This document shows positions 1 to 64,000 of a stretch of DNA of 64,000 nt, in pieces; position 1 is the first letter of the stretch, and every line of letters begins with the position of its first letter. The position numbers were made by a program, and so were the translations under genes. Location: positions 224,833,275 through 224,897,274 of the forward strand of contig NC_133649.1 of assembly GCF_009905375.1 (NCBI RefSeq), written 5' to 3'. The notes beneath the pieces are model-generated. The model ran no database searches and was not told the origin of the DNA. It was given only the letters and a program-made list of their open reading frames with translations. This DNA is from Apium graveolens (Eukaryota; Streptophyta; Magnoliopsida; Apiales; Apiaceae).

Positions 1-1113
1 AATAAAAACGAATTTCTATTATTTAATTAATAACTAAGTCATACTTAATTATTATGGGCAAAAAACATTACTTTTAATTCGAATTTATATTATCTCAATT
101 AAGTCTTACTTAATTATAATAAAATTCAAATAATCATCAATTAATTTAAATCCATAATTTAAATTAACTATTCCATTAAGTGCTCTATTTGTGCGACCCT
201 ATAGGCTATTATTTAATTGACAATAATTTTATTCTCTAATAAAATTATAAACAATGAGCGGTATCTAGTAATACATCATTGTTACCCAATTAAACAATAA
301 TTAAATCGTGATTAGATAAAACCTTTCGTGATTAATGTTTTTCATGTAATATAATCCCTTTAACCATACATATTATAGATTAAACTCGAGGCATGTATTT
401 AGTCATCCTCTTCAACATTTAATCCGGGTTTACTTGATCCATGAGTAGATTATCGAGACAAATCATTATTTGAGCATGGCCATGCTTTTATTATCTCACT
501 CAATCAAGAGGCCAATAATATCTCTCCTAATTATAGGAGGGTTAAATCCTTTATCTATCATTCATATTTCTCATACGACTCATGATATACCCGATGTCCA
601 CTTTTATCATCACCCGATCAAAAGTAACTTTTAATATAGTCAAAGTATATTAATCCTCGTATAGAAATATAATGATTTCAAGTCAAAGGATCGTTACACC
701 ATTATCACTGTGAGTCTTTCTTATGACTTTATTAAACATGAAGAATCTCACTGTGGGTCTGTCCAGTACCATGTACTCTCACATGTACCTATGTATTGAC
801 TTTAGTATCCCCATACTTATAACCAATGAGATGCGGCTATCTTGTCAAACAACATACTAGTCTATCTATGTATTATTATTGTCCTATATAATAATACTCG
901 ACTAGGGACCTTTCAGAATATGATATATTATATAATCTCAAGTTCAAGTCATGTACTTAAACTATACAATTTGTATCATGATTCTAAGGACATTTATTAT
1001 GCTAACAAAATATCGCAGTAATTAAGGTCATAATAAATACATTTATTGAATGATCAACTGACATAAAGATTATAAAAGAATAATGTATTAACTCTAGGGC
1101 ACCTACACTAACA
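1..1113 (-). repeat. Copia-1 3' LTR (partial)
   Basis: It is nearly identical to 7371-8477. The element-side end is plus-strand CTAACA at 1108-1113, that is TGTTAG read on the minus strand, directly next to a polypurine tract. The remaining 420 or so bases of the LTR lie left of the window. No protein-coding capacity is seen in it. Confidence 0.95.
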
Positions 1114-1124
1114 ATCTCCCACTT
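1114..1124 (-). other. Polypurine tract of Copia-1
   Basis: On the minus strand AAGTGGGAGAT sits directly before the TGTTAG start of the 3' LTR. In this superfamily such a tract primes plus-strand DNA synthesis. Confidence 0.8.
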
Positions 1125-1127
1125 GCA

Positions 1128-2861
1128 CTAGAGCCAATCACCCATATATCTAATACCCATGGAACTAGTGTGACCATCGTGCTTCTGCTGCGACAAGCCT
1201 TTGGTCAGTGGGTCTGCAATGTTATCATTTGTGTGCACCTTACATATGTGTATATCACCCCTTTCATTAATCTCTCCAATAAGGTGAAATCTCCTGAGTA
1301 TATGTTTAGCCCGGGAGTGTGATCTAGGTTCTTTAGCCTGTGCAATGGCTCCATTATTATCGCAGTATAGATCAATGGGATCTGCGATCGATGGAACCAC
1401 TCCCAAATCAGAAATGAACTTTCGAATCTAAACGGCCTCCTTAGCTGCTTCACAAGCTGCAATGTACTCAGCCTCCATTGTAGAATCAGCTATTGTTTCT
1501 TGCTTTGAACTCTTCCAGCTTACAGCACCTCCGTTTAGACAAAACACAAAACCAGACTGTGATACAGTATCATCTCTGTCTGTTTGGAAACTTGCATCGG
1601 TGTAACCTTTTACAACGAGTTTCTCTTCTCCTCCATACACCAAGAATGAATCTTTAGTTCTTTTCAGGTACTTAAGAATATTCTTAACTGCCGTCCAGTG
1701 ACCTTCACCCGGATTAGACTGGTATCTGCTCGTCATGCTCAAAGCATACGAGACATCTGGGCAAGTACATACCATTGCATACATGATAGATCCAATTGCT
1801 GAAGCATATGGAACTTTATTCATGTGGTCCTTCTCATCCAATGATTTCGGACACTGGTCCTTGGAGATCGTTATCCCTTGAGACACGGGGACATATCCCC
1901 TTTTTGTATTTTGCATTCCAAAACGATGCAAAACTTTATCAATGTATGTGCTCTGACTTAGACCGATCATCCTTCTAGATCTTTCTCTATAGATCCTCAT
2001 TCCTAGAATGTAGGATGCCTCTCCTAAGTCTTTAATGGAGAAATTGCTCCCTAACCAAGTCTTAACAGCCTTTAAAGAAGGTATGTCATTCCCCATTAGT
2101 AGTATATCATCAACATATAGTACTATGAATGCCATATAGCTCCCACTAACCTTCTTGTAAACACACGGTTCATCTTCGTTTTGAACAAAGCCATACTCTG
2201 TGACTATTTCATCAAAACAGATATTCCATCTCCTAGAGGATTGCTTCAATCCATAAATGGATCGACGTAATTTACATACCTTGCCAGCATTCCTTGGATC
2301 GACAAAACCCTCAGGTTGTGTCATGTACACATCCTCTTCAAGGTTTCCATTAAGGAAGGCTGTTTTGACATCCATTTGCCAGATTTCATAATCATGGAAT
2401 GCTGCAATGGCAAGTAAAATCCTTATAGACTTGACCATGGCCACTGGTGAGAAAGTTTCATCATAGTCAATACCATGAATTTATTTGAAACCTTTTGCAA
2501 CCAGCCTAGCTTTATAGGTCTGAACATTTCCATCCATGCCCTTTTTCTTCTTAAAAACCCATTTGCACCCTATGGGTTTTACCCCTTCAGGTGGATCAAC
2601 CAAAGTCCATACTTGGTTTTCGTACATGGAATCTATCTCAGATTTCATGGCTTCAAGCCATCTCTTAGAGTCTGGACTGTTCATAGAATCTTGGTATGTG
2701 AGAGGCTCATCTTCATCTATGAGCATCAAATCACTACACTGAGTCATAAGAAATCCATATATCTCTGGCTCATGGCGAAATCTACCAGATCTACGAACAA
2801 CCTGTGTTTGTTGAGCATTATCATTATTCTGCTCTTGTTCCACTTCAGGTTCAATGCTATT
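1128..2861 (-). pseudogene. pol: Copia-1 reverse transcriptase-RNase H, interrupted by two stops
   Basis: The minus-strand frame continues directly from integrase after a TAA at 2864-2862. The RT part shows a wild-type YVDD catalytic motif (YVDDILLMGND) and the LNGNLEEDVYM and CKLRRSIYGLKQS blocks typical of Copia. RNase H follows, with the YTDASF aspartate block, a SWKSSKQ block and a distal LYCDNNGAIAQAK block. Two in-frame stops break it: TAA at 2483-2481, just before the [11 protein letters not shown] block, and TAG at 1430-1428 after KEAV. All pieces are in one frame. The last codons end about 15 bases from the polypurine tract, the usual Copia spacing. The domain assignment is secure, and the enzyme would not be made intact. 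Confidence 0.92.
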
Positions 2862-4016
2862 TTACGGTTCTCGATCTTCATCGAGATCTATAGTTCTCCC
2901 ACTGTTTCTTTTGGAAACAAAATCTCTTTCCATGAAGACAGCATCTCGAGCAATAAACACTTTCTGCTCAGAAGGACTATACAAATAATACGCCTTTGTT
3001 TCATTAGGGTATCCTACAAAAATGCACTCTTCGGATTTAGGTCCAAGCTTGTCAGATTCTTGACGTTTCACAAACGCCTTACATCCCCAAACTTTCATAA
3101 AGTTCATGCCTGACCGTTTCTCCTTCCATATCTCATATGGAGTCTTTTGAACCTTCTTAGTAGGAACACGGTTAAGTGTGAAAGCCACTGTTTCTAGAGC
3201 GTAACCCCAGAAACTAATTGGAAGATCTGCATGACTCATCATCGATCGTACCATGTCCAACAAGGTGCGATTTCTCCTCTCTGAAACTCCATTCCATTGA
3301 GGTGTTCCTGGCGGAGTGAGTTGTGATACAATACCACACTCTTTTAAATACTCTCTAAATTCGGTGCTTAAGTATTCACCCCCACGATCGGATCGTAAGA
3401 TCTTAATACTTGCATCTCCGCCAATTTGCTTCTCTACTTCAACCTTGTATTCTTTAAATTTTTCAAAAGAATCGGATTTGTTCTTCATAAGATATACATA
3501 TCCATATCTACTGAAATCATCAGTGAATGTTATGAAGTAGTAGTAGCCTCCTCTAGCCATTACACGCATTGGGCCACATACATCACTATGTATTAGCTCC
3601 AGACGTTTAGTGGCCCTTTGACCCTTACCAGTGAAAGGGGCTTTAGTCATCTTACCAAGCAAACAAGATTCGCATTCTTGGTATGATTCAAAATCAAACT
3701 TATCCAAGTATCCATCCTTATGTAATTTGGATATGCGTTTCTCATTTATGTGGCCTAGACGACAATGCCAGAGGTATGTTTGATTTGAGTCATTCATTTT
3801 AAGTCGTTTGTTTTCTATATTACAGACAGGGTTATCTAAATCAAGAACATATAAACCTTTAAATAAACGCGCAACACCATAGGTTAAATCATTCAAAGCA
3901 AAAGAGCAACTGTTGTTCTTTATTGTAAACGAAAAACCTTTCTTGTCCAAACAAGAAACAGAAATAATGTTTCTGCGAATCGCAGGCACGTAAAAACAAT
4001 CTTCTAGTTCTAAAAC
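2862..4016 (-). pseudogene. pol: Copia-1 integrase
   Basis: The segment holds the N-terminal zinc-binding region (WHCRLGHINEKR followed by CESCLLGK) and the DDE core: aspartate in IHSDVCGP, aspartate in ILRSDRGGEY, glutamate in NGVSERRNRT. A C-terminal region with EECIFVGYP follows. It is read in a different frame from gag-protease: the switch falls near 4005-4020, where the gag frame continues only into nonsense. The first methionine-like codon at 3989 is a GTG inside the domain and not a real start. The frame ends in TAA at 2864-2862, after which RT follows in the same frame, so this stop is a mutation within the polyprotein. In Copia elements integrase inserts the cDNA into the host genome. 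Confidence 0.9.
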
Positions 4017-5088
4017 TAAGCCCAGAGGGCATAGATAAATAATAAGTCCCTACAGCTAAAGCAACAACTTTTGCTCCATTGCCTACTCTTAGGTCCACTT
4101 CTCCCTTAACCAATGTTCTACTTCTCTGCAGGCCCTGCACATTTATACAAATGTGAGAAGCACATCCAGTATCAAATACCCAAGATGTAGAAATAGACAT
4201 ATTGACTTCTATAACATAAATACCTGATCCAGAAATCTGAACTGCTTTCTTTTTCTTCAGATCCTCCAAGTAAATTGGACAGTTTCTCTTCCAGTGACCA
4301 TCTTTCTTACAGTAGTGACATTCACCCTTGGCGACACCACCTTTAGGCTTTAAAGCCTGTTTGGGACCTGACTTTGGCTTGGGTGTAGAATCAGATCCAA
4401 TCTTCTTCTTACCCTTCCATTTGCCCTTCCCTTTGGCCTTACCTTTATTTCCCACCATCAGTATGGGAGCAGGTTCAGCTGTCTTCATGTTGGTCTCATA
4501 TGTTCTCAACATATGCAACAATTCAGTAGGTGTTTTGTCAAATTCATTCATATTGTAGTTCATAACAAACTGAGTGAATTTGTTGTTCAAAGAATTCATG
4601 ATTAGGTCAATACCAGTTTCCGGACCAATCGGGAAACCCAAAGTTTCAAGGTACTCAATGTAACCAATCATCTTCAGAACATGTGGGCCAACTGGTTCAC
4701 TCGCCCCTTGTTTGCAGTTAAAAAGTGACTTACTCGTGTTGAACCTTTCTTGACGAGTTTGGCTTGCAAACATGCTTTGCAAGTGCTCATTGATAGTATA
4801 TGCATCCATATGCACATGCTGTCTTTGAAGCTCAGCACTCATAGTTGCCAACATAAGACATGCAACATCATTTGCATCATTCTCATCCCTTGTGCGTGCT
4901 GCTCGTTCATCAGCAGTAGCACCCTCAGGAAGGGGGCCTGGAGGAGGAATATCAATGACATGAAGCTTGCGCTCCTGCCTGAGGACAATCCTCAAATTCC
5001 TCTGCCAGTCTAGGAAGTTGTTTCCTCCTATCAGCTTGTCCTTCTCAAGGACTGAACGTACGGATAGTGTGTTTGTGTTGTTTGCCAT
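4015..5088 (-). pseudogene. gag: Copia-1 gag and protease
   Basis: The ATG at 5088 is the first of the frame, follows the long leader, and opens a typical plant Copia gag (LEKDKLIGGNNFLDWQRNL). The capsid-like region spans about residues 15-200, followed by a lysine/glycine-rich basic stretch (215-255) and a CCHC zinc knuckle (C257, C260, H265, C270). The aspartic protease begins near residue 300 with the DTG catalytic triplet at 306-308 (WVFDTGCASH). The frame is lost near residue 357, where a 1-base change shifts the protein out of frame with integrase. Gag packages the RNA, and protease cleaves the polyprotein inside the particle. The domains before the frameshift look intact. Confidence 0.92.
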
Positions 5089-6936
5089 TACTCAGTATCT
5101 ACAATAATAAAAGTGCAAAATAAACATTAGATTGTCTGAGTTAAAATTTTATGTTCATATGATTATGATATATTCATAATATATCTCCCACTATTTTTTT
5201 TATCAAATTAATAGCCCTAACTATTAATTCGGAAAGTATATCCCATAAATCTTTCTAGTGAGCCAAGATCCATATTTCGTCATGTTCTAAGTCAACCACT
5301 GGTATCCTTAAAACATGATTATTTAGGTAGACAACAGTTGTCAATTATATCATATATAATTCTTGGATAATTTGGTGAACAACAATTGATCTTATCTATC
5401 TAATAGATTTTTAACCAAACTCTATGCTTCTAAGTTCATAATAGTTGAATATAACCGTTTATATTTACCTTATTATGATGACTCAGTTAAGTTAGACCCA
5501 ATGATACAACGTCCGAATATAACCGTTTATATTCGTCGCATTTCACCATGATAGATAGTAGTCCTCTGCCATTGACAGCCCTTCCCCTTATCGATCTAGG
5601 ATTTAATGAGTGTTCATTCATTGGAAAGCATCTGATTAAAACTTAATATTTTTACTTAGGGATTTTAAATTTAGAACGATCATGATCCCATCATAAAGAG
5701 ATTCCCAATTTTTCCTTGAATAAAATAATTCAAATCAATACTCGTCAATGGTTTGATTTCCAGGTAGTGGAGGAGTCACATCGGTCTCGCTTAAAACCCA
5801 CAGCCTTACAAGTTCTATGAACCCGTTGTTGACAAAATCGCCCCATGTCAGAAATAAAGAAAATTCGTATTTTATTCCGTGTTTCATAAACACAAGAATC
5901 TCATGATCGATTGTTAATTTTAAATCTTGAGTCGTTACAGATTTTATCTTGTTTAAAGGCATGGCATGGGTGATGTATCTAATACATACATGCATCATTA
6001 ATCTAATTAAAACATGCATTTTCTACTCTACACATACTATTTATACATCATATGAAAAGTGCGTAAAGTAAACGTGCAATAGTTATGGCCCAATCCTATG
6101 TGATCTTTTCAGGCTAATGAAAAGATCAAGGTCAGTCTATGGTGTAAAAATAACTATTACATATGTCTTCTCTATTGCTTCCATTGTCTCCTTGGCCTCC
6201 ATAGGATGCCTCCTCTTTCCCTTGTCCTTCTTGGATGTTACATTAAGAATTATACTAATGAACTTACAAAAGAACTCGAGTTACATTCGAGATAAAACAA
6301 CTACAAATAGAAAACGACATGCAAGTCGTATTTATTACAAACCAAAAGAATAAACCATTACAACTAAGGTCTTAAGGCCATAACTATGCACCATGCTCAA
6401 GTAACCATTAAAGAACATGATAGATCATATAAAGATGACATACTATTTATCACTTATCATGATCCAATCAAGAATAATAAATAAGTAAAGCATATGTCAT
6501 AAGAACAAATTAAAAATGAAACCCTAAGCACGCGGATCGACCTCCGCGGTGAGGTCGCTGGGGGGGTTCAGGGGGGCAGCGAGCCCCCCCATGGCGGAAA
6601 TTTTTGCAAAATCAAGTATCAGAATACTAGCAAAACATGTATCAGAATACTATTCCAGAAGCATGTATCAGTATACACACGATCCATATTCCAGTTACCA
6701 AAAACATGTATCAGTATACATATTTTAAGAGATCTCATACATATGAGTTATGGCAGATCTTAAACATACTAGTATCATCATATAGATCATTAACAGATTC
6801 ATTATATCATTCATATAACATAACTGTTATCATGGCAGACTCATATAACATAACTGTTATCATGGCAGACTCATCACACATGCATACTTGTAAAAATACA
6901 GTAAACACGTAACCAAATCAGCCCCTTATACACGTA
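5089..6936 (-). other. Copia-1 untranslated leader, no gene recognised
   Basis: About 1.85 kb lies between the PBS and the gag start, long for a Copia leader. I see no conserved protein. It holds two copies of a small hairpin (5448-5465 and 5516-5533, stem AATATAA/TTATATT, loop CCGT) and a GC-rich patch with runs of G and C (about 6531-6600). It also has four spaced copies of a TATCAG-ATAC motif (about 6614-6720) and a perfect 30-bp tandem duplication (6811-6870). The leader may hold packaging or translation signals, which is inference only. Confidence 0.6.
6811..6870. repeat. Perfect 30-bp tandem duplication in the Copia-1 leader
   Basis: Bases 6811-6840 and 6841-6870 are identical. Only two units are present and there is no third partial copy. 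Replication slippage is the simplest origin. Confidence 0.95.
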
Positions 6937-6948
6937 GCTCTGATACCA
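6937..6948 (-). promoter_or_regulatory. Primer binding site of Copia-1 (tRNA-iMet)
   Basis: The minus strand reads TGGTATCAGAGC, the complement of the 3' end of plant initiator methionine tRNA. One base (6949) separates it from the LTR end at 6950. It fixes the element's orientation and marks 6950-8477 as the 5' LTR. Confidence 0.95.
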
Positions 6949-6949
6949 T

Positions 6950-8477
6950 TGTTAGGTTTCGAAGGCATAAAACGCAGCGGATAAACGTAAATAAAACAAA
7001 AATTTCGAAACCCAAAAACAGGATCCATGTATAATTATGGGCAGATTATGGAGATAACGAATCATACCTTTCAAGAGCTTAACTTTCACGAACTCAACGG
7101 AGATCCTAGCTATCACGCTTTGTGTCTACCTCTCGGAGAAACACCTCTATGGTATCCACACGAGCACCTTCAAGAATGTCTCACGAACTTGACTACGGAA
7201 TGGATGTACTAGCCTCCTTCTTGACGATCTGAATTGCCTTTGCCTCTCTTTGCTGCTAGGGTTTTCTCAAAACCGTACAAGCCTCTTTAACCTATCATTA
7301 TGTATTTATAATGGCTGATTAAAAAGGCCCATAACAGCAAAGCCCAACCCTAGTAGGTATTGGATTAAATAATAAAAATGAATTTCTATTATTTAATTAA
7401 TAACTAAGTCATACTTAATTATTATGGGCAAAAAACATTCCTTTTAATTCGAATTTATATTATCTCAATTAAGTCTTACTTAATTATAATAAAATTCAAA
7501 TAATCATCAATTAATTTAAATCCATAATTTAAATTAACTATTCCATTAAGTGCTCTATTTTTGCGACCCTATAGGCTATTATTTAATTGTTTTTATTCTC
7601 TAATAAAATTATAAACAATGAGCGGTATCTAGTAATACATCATTGTTACCCAATTAAACAATAATTAAATCGTGATTAGATAAAACCTTTCATGATTAAT
7701 GTTTTTCGTGTAATATAATCCCTTTAACCATACATATTATAGATTAAACTCGAGGCATGTATTTAGTCATCCTCTTCAACATTTAATCCGGGTTTACTTG
7801 ATCCATGAGTAGATTATCGAGACAAATCATTATTTGAGCATGGCCATGCTTTTATAATCTCACTCAATCAAGAGGCCAATAATATCTCTCCTAATTATAG
7901 GAGGGTTAAATCCTTTATCTATCATTCATATTTCTCATACGACTCATGATATACCCGATATCCACTTTTATCATCACCCGATCAAAAGTAACTTTTAATG
8001 TTGTCAAAGTATATTAATCCTCGTATAGAAATATAATGATTTCAAGTCAAAGGATCGTTACACCATTATCACTGTGAGTCTTTCTTATGACTTTATTAAA
8101 CATGAAGAATCTCACTGTGGGTCTGTCCAGTACCATGTACTCTCACATGTACCTATGTATTGACTTTAGTATCCCCATACTTATAACCAATGAGATGTGG
8201 CTATCTTGTCAAACAACATACTAGTCTATCTATGTATTATTATTGTCCTATATAATAATACTCGACTAGGGACCTTTAAGAATATGATATATTATATAAT
8301 CTCAAGTTCAAGTCATGTACTTAAACTATACAATTTGTATCATGATTCTAAGGACATTTATTATGCTAACAAAATATCGCAGTAATTAAGGTCATAATAA
8401 ATACATTTATTGAATGATCAACTGACATAAAGATTATAAAAGAATAATGTATTGCCTCTAGGGCACCTACACTAACA
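6950..8477 (-). repeat. Copia-1 5' LTR (1528 bp)
   Basis: The LTR has TGTTAG / CTAACA inverted ends, matches 1-1113 over the shared part, and abuts the PBS. A perfect TATA box (minus strand TATAAATA, 7310-7303) lies about 355 bp from the LTR 3' end and suggests where U3 passes into R. The small ORFs inside it are not conserved as protein. Confidence 0.95.
7303..7310 (-). promoter_or_regulatory. TATA box of the Copia-1 promoter
   Basis: The minus strand reads TATAAATA inside the 5' LTR. Transcription would start about 30 bases further along, near 7270-7280. Confidence 0.55.
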
Positions 8478-8949
8478 AATTATACATTTAATCTTTTGAG
8501 AAAAATGATGTACAATAGTGATTTCAAAAGATTTTATTGAAATAAGAAATCACTAATGTAGAAAGAAGTTTGATTTTCTCCTAAAACTCACTGCACATAT
8601 AAAACAATATGTTTGTTCCTAGTGATAAGAGAGTTATTAATATGACGACTCTACTAGTTCATATTAAACTGTAACTTCAGTTAGAGTGTCATACCATGTT
8701 CTTGATGATTGATTGAGTAGTACACTAGTTCATACCAACCTGAAGTAAGATTGTGAAGAAGAGATTGCATAGTCCAATAGATCTGCAGCTGTAAAGTCCA
8801 TGAACTGTGGTGCACTGACTTCCTCTTTTGACTTACCAACCAGGAGTACACTTGTACACATCTTACTAGAGTCCAATTTCAAGTATAATGTGCATCAGGT
8901 GCATGATATGTCGTAATATTCTCAAGTCTCGTCACTGGTGCTATATGTT
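8478..8949 (-). other. Decayed Copia-2 sequence, no gene recognised
   Basis: This stretch lies downstream of the protease relic in element orientation. It should contain the start of integrase, but I cannot recognise the zinc-binding motif in any frame. One minus-strand frame around 8850-8740 stays open for about 35 codons without a recognisable match. Confidence 0.4.
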
Positions 8950-9160
8950 AGATACTGCTTCCTGATAATAACCTAGCACAATATACAAATTTTCAATGAT
9001 AACATTACCAGCTTACAAACAGCCATATCCCTCAGATAAACCTTTGCTGTTATCTCCAAAGGTAACCAGTGGGCCAGCTTTCTCAATCCACATTTGATAG
9101 CAGGGCTCTATCTCCGGTCATATGTCTTGATGATCCACTTGTCAAGAATCCACACTACCG
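8950..9160 (-). pseudogene. pol: Copia-2 aspartic protease relic
   Basis: On the minus strand a WILD motif is followed, after one extra base, by SGSSRHMTGDRALLSNV. Together this matches the Copia protease signature with a broken frame between the catalytic D and SG. Further on, AGNVIIEN matches the end of the domain. Stops in the remaining part show it is dead. Confidence 0.7.
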
Positions 9161-9195
9161 GTTACACCTGTATACTACTCTGCACTTTAAATGGA

Positions 9196-11453
9196 TTAGA
9201 CCTTCTTCAGAACCCAAACTTGGTTGGGCCTGGAATACTTGTAGAATTGTCCTTTGTCAGGCAAAACAACATTTTTAATTTTAATGGTCTCAACATCCTC
9301 AATGACTGAACATTTGACCTTGTAAACAGCCTTAAAAAATTTCTGTTTAGGCTTAGGCACAAATGTCTCCTTTCTAGCCTTAGAAAGACTAGCAGTCTTA
9401 GACCTATCAGCTTCTTGTTATTCACATGTTGACGAGGAGTAGTCTTATTATTATAAACATGCTTACCATTAAAATAAGCATACATTATATTAAAAGCACA
9501 AGACATACAATTAGAAACACCACATGCTTTATGAGAGATATTAACAACAGGCAATTTATGCATGGTAGACATGGCATTTTTGTTATCCAACTCATGTGTG
9601 TCTGAGTTAGTCTCAGTTGCTTTCACAACTTTGACTGGAACTTTCGACACACTTGGCTTGGAAACAACCTTCTCATTAGCATAATCTTCAGCACGTATTT
9701 CTTCTTGAATAACAGAAGAGGTCGCATCAAATGGTTCAGCAATTGATGCTTTATAGAGGGGTTCATCAACACCCTTAAGCACATGTGGTACTTCCCTCCC
9801 TTTAGCACAGACATGAGGAGGGGAGTTTATGCCTAATTCTCCAATAGCAACATTGTAATCATAACCTATTCCAGATGTTTGACTAACAGCTTGCTTACTG
9901 TAGAACTCTTTAGCCTTCGAACAAGAATTGAAGTAGGCTCTAACCTTAGTCTCAAGACCGGTGATCTTGTCTTTGAGAATAGTTTCGAGTTTTCTATAAC
10001 AGTCAACTCTATTCTCTAGAAAATATACTTGTTCTTTTAACTTGTCTTGATTAATGTGCACAAGTCTTAATTCATTGACCTCTTTCTCAAGGTCTTTGAT
10101 CTGTAAACTTAACAGTTCATTATCACGACGAGCACAATCTAAGTTACCTCCTAGATGATAAACTAATTCAGCATCAGTATATTTTACCTCTTTTCTTGAC
10201 GATGAAGCTTTTCCATCAATAACCATAAGAGCAAGATTCCCTTCTTCTTCATCTTCACTATCAGTATTATCCCAGCTTCTTCCCTTTGCCAGATAAGCCC
10301 TTTCAGAGTTACTCTTCTGATTTGAATCATAAGAGTTCTTCCTTACTTGCTTTGGCTTCCTACATTCTGTGGCAAAGTGTCCCAACTCATTGCAGTTATA
10401 GCATCTGATGGTGCTCCGATCAACCATCCCTGTTTTTTATCCACCACTGCTGGTGTTAGAGGATGAAGATCCACCTTTCTGGAATTTGTTGTAGTTGGAC
10501 TTGTACTTAAACTTGGGATTTCTCTTGAATCTGACATTGGAGAATCTCTTGACAATTTGGGCCATTGACTCATCTTCCAATTGCTCCAGCTCTTCCAAGG
10601 AATAAAAATCATCACTGGATTGATTTGTAGTAGGAGGATCATATTCTGCTACTAACACATTTTCCTCAGCCTTGGAAAACTGTACCATTCTCTATGACTG
10701 TTGAGATTGTTGTTGTTGTTGACCTTCTGCTACAAGAGCAGTAGATGTGTTGACCATTCTATCTTTCCCGTAGACTTCCTTTTGCTGAATCCGCTTCAAC
10801 TCATAGGTTTTCAACACACCATAGAGTCTATCCAAAGAAATCTCACTCAGATCTCTAGCTTCTCTAATGGCAGTGATTCTATGTTCAAGATGAGTTGGCA
10901 GTGTTAAAAGAAACTTTTTGTTGACCTCCCTGATTGAATAATATTTCCCATTTATGTTTAGGTTGTTGATCAACACATTGTACCTCTCAAACACTTCAGT
11001 AATTCCTTCTCCTGGATTTGATTTAAAATATTCATACTCAGAGGTTAGGATCTCCAACTTGTTCTCCCTAACTTCCTCTGTACCTTCATTAATCACCTCA
11101 ATAGTTTCCCAGATGTGTTTGGAATTTTTACAGTTCATCACATGTTTGTTCATCAAGGGATCGAGGGAATCAACTAAAATTAACTGAAGGCTGGCATCCA
11201 AGGAGGCTTCTTCTTTTTCAGCAGGAGAAAAATCCTCAGGCTCTTTTGGATAGGTTCTAGCTTTGGTAATCACAACATCATCTACTATCACCTCTGGTTC
11301 AATAACCATTGCAGTTGTTGGACCCTTCTTTAACAAGTTCAGATATTTGGGATTTGCAACTTGTAAAAACAAGAGCATCTTCTTCTTCCACATGATATAA
11401 TTTTCTTTATCAAATAGTGGAATTTTAACGGTTCCAACTTTTTGTGAAGTCAT
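9196..11453 (-). pseudogene. gag: Copia-2 gag, SIRE type, with two stops and a frameshift
   Basis: The ATG at 11453 (MTSQKVGTVKIPLFDKENY) is preferred over the upstream methionine at 11498 because homologous gags begin at this point. Order: capsid-like region to about 10760, glutamine-rich linker, an acidic YSLEELEQLEDESMA block, a basic segment, and a CCHC knuckle (CYNCNELGHFATEC, about 10412-10370). A Ser/Asp/Glu stretch and a predicted coiled coil (LEKEVNELRL and following, about 10110-9900) come next, then a distal CGVSNCMSC cluster. TAG at 10694-10692 and TAA at 10439-10437 interrupt one otherwise continuous frame. After about 9420 the true frame shifts and runs to about 9196. This would be the structural protein of the particle; the copy is inactive. 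Confidence 0.85.
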
Positions 11454-11535
11454 TATGAATTTTTGAATAAATAAAAATTCAAGGAGTTGAGAAATCACAA
11501 AAGTCTAGGATCTTGATTTGTTTGTTAATCAGAAG

Positions 11536-11547
11536 GCTCTGATACCA
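11536..11547 (-). promoter_or_regulatory. Primer binding site of Copia-2 (tRNA-iMet)
   Basis: The minus strand reads TGGTATCAGAGC, two bases away from the LTR end (TGTTAG at 11550 on the plus strand). It confirms that gag at 9196-11453 belongs to the LTR that starts at 11550. Confidence 0.93.
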
Positions 11548-11549
11548 AT

Positions 11550-13271
11550 TGTTAGGTCCCAATGTGTTTGTAGAAGGGGGGTTGAATACAAACAATACCA
11601 AATAATCGAATTAAATACGGAATAAAAATGTGAAACAAAATTCAAGTTAAATAAGAATATTATTAAACTTGAAAGGTGTTACAACAACTGTATCGATTAC
11701 AAGGAATTAATCTCAAATTAATTATTACAAATCTAGAATAAATTTGACATGAACTTTTTCTATTTTTGCAATAAACAGATTCAAATGCTAAACGTAATTT
11801 GAGATTAAGTTCTAGGGATTTTGATCCGCTAGATTGTTACACAAGAACAAGATAAAGATTTCTAGTAGTTTGGATTTAACTTTACAAACTAGAAATTTGA
11901 TCTTGAAATTAGCAGAGAATATAAAATATTGTAGGCGGCTGCTTCTGTGTTCTTGAGTTGTATTTTTGATAGATGGAATGACTTCTGCTGCTTCTCTTCT
12001 TTTTAAACTAATCAACAAACTTGAATGAACTTGAGTGACAATAGGTGAGACAATCCAATTGTACTAGCAAGACAATCTGTTGAACTGGAGAGACTTTCGG
12101 TATGACTATTGTTTGTACTAGCATGACAATCTGATTGAACTAGTAAGACAATCCTCTTCCAGTGTAACTTTCGGTAAGACAATTATTTGTACTAGCATGA
12201 CTTTCGGTATGACTATTGATTGTCATACCGATTGTCATATTAGTACAATCAGATTGTCTTGTTGAATTTAAATAGATTTTAATCCAATTTAAATTCTAAA
12301 AATCCTTAATATTAATTCTGAATTAATTAATCAATTAATTCAATTAATAAATAAATTAATCTTTGCAGATATAATTTATTTTCTTAATTAAATTATAAGA
12401 CTTAATTAATTAATAGAGAATTAATACTAATCTTGAGCAGCAACCATTCTTCTGAATATCTTCTGAAAATCACTGAAAATTATGAATCAATTCCACCACT
12501 TCAATGTTGACACTCAATGTACTGTCTGGTTCATGAGTGACTAACTTCCACGACGTTTCTTCATGTCTTGATTTTGATACTTGATTTTCTTCAGATTAAA
12601 TCCTTGTAATTATCTGATACCCTGACAAGATCTCTGTCACTTGATTAAATCCACAATCTTGATTTATATCACTGAGGCATGATCAATTTCTTGAACTTCT
12701 TCCAGTGAATAAATTCTTCAAGTCTGTAGATGAACCTTGTTTCTGAATCCTTTGACAGATATTACTTTGCGAGATCTCTTTGACGGTAGATCCACTATTT
12801 ACTTATTACATTCTTATTTGAGTTGAGTTAAATCCTCGAATATGCAAATAGGCTATAAAATATGCCTTACATTTATATAATAGCCCAAAAGAACCAGTGC
12901 TAATAGAATCCCAATAGAACTCGAATTCTAAAAATCAGATTCTGAAAATCCGCACCCAGGCGACCGCCTCTTCCTTCCAGGGGGGCGCTTGCTACCAGGA
13001 GGTCGCCTGCTCTCATCAGGCGGGCGCCTGCAACCCTTCTGGAAAAATTATTATTTTTCTTCTATTTTTGCTGAATTCTTCGCACATCAACTCGGGACTG
13101 ACTCTAAGCACTTTCTTAAGCTTATTTTGATGAAATCCACCTATCTAAGCAAGTTATACCCTGAAATGCAAAAACACTCGAAAACACGTCAAATACACAA
13201 AATACTCGAGTTCAAGACACCAATTCAAGCCGTTATGAAACGTTCTAAGTGGTATAAAATGCCACTTATTA
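11550..13271 (-). repeat. Copia-2 5' LTR (about 1.7 kb)
   Basis: The PBS-side end is clear (TGTTAGGTCCC at 11550). The distal end is placed at 13271, where the sequence CCACTTATTA matches the end of the related LTR at 14159 (CCACTTATCA), so the minus-strand start would be TAATAAGTGG instead of TG. A minus-strand TATA box (TATATAAA, 12879-12872) fits an LTR promoter. It contains a cluster of imperfect repeats (12050-12270) and a GC-rich patch (12950-13040). The distal boundary is an inference. Confidence 0.6.
12050..12270. repeat. Imperfect tandem repeats in the Copia-2 LTR
   Basis: Motifs such as ACTTTCGGTATGACTATTG and TTTGTACTAGCATGAC recur three times each. An inverted copy of the motif near 12215-12260 closes the block. 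Unit length varies from about 40 to 75 bp. Confidence 0.7.
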
Positions 13272-13347
13272 AACCTATGCTAGCATGGCAAGTTTTAAAC
13301 CTCTATATTCACATTTGCTTCAATAGAGATTAACACGCTATCTTATA

Positions 13348-14159
13348 TGTTAGCTACGCACATAGGACGAATAAGCACAACCAATACTAAGATATCAATC
13401 AATCACCACACACCAAGATATTGAAATAAATTAACTATAGAAATCCATAAGTAAATCCGTTAGAACCCCACGATAACGATTAGTTAATAACCGAACTCAT
13501 CGTTACCATGTGTTCCAATGAAAGCATGGTATAAAAACTAGATCTTTATAAACTGAATAATAATCAAAAGTAAGTTAACAAGAGTGTAAGGTTCAAATGA
13601 ATAAAAAAACAAGCATACAATGTTACAATTTAAGCAAAGAATCACAAGTAAAGACATGATCTTCTTCTCCTTCATTGTATTGTGCCATTAGGTCTTTGTA
13701 CTGCTCTCTCCTTATTCTCCTTGTTCTTAAAAACGTCTTCAAATGGATTTATATATAAGCCCAATATGATCTGGAGTATGAAAAATCATTATAATATTGC
13801 AATCAGGATTCTGTAATCCCGACCCAGCGCGGCCGCCCCGCATACCAGTGCGGGCGCGCTCGCTTTCTGACAAATGGGCACGACCACTCCCAAGACTAGC
13901 GCGGCCGCCCCGACCTTCTGGAATTTCTGATTTTTCTTGTTTCCTTGACTTCAATTGCTGGTTTTTTTGTGCTAATTCCCGAGGCTCCATCCTAACACCC
14001 TTTTAGCATATAAACAATGTAAAATCTATTCCTTCTTCCAAATATACCCTGAAATGCAAAACACTACAAAAACACATCAAAAACATAAATAACTTGAGTA
14101 CAAATCACCAATTAGAGCCTTTATAAAGCTTTCTAAGTGGATATAAATTCCACTTATCA
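13348..14159 (-). repeat. LTR-like sequence related to the Copia-2 LTR
   Basis: The last 370 bases (about 13790-14159) run parallel to 12900-13271. The shared features are a GC-rich patch, a TACCCTGAAATGCAAAA block and a terminal hairpin (TAAGTGGA / TCCACTTA). A minus-strand TATATAAA (13755-13748) is in the equivalent place. TGTTAG at 13348 could be the other end, giving about 812 bp, but no target duplication flanks these ends, so this boundary is weak. Solo LTR or truncated element are both possible. Bases 13272-13347 hold nothing I recognise. Confidence 0.55.
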
Positions 14160-14488
14160 ATCTTTGACCTATTAACATATCCTGTATTATAGCCATTTTT
14201 GCTGTCAGAGTTATACTGTGCCTTTGCCTTCCAGCTGCTGTCCTTGTTGGATGTCTGTCCCTTGTTTTTGAAGAATTTTGGCTTTATTACTCTAATGTTA
14301 GAGAATTTCCTTGCTAAGTAAGCCATGGACTAATCTAACTCATTCAGTTCATCCAAGGTATAGAATTCATCCTCTTCAAGTTCAAGAATAACTTGCTTCT
14401 GTGGTTCCTTGTTCTTTTGCTCATTACTTGACACAACTGGAGTCCGGATTTCTAGTTCATTATTAGATGACTGACTGATATTAACAAC
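14160..14488 (-). pseudogene. gag: SIRE-type gag fragment
   Basis: Minus-strand translation gives an acidic EEDEFYTLDELNELD block, an in-frame TAG (14332-14330), then SMAYLARKFSNIRVIK and a basic segment. This matches the linker between capsid and zinc knuckle in the Copia-2 gag (YSLEELEQLEDESMAQIVKR). Both ends are cut by LTRs: SIRE-A begins at 14489 and the LTR-like sequence ends at 14159. It is the target into which SIRE-A jumped. Confidence 0.75.
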
Positions 14489-14532
14489 TGTTAGGTCACA
14501 CAACACTATAGAAGGGGGTTGAATATAGTGTT
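14489..14532 (-). repeat. SIRE-A 3' LTR, distal end
   Basis: The plus-strand start TGTTAGGTCACACAAC is the reverse complement of the SIRE-B LTR end at 58470. No PBS follows toward 14488, as expected for a 3' LTR. Gypsy-1 interrupts it after 14532. Confidence 0.85.
14528..14532. repeat. Target site duplication of Gypsy-1, left copy
   Basis: GTGTT is repeated at 28476-28480. The SIRE-A LTR sequence is continuous across the two copies. Confidence 0.93.
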
Positions 14533-14541
14533 TGTAACACC

Positions 14542-14567
14542 CCCAGATCCGGGGTCGGGGATCCGGG
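14542..14567 (-). other. LTR-terminal hairpin of Gypsy-1
   Basis: Stem CCCAGATCC / GGATCCGGG (one wobble) with an 8-base loop, nine bases inside the LTR end. The same hairpin is at 24394-24419. Equivalents occur in Gypsy-2 and Gypsy-3. Confidence 0.7.
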
Positions 14568-15348
14568 TCGTCACGAGTTCCATTTCCCTTAATAACACCC
14601 AATCTTAATAACTACTCAACTCCTCTGTACTGTGACCCCACAATAAACACACACACCACACGTTATAGTCTCAGAGATGAACATCCAAAAAATAACCACA
14701 AGTCATTTTATTCCATAATTATCTGCCAATACACCTTAAAAGGTTTTCTGAATAAATTTACATTTCTTTGCCATTATTACAATTCATAAATATAAATAAA
14801 TCTGGTACATCAAAAGTTGAAAGCCTAGCCTATTGGTAGTTCCTACCTCGGCTACGGCGGCATCAATGCTTCTAGAAAACTGCGGAACGTCTCCTACTCG
14901 CTTGCGAATCGGGAGCTTGGTTCTGTTCATCTTTTCTATCTGTTGTTGTGTGATGAAGAAATAAAGCAAGGGTGAGCAGCAAGCCCACCAAAATAATATG
15001 TATAATGATTTACAATATATGAGCCTACTCATAATACTCATGAAAGTCTTGGTCAAAAGAAATGAACCAAGTTTGATATCTTAATGCGATGAAGTCGCAA
15101 AATATTCAGTATATATACATATATACTTTTCAAAATATTGGAAGTCCTCTTCCATGCATAATATACACAAAGTCCCAGTGTATAACTGTATAAAAAAAAT
15201 ATCGTTGCAAGGTGATCTCATATATCTAACCTTGTCTCAACGTTTTTCTGAAAATCTTTGTCATTCATAAGACAATTATTAATTAGATATAAGTTTAAAA
15301 GATGAAGTTATAAGATACCCCAATATACTTATATCTTTCCCAAATACT

Positions 15349-15461
15349 ACTTGAACTACCACTGTTCAAGTTATAATTAGCTTCAAAAGTTCATCACATA
15401 GATGAGACTACAAGACAAGATTTGAATAGATTCAATCTTTGAATATCATTATAAATAATGA
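15349..15461. other. Hairpin cluster in the Gypsy-1 LTR
   Basis: Three inverted repeats lie within 113 bases: 15349-15371 (ACTTGAAC / GTTCAAGT), 15417-15439 (10 bp with one bulge, two-base loop) and 15446-15461 (TCATTAT / ATAATGA). All are kept in the second LTR about 9.85 kb further on. Confidence 0.7.
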
Positions 15462-15704
15462 AGCTACGAGATACTTCATTAAGTCCCGATATATAAATAT
15501 ATTCATATATATCTCCCATACATTTCCTGAAAACCTCTGTCATGTAAAGTATGAACAGAGTTGCAATATCCAATGAATTTGGAAGGAAAAGAATTTTGGC
15601 ATAAACCAGATATCTTGCTGATCAGGCAAAGATACCAATAAGTAACCTTTTCTACTAGTAGATGGATGAATCCCCCACCGGTCATCACCCTGGCCACATA
15701 AGGA

Positions 15705-15800
15705 CCTTGTGCTGGACCGCCACCCGGCCTCTTACGCGTTGATGGACTGCCACCCAGCCACTTACACTTTGATAGACCGTACCCCGGCCTGTCGCTTATG
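15705..15800 (-). repeat. Three-unit GC-rich tandem repeat in the Gypsy-1 LTR
   Basis: Imperfect units of about 30-33 bp each contain GGAC(C/T)GCCACCC(G/A)GCC or a close variant followed by a TTAC and TTGAT tail. The array sits next to a block (TCTACTAGTAGAAAAGGTTACT-like, minus strand) that is also present in Gypsy-3 next to its own three-unit array. Confidence 0.75.
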
Positions 15801-16507
15801 CCGACTCAATTAGATGGGCTTACTTCCCGAACATTGGGCAAGTAATCAATTCATTTATCAAAACAGCAACCTTGTTGCGAATATAAAATACACCATAGAG
15901 CCGGATCCCTCAGGTTTTGAGCGAGTATTTAAATCCCCTTAAAAGGAAGATCTTAAATATAAAAATGAGTTTTGGGATCCGCTCTAACTTTTAAAAATCA
16001 TTTTGAAGACTCGAAAACACTTTAAAGAGTGTTTGGAGTAAAACTGATTTAATGAAATAAATCAGTCCCGATATATTAGAAAATATCTGAATATTATTAT
16101 TTAAATAATATTCTCATAAAGAATTATCTTTATAAAAATAATTGAAGTAGAAGTATTAAAACTTATACTTGAAATAAACATTAAATAACCAAAGATATAC
16201 TTATATGAAAGTATTATCTTTATTTGAATAATCGAAAATAAGTTTGATTATTAACACTTTATTCTCTAATGAAATAAAGAATATATTTCAGTAATAAGCG
16301 GAGTCATAATACCTCGAATGAATATTATAAATAATATTCATTAAATAAAATAAATGAGTCATACAACCTCAAATGAATATCCAAGTAATATTCACTAATA
16401 ATATAAACTGAGTCATAAGCCCTCGAATGAATATTCAAATAATATTCAAATAATAGAATAAAGGTATCGAATAAACCTTATTCGATCCATAGTTTTAAAA
16501 ACTATAT

Positions 16508-16552
16508 CCATATATATATATATATAAATAAATATATATATATAATATACTC
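16508..16552. repeat. AT microsatellite in the Gypsy-1 LTR
   Basis: This is a run of TA dinucleotides broken by AAATA. The corresponding tract near 26360-26398 has a different number of units, as expected for slippage after insertion. Confidence 0.9.
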
Positions 16553-18624
16553 GGGAACATCGACTCCCGGTTTAGAAATATGTTCACCTTTTATCCCCTA
16601 TACTAAGGGTATACGCAACTACTTGCTTATTTCTAGCATAGGTATTATGCAACTATAAGCATTGAAATCAACAGATAGATAACCAGATTACGAAACAGAC
16701 ATGCATATATACCATATTAGCCTGCTCCAATATATCGCAAAATTTGCTAATAACAATCATGCAATATCACAAGATAATGCATATACATATATTTACATCA
16801 CAACAACAGTATAACGGGTAGAAAACTTGCATGAGCGACTTGGGGTGATAAAAGGCTCGGGACGAGTCTGGTAACCTATAAACAACAAGTAAGTTGGAAT
16901 TAAACCAAAATCACTTGTAAATCTATACTTTAACTAACTTAGACTCTAACGCTTGATTTGCGCTCACTGATTTGCTTAAGTCACTCGGGTACCCTCGGCT
17001 CCACCATTTTTAATAATTTAACCTTTACGAGTTTTAAAGCGATTCCATCGCGAGTGTCTTACCAACTGCCTAACACACTTACCATAAATTTTTCATACAT
17101 TAATTAACCCTTTTTGGTCTTTAACCTATGTTTCAAGTAAGGCGAGGGAAAAAGTTTCATTCGCGAAACGCCGTTACTTGAAACGGTCGTTTCTCCTAAA
17201 CCATGTATCGGAATCGAACGAACTACATATCAAAACGAAGCTCGTAACATGAGCTATCTAAACATGGAAGTGGTCATATTCTAGAAGGGGGTTCTCGGGT
17301 CCTAATGCCATGCACAAAAACAGTCCAAAGAAAATCGGACGTTACGACGGCTATGTTTACGCGATTTCCAAATTTTAAACCTTTCAAAACCAACCACAAA
17401 CCAACCTCAAATCCAACATACAACCAACACCCATCCTTATCACATCATAACAATCCCAACCAATTCAATTTAATCATTCATACTTATGCCTAAACTTAAC
17501 TTTAATCATACTTAAGTTCTTTTAAATCAAAACCACAACAATTACCATTCCATTTCACTACCATTCCAAATCCCAAACTCTAAATCATAACAACAAGCTA
17601 CAATATCATCCTACTAATCAAAATCATCTTATAATATATAGGAATCTAGGGTTTGGAGATGGTATACCTTCCTTGAAGTGGTGGGAGGAGCTAGGAAGCC
17701 TTAAGAAGCTTTGAGAAGTCTTAAGAATGCTTGGATCTTCAAGAAAAACAAGAAAAATTTCAAGTTAAAAACTTGAAAACACTATTCATTGTCTTCTTCT
17801 TTGATTAAATGAAGAAGATTGAGAAGGAATTAATGGCTTAAACTCATGATATAGTCCTAACTAAGCATGAAGATGATTAGGGAATTATCTTACCAATTTA
17901 GGAGGCTTGGATCTTGAGTTTTGAAAAATCTTGCCTTTAAAATGCTAAAAAGCCGAGAGCTCTTCAAGAACAAGCCTTGGTTGCTTTTTGATTTTTGATG
18001 AAAATGATTTTTACTTGGCTTGGTTGACTTGTTTTTGTGTTTGCTTTAGTCAATTACCTTCTTGCCCTTGAATTTGTGTGGTTCTCTTTCAACCACACCT
18101 CCTTCCTTCCCTTGTCATGCTTATGTCATCCTCATGATGTCATCCTCCCTTCCTTGTCCTCTTTCTATTGATTGGATGACATCATTCCCACTAATCCCTT
18201 TGATTAGCTTTTAATTGTTTGCCTAATGACCGCTGATCTGTTATACGGTTCGCTTAACTTTCGTTCTCGTTTATCGTTTGAGGGATCATACCCGGGATCT
18301 TATTACTTAGGTTCCCTTAACCTTTCTCAATATATTGTATTCCTTCTATGATCCTCTCTTATAATCCTTTAATTTAAATCCTTTTTATCCTGTTATCTTA
18401 TACTCAATTCTCTCCGTATCTTGTGGATTTCCGGGAAAAATCAAAGTGTTCGGAATTGGATTCTGACGATCTTTACATACACTTATATACCACATAGAGT
18501 ACTAATAATATCCCATAAGATCAATAACAGAACCCCTACATAGCGTGGCATGAAAAGTTTTCTCGTTCAGCAAAAACACTATTCATAAGGGTTTCAAAAT
18601 TTCTCAAAAATTGGGGTTATTACA

Positions 18625-18637
18625 GTCTCCCCTCCTT
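18625..18637 (-). other. Polypurine tract of Gypsy-1
   Basis: The minus strand reads AAGGAGGGGAGAC directly before the TGTAAT start of the 3' LTR. The preceding GGAATCCTTTT block is shared with the other two Gypsy elements. Confidence 0.85.
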
Positions 18638-18639
18638 AA

Positions 18640-19410
18640 AAGGATTCCGTCCCGGAATCAGATAGAAAACAAATGGGGATACTTTCTTAGCATTACACTT
18701 TCTAACTCTCGAGTCAATTTTCCCACATTGTGGTTCTACCACCAAACTCTGCCTAGTTTGATAATCCTTCTCCTAAGCACTTGTTCCTTTTCACTCTATA
18801 ACCCTTCCTGGTTGCTCCATATAGGTTACGTCGGGTTGCATATCTATGCGCTCATATGCCTCTATTTATCTGGCATCTGAATTACACTTCCTTAACATTG
18901 ATACGTGAAACACGTTACGACCTGCTACATGTTCGGGGTTAGGGCTAGCTCATATGCTAACTTCCCAAACGTCTTAATATATCCAAGGGTCCAACAAATT
19001 GTAGACTTAGCTTTCCTTTCTTTCCGAACCTCATCAATCCTTTCCAAGGGATACCTATATCATTACTAGGTCCCCTACTTCATACTCTTTATCCTTTCGT
19101 GTCAAATCAACATACTTATCATGTCCATCTTGGGCTACTACCAGCCGTCCTCTGATTAGATCTATCATATCCTTGGTCCTTTGGACTACTGCGGGTCCGA
19201 GCATCTTGCGCTCTACAACTTCATCCTAACATAAGGGAGATCGACATTGTCTTCCCTCAAGGATCTCATAAGGCGACATCTCGATAATGACATATGATCT
19301 ATTGTCGTAAGATAACTCAATCCGAATTAAGTGATCATTCCAAATTCTTTCAAGTCTATTGCACAGACTCTCATTATTGCTTTTAGCATTAGAGCTTCTG
19401 CTTCTCAATA
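18640..19410 (-). pseudogene. pol: Gypsy-1 integrase C-terminal relic
   Basis: On the minus strand short frames match Ty3/Gypsy integrase. A GPLDILRRLGKLAYEL-like stretch (about 19003-18950) corresponds to the GPFEILKKVGKLAYEL block of Gypsy-2, and MSPYEILEGRQCRSPLC (about 19280-19229) corresponds to the conserved MPLYEALYGRKCRSP block. Stops and frame changes separate them. The end nearest the LTR aligns with the chromodomain-like end of Gypsy-2, judging by shared nucleotide blocks. No functional integrase could be made. Confidence 0.7.
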
Positions 19411-22400
19411 CCCATTCTTTTCCAGTTCGTAATCGCTACTACCTTCCGTTCCTAATATTATACGGGTTATACTTTTGCTCGTTAGCGTTCTATAACCTTT
19501 TAATAACCACGTCAACCTTAGTATCACGAATGTGTTTCCATTCCGCATACTACCACCACTTTATTACTCCTTTTTCAGTTATTTCTATTCTCCAAAGTTT
19601 GATTAATCATATAGAAGTAAAGGAATTTGTTGAGAGATCACTATGATCATGAACACTTGTTATATCGCATAGTTAGTACAGAAGGTGGCCAGCCTTTAGT
19701 ACTTGACAAGCAATTAAACTAACATGTGGTATCCTACTAGGCTTCTATCACAAAGATAGATAGTCATTCGGCAATACCTCCCCTTCTGGAAGGGTTGTTC
19801 TTCTCAGCTTACATGAAATGAAAAGAAGAGAAAAGAACGAACTGAAGAGAATTGTATATATGAAAAAAATATACTGCCACAAAATATCTGGCTTGGAACC
19901 TACCTCTGAACTATAGAGGTTTGTCATAGGAGAACAAAACATATACGTATTTATATCAACATCAAGTATTATAGCATCGCATTTCACGTGCCTAAATATT
20001 TTCGCTATCCCGTCCATCATTCTATGGACCCATGCTCTTCCTCGAGCTTATACACAATTACCTTTGAAACTCCCTCGACATCGAAAATCGAATCTGGGAT
20101 CTCATTCTAGACATCATCGTTACTTGAATTCTATGCTTGCACCGCAACCTTCCTCGTATAATAATACGACTCTCTATTGATAAGAAAGAATAATAATTCA
20201 CTAGGTAGATACTCTACTTAATTAGTCTATCAATGATAACTTATACACTACCACGACCCGATTAGTGGTACTCAATCTCAACACCCATTCCAATACAACT
20301 CTCACGGTTATAATCAGCTCAATACTCGCAGAATCATTGCTGCCTTACTATGGTCCACCACTGACCTACTGTCGTCATTCATTTTCCATGAAGTCTTAAT
20401 AGCTAACCATACGGAGTCCATACATGTCGTATCAAATCCTTCTAAGGAGGTAACATAATCACCATTCATGATTCATGGAGTACACTCCTGATCCTGACAT
20501 ACATACATGACATGAAGCATATAAAATTGCAGAAGAGTTTCAATCAAAGCACCGATAGCAGGTTAATACCATTCTTAATCATATGCCTTCAATAGAAGAC
20601 TTAACTCAAAGGTTTGTTTGGTCCTTTTTGAAACATGGTTCTGGCTTATCTCAAGATAGGACCTTCTAAGATAGATAGCCCGTTCATGGCGATTACACGA
20701 ATTAAACCTTTACCAACTGCTATTACGGTTGGGTATTACACGGTCATCAGAAGGAATGTCAATCTTCCTAACCATAATCCAACCTTCACATTTTTTTAAC
20801 CATCATCACTGTATTCTTTTGGCACACGCGCCTATAATTATCCTCTTACCTTTAAAGTGTTGGCCACCTCTTTGGCCTTCCCTGATAGTAATAGTTCCTT
20901 ATAATCAATGTCTTTTAACCACCTTCAACTAAATTTTCTACCTCATTTCAATCACAGCTTATGTGAAGATGTTTTCCTTAACATCTGATAAGTAAAAAAA
21001 AAATCACCATTTTTCCATAAGTTGTTGCCTCAGTCTTTTAGAGGTTAATCACTGTCATGACTGACTCTCAATCATAATTAGAACATCTTTTATCTTAAGT
21101 CCTAATTGCCCTGAACAATTTCGACCATTACTGGTTCGATCCATACCTTCTCGTGGTTTAACACGTGCCTCACTTGGCATCAATATAATTACGTCATATT
21201 TCCTTTATCAACATTTTTATTCTTGAGAATTTCGAATATTTCCTTTCTCCTTGTAAAACCTCTAAGGTTATCCTTCAATCGTTCCTCCTGTACTCCCTAT
21301 ATACAGGGCATATCAAATACCATTTACTGATACTAGAACCATTGTCTATTTACTTCTGAAAAATTTCTCCACTGATCCTTAAAGGTTATTATTACCTTAA
21401 TCCTTTCCAATTCATACTGTCAAAACTCATACTATCCCTATTAAGGGTGAAATGCCAACCTTTATGCATTCCCCTAGGATTCGTTTTAAGTTATCGATGT
21501 TCTATCCTTAATTCCACCTTTAAAAAGGTACAAGCATCCTTCCATGGATAAATAAAGTCATATATCCCTGATAAGGGTATCTTATTCAATCATTTCCACC
21601 TCGATAGTCTATACCGAATTTCACAATAGCATCCTTATTCAAGTTAAGGTCAATCCACATGGCCTCCAAAAGATAAAAATGGTTATCCGCTTTTCTTTCC
21701 TGATTTGGTAATGATCACATGGATGATCTGGAAGATATTGGTCGTGTTCAACGTGAACTTCTTCTTAATAAATCCTTATTTACTTTTGTTGTTTATCTCA
21801 ACAGTCATCTCAATGTTGGGATATCTTTCATACCTGGCGTCTCCCTTCCTGGGTATCATGCCACCGGTCTTACACTTCACATTCTTGAAGGTCACTTCCT
21901 TCATCCAATTTTCCTAGTTTCTTACTTCCTTGTCTCCTCAGTCTATCCGCGTCTCACTATTTATCCTTCGAACTATCTCAATGTTTCCTCGAATCCTCCC
22001 AACTTAAAGGGGATAAAATATATGCATCTCTTATGCCTTCACCCATCAATTTTAACTCATGGTGAATCACCCTCATCCTGACGATTACTTACTTTTCTAT
22101 TTCTATTACTATGAGTCTTTAGGGTTTCCTCATACCCAACTCCCTTATCATTCCTCAAACTCTATTGCCTTTATATTCCTTTCCACTTCAGTTTCTTTTT
22201 ATTTTCCTTTCTCTTATCATTATTTCACAAACCAATCACAATATAAGCATTGATTTCAAACATCCCGTCATTCTGGATTCGTGTCCTCAGAACGAATCTT
22301 GACAACTTTTACAACTTAGATTCATAATTTATCATACTTGTCTGCCTTTGTTCTGGCTCTAAAGCTTTTACACTATCTCCTTATCTTTGGGAATTACTTT

Positions 22401-22499
22401 CCCAAAAACAATTGACTGGACTTAAATCAGTTTATTCTAACCTCTGGCTCCGTGCCTTTCTTGGTCTTTCACCAACGGGTGGTCTCTCTCTTGGGAGGG
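19411..22499. other. Gypsy-1 interior, no gene recognised
   Basis: By position this 3.1 kb should hold integrase core, RNase H, reverse transcriptase and protease. I find no FIDD/YVDD, DSGA or DAS motif in a sensible frame on either strand. The sequence is pyrimidine-rich on the plus strand and full of stops. It is either extremely decayed or replaced sequence. Confidence 0.5.
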
Positions 22500-22605
22500 T
22501 AAGTGACAAAAACAGTTCTTTTGAGATTCGTCAATCATTTAGAATCTCAAATGATTCCTATATTTCCTTTAGCCAGGCTCTTGCCTCGGCTGGGTCAGCT
22601 TGTTC
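22500..22605 (-). pseudogene. gag: Gypsy-1 gag relic
   Basis: The minus strand gives QADPAEARAWLKEI, a stop, then ESFEILND. This matches the DPxEAxxWLKEIEKxFxxL block at the start of Ty3/Gypsy capsid (in Gypsy-2, DPIKATTWLKEIEKAFVLV). The single stop replaces the expected lysine. Flanking sequence (22606-23348) shows no further domain. Confidence 0.7.
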
Positions 22606-23348
22606 CATGGAACTCTGAGAGCTTAGCGACTTAAAGGTCCTGAAAGAATTTCACACCACATTGTTTCCTCAAGGTGGTGGTTGGGAATAAAATATAAGTT
22701 CTGTTTAGACAGGTTCATGGATTTCCGTATAGGAGTACCGTCTCGGGTCTCCTTATCTCGCTCGACTTCTGCTGTCTTAGTCTAAATATTTCTTCCTACT
22801 CCCCATAATTGGGGTCATCTTTTAATTTAAAATCTTCATTTTCCACTTTATTATATTCCGGATTCTTTATATCTTAATCGCGACCTCCCTGATTATCACA
22901 TTCAAGGTTTGCCCCTAATCTTATTCCTTGTGGGGGCATATTACTTGGAAAATTTTGAGAATCTCCGGATATTTGTCTTACTTACTTTGCTTAAATCTTC
23001 CCCTCGTTTAGTCCTTGCACGATTGCAAATTATGAATTCTCAAGTTCGATAAACTTCATGACACTGTCTTAAGTGTTAATAGAGCAATTAACAATGTGAT
23101 TTTATCACAAACAAACTGATCTGAACTGAAATTAACGAATATATACATAACCCTTTGCTCGGGGGTACAACAACTGAACATATTAAAGAGGATTACATCA
23201 TATGAACTTATCGCTCCTATCCCAAAAGTACTACCATAGATAGTCATCTCGTCATTAAAACTAATCATTCATTACTTAGGCTAATCCTCCGAAAGCGTGC
23301 TACATGAAACCCTTGTTTGATTGCTCTGGCTCTGCACACTACCATGGA
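22606..23348. other. Spacer between Gypsy-1 gag relic and upstream ORF, no gene recognised
   Basis: About 740 bases without a convincing frame. By analogy with the 530-base spacer of Gypsy-2 it is likely untranslated leader plus the lost N-terminus of gag. Confidence 0.4.
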
Positions 23349-24113
23349 TTAAGAGATGCGAGCACGCACGACATCCCTAACCTGCTCCATCACAGAGGTG
23401 ATGAGGTCTAAGATAGTCGCAAGTAGAGCTAGATCAACCTGACCCTCAAGATGGCCTCTAGCTGTAACACGGGTGGTAGCCTCAATCCTTTCCATGCTAT
23501 ACGATAATCCTGCCGGAAGTATCCCACCCTCAATCCTTGGTGCAGTAAGTCGATCCAACAGATCACTCCTAACATTCCGGGCCTCTGACAGGCCACCCAA
23601 AGTCATATGATAATCAGCGATAAGAGAAGCCTGAGTGGTAGCATCTAGCAGTCCATGGGGTGCAGGTGGTGCAGACCCAGGAGATCCAAATGGATAACCA
23701 AGCACGGTATCAGGTGACAATGGTGCAGGGGATAAATGTGGCATTTCCTCAGTATGTGCTGGGCTCTGTACAGGGGATGGGACAGGAATTGGTGGAACCT
23801 CATGGATGTCTACAAGAGCCTCTGGAAGAGGGTCTGATACTGGTATAATTGGGGTCGTGGAAGGCCCCACTCCATCTGCCCTCATTAACCTTTGTGCCCT
23901 TGGTAACTCTTCATCCTCCAGTGCCACCCTCGCGGCCATTCTTGCTCTGGTAGTCGCCCTGACTACTGTCATCTGTTCCTCAGCGGTCCTCTCTTCATTC
24001 TCATCAGGATCCTCCATGAGATCCTCCTCAGCCACAATCCTTTCCGGAATAACATCCTCAACCGCAACATTCTCTATCTGAACCTCATCCGGTCCCTCAT
24101 TAGGGTACTCCAT
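23349..24113 (-). CDS. Gypsy-1 proline-rich ORF upstream of gag, function unknown
   Basis: The ATG at 24113 gives 254 residues ending in TAA. The frame stays open upstream for about 27 codons to a TAG, so the start is not settled; a GTG at 24122 is also possible. The N-terminal third is strongly acidic (EDLMEDPDENEERTAEE) with an arginine/alanine stretch. The middle (about residues 85-150) is proline-rich (VPPIPVPSPVQSP). The last 90 residues look helical (YSMERIEATTRVTARGHLEG, then a hydrophobic heptad-like DLALLATILDLITSVMEQV). It has no zinc knuckle, protease or RT motif. It lies between PBS and gag on the sense strand, where Gypsy-2 has an ORF of similar length and layout. It has no internal stop although pol is destroyed. 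A role in RNA or particle handling is only a guess. Confidence 0.6.
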   Translation of the reverse strand: MEYPNEGPDEVQIENVAVEDVIPERIVAEEDLMEDPDENEERTAEEQMTVVRATTRARMAARVALEDEELPRAQRLMRADGVGPSTTPIIPVSDPLPEALVDIHEVPPIPVPSPVQSPAHTEEMPHLSPAPLSPDTVLGYPFGSPGSAPPAPHGLLDATTQASLIADYHMTLGGLSEARNVRSDLLDRLTAPRIEGGILPAGLSYSMERIEATTRVTARGHLEGQVDLALLATILDLITSVMEQVRDVVRARIS

Positions 24114-24368
24114 CGGATTCACAATTTGATCTCCAACTTGTAATAAAACATCCTCATGCTGATGCTCCTGAACCTCAAGGTTCAGTGCTCCGCTGCCCTA
24201 TACGAGAACGAACTATGTTACTATCACGATACTTATAAGGGTTCCCGTAAGGGTTTTATCTGTCAGTGCTATGTTAGGTAGCCCGACTATGAACTTGGCA
24301 AGAGTTCTTATTATCTTAGTGAACTTATTATCTTAACGCCCCATCATCTCTGAGGTTTATAACGCTTA
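24114..24368 (-). other. Gypsy-1 leader between PBS and upstream ORF
   Basis: About 255 bases with a TAG in the ORF frame near 24200. Apart from the open extension of the ORF described above I see nothing specific. Confidence 0.4.
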
Positions 24369-24380
24369 GCTCTGATACCA
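24369..24380 (-). promoter_or_regulatory. Primer binding site of Gypsy-1 (tRNA-iMet)
   Basis: The minus strand reads TGGTATCAGAGC, four bases from the 5' LTR end at 24385. Confidence 0.95.
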
Positions 24381-24384
24381 TTTC

Positions 24385-27300
24385 TGTAACACCCCCAGAT
24401 CCGGGGTCGGGGATCCGGGTCGTCACGAGTTCCATTTCCCTTAATAACACCCAATCTTAATAACTACTCAACTCCTCTGTACTGTGACCCCACAATAAAC
24501 ACACACACCACACGTTATAGTCTCAGAGATGAACATCCAAAAAATAACCACAAGTCATTTTATTCCATAATTATCTGCCAATACATCTTAAAAGGTTTTC
24601 TGAATAAATTTACATTTCTTTGCCATTATTACAATTCATAAATATAAATAAATCTGGTACATCAAAAGTTGAAAGCCTAGCCTATTGGTAGTTCCTACCT
24701 CGGCTACGGCGGCATCAATGCTTCTAGAAAACTGCGGAACGTCTCCTACTCGCTTGCGAATCGGGAGCTTGGTTCTGTTCATCTTTTCTATCTGTTGTTG
24801 TGTGATGAAGAAATAAAGCAAGGGTGAGCAGCAAGCCCACCAAAATAATATGTATAATGATTTACAATATATGAGCCTACTCATAATACTCATGAAAGTC
24901 TTGGTCAAAAGAAATGAACCAAGTTTGATATCTTAATGCGATGAAGTCGCAAAATATTCAGTATATATACATATATACTTTTCAAAATATTGGAAGTCCT
25001 CTTCCATGCATAATATACACAAAGTCCCAGTGTATAACTGTATAAAAAAAAATATCGTTGCAAGGTGATCTCATATATCTAACCTTGTCTCAACGTTTTT
25101 CTGAAAATCTTTGTCATTCATAAGACAATTATTAATTAGATATAAGTTTAAAAGATGAAGTTACAAGATACCCCAATATACTTATATCTTTCCCAAATAC
25201 TACTTGAACTACCACTGTTCAAGTTATAATTAGCTTCAAAAGTTCATCACATAGATGAGACTACAAGACAAGATTTGAATAGATTCAATCTTTGAATATC
25301 ATTATAAATAATGAAGCTACGAGATACTTCATTAAGTCCCGATATATAAATATATTCATATATATCTCCCATACATTTCCTGAAAACCTCTGTCATGTAA
25401 AGTATGAACAGAGTTACAATATCCAATGAATTTGGAAGGAAAAGAATTTTGGCATAAACCAGATATCTTGCTGATCAGGCAAAGATACCAATAAGTAACC
25501 TTTTCTACTAGTAGATGGATGAATCCCCCACCGGTCATCACCCTGGCCACATAAGGACCTTGTGCTGGACCGCCACCCGGCCTCTTACGCGTTGATGGAC
25601 TGCCACCCAGCCACTTACACTTTGATAGACCGTACCCCGGCCTGTCGCTTATGCCGACTCAATTAGATGGGCTTACTTCCCGAACATTGGGCAAGTAATC
25701 AATTCATTTATCAAAACAGCAACCTTGTTGCGAATATAAAATACACCATAGAGCCGGATCCCTCAGGTTTTGAGCGAGTATTTAAATCCCCTTAAAAGGA
25801 AGATCTAAAATATAAAAATGAGTTTTGGGATCCGCTCTAACTTTTAAAAATCATTTTGAAGACTCGAAAACACTTTAAAGAGTGTTTGGAGTAAAACTGA
25901 TTTAATGAAATAAATCAGTCCCGATATATTAGAAAATATCTGAATATTATTATTTAAATAATATTCTCATAAAGAATTATCTTTATAAAAATAATTGAAG
26001 TAGAAGTATTAAAACTTATACTTGAAATAAACATTAAATAACCAAAGATATACTTATATTAAAGTATTATCTTTATTTGAATAATCGAAATTAAGTTTGA
26101 TTATTAACACTTTATTCTCTAATGAAATAAAGAATATATTTCAGTAATAAGCGGAGTCATAATACCTCGAATAAATATTATAAATAATATTCATTAAATA
26201 AAATAAAGGAGTCATACATCCTCAAATGAATATCCAAGTAATATTCACTAATAAGATAAACTGAGTCATAAGCCCTCGAATGAATATTCAAATAATATTC
26301 AAATAATAGAATAAAGGTATCGAATAAACCTTATTCGATCCATAGTTTTAAAAACTATATCCATATATATATATAAATAAATATATATATATATAATATA
26401 CTCGGGAACATCGACTCCCGGTTTAGAAATATGTTCACCTTTTATCCCCTATACTAAGGGTATACGCAACTACTTGCTTATTTCTAGCATAGGTATTATG
26501 CAACTATAAGCATTGAAATCAACAGATAGATAACCAGATTACGAAACAGACATGCATATATACCATATTAGCCTGCTCCAATATATCGCAAAATTTGCTA
26601 ATAACAATCATGCAATATCACAAGATAATGCATATACATATATTTACATCACAACAACAGTATAACGGGTAGAAAACTTGCCTGAGCGACTTGGGGTGAT
26701 AAAAGGCTCGGGACGAGTCTGGTAACCTATAAACAACAAGTAAGTTGGAATTAAACCAAAATCACTTGTAAATCTATACTTTAACTAACTTAGACTCTAA
26801 CGCTTGATTTGCGCTCACTGATTTGCTTAAGTCACTCGGGTACCCTCGGCTCCACCATTTTTAATAATTTAACCTTTACGAGTTTTAAAGCGATTCCTTC
26901 GCGAGTGTCTTACCAACTGCCTAACACACTTACCATAAATGTTTCATAAATTAATTAACCCTTTTTGGTCTTTAACCTATGTTTCAAGTAAGGCGAGGGA
27001 AAAAGTTTCGTTCGCGAAACGCCGTTACTTGAAACGGTCGTTTCTCCTAAACCATGCATCGGAATCGAACGAACTACATATCAAAACGAAGCTCGTAACA
27101 TGAGCTATCTAAACATGGCAGTGGTCATATTCTAGCAGGGGGTTCTCGGGTCCTAATGCCATGCACAAAAACAGTCCAAAGAAAATCGGACGTTACGACG
27201 GCTATGTTTACGCGATTTCCAAATTTTAAACCTTTCAAAACCAACCACAAACCAACCTCAAATCCAACATACAACCAACACCCATCCTTATCACATCATA

Positions 27301-28475
27301 ACAATCCCAACCAATTCAATTTAATCATTCATACTTATGCCTAAACTTAACTTTAATCATACTTAAGTTCTTTTAAATCAAAACCACAACAATTACCATT
27401 CCATTTCACTACCATTCCAAATCCCAAACTCTAAATCATAACAACAAGCTACAATATCATCCTACTAATCAAAATCATCTTATAATATATAGGAATCTAG
27501 GGTTTGGAGATGGTATACCTTCCTTGAAGTGGTGGGAGGAGCTAGGAAGCCTTAAGAAGCTTTGAGAAGTCTTAAGAATGCTTGGATCTTCAAGAAAAAC
27601 AAGAAAAATTTCAAGTTAAAAACTTGAAAACACTATTCATTGTCTTCTTCTTTGATTAAATGAAGAAGATTGAGAAGGAATTAATGGCTTAAACTCATGA
27701 TATAGTCCTAACTAAGCATGAAGATGATTAGGGAATTATCTTACCAATTTAGGAGGCTTGGATCTTGAGTTTTGAAAAATCTTGCCTTTAAAATGCTAAA
27801 AAGCCGAGAGCTCTTCAAGAACAAGCCTTGGTTGCTTTTTGATTTTTGATGAAAATGATTTTTACTTGGCTTGGTTGACTTGTTTTTGTGTTTGCTTTAG
27901 TCAATTACCTTCTTGCCCTTGAATTTGTGTGGTTCTCTTTCAACCACACCTCCTTCCTTCCCTTGTCATGCTTATGTCATCCTCATGATGTCATCCTCCC
28001 TTCCTTGTCCTCTTTCTATTGGTTGGATGACATCATTCCCACTAATCCCTTTGATTAGCTTTTAATTGTTTGCCTAATGACCGCTGATCTGTTATACGGT
28101 TCGCTTAACTTTCGTTCTCGTTTATCGTTTGAGGGATCATACCCGGGATCTTATTACTTAGGTTCCCTTAACCTTTCTCAATATATTGTATTCCTTATAT
28201 GATCCTCTCTTATAATCCTTTAATTTAAATCCTTTTTATCCTGTTATCTTATACTCAATTCTCTCCGTATCTTGTGGATTTCCGGGAAAAATCAAAGTGT
28301 TCGGAATTGGATTCTGACGATCTTTACATACACTTATATACCACATAGAGTACTAATAATATCCCATAAGATCAATAACAGAACCCCTACATAGCGTGGC
28401 ATGAAAAGTTTTCTCGTTCAGCAAAAACACTATTCATAAGGGTTTCAAAATTTCTCAAAAATTGGGGTTATTACA
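24385..28475 (-). repeat. Gypsy-1 5' LTR (4091 bp)
   Basis: Pair of 14533-18624. The donor-like motif CAGGCAAGTT is intact here (plus 26675-26684) but mutated in the 3' LTR. A second donor-like AAG|GTATAC lies at 27513-27518 (minus). Open frames inside are shared by both LTRs only because the LTRs are copies. Confidence 0.97.
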
Positions 28476-28480
28476 GTGTT
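28476..28480. repeat. Target site duplication of Gypsy-1, right copy
   Basis: GTGTT, identical to 14528-14532. Confidence 0.93.
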
Positions 28481-29010
28481 TATACAATCAAATCGATTTC
28501 AACACAAGTATGTAACAAAGATCAAGTATATTCAAATAAACTCTGTTACAATAGAACTGTTGTTCTCTCTCAGTGATGAACAATATCACTAAGAGCTGTT
28601 AGGTTATAATGTATAATCTTCTCGATAATGATAACACATATAGTGTAAACCCTAAGCTGTTTTTGTATATTACACAGTTACAAGATAGCTTCTAATTGAT
28701 ATAGAATATAATTCTGTCTCCTAAAATATATCAATCATATATCTTCTACAAGTCTTCTAGTCCTCTAACTCTTTATGCATATCTTCTTTTGTTTTAGTCT
28801 AGATCTTCTCCTGTAAATCAGCCGTATTCCTTATCTGAAGTCTTCCCGCACTTAAGTCCTTATATATATCTTCTGACGCCTTAAGTTCTGATATTAAGTT
28901 CTGACTTCAGTAAGTTCTGATTTCCAGTAAATCCTGATAAGTCCTGTTGTTATGTTCTGAAAACTAAACACAAATCAGATTAGACATGACATCTCAAATA
29001 TATCTAAATA
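28481..29010 (-). repeat. SIRE-A 3' LTR, proximal part
   Basis: It continues 14489-14532 across the Gypsy-1 insertion, giving an LTR of about 575 bp. The start is placed at 29010, directly after the polypurine tract, where the minus strand reads TATTTAG; a G-to-A change from TGTTTAG is likely. Several AGTTCTGA motifs cluster at about 28880-28965. Confidence 0.65.
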
Positions 29011-29022
29011 TCTCCCCCAACT
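29011..29022 (-). other. Polypurine tract of SIRE-A
   Basis: The minus strand reads AGTTGGGGGAGA, about 125 bases after the ORF stop and directly before the LTR. Confidence 0.75.
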
Positions 29023-29147
29023 TGTAAATTATGCAAAATATATAAGTTAATAGATTTGATGATGTCAAAAACATTTAAGTATAAATACAATAAGAGTTTA
29101 TTTAGACAACTAACTACAACTTACAGTCCTTGTAGCTTTAACCAATC

Positions 29148-29716
29148 TTACTGAGTCAATCTAAATCCAAAGTGATTCTTGACAAAGTTTGATATCAGCT
29201 TTTCTTCTTTATTCCTCAGGACTTCAGCTATTATAGATTTGACTTGCTTCAATTCTTCATCTTGACTTCCAATCTGGTAGATTGGAGTCCTAAGTACTGA
29301 GATGTTATTTCTTTCTAAACCATCACCAAGTCTGATTACTCTTGGATGAGAAGAGTCTTCATTGTAGCACATACATTTCTCTTTCAGAATCAATTCAAGT
29401 TTAGCAGAATCCTTCTTCATTGGAATTTCACTTCCATCATCTTCAACTATATTAAGAATGAATTCTGTAACCCTTGAACCATAAATTCTTGCTTTATCTC
29501 TTATGGTCTTCATTATGAAATTTGACCATCTACTTGTAATCTCAGACTTTATCTCTAAAAGATAATGAAAGAATTGAAGTTCTTTCAGAGATTTGTTCAG
29601 CACATATGATTCTGACATTTGATATGTTCTTCCATCTTCAAGAAATAGAATCAGATTTTCTTTGACATTATGCTTATCATAAGCATCCAGTACCACTTGA
29701 ACAAATATAACCTTGT
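29148..29716 (-). pseudogene. SIRE-A accessory ORF, C-terminal part
   Basis: This is the minus-strand frame from the Gypsy-3 insertion site to TAG at 29150-29148. It continues the frame of 58324-57199: with one copy of the 5-bp duplication removed the two pieces add up to 1695 bases, exactly 565 codons. The protein is mainly charged and predicted helical (SLKELQFFHYLLEIKSEITS, LKQVKSIIAEVLRNKEEKL). I see no signal peptide, transmembrane helix or gag-pol motif. Its position between pol and the 3' LTR is that of the env-like ORF of SIRE elements, but the lack of a membrane segment argues against an envelope. It is disrupted by the 27.5-kb insertion. Function unknown. Confidence 0.7.
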
Positions 29717-29721
29717 CAAGG
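29717..29721. repeat. Target site duplication of Gypsy-3, left copy
   Basis: CAAGG, repeated at 57199-57203. The reading frame of the interrupted SIRE-A ORF is restored when one copy is removed. Confidence 0.93.
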
Positions 29722-32700
29722 TGTAAGAACCCAAATTTTTGACATCAGTAAAAGACCTTTATGAATAGTAATATAATAACTCGAATTTTTGAGACCTTGT
29801 AAAATACTTAATGAATAGTAACCCTGATAGACGGGAAAAACTTTTTAGCCCACACTATGTTGTGCATGGGAAATTGAGTTTAGGAGTTGATAACATGATT
29901 ATACGTACCAAATAAGTGTATGTAAACGCCATTAATTTTTGAAGAAAACGAACTTTGAAGAATGACCGTATCTATGAACCACTGAGTATTACGGGAATCA
30001 CAATATAATTACGAATTTAAAACTCTACGGATTTATATCCAAGAAAGATACTTCAAAACATAAAGAATAAATACGAAAGGATTTACGCCGTGAACCGTTT
30101 ACGAGAAATCATTACAAAAATGATTAAGCGACCGAACAAATGCGTAAACGATTAAATAAATGTATCGCACTAACTAACCATGGTAGAAAAGTAACCATGG
30201 TTACTTTATCAAATAGTAAGCTAGAGATGTAGGAATGATCATTCAAGGCTAAGAATAGTGAGCTAAAACCTAAAAGGCCAACTAGGTTAGATTGTAACCT
30301 AGGAATGCTAGCTAGAATTATCCAAAGATTTGCCAACATAAATCTATCCTAGGACATATACTAGAGAATAAACAATCAACCACAAGCAATCTTCCAAGAG
30401 AAGCATTCAAGAAGCAACAAACTCTCTCTCTCTCACACAAAATACCATGCTGATTTTCAAGAACACCATGGAGAGAAAAATTCATATATCATGTTCTACT
30501 CATTCAAAAATCACCAAATTTTTACCAAACCTCTCTCATATCATGGGTAAGTCACGCACCAAATTTCATGCCCATCCATGAAGGCCTCAATTTTATAAAA
30601 ATGTTTGAAGTTGAGGGTGAATAGTAACTCCGAAAATCACTAACTTGTTTTCTTGATTTTTTATGAAAGTTTAAGGCTCCTAAAGCTAGACCAAGACTTC
30701 ATCAAGGATATTAGGACTTTATTAAGTATTAACAAGCTTCAAGTAAGGTATAAACATTCATCCAAACTTTGTTTAAGCTTTAAGTTTCAAGAAAAGTAAG
30801 GATCTTGGATATAAGTATTGTTTTGATGATTGATTTGATATTATCTTGATGTTTAGTTAACTAGTTTAAGGTTGATGATTGTTGCCTCAAGAACATGATG
30901 TTCTTGAGAGGAGTTAGTTTTGAAATGATGATTTGATGATTGTTGGTGGTGGTATAATGATTTAAGACGTAAACGAAACTCGAATCGTAATCGTAACCTC
31001 GTTAAAACGAACAAAACTAAAATTAAGTTTCTGCAGAAGTTTCCGAATATATACACTGTAATTTCTTGAAAAGTGAGACTTGATTATGATAAAAAATGTT
31101 ATGAAGATCGTTGAGGCACTTGAATCGCTTGATTTCAATTTACGGATCAAAAGTTATGACCGTTTTAGTAAAAGGGATTTACGCGACAAAACTGCTATAA
31201 ATTACGAACTTTGTAAATATAAATGATCAACTTAAAAATATTTAAAAATCATGAAATTTTTACATAGAGTAATAACTAGAGTTTTTTAACTTCAATAAAA
31301 ATTTCAAGTAAAAATGTAAATTTTTCAATTTTATAAAAATATCGGAGACGAGGTCGCGCGAAGTACGAACGTCAAAAACAACCCCCTGTTAGGAAACTGC
31401 CACTTCGGGATTTTCACCCTGTTATCAGAAAACTATTTTCAAATTATGTGTTCTAAATTTTGTCTAGATTTCTCATGTAAAAACGGTGCATCAATTGAGT
31501 TAACGGTTTGAGAGATATCAATTGTTTAGTGAAAGCGGTTTGAATAATAAAACTCTGTAGTTGACCGAACTTTTGAAATGCGTTTCACCTAATTAAATTC
31601 ATTTTATCAAAATGAAACTTTTAGGATAAATATTAAAAGAACTCAAGAAGCTCCTCGAGGTGGTTTCGTTTTAAAATATTAAATTTACGATTTATTAAAA
31701 ATAATAGAGTGTGAGTCGCGTAATAGTAATATCCGGTAAAGTCAAATCTAGAAGACCACTTTGACCGTCCGTTTCGACCAAGGAGTGATACTTATTTCGA
31801 GTCGGTCGAACAATGAAAATTATGAAGTATTGAAATTATTAGAAATATAAGTTCGTGATGAGAGTAGGAAAACTGATTAAGATTATGATGTTTGTTGATT
31901 AGAAAGCCCGGAACGAGAGGAAGTCGGGAAACATATCTTGGACTCCAGGCAAGTTTTCAAACCCTACATTTTAAAATTGTTGTGTTGTGTTTGTTTTCAA
32001 ATAAATGCTATATATACATGATGTGATATTACGATATATTACGAATTATGATATATAATACCGTACTATATATTACTGATTTTGGTATATGATTATTACC
32101 GAATTTCAATCAATAACGCTAGAGAGTAGCGTTGTATATTTTAGACCAAGGGTCGGTCATTATAATTTTATGAAAACCCGGAAGTATTCCGGAGGTGTTT
32201 TATTTAAGAATGTTAACGCTATAGTAGAGCGTGATGTATAAGTTGTAAGACCGAGAGTCGATCAGTTTTTATGAAGTATAAACCCGTGAATCATCCCGAA
32301 GATATTTTGGACGATCAATAGTCCGCACATATTTTATTCCAAGGGACTCGATGTCCACTTGCGAAGTATTAAGTACCTCGAATTTTATTTAAAAATGATT
32401 TCTAAATATCGTATTCCCTCAACTCTATTTAATTACCCAAGCAATGGATATTATTTCAGATATTCATTTAAGAAGGGAGAAGTATTCTCCAACGTTTTAT
32501 TTTATTTTAAAACCAATTATTTTATATTCATTAAAGATTAATATAATTACTTCAACATAAATTAGTTGAGGAATATTATTTAAAATATTCTTTTAAAGAA
32601 GAACTATTCGAGGTTTAATTATTTAATAATTATTATTTAATTATTCAGTATTTATTAAATGATTTAATATCATTTAAAAATTATAAAACCTATTTTAAAA

Positions 32701-33892
32701 TATTTTCAGAGTTTCAGAAAATCATACTAATACTTTCAGATCATCGAAGAATATTATCTCGACAAACCTTGTATATTTTGACTATAGTTTCAAAAGAAAC
32801 TCCCCCTTATTTAGTTATCTGTTGACAACGGTTAACTCACATCCTTAGTACTTCCTCCGAACATTCTCAGAAGTACATATATATACATACAAATCAAAGT
32901 GTACCTATCAACAAGCAATATGCTTGGGGAACAATATAAGTTCCAGATATATGATGGGATCCTTACAAGGACAAGGAGGGGTAGACTCTAGTACTTCATG
33001 GACTGGGGAGACTACCAATTTACTACCACATGAGAAGGTATCTTATATACTGACGAACATGTGGAGTATGCGTACCTGAGAGGGATGGACGCAAAACCGT
33101 GTCTTGAGAGGGATAGACACGAAGTGTGTACCTGAGAGGGATGTACACGGAAAAGGCCCGAATGCGGTCAGGGTGATAACCGATAATAAAAAGGGAATCG
33201 TCCTTCTACTAGTAGGAAAGGTTACTATTTCCGTAGTACGACTGATCATCGTATACGGTGGCTCCAGTGAATGTCCTATTCTTCCAATTGGAATTGTGAT
33301 GCAATACCGTAACCCAAGCCTAGGTGTTTGGTTTACTATTAAGGTATTTGCAGGATAATAAGTCCACAAAAGAATTGTTTTCGAAAAAAGGTGTGTATCA
33401 CCGAGGAAAACTATTTTTGAATAAACATATTTATCATATATGGAATTAAACTTGAATTTCTCATACAGTCTTTTCATAATGTACATTATTATGGCTGAGC
33501 ATTATTGCTCACTCTTGCTTTCTTTAAATGTCACAACACAACAGATAACCAGTATGCTGGAGTGGGACTTAATCGCTTACAGTCATGCGGAGAATCCCTG
33601 GATGCTTTGTCTCAGGTGGGCCAGAGTATCAGATAGGTATAAGATATCAGTCGTAATTATTGTAACTTCATGTAGAGGTTACAAATAATTGTTTGAGATC
33701 CTGTAAAGTACATTTGAGTTTTAATAACAGATGATACTTGTTGTACATCGTTTCTAAGGCTATAACTTGCGAGTGTGTGAGATTGGGGTCTGTGATATGG
33801 AATTATCGGATTATTGAGTTAATACAGCTTACACATGATTAAAGGATCGCGTGACGACCCAGATTCCTGACCCCAGATTTGTGGGCGTTACA
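29722..33892 (+). repeat. Gypsy-3 5' LTR (4171 bp)
   Basis: Begins TGTAAGAACCC and ends GGGCGTTACA. It matches 52781-57198 except for point changes and a 247-bp organelle-derived insertion present only in the right copy. It carries donor-like GGTAAGT (30546-30552), AAGGTATA (30745-30752) and CAGGCAAGTTT (31946-31956), and a hairpin array (32912-33148). Confidence 0.96.
32912..33148 (+). other. Hairpin array in the Gypsy-3 LTR
   Basis: Inverted repeats in order: 32912-32926 (CAAGCA / TGCTTG), 32928-32944 (GGAAC / GTTCC) and 33026-33064 (CCACATG / CATGTGG). Then follow three tandem hairpins: 33070-33092 (GCGT / ACGC), 33099-33120 (GTGTCT / AGACAC) and 33126-33148 (GTGTAC / GTACAC). The last three share the loop TGAGAGGGAT while their stems differ with compensation. 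The right LTR repeats the array, ending at 56454. Confidence 0.8.
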
Positions 33893-33896
33893 AAAA

Positions 33897-33908
33897 TGGT
33901 ATCAGAGC
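33897..33908 (+). promoter_or_regulatory. Primer binding site of Gypsy-3 (tRNA-iMet)
   Basis: TGGTATCAGAGC on the plus strand, four bases after the LTR end. It defines the plus orientation. Confidence 0.95.
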
Positions 33909-36900
33909 AATAAGTTATAGTACTCAGAGACGAGAGTGTTAGGAGTCTGTCTAGATGCGAGATTTCTTAGGAGCTCATATAGAGTTCATCACTGGATTAC
34001 CGGATGTAGCCCTAATGTGTAGGTTATGATAAATGTATATTTGAGGTATTAAAGCATGACTAATAGGCTCATTGGAGATTATCAGAATAATGAGAAGAAA
34101 AATTAGAATCATATATGATTTGGTAATGATGTGGCTGTAGAACTCGGAGCTGAGTCTCCAGGGCATTTGGGGTAAAGACGGTATTATCAACATCAAATGT
34201 TCATTTGGACAACACGAGCGTTGTTACTCGTAGTTCTGTATAGGTTGCCCATGAGGGGGCATCACATGTGAGAACCATGAAGTCTAATTATTAATATACA
34301 GTTGAGGTTATTGACTCGAACTAGTTGAAGGTGTCATTTTACCAATGAGGATGTGAATATCATATTAATCACGAATTCACCAGAGATAGTGTCCAATATA
34401 CCATTAAGGATATTTTCTATTAAGGAAGATTTTAATGTAATATAAGAATGTTATCGTAAGACGACTACACTACATGATATTATTAGTGTGCTTAACATGT
34501 AAGGTTATGATGGTTTAGCTCAGAGATCAAGATCATCGAGAATTGATGGCCTGTCTATAATTGAATGGCGTAAGATTACAACGAGCGATAGTTCAATCTT
34601 AGAACCTTCTAAAAGGATAGATCAATGAGTCTAGAGCGGAATTCTTTGGTAGAAATGATGTCAGAGACTATGTATATAAACTCGTAGACCTCTAATATAT
34701 TCGATAACGTATGTTTAATTCACACACACATGCCACTGAAATTATGGAATGTATTGAGATCCCTAAGAGATCTCTTTGATCTGTTCCCGGGGGAACTTGC
34801 CACTTATAGTTAATAACAGATGCGTGTAGCTAGTAACTATCGACTTAACAGATGTTTTTGGAATATTTCTGAGAAAGGTCTTCGAGGTAAAATACCGAAA
34901 TGACAGATATACGTGTGAAAGTCAAGTTAGTAAGCGATTTTAAAATGATGTTGAAAGAGAAACTATTTGAAACATGGAATTACGAAGAAGAAGAGGTGAG
35001 ATCATTCTCAGATGGATAATGACGAGAGTTAGGATAATCAGTGAAATATTTTGGCACCTACTCACTGTCACGTTACTCCCTCCAAACTGTTGATCATTCG
35101 TATTGCCTTGATAAGTCATATCAGGCAATCCTTTTCGTTCCCTACTTTGAACTTCTAATGTGACCATCTTGAATAGTCTTTCTCCGCATCAGGACTTGTT
35201 CAATTCTTTTAGTTAATCAATGAACTTTCATTCATAGATTATGATCTTCTTGTTCGGCTCAGAGCTATTTATACTTTATTTCAATTATCCAAGGAATTTT
35301 TTTCCATAAATTTCCTCAATTCATCGACGAATATTCATACTGAATATCTTCATTTGATTCATCTTTCATACTTACGCTTTTCAGACGAGATCGTAAATAT
35401 CTAATAAATTGTTAAAAATATGGATGATCTAATATCCATGGATTCCTCGGGAATCCTTTTATTCTAATCGGGATGAAATTATATATTGAACATTGAAATC
35501 ATAGTAAGGGTATCAATTTGATATTGGTATTCCGAATTCAATTCTATTTAAGAATCTGATAAAGTATGTGAACAAGGGCACCTCTGAGTGTACCATTTTA
35601 TTGGCAAGAAATATTTGATGAGAGGCTATCTATTGTTCCGATGCCAAGACCACTCGATTCAGAGTTATAATTATCTTTCTCGGCCCAAATTTAAAAACTC
35701 TTTATTTCAAAATCGTCATCCAGGTAGCCACAAATTTCTTCAGTGGTTACGATGTTGAGATTTTTTTCAAACAAACTGAAATATGCTTAGTTGCATATGT
35801 TTTCATGAACGGCTAGTTATTGTCCTAACTAGTCAAAATTTTAATTAATACAATGAAAACCTAGATAATCGTCCTGGCTAATTACTATGTGCCAAACCAA
35901 TTGAGCTGGCCATTTTCTTATCCGGTTGATAATATTGCTTGATATGGACTAGTTATTATTTTGCTAGTTCCACTTCCAATCAAATTTTTATTATTCAATA
36001 GTGCATTATATATGCAAAAATTAATTGTTGATGAAATTTTCAAAGAATGATTTAATTGAGACCTAACTAGGTCGCCCACTCAAACGAGAATTCATATTCA
36101 GTTTTATGAAATATTTTGTTCATGAAATGTTATATTCTTTCATTTATATAATGAATATCCAATTAAAATCATAAATTGATTGAAGGACAATATACTTCCT
36201 TATTTGTTAATCATTGAGTAAAATTCCTTATTTCAAAATAGCATCTCTTTGAAACCTCAATGGTTAACCTTTGGTTGAGGATGTTATTCGATATTTATTT
36301 CATTATTCGAAAAGAGAAGTATTCTTTCATTGGGAAAATCTTACAAGTATCATTCGTATGATGTTATTATTCAGCAATCATTGCTTTCAATGGATATTTT
36401 CTATAATATCACAATACAAAATTCTAAGGACATGGAAGGATAATCCTTATTGTATTCTTTCTTCCAAGTTATAAATATTTTGAGTGTTGCGACTCTTTTA
36501 TTCAGAGCTCATTATTTATTCAGATGTTAGATTTTGAAATCTTGTTAAGATTGTCTAAATTTCACCGATATCGTGAAAATCATTTTTTTCAAGGCTAATT
36601 GCCTTCCGAACAAAGAGAGGTATAGTTGAGAACCGATTGTTGAATATGAGACTGAAAGCTCAGTGCTATGTTGGTGCAATCGGAGCATCGTAATGAGTAA
36701 GTTGTTTTAAAAAGGGAATAACATGTTTAGTTATTATCATAAGAATCTTTAACATGGTTTTAGAAAAACGATAATAGAGATACAAACGTGGTTAGTGAGG
36801 TACGCTTCTATGAAATATTATTGGGATAGGTACTAATGAATTCGAGAAAGACCAAACATGTATGAATTCGAGGAATAAGATTTTAAAAAGTAAAGGTAAG

Positions 36901-37079
36901 ATTAGTAACAACCCTGTGTTAGCAATACTCGATGATAAGAAGAGGATTTTGTGTGAAGTATAATAATATGTCTATACGGCTTAAAAACCGTGACACAAGG
37001 TGTTCTAATAATAATCTAGAATAATCGCGATAATGTTCGCACTGAAAGGGATAAAGAGTTTAACTTATGAGGAATTTTG
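33909..37079 (+). other. Gypsy-3 interior, no gene recognised
   Basis: By position this is leader, gag, protease and RT. I find no capsid, zinc-knuckle, DSGA or catalytic RT motif; every frame is broken within about 100 codons. Confidence 0.5.
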
Positions 37080-37200
37080 GATATTTTTTTACACTGAACA
37101 CGAGATAGAGGTTATAGTCAAATTGATCAAGGGCTATGATTGATAAATATATTATCATCAAGGAAAGGCCAATGTGGTGGCCGACACTTTAAGTATAAGA
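37080..37200 (+). pseudogene. pol: Gypsy-3 RNase H relic
   Basis: Plus-strand translation gives LIKGYD, two stops, then [16 protein letters not shown] (about 37143-37191). This is the conserved end of Ty3/Gypsy RNase H ([24 protein letters not shown] in Gypsy-2, here split by the two stops). The stops show it is inactive. It confirms superfamily and plus orientation. Confidence 0.8.
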
Positions 37201-38480
37201 AGATAGATTGAGGATAACAAATTTCAGAACAACTGATGAGAAGGATCACATGAATGAATCTTGGAGTTGAGATAATGTAAAGAGAACCCTTTATTACGTA
37301 ACCGGAAGAATTAATGAAGCATAAAAACTTAAGAGGATATTAGTCATGACCTAATATGAAAATGGATGTCATTGACATGGTTGAAAATGAAAACGGAATG
37401 ATGAGGATTAAAATTTTGGCGATTGCGGCCTGTAAATGACCCGAATGGGAGTAAGAGTTTATTATAATAAATTCTGAAGGAGGACTATCAAGAACCAAGT
37501 AAGCCGTCGTGCAATTTTAGGATTTTTAGTAATAGGTTAAATAAGACTGCTTATTTTATTATGAAAATGATAGATCTCCGCTCTATAAAATTATTATGAA
37601 CGCGGAAGAGATAATTGATGATAGAGAGACCCCGTGATATCGTGCCACGCAAGGACCCAAGATATTTCGCGAGAAGGGACTAACAGAGGCACGACTTAGA
37701 GTTCTCAAATCGACAAGTAGAACGAGAGGACTATCCTGGCCATTGAAGATACGTCTAGTTGCTTACCTTTTATTTGGAACGGTTAGGGGAATCACCTATC
37801 ATTGACAGAAAATTCGTGTAGATGTACTTACCACGTGAGCATATGAAAAATAGTATCTGATATCCCTTACGAAGGACAATGTGGAAGAATGAAGGATGCC
37901 ATTGTCAGAGCTGATAGAAGGCAAAGAAGATCGTACACGCCCTATAAAGGCCACTGGTAGCAGGTACCAATGAACGTGAATATGTCTAAGGCGCTAGAGA
38001 GAATAACAAGTACGACCCAGAAGGTATCATAGTACTATAGATATTATACAGGGAATGATTAAAGAAGTCCGATCGATGACGGAAGCTGAACGTTCCACGA
38101 TCTTAAAACGTGTCAATCAATTACGTATGAAATGGTGCTTCCTTCAAGATGGAAATAGGACGATGATGTGCTTTACATTACTACAGGAAGAAATGTTTAA
38201 TCTGACGCTAAGCATGTAACAGGAGACGAGTGTGTAGAAATGTGACAAGAACTTCTTACATAAAATAATAGACAGAGATGATGCGCAAAAATGGGAAAAC
38301 GTTAAGGAACGAAACTCTAGCACTAGTAGGATCGATGGAGGGGGAAACGAATAAGTTGAAGGATTATTCCAAATACTAGAAGATGCGCTAATCGTCCATA
38401 TTATCGATTTTTAAGGGAAATGAAGTGACTAGTTGACATTAATCAAAATACCGACAATAACGAGTTATCATGCGGGCATT
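37201..38480 (+). pseudogene. pol: Gypsy-3 integrase region, heavily decayed
   Basis: Between the RNase H relic and the Gypsy-2 insertion only the last bases are readable: LVDI and NNELSCGHW correspond to the LVEFSYNNSYHASIG block before the integrase glutamate helix. The catalytic residues cannot be identified. The region stops at the Gypsy-2 target duplication and resumes at 52129. Confidence 0.55.
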
Positions 38481-38485
38481 GGAAC
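38481..38485. repeat. Target site duplication of Gypsy-2, left copy
   Basis: GGAAC, repeated at 52124-52128. Confidence 0.93.
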
Positions 38486-39120
38486 TGTAACGCCCTCCAG
38501 ACCCGGGGTATAAGTCTGGGGGTTACGAGCTAATCACCAAACCTGTATAGGCTTATTAATGAATAATAAAGAAATGAAATTAAACCCCTTTCTCACTAAC
38601 CAGGACCTTTTTAGGTTGAAGTATGAAAACAAGAACCACTAACTATTTTATTACAAAGCAACACTTAAAATCTCACAAACTCTCTTTATTACAAACCATC
38701 GTCTAATTTATTTTTAAACTAAGTTCAGTTTTTATTCAAACACACGTACTATCTATCAACACTCCACCTGCTTGGGCAACTCAAAGATTTCTTCCTGAAT
38801 TGGGATCAACACCTTGGGTATGAGAGGATCTCGAGGCTTGACCCACTTCTTTACCACTCGTGTCCTGATACGTTTCATATTCTTTCTTAACTGAAAACAA
38901 TAAGGTGAATAACAACAAAAAGGGGTGAGCCAAAATTGCTCAACAAGTCCACAAAATATAAACAGTGCTAAAGCATTATAATTGAATCCGTAACCCAGGT
39001 ATATCTGCAAAGATATAACCTCATAAGAATCGAAAGAAGGCCATTACTGGCGAATATAAACGAACTAAACTGGACTCAAGTTCACAACTATACCCTGTTG
39101 ATCAGTCAGGATACAATGCA

Positions 39121-39223
39121 GATCTATATCTCACTATATAGATCCCGTCGGGCACCCAGGCACTACGACCCGTTTCAAGGATCCGGTTATGTCCCGATCC
39201 TTAGGATTAAGTAGACTTAATCC
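39121..39223. other. Hairpin cluster in the Gypsy-2 LTR
   Basis: Three consecutive inverted repeats: GATCTATAT / ATATAGATC (9 bp, 6-base loop), AAGGATC / GATCCTT (7 bp) and GGATTAAG / CTTAATCC (8 bp, 4-base loop). All three are preserved in the other LTR at 48947-49049. Confidence 0.8.
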
Positions 39224-40729
39224 CAAAAAGTAGTGTTATCCAGTCCCTGGAATAGCAACCGGAACAATCGGTATGCTTTGGTATATTCTAATCACCAGAA
39301 TATATCAATAATTGTGAGTAACAATTGGAATATGAATAATAAATTCAAATGAAAAGAATAATTCAAGAATCGAACTGAGATATAAATAAAGAAATTAAAG
39401 GAATACAAGCGTAATAAGAATTTGAAATGAATATTACTATTCTGAAATTAGAATAGGGAAGAAACTTGCCTTCTGCGCGACTTACTGCAATTAAATCACT
39501 TATGTCTATCCCTTACTTGACCTTCCTTGCTGGCTTAGCTTCTGTTAGCAAAATAGACTGATTAAGTCATCTTGTACTTTAATTTGCATCTTGAATTGAC
39601 TTCATTTCGTTCCTATTATCTACCCATGCGCTTATAACTGACTCTTATATTACATATAAGCAAGTAAGACTCGATTAATCACATAATACACATAAGCACA
39701 TAAGCACATAATCATTTTTATAGTTAAAATAATTTTTAGAATCAAAATCGACTCGCTGATTGTTCCGTTGATCACCTTCTACTTCATTTTCCATTTTTTT
39801 CGGAATTTTTCGGACTCGTCTCGGCGCGTATTTCGACTGATAATCAAGCAATCAATAAAGTCAACTAATTTCAAGAAGAAATTAGGTCTTCATATTATTT
39901 TTAATAAAAAGAATTCATTTTTCTGAGTTAAATGGCTTTCCTTTCACTCGAATCGGGTTAACGGTTGAATTATTATCAATTAAACACTTATAATTCAATT
40001 TATTATTCAATATAAATAATTATTATAACCTTTTAAATCCTAAAATAATTTTTTTAAATAATTATTTAAGAAAATCAAAGTCAAAAATAATTTTTTTTTA
40101 TACTTTTAGGAGTTAAAACGAAGAAGTTATGATTTATTGAAAATTATGTGATTAATTATCGAAATAATTAATCACTTCTTAAATATTTAATAAATACATA
40201 ACAAATAAATAATTAATAATTAATTATTTAATAATTTAAAATAATTAATCCCTAATTATTAGGATTAATCACAATTTATTATTACAATTTATACGATTCA
40301 GTCGATTATCGGTATTTAATTATACGATACGAATAATTATTACGGTATTCTTCGAATAATTATCGCTCGAATAATAATTTTTAATTATCGAATCACTACT
40401 CTTATAGATATGAGTTACACGTAATATTCACTAATTATCGGATTATTAATCGTATTATTTAATCCTTATTTATTAATTAATTACCTAATTATTAATTAAT
40501 TACCTAATTATTAATCAATTAGATAACTAATAAATAATTAGATAAATAATTAAGTAATTAAATAAATAATTAAATTCAAATTTCTAAATTAATAAAATAA
40601 TTCAGACATTATTTACAAAACTATTTTAAATTTTTAAATCTAATTTTTATTTGATTTTTATAATTATTAAAAACTGATTTTAATATACTAAAATATAATT
40701 AATTAATAAAATTTGCAGAAACAGAATTC

Positions 40730-41165
40730 TGGAAGTCAGGTTGGGAATTCTAGGATCAAACTCGGGTCAACAATCTCAGGAAAACGGGTTGGAACCCGGG
40801 TTTTCGGGTCGCTGAAGAACAGCCGCCGTGCTGCCCAGAAATCGGCGCCAGCGAGCTGTTTCCGGCGAGCCCAATTCGAACGTACAGGTCATTGGTTCTG
40901 CAAGATTTTTGTTCTGTTCAATTCCATGTGGCTGCAGCAACATAACCCTGCCGTTCTCCTTCAGCTCCGTCACTTCAGTCGCCTTCTCCGGCCAAAAACG
41001 TAACAACGCCGGCGAGCTCGATGTCCAAGTCCGGCGAACTCCAGTCGGGGTCAAAACACCACCATTCAAATCGATTTTTATATGAATTTCACTCAGAATC
41101 TCACCAGCAACACAACCAAACCAACAACACAACCTGATAATCACTAGAACCAATTTTCTGATCAA
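40730..41165. other. GC-rich block with open frames inside the Gypsy-2 LTR
   Basis: The composition changes sharply from AT-rich to GC-rich here. A 129-codon minus-strand frame (41165-40776) and a 96-codon plus-strand frame (40713-41003) are open in both LTR copies, but neither starts with ATG and neither resembles a known protein to me. In sense orientation the block lies about 530-750 bases after the TATA box, in the transcribed leader. It could be a captured sequence or a structural leader element. Confidence 0.5.
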
Positions 41166-42292
41166 ACCAAGAAATTTTTCCGGCCAAACTCCGTTTTGCT
41201 TCGTTTGTACACAGAAAATTACAATCTATAGCTTAAAATAAAGCTTAGAGTATACACAATCAAACCCCTTTAACCAAAATAACCTCAGAATCATGTAACT
41301 TCAAAAATGAATCAAAATAAAATGATAAAAACTTGAAACTAAGAATTACTATCTAGAACATAACTCCGATCAATTAAATAGCACAAATCAATTGTAAATA
41401 AGTACAGGAAACTATACCAAGCATTAAAATCAACCCAGAACCCCAGAATCAAAAACGCCTAAATCAAACATAAACCCTAAAAATATGAATTAAAAATCAA
41501 CGTAATAAAACACAAAATTGATGATAGAATTGGAAAGTAGGGATCAAAAGCTTTCGATTGAGTACTCACATGTTTGATTTGGAGATCAGAATCACTGTCA
41601 AATCTTTGCTTGAAATCAAGAACTCAAGAACCCTAATTTCTGAATTTGGGAATTAATTTGCAGAATTATGAATTAATTAATAATAATCAGGGTATTTATA
41701 GTATGAAAAATAATACTCCTAAATAAAATTAAGGGGCTAATTATACATTTAATAAAAATATTTGGCCCTAATTTTTATAATTTTTGGGTATTAAAATTTA
41801 ATTTATAAATATTTTATATATACAATATATATACCAAAAATTCCCAAAAATTGTGAATAATTCAAAAATACAAAGAAATGGTATAAATAAAAGTCCTATA
41901 ATTTTATAAAAATAAAAATGTGATTTTTGTGGGGTTTTTAACACCCAATGGGGCCCGGAAAAGTCATTTTTCGTAAAACGAGAAAATTTATAAAATATCT
42001 AGATGTTCAGAATATTGCGATTGTAAAAGCCGTTTGATGAAAAATAAGGCCCATTATTTTATTTGAAATACTGGCTTTAAAATCATTATTTGGGTTGCAA
42101 AGCGTTTCAAATGAAACCTTTGAATACGATATAAAACATCTGAAAAATACCTTAAAAATACAGAAATGATACAGAATATACGTAGCATGTAACAATTAGG
42201 GTTTAACAGATAATCACACATAACTGACATATTAATACACATATTTTATTATAAATATGATATAATACAAAGTAAATTTCCCGGTCGTTACA

Positions 42293-42305
42293 TTCTCCCC
42301 CCTTA
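42293..42305 (-). other. Polypurine tract of Gypsy-2
   Basis: The minus strand reads AAGGGGGGAGAA directly before TGTAACGACC, the start of the 3' LTR. Confidence 0.85.
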
Positions 42306-42329
42306 ATAGGATTCCGTCCTCAGAATCTT

Positions 42330-43159
42330 CTATGAAAACAAATGAGGGTATTTCTCTAACATTTTACTTTCAAGTTCCCAGGTTGATTCTTCAACCATAG
42401 GATTTCTCCACAACACTCGCACTAAATATACAGACTTATTTCTCAATACTTTCTCTCGCCGATCTAAAATTCTTACCGGCTGCTCTACAAAAGACAAATC
42501 AGGTTGGATATCTATCGGTTCATACTCTATTACATGCCTAGAATCAGGATTATATTGCTTAAGCATTGACACATGAAACACATTGTGAATATGTTGCATA
42601 TGAGGCGGTAAAGCTAATTCGTATGCAAGCTTTCCTACTTTCTTCAAAATTTCAAATGGTCCGACATATCGTGGCTTCAATTTACCCTTATTGCTAAATC
42701 TAGTCAATCCTTTCCATGGCGATATTTTAAGTAATACGTGTTCTCCTTCCTGGTAGTCCATATCCTTCCGTGCTTGGTCTGCGTATTTGCGTTGCCTGTT
42801 TTACGCTACATCGAGTCATTTTCGAATAAGTTCAATCTTTTCCTTTGTTTGCTGAATTAATTCTGGACCCAAAATTTTGCGTTCTCCAACTTCATCCCAG
42901 TGTACTGGTGATCTGCATTTTCTCCCATATAGTGCTTCATACAGTGGCATTCCAATGCTGGCGTGATAGCTGTTATTATAAGAAAATTCCACCAGAGGTA
43001 AATGTTCATCCCAGCTGCCTTCAAAATCGATCGCACAAACTCGTAACATGTCTTCAATCATTTGGATAGTTCTTTCACTTTGCCCGTCGGTTTGCGGATG
43101 ATAAGCGGTACTCATGTTTAATTTCGTTCCAAGGCATTCTTGAAATTGTCTCCAAAATC
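42330..43159 (-). pseudogene. pol: Gypsy-2 integrase end and chromodomain-like tail
   Basis: The frame from 43115 starts at the block MSTAYHPQTDGQSERTIQ, which holds the catalytic glutamate of the DDE core, and runs to a TGA at 42818-42816. A second in-frame stop (TAA, about 42803-42801) follows before the open part 42761-42330. That part contains the GPY-type block (PRYVGPFEILKKVGKLAYEL) and a C-terminal VLWRNPMVEESTWELESKM stretch. In chromoviruses this last segment corresponds to the chromodomain that directs integration to heterochromatin; here it looks like the degenerate class lacking some aromatic residues. The stop at 42330 lies 25 bases from the polypurine tract. Confidence 0.85.
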
Positions 43160-44815
43160 TTGAATTGGAACTCCATGTCGCATCACAATTTCTTTAAGAT
43201 ACATGTGCACTAATTTGTCGAGCGAAAATCTTTCGTTAATTGGTAGAAAATGTGCCGACTTCGTAAGTCTGTCAATGATTACCCGTATCGCATCATGATT
43301 TGCTCTAGTCCTCGGTAGTCCTACCACAAAATCCATCGCTAAATGTTCCCATTTCCATTCGGGAATGTCTAACGGTTGCAATAACCCACTCGGACGTTGA
43401 TGTTCCGCTTTAACTCGCTGGCATGTGTAGCATTTACTCACCCATTCTGCTATTTCCTTTTTCATGTTCGGCCACCAGAAGTTTTCTTTCAGATCGCGAT
43501 ACATTTTTGTACTTCCTGGATGAATGGAATACTTCGAATTGTGCGCATCTCGCATTATTTCTTCTTTTAATTCTACCACATTAGGGATCCAGATTCTCGA
43601 CGCAAAGCATAAAATTCCTTCACTATCTTTCTGAGTTGTGATCTCTTCTCCCGTTAGGTCGTCATCTTGACTCATCACTTCATCTTGACAGCGGCGAATC
43701 TTCTCTAACAATTCCGGTTGGAAAGTCATAGTGTAGATAGCTTCTGCAGATTCATTGGGAACACGAATCTCGATTTCCAATTTGTCGAATTCCTTGGCCA
43801 ATTCTTCGCATGAAGTTAACCAATTCAATCTTTCTTTCCTGCTCAACGCATCCGCTACAACATTTGCTTTTCCTGGATGATAACTGATTGTAACATCGTA
43901 ATCCTTTATCAATTCTAGCCATCGACGTTGTCGCATGTTCAGTTCCTTTTGTGTAAAGATATACTTCAGACTTTTATGATCCGTGTAGATTTCGCATCTT
44001 TCACCGTAGAGATAATGTCTCCAAAGCTTCAATGCAAATACAATCGCTGCCAATTCCAGATCATGCGTAGGATATTTCTGTTCATGAGGTTTAAGTTGTC
44101 TCAAAGCATATGCAATGACATTACCGTGTTGCATCAATACACATCCTAGCCCGCGATACGAAGCGTCACTGTAAATGACGAAATTTCCTTGCTCGTCTGG
44201 CAATACCAATACTGGTGCGGTCACCAACCGATTCTTTAACTCTTGAAAACTTTCTTCACATTTATCATTCCATTCAAACTTTTCATTTTTTCGAGTTAAC
44301 TTAGTCAACGGTGTTGCTATCTTTGCAAAATCTTTGACAAATCTTCGATAATATCCTGCCAATCCCAAGAAACTTCGAACTTCTGTCGGCGTCTTTGGTC
44401 TTTCCCAATTCAACACAGCTTCAATCTTTGCTGGATCAACTTGGATGCCTTCTCTACTGATGATATGCCCTAGAAATTGTACTTCCCTTAACCAGAATTC
44501 ACATTTTGAGAATTTTGCGTATAATTGTTCTTTCCTCAGGATTTCCAAAACTATCCTCAAGTGTTCTGCATGCTCTTCTTCTGTCTCGGAGTAAATCAAA
44601 ATGTCATCAATGAATACAATTACAAACTTGTCCAAATATTTCTTGAATATCCTGTTCATCAAATCCATGAATGCAGCTGGCGCGTTTGTCAAACTGAATG
44701 CCATTACAAGAAACTCGTAATGTCCATATCTCATACGAAATGCAGTCTTTGGAATATCTTCAGTTTTAATCTTCAATTGATGATAACCTGGCGTAAATCT
44801 ATCTTCAAAAACCAT
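43160..44815 (-). pseudogene. pol: Gypsy-2 reverse transcriptase, RNase H and integrase N-terminus/core
   Basis: Long minus-strand frame (the full ORF is 565 residues to 43118). The apparent first codon is inside RT. RT shows [15 protein letters not shown], then the FIDD catalytic motif (residues 68-71, FIDDILIYS). In the usual PFG motif of this family an AFS is seen. RNase H shows [14 protein letters not shown] (about 215-228) and ends with [16 protein letters not shown]. Integrase has the zinc-binding H425, H432, C462 and C465 and the first core aspartate (MDFV, D495). After RHGVP (residue 550) the frame changes and the conserved segment with the second catalytic aspartate is absent, so the integrase core is broken. 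A 1-base frameshift near 44795-44810 separates this from the upstream frame. Confidence 0.93.
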
Positions 44816-45621
44816 GCAACTCCTTTTAGCTGGTCGAACAAATCATCGATTCTCGGTAAAGGATACTTGTTCTTGATAGTGAGCTTATTCAATTCCCTAT
44901 AGTCAATGCACAAACGCATGCTGCCATCCTTCTTCTTCACAAATAACACTGGTGCACCCCATGGGGATACACTAGGTCGTATAATACCTCGGTCTAGAAG
45001 ATCTTGCAGTTGCGTTGACAATTCTTTCATTTCAACTGGAGCCATTCGATACAGAGCTTTTGAAACTGGTTCTGTACCTGGTGCTAGATCAATCGTGAAC
45101 TCGATTTCTTGATCTGGCGGTAACCCTGGAAGCTCGTCTGGAAAGACGTCCGAAAATTCACATACAACTGGAATGTCTTCTATTCTAGGACTTCCTTTTT
45201 CAGTATCTAACACGTAAGCTATGTACGCCTCACATCCTTGTCGAAGCAATCGTTTGGTCTGCACTACAGTGAGAAATTTATTCTGCTGCTTTTCGCCCTT
45301 GAATATTACCGTTACATTTTCCGCAGTTCGCAATTCAACTTTCTTATTCGCGCAATCTATCTGAGCCTTATGACATGCTAACCAATCCATTCCCAAAATG
45401 ATATTGAATTCTCCTAGCTTAAAAGGAATTAAATCTACAGAAAAATGATGTCCGGCTACTTCTACATCACACGCAGGACATACTCGATTTACCGGAACTT
45501 GGTCGTCATTCGCTAATTTTATAATTAATGTCTCGCCCAACCATTTAATTTCATAATGTAACTTATCAAGAAATTCTTCAGAAATAAATGAACGGGTAGC
45601 TCCAGAATCAATTAATACTTT
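44796..45621 (-). pseudogene. pol: Gypsy-2 protease and RT N-terminus
   Basis: The frame continues gag after a TAA at 45624-45622. The aspartic protease begins at once with [14 protein letters not shown] (catalytic DSG) and ends near [10 protein letters not shown]. The RT fingers follow: [35 protein letters not shown] and [20 protein letters not shown]. The frame is lost after WFLKIDLR near 44800. Protease would process the gag-pol polyprotein. No independent start is visible, so this part depends on fusion to gag. Confidence 0.92.
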
Positions 45622-46851
45622 TTAATCTACGGAGTTCACCAAAAGCGTACCTGCAATCACACTTGGATTCTGTACTGCTTCTTTCATGGTCATGTTAAAA
45701 GTCCTTGCTCTGGGTTGATTTGGCGGTGGTGGCGGAGGTAATGCCAATACTTTCGGAATACTGGCTGCCATTGTTGGTCCTTTACAATTCCTAGCGATAT
45801 GCCCTCTCCTTCCGCATTGATAGCAAGTGATTTCTGTTGTTTTTCCTGTCGGACATTCATTAGAGTAGTGCCCTTTCTGCTTGCATTTGAAATATGTCAC
45901 ATCTGCTTTAATACATACGCCGTTATACTTGCGTCTACAAGTTTTGCAATATGGCACTAGAATCTTAACAATTCCCTGTTGTTTGGAGGCTTGGAAACGA
46001 TTACCTGCTTTTTGTGTACCCTGTCCTATCCTTTTGAAATTCAAATTTGCCCGGGCTTGAAATCCCGGCTTCCTGCTGAAACGGTCTTGGAAACTTCCCT
46101 GTCCTCTGTCTCGTTGAGATCTTTCACTTTCCCCTTCGATGATCAAAGCTTTCTGGACTACAGTGGTATATGTTGCTAATTCAAAAACTGCAACTTGTCC
46201 GCGTATCCATGGTCGTAATCCCTCTTGAAATCTCTGCACTCGTTTCTCTTCAGTGTCAACCTGTTCCGGAACAAACCTAGCCAACTCATTAAATTTGGCT
46301 TCATACTCTGTCACAGACATACTTCCCTGCTTCAGCTCTAAAAACTTTATCTGCATCTGATTTCTTACGTAGCGAGGAAAATGCTTCTCTAAAAATAATT
46401 CTTTGAACCTATCCCAAGCAATAACATCTTCACCTTCTAAAGCCTTTTTAGATTCCCACCAATAATTTGCCTCTCCCTTCAACAAGTAACTAGCAAAATC
46501 AGTCTTCTGGTCCTCACCTACCTTCACTAGTACAAAAGCTTTCTCTATTTCCTTTAACCAGGTGGTAGCTTTAATAGGATCAGTAGACCCATCAAATTCT
46601 GGAGGTTTAACTGACTGAAACTGCTTAAAAGTAATAACAGGTTGAGGCTCAGGACGAGGTGGTTGTGGTAACATTTGTTGTTGTATCTGCTGTTGCTGAT
46701 GCTGCATCTGCTGTTGCTGATGCTGCATCTGCTGCTGCATCATTACCATCTGTTGTTGTATCAGATGGAACATTTGGTTCATGGTTTCATTAGTCTGGCC
46801 TTCAAAATTGTTGTTAGAGGTCTCAGCCCTAGTCTTTCTTTTTGGTGCCAT
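45622..46851 (-). pseudogene. gag: Gypsy-2 gag, apparently full length
   Basis: The ATG at 46851 lies in good context (A at -3, G at +4) and is followed by a basic start. Residues 31-60 are glutamine/methionine-rich, encoded by a 21-bp tandem repeat (46675-46745). The Ty3/Gypsy capsid region spans about 80-240 (KPPEFDGSTDPIKATTWLKE). Two zinc knuckles follow: the first (about 320-333, FKCKQKGHYSNEC) lacks its first cysteine, the second (C343, C346, H351, C356) is complete. The 409-residue frame ends with TAA immediately before the protease, in the same frame. In this group gag and pol are usually one frame, so the stop is more likely a mutation than a programmed signal. Gag itself could still be made; it is labelled pseudogene because the gag-pol frame is interrupted. 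Confidence 0.88.
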
Positions 46852-47384
46852 CTTTTTTTGATAATAAAACAGGTGATATTTATTTAACAGTTTAATAAAA
46901 AATTGACAGTATGTGATGGAAACAATTTATCCTGTATTAATAACATGGTTTATTTAAAGAAAACAATTACTAAATGTAAAAACTAGAAATGTAAACAGTT
47001 AAATAAAATGTTTATTCTTTTTCTTTTCTGTTTCTTTCTTTCTCTCTCTCTTTTTTTATTTTCAACAAGAATTATAGTATAAAAGACTGTAAAGCAATAA
47101 AGTGAAATTAAATGCTGTAAAACTGGAAAGACTGAAATTTAAATAAAAGATATTTGAAAAGTTCAGTTTATATATATATATGTGACACCAGCTTCAGGTG
47201 TAAATGCTTGATACAAAAAGTCTCGGGCTACTGGTCATCACTACGGCTACAAGTCACACTATCGCTACAAGTTAAACTACTACTACAAGTTAAACTACTG
47301 ATACACACATACACACTACTCACTAGGTTATACTATGCTGCCTCTATATACACATGTACTCTGGAGTCATCGTCTCAAACCATC
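46852..47384 (-). other. Spacer between Gypsy-2 upstream ORF and gag
   Basis: About 530 AT-rich bases without a coding frame. On the sense strand it holds a long purine-rich tract (about 47060-47010, mostly A and G). Such tracts can help internal ribosome entry in plants, but that is speculation here. Confidence 0.5.
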
Positions 47385-48119
47385 TCAGAACCCAGGCGGA
47401 ATACGCCTAAGCTCCTCTTTAAGTGCCTGGACTAAAGTCTGTGCCAAGCGGAATATCCGATAGAACTCTACAAAAGAAGGAGGTCCATCATGGGTCAACT
47501 CATCAAGCTCCCAAGTAGCGCTCATCAATACTGACTGTAGTCGCTGCCTCATGTAGTAATCTGGCTGTAGGGCTGCTAACGGTCCTCTGTCCCTCTGATC
47601 AAACAGATGCATAATCTCTCAACACTGTGCCCGCCAATACTCCATATCATCCCTCATAACTCTATACTCATGGTATGGTACCATATGCGGTTGAGCAATC
47701 TGACCTACTGACTCCTGGGAAGGAACCCTCGGAATACCTGCACCCGGCTGTGGTAAACCTAACTGTAGATCCACATCATGCTCTCCCATCCCCTCGACTG
47801 GAATCATCTGAACTATGTCCGGCTCTGGGGCATGCACTGGTATAGGAGGTAACAATGGTAGTGGTGGTAATTCCTGCTCAATACCTGGTATAAACTGATA
47901 CTCAATAGGTAAAGGAACTATCGGCTCGAAGAACTCAAAAGGATCAAACATCTCTATGGAGTCATGAACTATCCCCTGAACTGGTGGTACCGGCTCCCGT
48001 GGTAATGGTGGTGGAGGTGGTAGAGGAGGAAACATATACTCAGATACTGGAGGTATAACTGGTGCTGCTGGCCCAGTGACTGTCCTCTCAGAAGATGAAG
48101 AATAACCAGAAGATGCCAT
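47385..48119 (-). pseudogene. Gypsy-2 proline-rich ORF upstream of gag, one internal stop
   Basis: The ATG at 48119 (MASSGYSSSSERTV) is the first of the frame. The apparent upstream extension begins with a TTG only. The N-terminal 130 residues are proline-rich and acidic (PPLPPPPPLPREPVPPV, LPLLPPIPVHAPEPD). The C-terminal part is helical: EYRVMRDDMEYWRAQC, an in-frame TGA (47621-47619), then EIMHLFDQRDRGPLAALQ, YYMRQRLQS and a leucine-rich end. Total 244 codons if the TGA is read through. Position, length and layout match the Gypsy-1 ORF at 23349-24113, and YxM followed by an arginine-bearing helix is shared. No known domain is recognised. It lies about 180 bases from the PBS. Confidence 0.65.
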
Positions 48120-48296
48120 CTGATAATATACCAAAGAAAAGAAAAGGTCACTAAATAATTCTAAGATTTATATTTCCCTATTCTAATCTGGCCTAAATCC
48201 TAATACTATTCTTCCTAACTTGACTGTCCCTATCTTATGTGATCTCCCTATCCTATCTTAGTCCTAATGTTCTTGTTTTCAGGGACCAAACCTACA
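48120..48296 (-). other. Gypsy-2 leader between PBS and first ORF
   Basis: About 180 bases, no gene and no obvious structure. Confidence 0.4.
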
Positions 48297-48308
48297 GCTC
48301 TGATGCCA
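48297..48308 (-). promoter_or_regulatory. Primer binding site of Gypsy-2 (variant tRNA-iMet)
   Basis: The minus strand reads TGGCATCAGAGC, one base different from the usual iMet PBS found in the other elements. It lies three bases from the 5' LTR at 48312. Confidence 0.85.
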
Positions 48309-50607
48309 AACTGTAACGCCCTCCAGACCCGGGGTATAAGTCTGGGGGTTACGAGCTAATCACCAAACCTGTACAGGCTTATTAATGAATAATAAAGAAA
48401 TGAAATTAAACCCCTTTCTCACTAACCAGGACCTTTTTAGGTTGAAGTATGAAAACAAGAACCACTAACTATTTTATTACAAACCAACACTTAAAATCTC
48501 ACAAACTCTCTTTATTACAAACCATCGTCTAATTTATTTTTAAACTAAGTTCAGTTTTTATTCAAACACACGTATTATCTATCAACACTCCACCTACTCG
48601 GGCAACTCAAAGCTTTCTTCCTGAATTGGGATCAACACCTTGGGTATGAGAGGATCCCGAGGCTTGACCCGCTTTTTTACCACTCGTGTCCTGATAGGTT
48701 TCATATTCCTTCTTAACTGAAAATAATAAGGTGAATAACAACAAAAAGGGGTGAGCCAAAATTGCTCAACAAGTCCACAAAATATAAACAGTGCTAAAGC
48801 ATTATAATTGAATCCGTAACCCAGGTATATCTGCAAAGATATAACCTCATAAGAATTGAAAGAAGGCCATTACTGGCGAATGTAAACGAACTAAACTGGA
48901 CTCAAGTTCACAACTATACCCTGCTGATCAGTCAGGATACAGTGCAGATCTATATCTCACTATATAGATCCCATCGGGCACCCAGGCACTACGACCCGTT
49001 TCAAGGATCCGGTTATGTCCCGATCCTTAGGATTAAGTAGACTTAATCCCAAAAAGTAGTGTTATCCAGTCCCTGAAATAGCAACCGGAACAATCGGTAT
49101 GCTTTGGTATATTCTAATCACCAGAATATATCAATAATTGTGAGTAACAATTGGAATATGAATAATAAATTCAAATGAAAAGAATAATTCAAGAATCGAA
49201 CTGAGATATGAATAAAGAAATTAAAGGAATACAAGCGTAATAAGAATTTGAAATGAATATTACTATTCTGAAATTAGAATAGGGAAGAAACTTGCCTTCT
49301 GCGCGACTTACTGCAATTAAATCACTTATGTCTATCCCTTACTTGACCTTCCTTGCTGGCTTAGCTTCTGTTAGCAAAATAGACTGATTAAGTCATCTTG
49401 TACTTTAATTTGCATCTTGAATTGACTTCATTTCGTTCCTATTATCTACCCATGCGCTTATAACTGACTCTTATATTACATATAAGCAAGTAAGACTCGA
49501 TTAATCACATAATACACATAAGCACATAAGCACATAATCATTTTTATAGTTAAAATAATTTTTAGAATCAAAATCGACTCGCTGATTGTTCCGTTGATCA
49601 CCTTCTGCTTCATTTCCCATTTTTTTCGGAATTTTTCAGACTCGTCTCGGCGCGTATTTCGACTGATAATCAAGCAATCAATAAAGTCAACTAATTTCGA
49701 GAAGAAATTAGGTCTTCATATTATTTTTAATAAAAAGAATTCATTTTTCTGAGTTAAATGGTTTTCGTTTCACTCGAATCGGGTTAACGGTTGAATTATT
49801 ATCAATTAAACACTTATAATTCAATTTATTATTCAATATAAATAATTATTATAACCTTTTAAATCCTAAAATAATTTTTTTAAATAATTATTTAAGAAAA
49901 TCAAAGTCAAAAATAATTTTTTTTATACTTTTAGGAGTTAAAACGAAGAAGTTATGATTTATTGAAAATTATGTGATTAATTATCGAAATAATTAATCAC
50001 TTCTTAAATATTTAATAAATACATAACAAATAAATAATTAATAATTAATAATTAATTATTTAATAATTTAAAATAATTAATCCCTAATTATTAGGATTAA
50101 TCATAATTTATTATTATAATTTATACGATTCAATCGATTATCGTTATTTAATTATACGATACGAATAATTATTACGGTATTCTTCGAATAATTATCGCTC
50201 GAATAATAATTTTTAATTATCGAATCACTACTCGTATAGATACGAGTTACACGTAATATTCACTAATTATCGGATTATTAATCGTATTATTTAATCCTTA
50301 TTTATTAATTAATTACCTAATTATTAATTAATTACCTAATTATTAATCAATTAGATAACTAATAAATAATTAGATAAATAATTAAGTAATTAAATAAATA
50401 ATTAAATTCAAATTTCTAAATTAATAAAATAATTCAGACATTATTTACAAAACTATTTTAAATTTTTAAATCTAATTTTTATTTGATTTTTATAATTATT
50501 AAAAACTGATTTTAATATACTAAAATATAATTAATTAATAAAATTTGCAGAAACAGAATTCTGGAAGTCAGGTTGGGAATTCTAGGATCAAACTCGGTTC
50601 AACAATC

Positions 50608-50997
50608 TCAGGAAAACGGGTTGGAACCCGGGTTTTCGGGTCGCTGAAGAACAGCCGCCGTGTTGCCCAGAAATCGGCGCCGGCGAGCTGTTTCCGGCGA
50701 GCCCAATTCGAACGTACAGGTCATTGGTTCTGCAAGATTTTTGTTCCGTTCAATTCCATGTGGCTGCAGCAACACAACCCTGCCGTTCTCCTTCAGCTCC
50801 GTCACCTCAGTCGCCTTCTCCGGCCAAAAACGTAACAACGCCGGCGAGCTCGATGTCCAAGTCCGGCGAACTCCAGTCGGGGTCAAAACACCACTATTCG
50901 AATCGATTTTTATATGAATTTCACTCAGAATCTCACCAACAACACAACCAAACCAACAACACAACCTGATAATCACTAGAACCAATTTTCCGATCAA
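50608..50997. other. GC-rich block in the Gypsy-2 5' LTR
   Basis: Copy of 40776-41165. The 129-codon minus-strand frame is open here too, with several amino acid differences, but it has no ATG start. Confidence 0.5.
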
Positions 50998-51524
50998 ACC
51001 AAGAAATTTTTCCGGCCAAACTCCGTTTTGCTTCCTTCGTACACAGAAAATTACAATCTATAGCTTAAAATAAAGCTTAGAGTATACACAATCAAACCCC
51101 TATAACCAAAATAACCTCAGAATCATGTAACTTCAAAAATGAATCAAAATAAAATGATAAAAACTTGAAACTAAGAATTACTGTCTAGAACATAACTCCG
51201 ATCAATTAAATAGCACAAATCAATTGTAAATAAGTATAGGAAACTATACCAAGCATCAAAATCAACCCAGAACCCCAGAATCAAAAACGCCTAAATCAAA
51301 CATAAACCCTAAAAATATGAATTGAAAATCAACGTAATAAAACACAAAATTGATGATAGAATTGGAAAGTAGGGATCAAGAGCTTTCGATTGAGTACTCA
51401 CATGTTTGATTTGGAGATTAGAATCACTGTCAAATCTTTGCTTGAAATCAAGAACTCAAGAACCCTAATTTCTGAATTTGGGAATTAATTTGCAGAATTA
51501 TGAATTAATTAATAATAATCAGGG

Positions 51525-51532
51525 TATTTATA
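51525..51532 (-). promoter_or_regulatory. TATA box of the Gypsy-2 promoter
   Basis: The minus strand reads TATAAATA in the 5' LTR. The same sequence is at 41693-41700 in the 3' LTR. Confidence 0.6.
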
Positions 51533-52123
51533 GTATGAAAAATAATACACCTAAATAAAATTAAGGGGCTAATTATACATTTAATAAAAATATTTGGCCC
51601 TAATTTTTATAATTTTGGGTATTAAAATTTAATTTATAAATATTTTATATATACAATATATATACCAAAAATTCCCAAAAATTGTGAATAATTCAAAAAT
51701 ACAAAGAAATGGTATAAATAAAAGTCCTATAATTTTATAAAAATAAAAATGTGATTTTTGTGGGGTTTTTAACACCCAATGGGGCCCGGAAAAGTCATTT
51801 TTCGTAAAACGAGAAAATTTATAAAATATCTAGATGTTCAGAATATTGCGATTGTAAAAGCCGTTTGATGAAAAATAAGGCCCATTATTTTATTTGAAAT
51901 ACTGGCTTTAAAATCATTATTTGGGTTGTAAAGCGTTTCGAATGAAACCTTTGAATACGATATAAAACATCTGAAAAATACCTTAAAAATACAGAAATGA
52001 TACAGAATACACGTAGCATGTAACAATTAGGGTTTAACAGATAATCACACATAACTGACATATTAATACACATATTTTATTATAAATATGATATAATACA
52101 ACGTAAATTTCCCGGTCGTTACA

Positions 52124-52128
52124 GGAAC
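52124..52128. repeat. Target site duplication of Gypsy-2, right copy
   Basis: GGAAC, identical to 38481-38485. Confidence 0.93.
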
Positions 52129-52600
52129 GACTACAAAGCTTTGTACGGAAGAAAGAATCGTTCTCTCTTAGGTTGGGAAAGAATTGGTAAACGGAGGATA
52201 CTGGACCATAGTCGAGTCAACAGACCAAAGGAATTCCTAGAACTTATCAGAACCCGGCTAGTGGCAACCCAAGATGAACAATAGAGATATGCAGACCAGA
52301 ACTATAAAGATAGAAAGTACGAAGTAACATACCAAGTATTGTTGAAAGTACCTCCCGAGGAGGGAGTGATGAGATTCGAAAGGGAAAGAAATGTTGAACC
52401 CAAGATTTATTGAACCGGTTGAAGAATTAAAGGACTAAGAAAGTTGACTTATAAAGTAGCACCATCGTCGAACGGTCGCCAAGTTTAAAACGAATACCAC
52501 GAATCGAGGTTAGGAAATTTAAACGTCAACTCCAAACATATGATTGAAAACGAGCTAACAAACTCACAGCCAGACTTAGCGTATGACGAGTAACGTGTAG
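52129..52600 (+). pseudogene. pol: Gypsy-3 integrase C-terminal relic
   Basis: Plus-strand translation directly after the Gypsy-2 duplication gives YKALYGRKNRSLLGWERIGK, matching the YEALYGRKCRSPVHWDEVGE block of Gypsy-2, followed by RYADQNYKDRKYEV. It joins the relic ending at 38480. Stops follow after about 100 codons. The region 52601-52767 shows no readable domain. Confidence 0.8.
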
Positions 52601-52767
52601 AGAGGTCATAGGTCTACAAGAACGAGTACCCGAAAATATATTTGAAGGAGGAGTAAAACTTTTATGAAGAGATCAAATACTGCAAAGCCAACGTGAGAAT
52701 TCGAGGTTGTCATGTGAGAAGCATATCCCTGCCTGTTTCTAAACTGATTCCGGGATGAAATCCTTTT

Positions 52768-52780
52768 AAGGGGGGAAGAC
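52768..52780 (+). other. Polypurine tract of Gypsy-3
   Basis: AAGGGGGGAAGAC precedes TGTAAG of the 3' LTR. The upstream TGATTCCGGGATGAAATCC block resembles that of Gypsy-1. Confidence 0.85.
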
Positions 52781-54446
52781 TGTAAGAACCCAAATTTTTG
52801 ACATCAGTAAAAGACCTTTATGAATAGTAATATAATAACTCGAATTTTTGAGACCTTGTAAAATGCTTAATGAATAGTAACCCTGATAGACGGGAAAAAC
52901 TTTTTAGCCCACACTATGTTGTGCATGAGAAATTGAGTTTAGGAGTTGATAACATGATTATACGTACCAAATAAGTGTATATAAACGCCATTAGTTTTTG
53001 AAGAAAATGAACTTTGAAGAATTACCGTATCTATGAACCACCGAGTATTACGGGAATCACAATATAATTGCGAATTTAAAACCCTACGGATTTATATCCA
53101 AGAAAGATACTTCAAAACATAAAGAATAAATACGAAAGGATTTACGCCGTGAACCGTTTACGAGAAATCATTACAAAATGATTAAGCGACCGAACAAATG
53201 CGTAAACGATTAAATAAATGTATCGAACTAACTAACCATGGTAGAAAAGTAACCATGGTTACTTTATCAAATAGTAAGCTAGAGATGTAGGAATGATCAT
53301 CCAAGGCTAAGAATAGTGAGCTAAAACCTAAAAGGCCAACTAGGTTAGCTTGTAATCTAGGAATGCTAGCTAGAATTTTCCAAATATTTGCCAACATAAA
53401 TCTATCCTAGGACATATACTAGAGAATAAACAATCAACCACAAGCAATCTTTCAAGAGAAGCATTCAAGAAGCAGCAAACTCTCTCTCTCTCTCTCACAT
53501 AAAACACCATGCTGATTTTCAAGAACACCATGGAGAGAAAAATTCATATATCATGTTCTACTCATTCAAAAATCACCAAATTTTTACCAAACCTCTCTCA
53601 TATCATGGGTAAGTCACGCACTAAATTTCATGCCCATCCATGAAGGTCTTGATTTTATAAAAATGTTTAAAGTTGAGGGTGAATAGTAACTCCGAAAATC
53701 ACTTACTTGTTTTCTTGATTTTTCATGAAAGTTTAAGGCTCCTAAAGCTAGACCAAGGCTTCATCAAGGATATTAGGACTTTATTAAGTATTAACAAGCT
53801 TTAAGAAAGGTATAAACATTCATCCAAACTTTGTTTAAGTTTTAAGTTTCAAGAAAAGTAAGGATCTAGGATATCAGTATGGTTTTGATGATTGATTTGA
53901 TATTATCTTGATGTTTAGTTAATTAGTTTAAGCTTGATGATTGTTGCCTCAATAACATGATTTTCTTGAGAGGAGTTATTGTTGAGATGATGATTTGATG
54001 ATTGTTGATGGTGGTATAATGATTTAAGACGTAAACGAAACTCGAATCGTAATCGTAACCTCGTTAAAATGAACAAAACTAAACGTAAGTTTCTGCAGAA
54101 GTTCCCGAATGTATACACTGTAATTTCTTGAAAAGTGAGACTTGGTTATGATAAACAATGTTATGAGAATCGTTTGGGCACTTGAATCGCTTGATTTCAA
54201 TTTACGGATCAAAAGTTATGACCGTTTTAGTAAAAGGGATTTACGCGACAAAACTGTTACAAATTACGAACTTTTTAAATATAAATGATCGACTTAAATA
54301 TATTTAAAAATTATGAAATTTTTACAGAGAGTAATAAATAGAGTTTATTAAGTTTCATAAAAATTTTAAGTAAAAATGTTGATTTTTCAATTTTATAAAA
54401 ATATCGAAGCCGAGGTCGCGCGGAGTACGAACGTCAAAAACAACCC

Positions 54447-54748
<302 letters not shown>

Positions 54749-57198
54749 TGATATGTTTTAAATTTTGTCTATATTGCGTATGCGAAAACGGTGCATCAAT
54801 TGAGTTAACGGTTTGAGAGATATTAACGTTTTAGTGAAAGCGGTTTGAATAGTAAAACTCCGTAGTTGACCGAACTTTTGAAATACGTTTCACCTAATTA
54901 AATTCATTTTATCAAAATGAAAATTTTAGGATAAATATTACAAGAACTCAAGAAGCTCCTCTAGGTGGTTTCGTATTAAAATATTAAATTTACGATTTAT
55001 TAAAAATAATAGAGTGCGAGTCGCGTAATAGTAATATTCGGTAAAGTCAAATCTAGAAGACCACTTTGACCGTCCGTTTCGACCAAGGAGTGATACTTAT
55101 TTCGAGTCGGTCGAACAATGAAAATTATGAAGTATTGAAATTATTAGAAATATAAGTTGGTGATGAGAGTAGAAATACTGATTAAGATTATGATGTTTGT
55201 TGATTAGAAAGCCAGAAAAGAGAGGAAGTCGGGAAACGTATCTTGGACTCCAGGCAAGTTTTCAAACCCTACATTTTAAAATTATTGTGTTGTGTTTGTT
55301 TTCAAATAAATGCTATATATACATATTGTGGTATTATGATATATTACGAATTATGATATATAATATCGTACTATATATTACTGATTTTGGTATATGATTA
55401 TTACCGAATTTCAATCAATAACGCTAGAGAGTAGCGTTGTATATTTTAGACCGAGGGTCGGTCATTATAATTTTATGAAAACCCAGAAGTATTCCGGAGG
55501 TGTTTTATTTAAGAATGTTAACGCTATAGTAGAGCGTGATGTATAAGTTGTAAGACCGAGAGTCGGTCAGTTTTTATGAAGTATAAACCCGGGAATCATC
55601 CCGAAGATATTTTGGACGATCAATAGTCCGCACTTATTTTATTCCAAGGGACTCGATGTCCACTTGCAAAGTATTAAGTACCTCGAATTTTATTTAAAAA
55701 TGATTTCTAAAGATCGTATTCCCTCAACACTATTTAATTACCCGAGCAATGAATATTATTTCAGATATTCATTTAAGAAGGGAGAAGTATTCTCCAACGT
55801 TTTATTTTATTTTAAAACCAATTATTTTATATTTATTAAAGATTAATATAATTACTTCAACATAAATTAGTTGAGAAATATTATTTCAAATATTCTTTTA
55901 AAGAAGAACTATTCGAGGTTTAATTATTTAATAATTGTTATTTAATTATTCAGTATTTATTAAATGATTTAATATCATTTATAAATCATAAAACCTATTT
56001 TAAAATATTTTCCGAGTTTCAGAAAATCATACTAATACTTTCAGATCATCGAAGAATATTATCTCGACATACCTTATATATTTTGACTATAGTTTCAAAA
56101 GAAACTTCCCCTTATTTATTTATCTGCTGACAACGGTTAACTCACATCCTTAGTACTTCCTCCGGACATTCTCGGAAGTACATATATATACATACAAATC
56201 AAAGTGTACCTATCAACAAGCAATATGCTTGGGGAACAATATAAGTTCCAGATATATGATGGGATTCTTACAAGGACAAGGAGGGGTAGACTCTAGTACT
56301 TCGTGGACTGGGGAGACTACCAATTTACTACCACATGAGAAGGTATCTTATATACTGACGAACATGTGGAGTATGCGTACCTGAGAGGGATGGACGCAAA
56401 ACTGTGTCTTGAGAGGGATAGACACGAAGTGTGTACCTGAGAGGGATGGACACAGAAAAGGCCCGAATGCGTCCAGGGTGATAACCGATAATAAAAAGGG
56501 AATCATCCTTCTACTAGTAGAAAAGGTTACTATTTCCGTAGTACGACTGAGCATCATATGCGGTGGCTCCAGTGAATGTCCTATTCTTCCAATTGGAATT
56601 GTGATGCAATACCGTAACCCAAGCCTATGTGCTGGGTTTCCTATTATGGTATTCGCAGGATAATAAGTCCACAAAAGAATTGTTTTCTAAAGAAGGTGTG
56701 TATCACCGAGGAAAACTATTTTTGAATAAATATATTTATCATATATGGAATTATTCTTGAATTTCTCATATAATCTTTTCCTACTGTACATTATTATGGC
56801 TGAGCATTATTGCTCACTCTTGCTTTCTTTAAATGTTACAACACAACAGATAACCAGTATGCCGGATTGGGACTTAATCGTTTGCAGTCATGGGGAGAAT
56901 CTCTGGTAGCTTTGTCTCAGGTGGGCCAGAGTATCAAATAGGTATAAGATATCAGTCGTAATTATTGTAAATTCATGTAGAGGTTACGAATAATTGTTTG
57001 AGATCCTGTAAAGTACATTTGAGTTTTAGTAATAGATGATACTTGTTGTACATCATTTCTAAGGCTATAACTTGTGAGTGTGTGAGATTGGGGGTCTGTA
57101 ATATGGAATTATCGGATTATTGAGTTAATGCAGGTTACACATGATTAAAGGATTGCGTGACGACCCAGATTCAGGACCCCGGATTTGGGGGCGTTACA

Positions 57199-57203
57199 CA
57201 AGG
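57199..57203. repeat. Target site duplication of Gypsy-3, right copy
   Basis: CAAGG, identical to 29717-29721. Confidence 0.93.
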
Positions 57204-58440
57204 TGTTTCTGTGTAACTTCTTCAAGAGGTTTGCCAGTCAATAAAAATGGATCTCTTGTAAGCACTTCAATTCCTGTCTTGATTTTGGCTTCTTCAGAAC
57301 CCAATCCAGCTCTGTCTCTTGCTTCTCTGGCTTTCAATCCAACAGTTATGAAATCAGATAGCAGCTGGCTTTTCTTAGGATATGATGGATTAACATTCTT
57401 CCATAGGAGTTTTCTCTTATCAGTAAATGTCAATATACTCAAATCAACTTGAGCACTGTCAGAGGTTGATATCTTGATGACTTGATCAGAATTTGCTGTT
57501 CCTTCTGTAGCTTGCTGTCCTTCATTCTGAATAACTTGAGCTGTGTCAGAGGTTGTTTTAGATTCTTCAGTTATCTTCCTTCTCTTCAGATTTTGAACAG
57601 TTTCATCTACTGCAGCAGCATCATCAAATACTTGAACCAGTTTGCATACAGGTTTCATCAGGATTTGAGGAATCTTTATCTCCTGTGGCTTTGTTGGTTC
57701 ATCAATATTTCCTTTCCCTTTATCTTTGGGATCATTTTCAACTTGTGATCTTATCTTGGGCTTAGATGCCTCAGAAATTGACTTCTCCTTGATCACAAAG
57801 CCTTTTGCTTTAGGCCTAGGAGGTTTCATTGCATCAGAAGGTTTAGACTTAAGATTTGTCTTCTCAGCTGCAAATCTAGCTTCTTCCTCCTTTAAATTCT
57901 CTAAATCCATTCCAGGATTATGTTTGAGAAATAATCTTCTAGCAATTTCCTCATCAAGTTTCTGAATTTTAGGATCTTTGTAGTAGATAGTAGTCTGCTT
58001 TCCCTTGAGCTTCAGAGTTTGCAAGAACTTCTGAGAGTCTTGACTTTCAGCTTGAATCAGAACATCAGAACTTGATATCAGATTTTGATTATCAGAACTT
58101 GCTATCAGAGCTTGAGTTTGAGCAGCTTCAGAACTTGTCTTCTTCTGTTCAGAAGATTTGCTAGCATCATAAATTAGTTTCCTTGAAGAAACTTTGCTGC
58201 TTTGCCCTCGACCTTTGCCCTTGCTAGGGTTTCCCTGGTCATCCCCTTTATCATCTTTCTTTTTCAGTATTTGAGTAGGTGAACATTTGGACTTAACTAC
58301 CTTCTCACCCTTTTTTGGCATCATCTGGTAGTAGGAGAGAGAGAAGAATTTCTACTGAAGATTGAATTTCATTGAGCTTGTTGAGAGGCTTGATTCTGCA
58401 GGACCTCAGTAATTTGGGCCTGTTGCTTTTCTTGAACTTT
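57199..58440 (-). pseudogene. SIRE-A accessory ORF, N-terminal part
   Basis: The minus-strand frame opens at a double ATG (58324) and runs to the Gypsy-3 insertion, about 373 codons. It is lysine- and serine-rich and low in hydrophobic residues. It begins with a basic stretch (MMPKKGEKVVKSK) and contains repeated Ser-Ser-Asp/Glu motifs and a charged helix (LKEEEARFAAEKTNLKSK). It ends with a conserved-looking block (KLLWKNVNPSYPKKSQLLSD). Upstream, in other frames, 58440-58325 still reads as coding (QQAQITEVLQNQASQQAQ, then LNEIQSSVEILLSLLLPDDA), so the ATG at 58324 is probably not the ancestral start; two frameshifts, one at an A-run (58312-58317), lie between. With 29148-29716 it forms one 565-codon frame. 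No known domain is recognised. Confidence 0.7.
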
Positions 58441-58470
58441 CCCCCTTCTATAATGTTGTGTGACCTAACA
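58441..58470 (+). repeat. SIRE-B 5' LTR, last 30 bases only
   Basis: CCCCCTTCTATAATGTTG through CCTAACA matches the SIRE-A LTR end. To the left the sequence is SIRE-A coding sequence in opposite orientation, so nearly the whole 5' LTR is missing and with it the promoter. Confidence 0.85.
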
Positions 58471-58472
58471 AG

Positions 58473-58484
58473 TGGTATCAGAGC
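58473..58484 (+). promoter_or_regulatory. Primer binding site of SIRE-B (tRNA-iMet)
   Basis: TGGTATCAGAGC, two bases after the LTR end at 58470. Confidence 0.95.
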
Positions 58485-58526
58485 TTTTCTGTTAACACAC
58501 ATACAGTAAAGATCCAAATAACAATC

Positions 58527-60850
58527 ATGTCTGAAGAAACACAAACCCCAACTAAGCCCACCAAAACTCAAGAAACTCAAAACACTCAAACCCACAGTCG
58601 ATATGAGACAATCAGGGTTCCCATACTGAGACCATCTGAGTATCCCATATGGAAAGTGAAGATGGCTATATTTCTGGAAGCTACAGATCCAGAATACCTT
58701 GACAGAATTAATGAAGGACCATATAAGCCTACCAAGCTCTCTGTTGCAGTTGCTGATCAACCAGCAAAGACCATACCAAAGGAGAGAAGTGAATACACAC
58801 CTGAAGATATCTCATCTATTGCCAAAGATGCAAGGGTAAGGCATTTGTTGCCTAGTGTAATTGATAATGTCATATCAAATAGGGTAATTGGATGCAAGAC
58901 TGTAAAGGAGATATGGGATGCTTTGGAGACAAGATGCCAGGGAACTGATGCAATAAAAAAGAACAGAAGAACTATACTCACTCAAGAGTATGAGTACTTT
59001 GACTGAAAAACTGATGAGTCATTAACTGATTTATATGACAGGTTTGTCAAACTCTTGAATGATCTGTCACTGGTGGACAAGGAATATGATCTTGAAGATT
59101 CAAATTTAAAATTCCTTTTAGCTCTTCCTGAAAATTGGGATTTGAAGTCTACTACCATAAAAGACAACTATTACCTTACTGAAACTACTCTTGATGAAAT
59201 TTATGGTATGCTCAAGACTTATGAACTTGAGATGGATCAAAGGAGCAAGAGGCATGGAAGAAAGTCAAGGACAGTTGCTCTTAAAGTTGAGGAGGAATCT
59301 CCTAAAGTTGTTATCTCAAAGAAGGGCAAAGGAAAGGCTCTCATCATAAAGTCTGATTCAGAGTCATCATATTCTGAAAGTTTACCTGAAGTTGATATTG
59401 ATGCAGAGATGATGCAACTGTGTGCTCTTATAGTGAAGGGTATCACAAAGATAGCCTACAAGAAATTCAGAAAGGGCAAGAATTTTTCCAGGAAAGGTGG
59501 AAGTTCTGATAAGAAAGGGTTCAGAAAGTCTGAAGGCAAAGGAGGAAAGTCTGACAGAGGAGACAACTCAAATGTCAAATGCTGCAATTTTGGTGAAAGA
59601 GGCCACATATACCCTGACTGCAAGAAAGGAAAAAGTGATAAAGGCAAGACACTTGTCACAAAGAAGAAAAGCTGGACAGACACTTCAGATTCTGAAGATG
59701 AGGTGGACTATGCCTTGATGGCAAATGCTGATAGCAGTCCTGAAACTGCTGAATTGAAGGTACCTCAAACAACCTTTGCTTTTCATATTGATGATATTAC
59801 TGAGTTGAGATTATACCTTAAAACCATGTTCATTAGTTTTAGAAATCAGACTTTAACATGTAAAAGATTAACATCTGAAAATCTTGATCTTAAAAACAGA
59901 AATGACTATTTAGAAAAGGAGTTAATTTTTCTTCATCAAACTAAGAAAGAAAGGGATGAGGCTTTGTATGTTAGAGATGAAGTGCTAAAATAAAATGAAT
60001 CTCTAAAAACTAATTTAGAAAAGGAAAGAGAGATCATCAGAACTTGGACTAACTCTGGAAGAACAACTCAAAATTTACTAAGTAGTGGAAACTGGAAAGA
60101 GGGCTTAGGTTATGGAGATGATAAAAGTGAGAGAAACTGTGCAAATTGAGCCAATTATTGTTAAACAGACTGCTAAGCCAAAGGTAAATCCTGTTAAATT
60201 TATAGCAAAAACTGTTATGTCTGATTCTGAAAAGATGAAAGATTCTAAGACAGAAGTAAAAGAAAGTCAACTTCTGACAAATTAAAACAGGATAAACCAG
60301 CTGAAGTAAACATAGGCTTAATGACCAAGAAGCAGCTTAAGCATAAGCTGAAAGAGATTAGAAATGTGAACAAGGTAAATGAAGCTAGGAAAAATAGGAA
60401 TGGAAAGGAAGGTATGAATAAAAGCAATAATTATATGCCTGTTCCTAATGCTCATAGAAAGAAATGTTACAACTGTAGAAAATCTAACCATCTTGCTTCT
60501 TTTTGCAGGAAAAATAAAGATATAAACTTTTTACCTCCTAATTCAGAAATTAAGAGTCAGTCTGTTAGGTTTAAACCACAAAATCCTTGTTTTCATTGTG
60601 GTAGTTTATGACATTCCATTTATACTTGTAAGGAATATCATAGTTTGTACTATGATTATTATCAAATAAAACCTTCTTTGAAGAAAGTTAGTGTAATTCC
60701 TTCTAGTGTAAATTCTGATGCAAAGTCTGATATAAAGTCTGATAAACAGCGTGTTAGCATAAACTCTGAAATTAAATCCGCTACAAATGCTAACAAACTT
60801 AATAAGTCCAAAGGATCCAAGCAAGTCCGGGTCCTTAAAACTAACCAATA
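58527..60850 (+). pseudogene. gag: SIRE-B gag with coiled-coil tail, several stops
   Basis: The ATG at 58527 (MSEETQTPTKPTKTQ) is the first after the PBS. The capsid-like part (IRVPILRPSEYPIWKVKM onward) contains a TGA at 59004-59006 and continues in the same frame from 59007. A basic region (GRKSRTVALK), an acidic Ser/Glu patch, a lysine/glycine-rich stretch and a first knuckle (CCNFGERGHIYPDC, altered at its second cysteine) follow. A coiled coil (RLTSENLDLKNRNDYLEKEL) ends at TAA 59991-59993. Two compensating frameshifts lie near 60135 and 60265. A second complete knuckle (CYNCRKSNHLASFC, about 60469-60510) and a third partial one (CFHCGSL, stop, HSIYTC) come next. The layout is typical of SIRE gag. 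Not functional. Confidence 0.88.
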
Positions 60851-60851
60851 G

Positions 60852-62531
60852 TGGTCTTTGTGATTGCAGGGCAACAGGAAAAACATCCTAGTTCTGGACA
60901 GTGGATGTTCAGGACATATGACTGGAAATAAAACCCTGTTATCAGACTTTGTGGAGAAAGCTGGCCCAGGAGTTTCTTATGGAGATGGCAATATGGGAAA
61001 AACTCTGGGATATGGCAATATCAATATTGGGAATGTCATCATTGAAACAGTAGATCTTGTCTCAGGACTTTAACACAATCTGCTAAGTGTGAGTCAAATC
61101 TGTGACAAAGGTTATCATGTGGATTTCTTTGAAGAACACTGTGAAGTTGTAAGTAATTCTACAGGAAAAATGGTTCTGAAAGGTTACAGGCATGGTAACA
61201 TATATGAAGCCAGACTTTCAATAAATTCTGATGGTAATGCAATCTGTCTGTTAAGTAGAGCATCAATTGAAGAAAGCTGGAATTGGCACAAGAGACTCTC
61301 TCATTTAAATTTCAACAACATAAATGAGCTAGTAAAGAAAGATCTTGTGAGAGGACTTCCAAAATCAGTATTTCCTCCTGATGGCCTTTGTGATTCATGT
61401 CAAAAGGAAAAATAAAGAAAATCTTCATTCAAGAGCAAAACTGAATCCTCAATTCTTGAGCCTTATCACATACTGCATGTTGATCTATTTGGTCCAGTCA
61501 ATGTCATGTCAATTGGAAAGAAGAAATATGCTATGGTTATAGTGGATGAGTTCACAAGATACACTTGGGTGTATTTCTTGCTCAAGAAGAATAAAACTGC
61601 ATATACTCTAACTGATCATATCAGACAGCTGGATAAGTTGGTCAAAGATTCTGTTAAAATAATAACAGGTGATAATGACACTGAGTTCAAGAATTCAACC
61701 ATGGAAGAGTTCTGCAAAGAGCATGAAATAAAGCTGGAATTTTCTGCACCTGGAACTCCACAGCAAAACGGAGTTATAGAAAGAAAGAACAGGACTCTCA
61801 TTGAAGCTGCACAAGCTATGCTTGATGAAGCAAAGCTGCCAACCTACTTTTGGGCTGAAGCTGTGCAGACTGCTTGTTTTACAAAGAATGCTACACTCAT
61901 AAACAAGCATGGAAAAACACCATATGAGATGGTAAAGAAAAAGAAGCCAAATCTAAAATACTTTCATGTATTTGGATGTAAGTGTTTTGTTCTTAAGACT
62001 CATCCTGAACAGCTGTCAAAGTTTGATTTAAAAGCTGATGAAGAAATTTTTGTTGGATATCCAATTTCCACAAAAGCCTTCAGAGTCTACAATTTAAGAA
62101 CAAGGGTTGTCATGGAATCTATTAATGTCTCTTTTGATGATAAAAAGATTACTGGACTTGAAGATTTCAATGATCATGATCAGCTGAGATTTGAAAATGA
62201 AGATTTAAATTCTGATTCTGTAAATTCTGATGGCTTAAATCCTGATCCTGTAAGTTCTGATGGGTTAAATTCTGATGTCATTGAAACTGTGGTAACAACT
62301 CCAAGGGAAAATGCACCTGTTCAGGGGAAGCAAGCTGAAGATCCTACCACAACTCAAGACTCTCAAGAAGCATCAGAACCTGTCTCTGGCTCTTCAAGTT
62401 CTGATTCATCAAAATCTGATGAGCCAAATTCTGATAATTCTGGAAACTCTGATTCTTCAAATCCTGAAGAACCCAACTCAAATTCTGAAGTCTCAGAGAG
62501 CATAACTACAGGGGGCATCAGAAAATGCTGA
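60852..62531 (+). pseudogene. pol: SIRE-B protease and integrase
   Basis: Same frame as gag. After a TAG (60849) and a TGA (60861) the aspartic protease reads LVLDSGCSGHMTGNKTLLSD with the catalytic DSG. A TAA (61071) follows, then HNLLSVSQICDKG. The integrase zinc region shows WNWHKRLSHLNFNNINELV and CDSCQKEK, with a TAA (61413) next. The core has all three acidic residues: LHVDLFGPV, IITGDNDTEF and NGVIERKNRT. The tail after EEIFVGYP becomes a repetitive Ser/Asp/Asn/Pro-rich linker (about 62200-62500). The frame is lost at a run of five G (62511-62515). It would integrate the cDNA if intact; the stops prevent this. Confidence 0.9.
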
Positions 62532-63566
62532 TGGAGGCAGCATGGATCATGGGGGAGGATCTGGTTCTAGAGAACAACTTCCATCTGTAAGGAAGTGGAC
62601 AAAAGTACATACACCTGACTTAATAACTGGAGTTCCGGAAGCAGGTGTCAGAACTAGAACAGCAACATCAAATGAATGTCTCTATCATTCCTTTTTATCT
62701 CAGACTGAACCAAAGAAAGTAGATGAAGCTCTTCAAGATGCTGATTGGGTGAAATCAATGCAGGAAGAGTTAAATGAATTTGAAAGAAATAAATCCTGGA
62801 CCCTAGTGCCAAGACCAAAGAACAGATCAATTGTTGGCACAAAATGGGTGTTCACAAACAAAACTAACAGTGATGTCATAATTACAAGGAATAAAGCAAG
62901 ACTGGTTGCTAAAGGTTACTCTCAACAAGAGGGTATTGATTATGATGAAACATTTGCACCAGTTGCAAGATTGGAAGCCATAAGAATCTTTTTGGCTTAT
63001 GCTGCTCACAAGAAGTTTAAAGTATTTCAAATGGATGTGAAAAGTGCTTTTCTCAATGGAGAATTGGAAGAAGAACTATATGTTGAACAACCTCCAGGAT
63101 TTGTAGATCCAAAATTTCCTAATCATGTCTACAGACTTGATAAAGTACTTTATGGCCTTAAGCAAGCTCCAAGAGCATGGTATGAGACTTTAGCTCAATT
63201 TCTTCTGAAAAGTGGATTTAACAGAGGCACAATTGATAAAATACTGTTCTACCTCAATCATGGAAATGACTTACTTTTGGTACAGATATATGTTGCTGAT
63301 ATCATCTTTGGTTCTACAAATGTCAAACTCTGTGAAAGGTTTGCAACGCTAATGCAGTCAAGATATCAAATGAGTATGATGGGAGAACTTAGCTATTTTC
63401 TGGAACTTCAATTCAAGCAAAATGAAAAAGGTACTTTCATAAATCAATCCAAGTACACCGGAAATTTACTCAAGAAATTTGGAATGCAAGACTGTTCAAC
63501 TACATCCACTCCCATGGCCACTGCAACCAAGTTAGATAAAGATACTGGAGCATCAGTAGTACTAAC
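62532..63566 (+). pseudogene. pol: SIRE-B reverse transcriptase with mutated active site
   Basis: Open frame with first ATG at 62542, though the domain is really part of the polyprotein. Conserved blocks: [71 protein letters not shown] and [15 protein letters not shown]. The catalytic motif is YVAD (residues 250-253): the codon at 63295-63297 is GCT where Copia RTs have an aspartate codon. Losing this metal-binding residue should abolish polymerisation. The frame is lost near 63565. Confidence 0.92.
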
Positions 63567-63799
63567 TACAGAGGTATAATTGGCTCTTTACTCTATTTAA
63601 CTGCAAGTAGACCTGATATCATGTATGCTACCTGCCTTTGTGCAAGATTTCAGGCTGATCCAAGAGAACCTCATCTAATAGCTGTGAAAAGAATTTTCAA
63701 GTACCTTAAGGGTACAACTGATCTAGGATTGTGGTATCCTAGAGAATAAGACTTTAAGCTAATAGGTTACTCAGATGTAGATTTTGCAGGATGCAAAAT
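63567..63799 (+). pseudogene. pol: SIRE-B RNase H start, cut by an LTR
   Basis: A shifted frame reads [20 protein letters not shown], then RIFKYLKGTTDLGLWYPRE, a TAA, then DFKLIGYSDVDFAGCKI. This is the usual RT/RNase H junction of Copia; the GYSDxDFAG block carries the first RNase H aspartate. At 63800 it stops at TGTTAG of another LTR. Confidence 0.88.
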
Positions 63800-64000
63800 T
63801 GTTAGTCCCTTAACAATATGACAAGAATTACAGAAGGGGGGTTGAATAGAATTCTTGAAACTTTTTCTTGAAATAAAAATATTCTAACTCAAATATATAT
63901 ATAAGTGTGAATTGATTAGCACAATGCGGAATAGTTACTTAAATGAATCAAAACACAAGTAATTAAAAACAAGAGTCTTTAAAAACTTTCTAGTGGATTT
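63800..64000 (-). repeat. LTR of a further Copia element, cut by the window end
   Basis: TGTTAGTCCC followed by AGAAGGGGGGTTGAATA resembles the start of the Copia-2 LTR (TGTTAGGTCCC, AGAAGGGGGGTTGAATA at 11550-11590). It lies directly in SIRE-B coding sequence without a PBS, so this is the outer end of a minus-strand 3' LTR or a solo LTR. Possible target duplication bases are AAAAT at 63795-63799. Confidence 0.75.

Follow-up and report, generated by a model that had tools for sequence, protein, structure and literature searches.

The window, a 64,000-nucleotide stretch of Apium graveolens DNA, holds a complete 27-kb Ty3/gypsy-type LTR element, here called E1 (family F1, Table 1). Its LTRs are ~95.5% identical to each other in two aligned pieces (self-BLAST), the target site duplication (TSD) CAAGG flanks it at 29717-29721 and 57199-57203, a primer binding site (PBS), TGGTATCAGAGC, matching initiator tRNA-Met (iMet) is found at 33897, and the polypurine stretch AAGGGGGGAAGA lies immediately 5' of the 3' LTR. 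A second Ty3/gypsy element, E3, which matches Retrotrans_gag, RVT_1, RNase H and Integrase_H2C2, is nested inside E1, and the internal region of E1 minus this insertion comes to ~5.2 kb. No sense ORF longer than 87 aa is present within 33500-38700 of E1, nor any plus-strand ORF of at least 150 aa elsewhere in the element, and tblastn of E1 returned nothing beyond remnants resembling the RNase H part of E3 and its presumed integrase C-terminal piece (4e-6 and 2e-16). Because it lacks a long sense ORF and retains only these remnants, E1 looks like a non-autonomous, LARD-like element. LARD-type elements have LTRs longer than 4 kb, an iMet primer site, a polypurine stretch, a TSD and no coding capacity. 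E1 agrees with them in LTR length, iMet PBS, polypurine stretch and TSD, as well as in the absence of coding capacity.

Another element, E2, has 4.1-kb LTRs that are 99.4% identical and one 282-aa proline-rich ORF (23349-24197) without a Pfam match. It is weakly similar to the gag and the presumed integrase C-terminal piece of E3; the RT pieces of E3 gave no match in E2 at 1e-2, and E2 looks non-autonomous too. E3 carries a 182-aa proline-rich ORF (47619-48167, minus strand), also without a Pfam match, between its primer site and gag, which is the same relative place as that of the 282-aa ORF in E2.

Table 1. Features of E1 and of the related elements in the window (window coordinates).
Feature	Position	Strand	Remarks
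E1, Ty3/gypsy-type LTR element	29722-57198	+	27 kb, complete; PBS, TSD, LTR pair
E1 5' LTR	29722-33892	+	4171 bp; ends TGTAAGAACCC...GGGCGTTACA
E1 3' LTR	52781-57198	+	4418 bp; self-BLAST
TATA-like stretch	32878-32889	+	from sequence
Predicted three-way junction	32904-32958	+	closing stem CCTATCA/TGATGGG around hairpins A and B
Junction closing stem	32904-32910 with 32952-32958	+	fold of window copy
Hairpin A	32912-32926	+	inverted repeat
Hairpin B	32928-32944	+	inverted repeat
Hairpin C	32980-33016	+	covariation, F1 vs F3 lineages
Hairpin D	33026-33064	+	covariation, F1 vs F3 lineages
Array hairpin h1	33069-33093	+	bulged A; loop TGAGAGGGAT
Array hairpin h2	33098-33121	+	clean 7-bp stem; loop TGAGAGGGAT
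Array hairpin h3	33125-33148	+	loop TGAGAGGGAT; minority G-to-T in 3' arm here
Hairpin E	33155-33169	+	GGCC[CGAATGC]GGCC type; common to F2
GGT[GATA]ACC	33172-33181	+	within block matched 30,179 times genome-wide
12-nt palindrome TCTACTAGTAGA	33205-33216	+	final base G in 5' LTR copy
Leader of E1 3' LTR	56209-56521	+	junction 56209-56263, C 56285-56321, D 56331-56369
Array in E1 3' LTR	h1 56374-56398, h2 56403-56426, h3 56430-56453	+
Remaining leader parts, E1 3' LTR	E 56460-56474; palindrome 56510-56521	+	palindrome intact
E2	14533-28475	-
F2 leader of E2	25504-25698	-	bulged hairpin 25673-25698; array hairpins 25627-25643, 25596-25613, 25567-25583
F2 leader of E2, downstream parts	E 25545-25559; palindrome 25504-25515	-
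F2 leader, other E2 LTR	15651-15845	-
E3	38483-52123	-	nested inside E1

The three tandem hairpins with one shared loop that an earlier note had described in the 5' LTR are present (h1-h3). They form a 28-nt tandem whose loops, in the window, share one sequence on differing arms. Hairpin h1 and the usual form of h3 read GYGT-A-CC[loop]GG-ACRC with a bulged A, and the GTACAC arm of h3 in the 5' LTR is a minority form (at that pair, 3 of the 67 F1 copies have C/T and 57 have C/G). The array recurs in the second LTR, as had been claimed; what was taken there for a mismatched stem is actually the family stem with its bulged A, and no stem of that LTR is broken since the bulge is the usual form of h1 and h3. 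The inverted repeats noticed upstream of the array are likewise real (hairpins A to D). Nor is the array missing from the family: three loops were found in 61/67 copies and two in 6/67, where 39 of the 67 copies had been found via the loop pattern and 27 via similarity to the array-containing stretch. A search of 32600-33900 with the Rfam covariance models gave two matches below the gathering score, neither of them on the array.

With the TATA-like stretch upstream and an AATAAA (33419-33430 in the 5' LTR) downstream, the array probably lies in the R region of the E1 transcript. Transcription would start ~25-30 nt 3' of the TATA-like stretch, and the array would then be ~160-245 nt from the RNA 5' end, after hairpins A-D, a putative leader position deduced from that stretch. 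From 32904 onwards the order of elements is the junction (A and B), C, D, h1-h3, E, GGT[GATA]ACC and the palindrome. The junction with A and B appears in the fold of the window copy and of the isolated piece, and of its parts the closing stem and A recur in a 13-row consensus fold (9 F1 and 4 F3 rows). When the 281-nt F1 majority sequence is folded whole, A, C, D, h1 and h2 form, the closing stem and B do not, and part of the h3 loop is paired. The predicted three-way junction is thus the least certain part of the leader. Block 32905-33148 has a mean majority identity of 0.95-0.96 compared with 0.89 upstream and 0.88 downstream, in a set of 22 copies of which 20 were picked by an array pattern. 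The 261-nt leader stretch folds at -80.7 kcal/mol (z = -4.27, 0/200 shuffles equally low). Folding energy was rejected as support, being unspecific: other parts of E1 and neighbouring LTRs show z values that are equal or lower. Another low-energy stretch in the 5' LTR, 33520-33720 (z = -4.35 over 200 nt), overlaps 33504-33572, where MIR473 matches below threshold.

A conserved block directly 3' of the array has 30,179 matches (15,119 + 15,060) in the 3,332,948,439 bases of genome searched, against 0 + 1 matches for a reversed-pattern control. Among the first 100 matches listed each time, all on one contig, we distinguished families F1, F2a, F2b (to which E2 belongs) and several F3 lineages. 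The gag-pol-bearing E3 gave no BLAST match to the conserved leader block. Several strong hairpins, including 14-pair and 11-pair stems, occur at offsets ~3030-3210 of the E3 LTR (48309-52123, minus strand), and no tandem array was seen in that part.

At the position of the F1 array, F2 has three tandem hairpins of its own, whose letters are unrelated to those of F1. Their stems (CTC/GAG, CTG/CAG and CCG/CGG) differ in a compensating manner around a loop AGTGG or GGTGG; the middle pair of the first hairpin is broken in most F2a rows, and we counted this against the structure. The second and third hairpins are present in a 14-row F2 consensus fold; folded singly by minimum energy, the F2b array stretch forms two of its three hairpins and the F2a stretch one. 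Two loci, L114 and L115, have an F2 leader that looks recombinant, the first hairpin being of F2b type and the second and third of F2a type. F3 has a single hairpin, GTGT-ATA-CCC[GAAAT]GGG-ACAC, where F1 has three, and in some F3 loci the D-homologous hairpin is repeated in tandem (three copies in L147, three in L148 and two in L162). The three families have multiplied different leader hairpins. Some of the D-homologous copies in these three loci have broken stems, as does hairpin A in part of the F3 copies (both by eye).

Family labels for the loci counted at hairpin E and the palindrome are rough and the F3 label includes stray matches, and for this reason only the F1 and F2 counts were used. 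Hairpin E pairs GGCC with GGCC in F1, while the F2 arms are GGTC/GACC or GGTC/GGCC; all four pairs are kept in 46 of 61 F1-labelled and 22 of 28 F2-labelled loci. The palindrome reads TCTACTAGTAGA (central CTAG) in 33 of the 61 F1-labelled loci, TCTACATGTAGA (central CATG) in 11, and has 1-2 changes in 17; it is therefore exact in 44 of these 61 loci (most of the 61 were not chosen by the palindrome) and in 27/28 F2 loci, which were found by a pattern that fixes its flanks. The CTAG to CATG swap of two central letters leaves it self-complementary, and self-complementarity kept while letters change is a feature of a dimer initiation site. Such a site would behave so, though one event suffices to explain the switch.

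The earlier note had expected stem covariation among copies of the same family, and this did not hold. The F1 alignment comprised 67 distinct copies, with the two LTRs of the window included as L082 and L083; three duplicate loci (second entries of the window LTRs too) and secondary matches in L064 and L090 were left out, as were L071 and six F3 loci by an overlap rule. No covariation was found within these copies: stem positions vary independently, an outcome that the earlier note had itself named as refuting its reading, and C/A mismatches occur about as often as U/G wobbles. Of the common variants 10/13 keep pairing, which does not differ significantly from rare ones (Fisher P = 0.095) and is also reached by random complementary pairs in 38% of 500 draws. 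Covariation within families was also sought for hairpin C in 57 rows (46 F1 and 11 F3, after 27 stray matches had been dropped from 110 pattern matches and 26 duplicates merged), and was rejected as support because shuffles were beaten on only 1/5 measures, namely cells with double change (6/500). We take F1 copies to be mostly dead and to record decay after insertion, so the within-family test says little.

These within-family results agree with a neutral origin, by which tandem duplication of one hairpin made the array, and methyl-CpG decay on both arms, together with chance, produced what looks like compensation. Three hairpins arise for free from tandem duplication, and therefore only compensated differences between them are informative. 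In the F1 array alone 14/14 pairs are kept (P = 0.0075 in a simulation with equal changes per arm; P = 0.064 when all changes are transitions), and for the F2 array alone P is 0.055 (0.20 with transitions only). The two arrays together give P = 5e-4, or 2.5e-3 when the broken first-hairpin pair of F2a is counted, and with transitions only 0.017 and 0.054, respectively. Covariation evidence for the array itself is thus modest, and the weakness of the array-only simulation is a further point for a neutral origin.

The comparison between families speaks against it. Hairpins C and D were aligned in 16 rows, 5 of the 67 F1 copies and 11 of the 12 F3 loci (L145, from which that part is absent, was left out), and RNAalifold predicted both hairpins, with 4/20 pairs changed on both sides. 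In this structure 92.8% of cells are paired (0/500 shuffles as high), 15 cells show a double change (1/500) and the covariation score is 0.307 (1/500), whereas structures slid along the alignment reach at most 52.8% paired cells and a score of 0.123. Two measures were not above shuffles: the number of pairs with double change (4; 185/500 as high) and of pair types (20; 447/500). Since the 16-row structure came from the tested rows themselves, a structure from the F1 rows alone was also used, and it pairs 233/286 cells (81%) in the 11 F3 rows compared with 32-44% when slid; by eye, D has C/A as its outermost pair in each of these 11 rows. Eight contrasts gave 47/49 pairs kept, including 11 double changes that all preserve pairing (0 broken), against a null mean of 34.5 (transition share 0.67; 0/100,000 draws as high, and 8e-4 with transitions only), a P value that flatters because the contrasts were chosen and their stems hand-aligned, one with a one-base gap, after the sequences had been viewed. 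RNAalifold with column shuffles gave z = -4.2 (1/60 as low) for 13 F1 and F3 rows, in which the array is misaligned, and z = -2.1 (1/100 as low) for 14 of 35 F2 rows. Transversions on both sides of a pair also occur: in the F2 array C-G has flipped to G-C, and hairpin D shows U-A to G-C changes, and methyl-CpG decay fits these poorly. Conservation of the predicted structure of C and D is therefore supported by the aligned sequences. As the C/D tests beat shuffled and slid controls on most measures and more than one family carries an array, we consider a neutral origin unlikely.

The suggestion that selection acts on a folded RNA thus fares better than its within-family test: compensation in the stems appears between families and is lacking among the F1 copies. 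Comparison of the families supports reading the array as the 3' portion of an RNA leader fold common to several related LTR families, and it is quite likely that this fold has been under selection, the plus-strand RNA being presumably the selected molecule. In our preferred explanation, to which we give a probability of about 0.5, the leader fold would have been kept in the replicating lineages of several LTR families while the letters of its stems drifted. The repeated short bulged hairpins with their exposed purine-rich loop would serve as a multivalent site for Gag or nucleocapsid supplied in trans, whose binding would allow non-coding elements to be packaged, and the 12-nt palindrome just 3' of the array would start dimerisation. 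For the packaging role itself, a multivalent Gag-binding signal beside a dimerisation palindrome, we see roughly even odds.

A selected RNA fold could instead serve nuclear export, translation or transcript stability. The leader position would suit such functions, for which the structured leader of plant pararetroviruses and the export elements of retroelements offer parallels; according to a review, cauliflower mosaic virus mRNA is exported via its structured 5' leader (PMC12786077). Translation control would be of little use here, because the scanned stretch holds no sense ORF above 87 aa, and we hold this group of functions to be improbable. Less probable again is an element acting at the DNA level, either a tandem set of protein-binding sites or a cruciform, immediately 3' of the promoter. 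It would account for the invariance of the loop across the three hairpins of the window despite their differing arms, and the region is promoter-proximal, but complementary arms are needless for a binding site, and the cells in which F3 departs from the F1 pair are G-U in 33 cases and A-C in 16, though 11 of the latter are the outer D pair (by eye). Among candidates that were rejected, a coding origin fails on a short frame from hairpin A of F1 that F3, judged by eye, does not retain and that is gapped in older F1 copies; a hammerhead ribozyme on the CTGATGA of F1 hairpin D, which differs in F3 rows, and on the lack of such an Rfam match; a tRNA origin of the F2 hairpins on ARAGORN, which finds 0 tRNA genes in the window; and relatives in viral contigs on 33 stretches with one pattern match each, one of them with the loop twice, which we took as chance.

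Returning to a leader fold with a packaging role, structured leaders and packaging signals are of a known kind. According to excerpts of the sources cited here, mouse mammary tumour virus (MMTV) has a purine loop in a stem-loop that holds the dimerisation site and is bound by Pr77Gag (PMC8096270). The E1 leader resembles this retroviral psi in that exposed, stem-borne purines of the 5' leader adjoin a candidate dimerisation site. It differs in that there are three tandem copies, which likely lie in R, and in that the element is a plant one lacking gag, for which Gag binding is putative. Ty3, of the same superfamily as E1, has RNA that dimerises in vitro via a palindrome near the 5' end (PMC11381356, excerpt). 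Like Ty3 PAL6 and Ty1 PAL (PMC11381356, PMC4974528), the E1 leader has a short palindrome in a structured 5' end; unlike them, its palindrome is 12 nt long, likely in the R region and a candidate for dimerisation. LARDs are said to specify well-conserved RNA structures, and BARE2 is said to keep its dimerisation and packaging signals (PMC7215508, PMC3735527, excerpts). E1 is likewise a non-coding LTR element with a predicted structured RNA, a likeness of description, and differs from LARDs and BARE2 as described there in its tandem hairpin array in R. In longer R regions residual conservation has been linked to stem-loops (PMC3601003, excerpt), which are retroviral and not plant Ty3/gypsy arrays. 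In the titles and abstract openings searched, with most subscription journals outside, no such array was described in the R region of a plant Ty3/gypsy element, and the same sources gave no description of sister families in which one tandem hairpin array stands in the position of another.

A more tentative extension, which we regard as possible though doubtful, is a modular packaging code common to several non-coding LTR families of one plant. In each family a different short hairpin of the leader would have been multiplied independently, in most cases up to three copies, and this multiplication would raise avidity for Gag made elsewhere, beside a palindrome that changes as a unit. If true, a trans-packaging signal would have spread to tens of thousands of LTRs. 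The repeated, positionally fixed hairpins of these related families offer a concrete RNA to probe, and their natural compensating variants offer a test of the leader fold.
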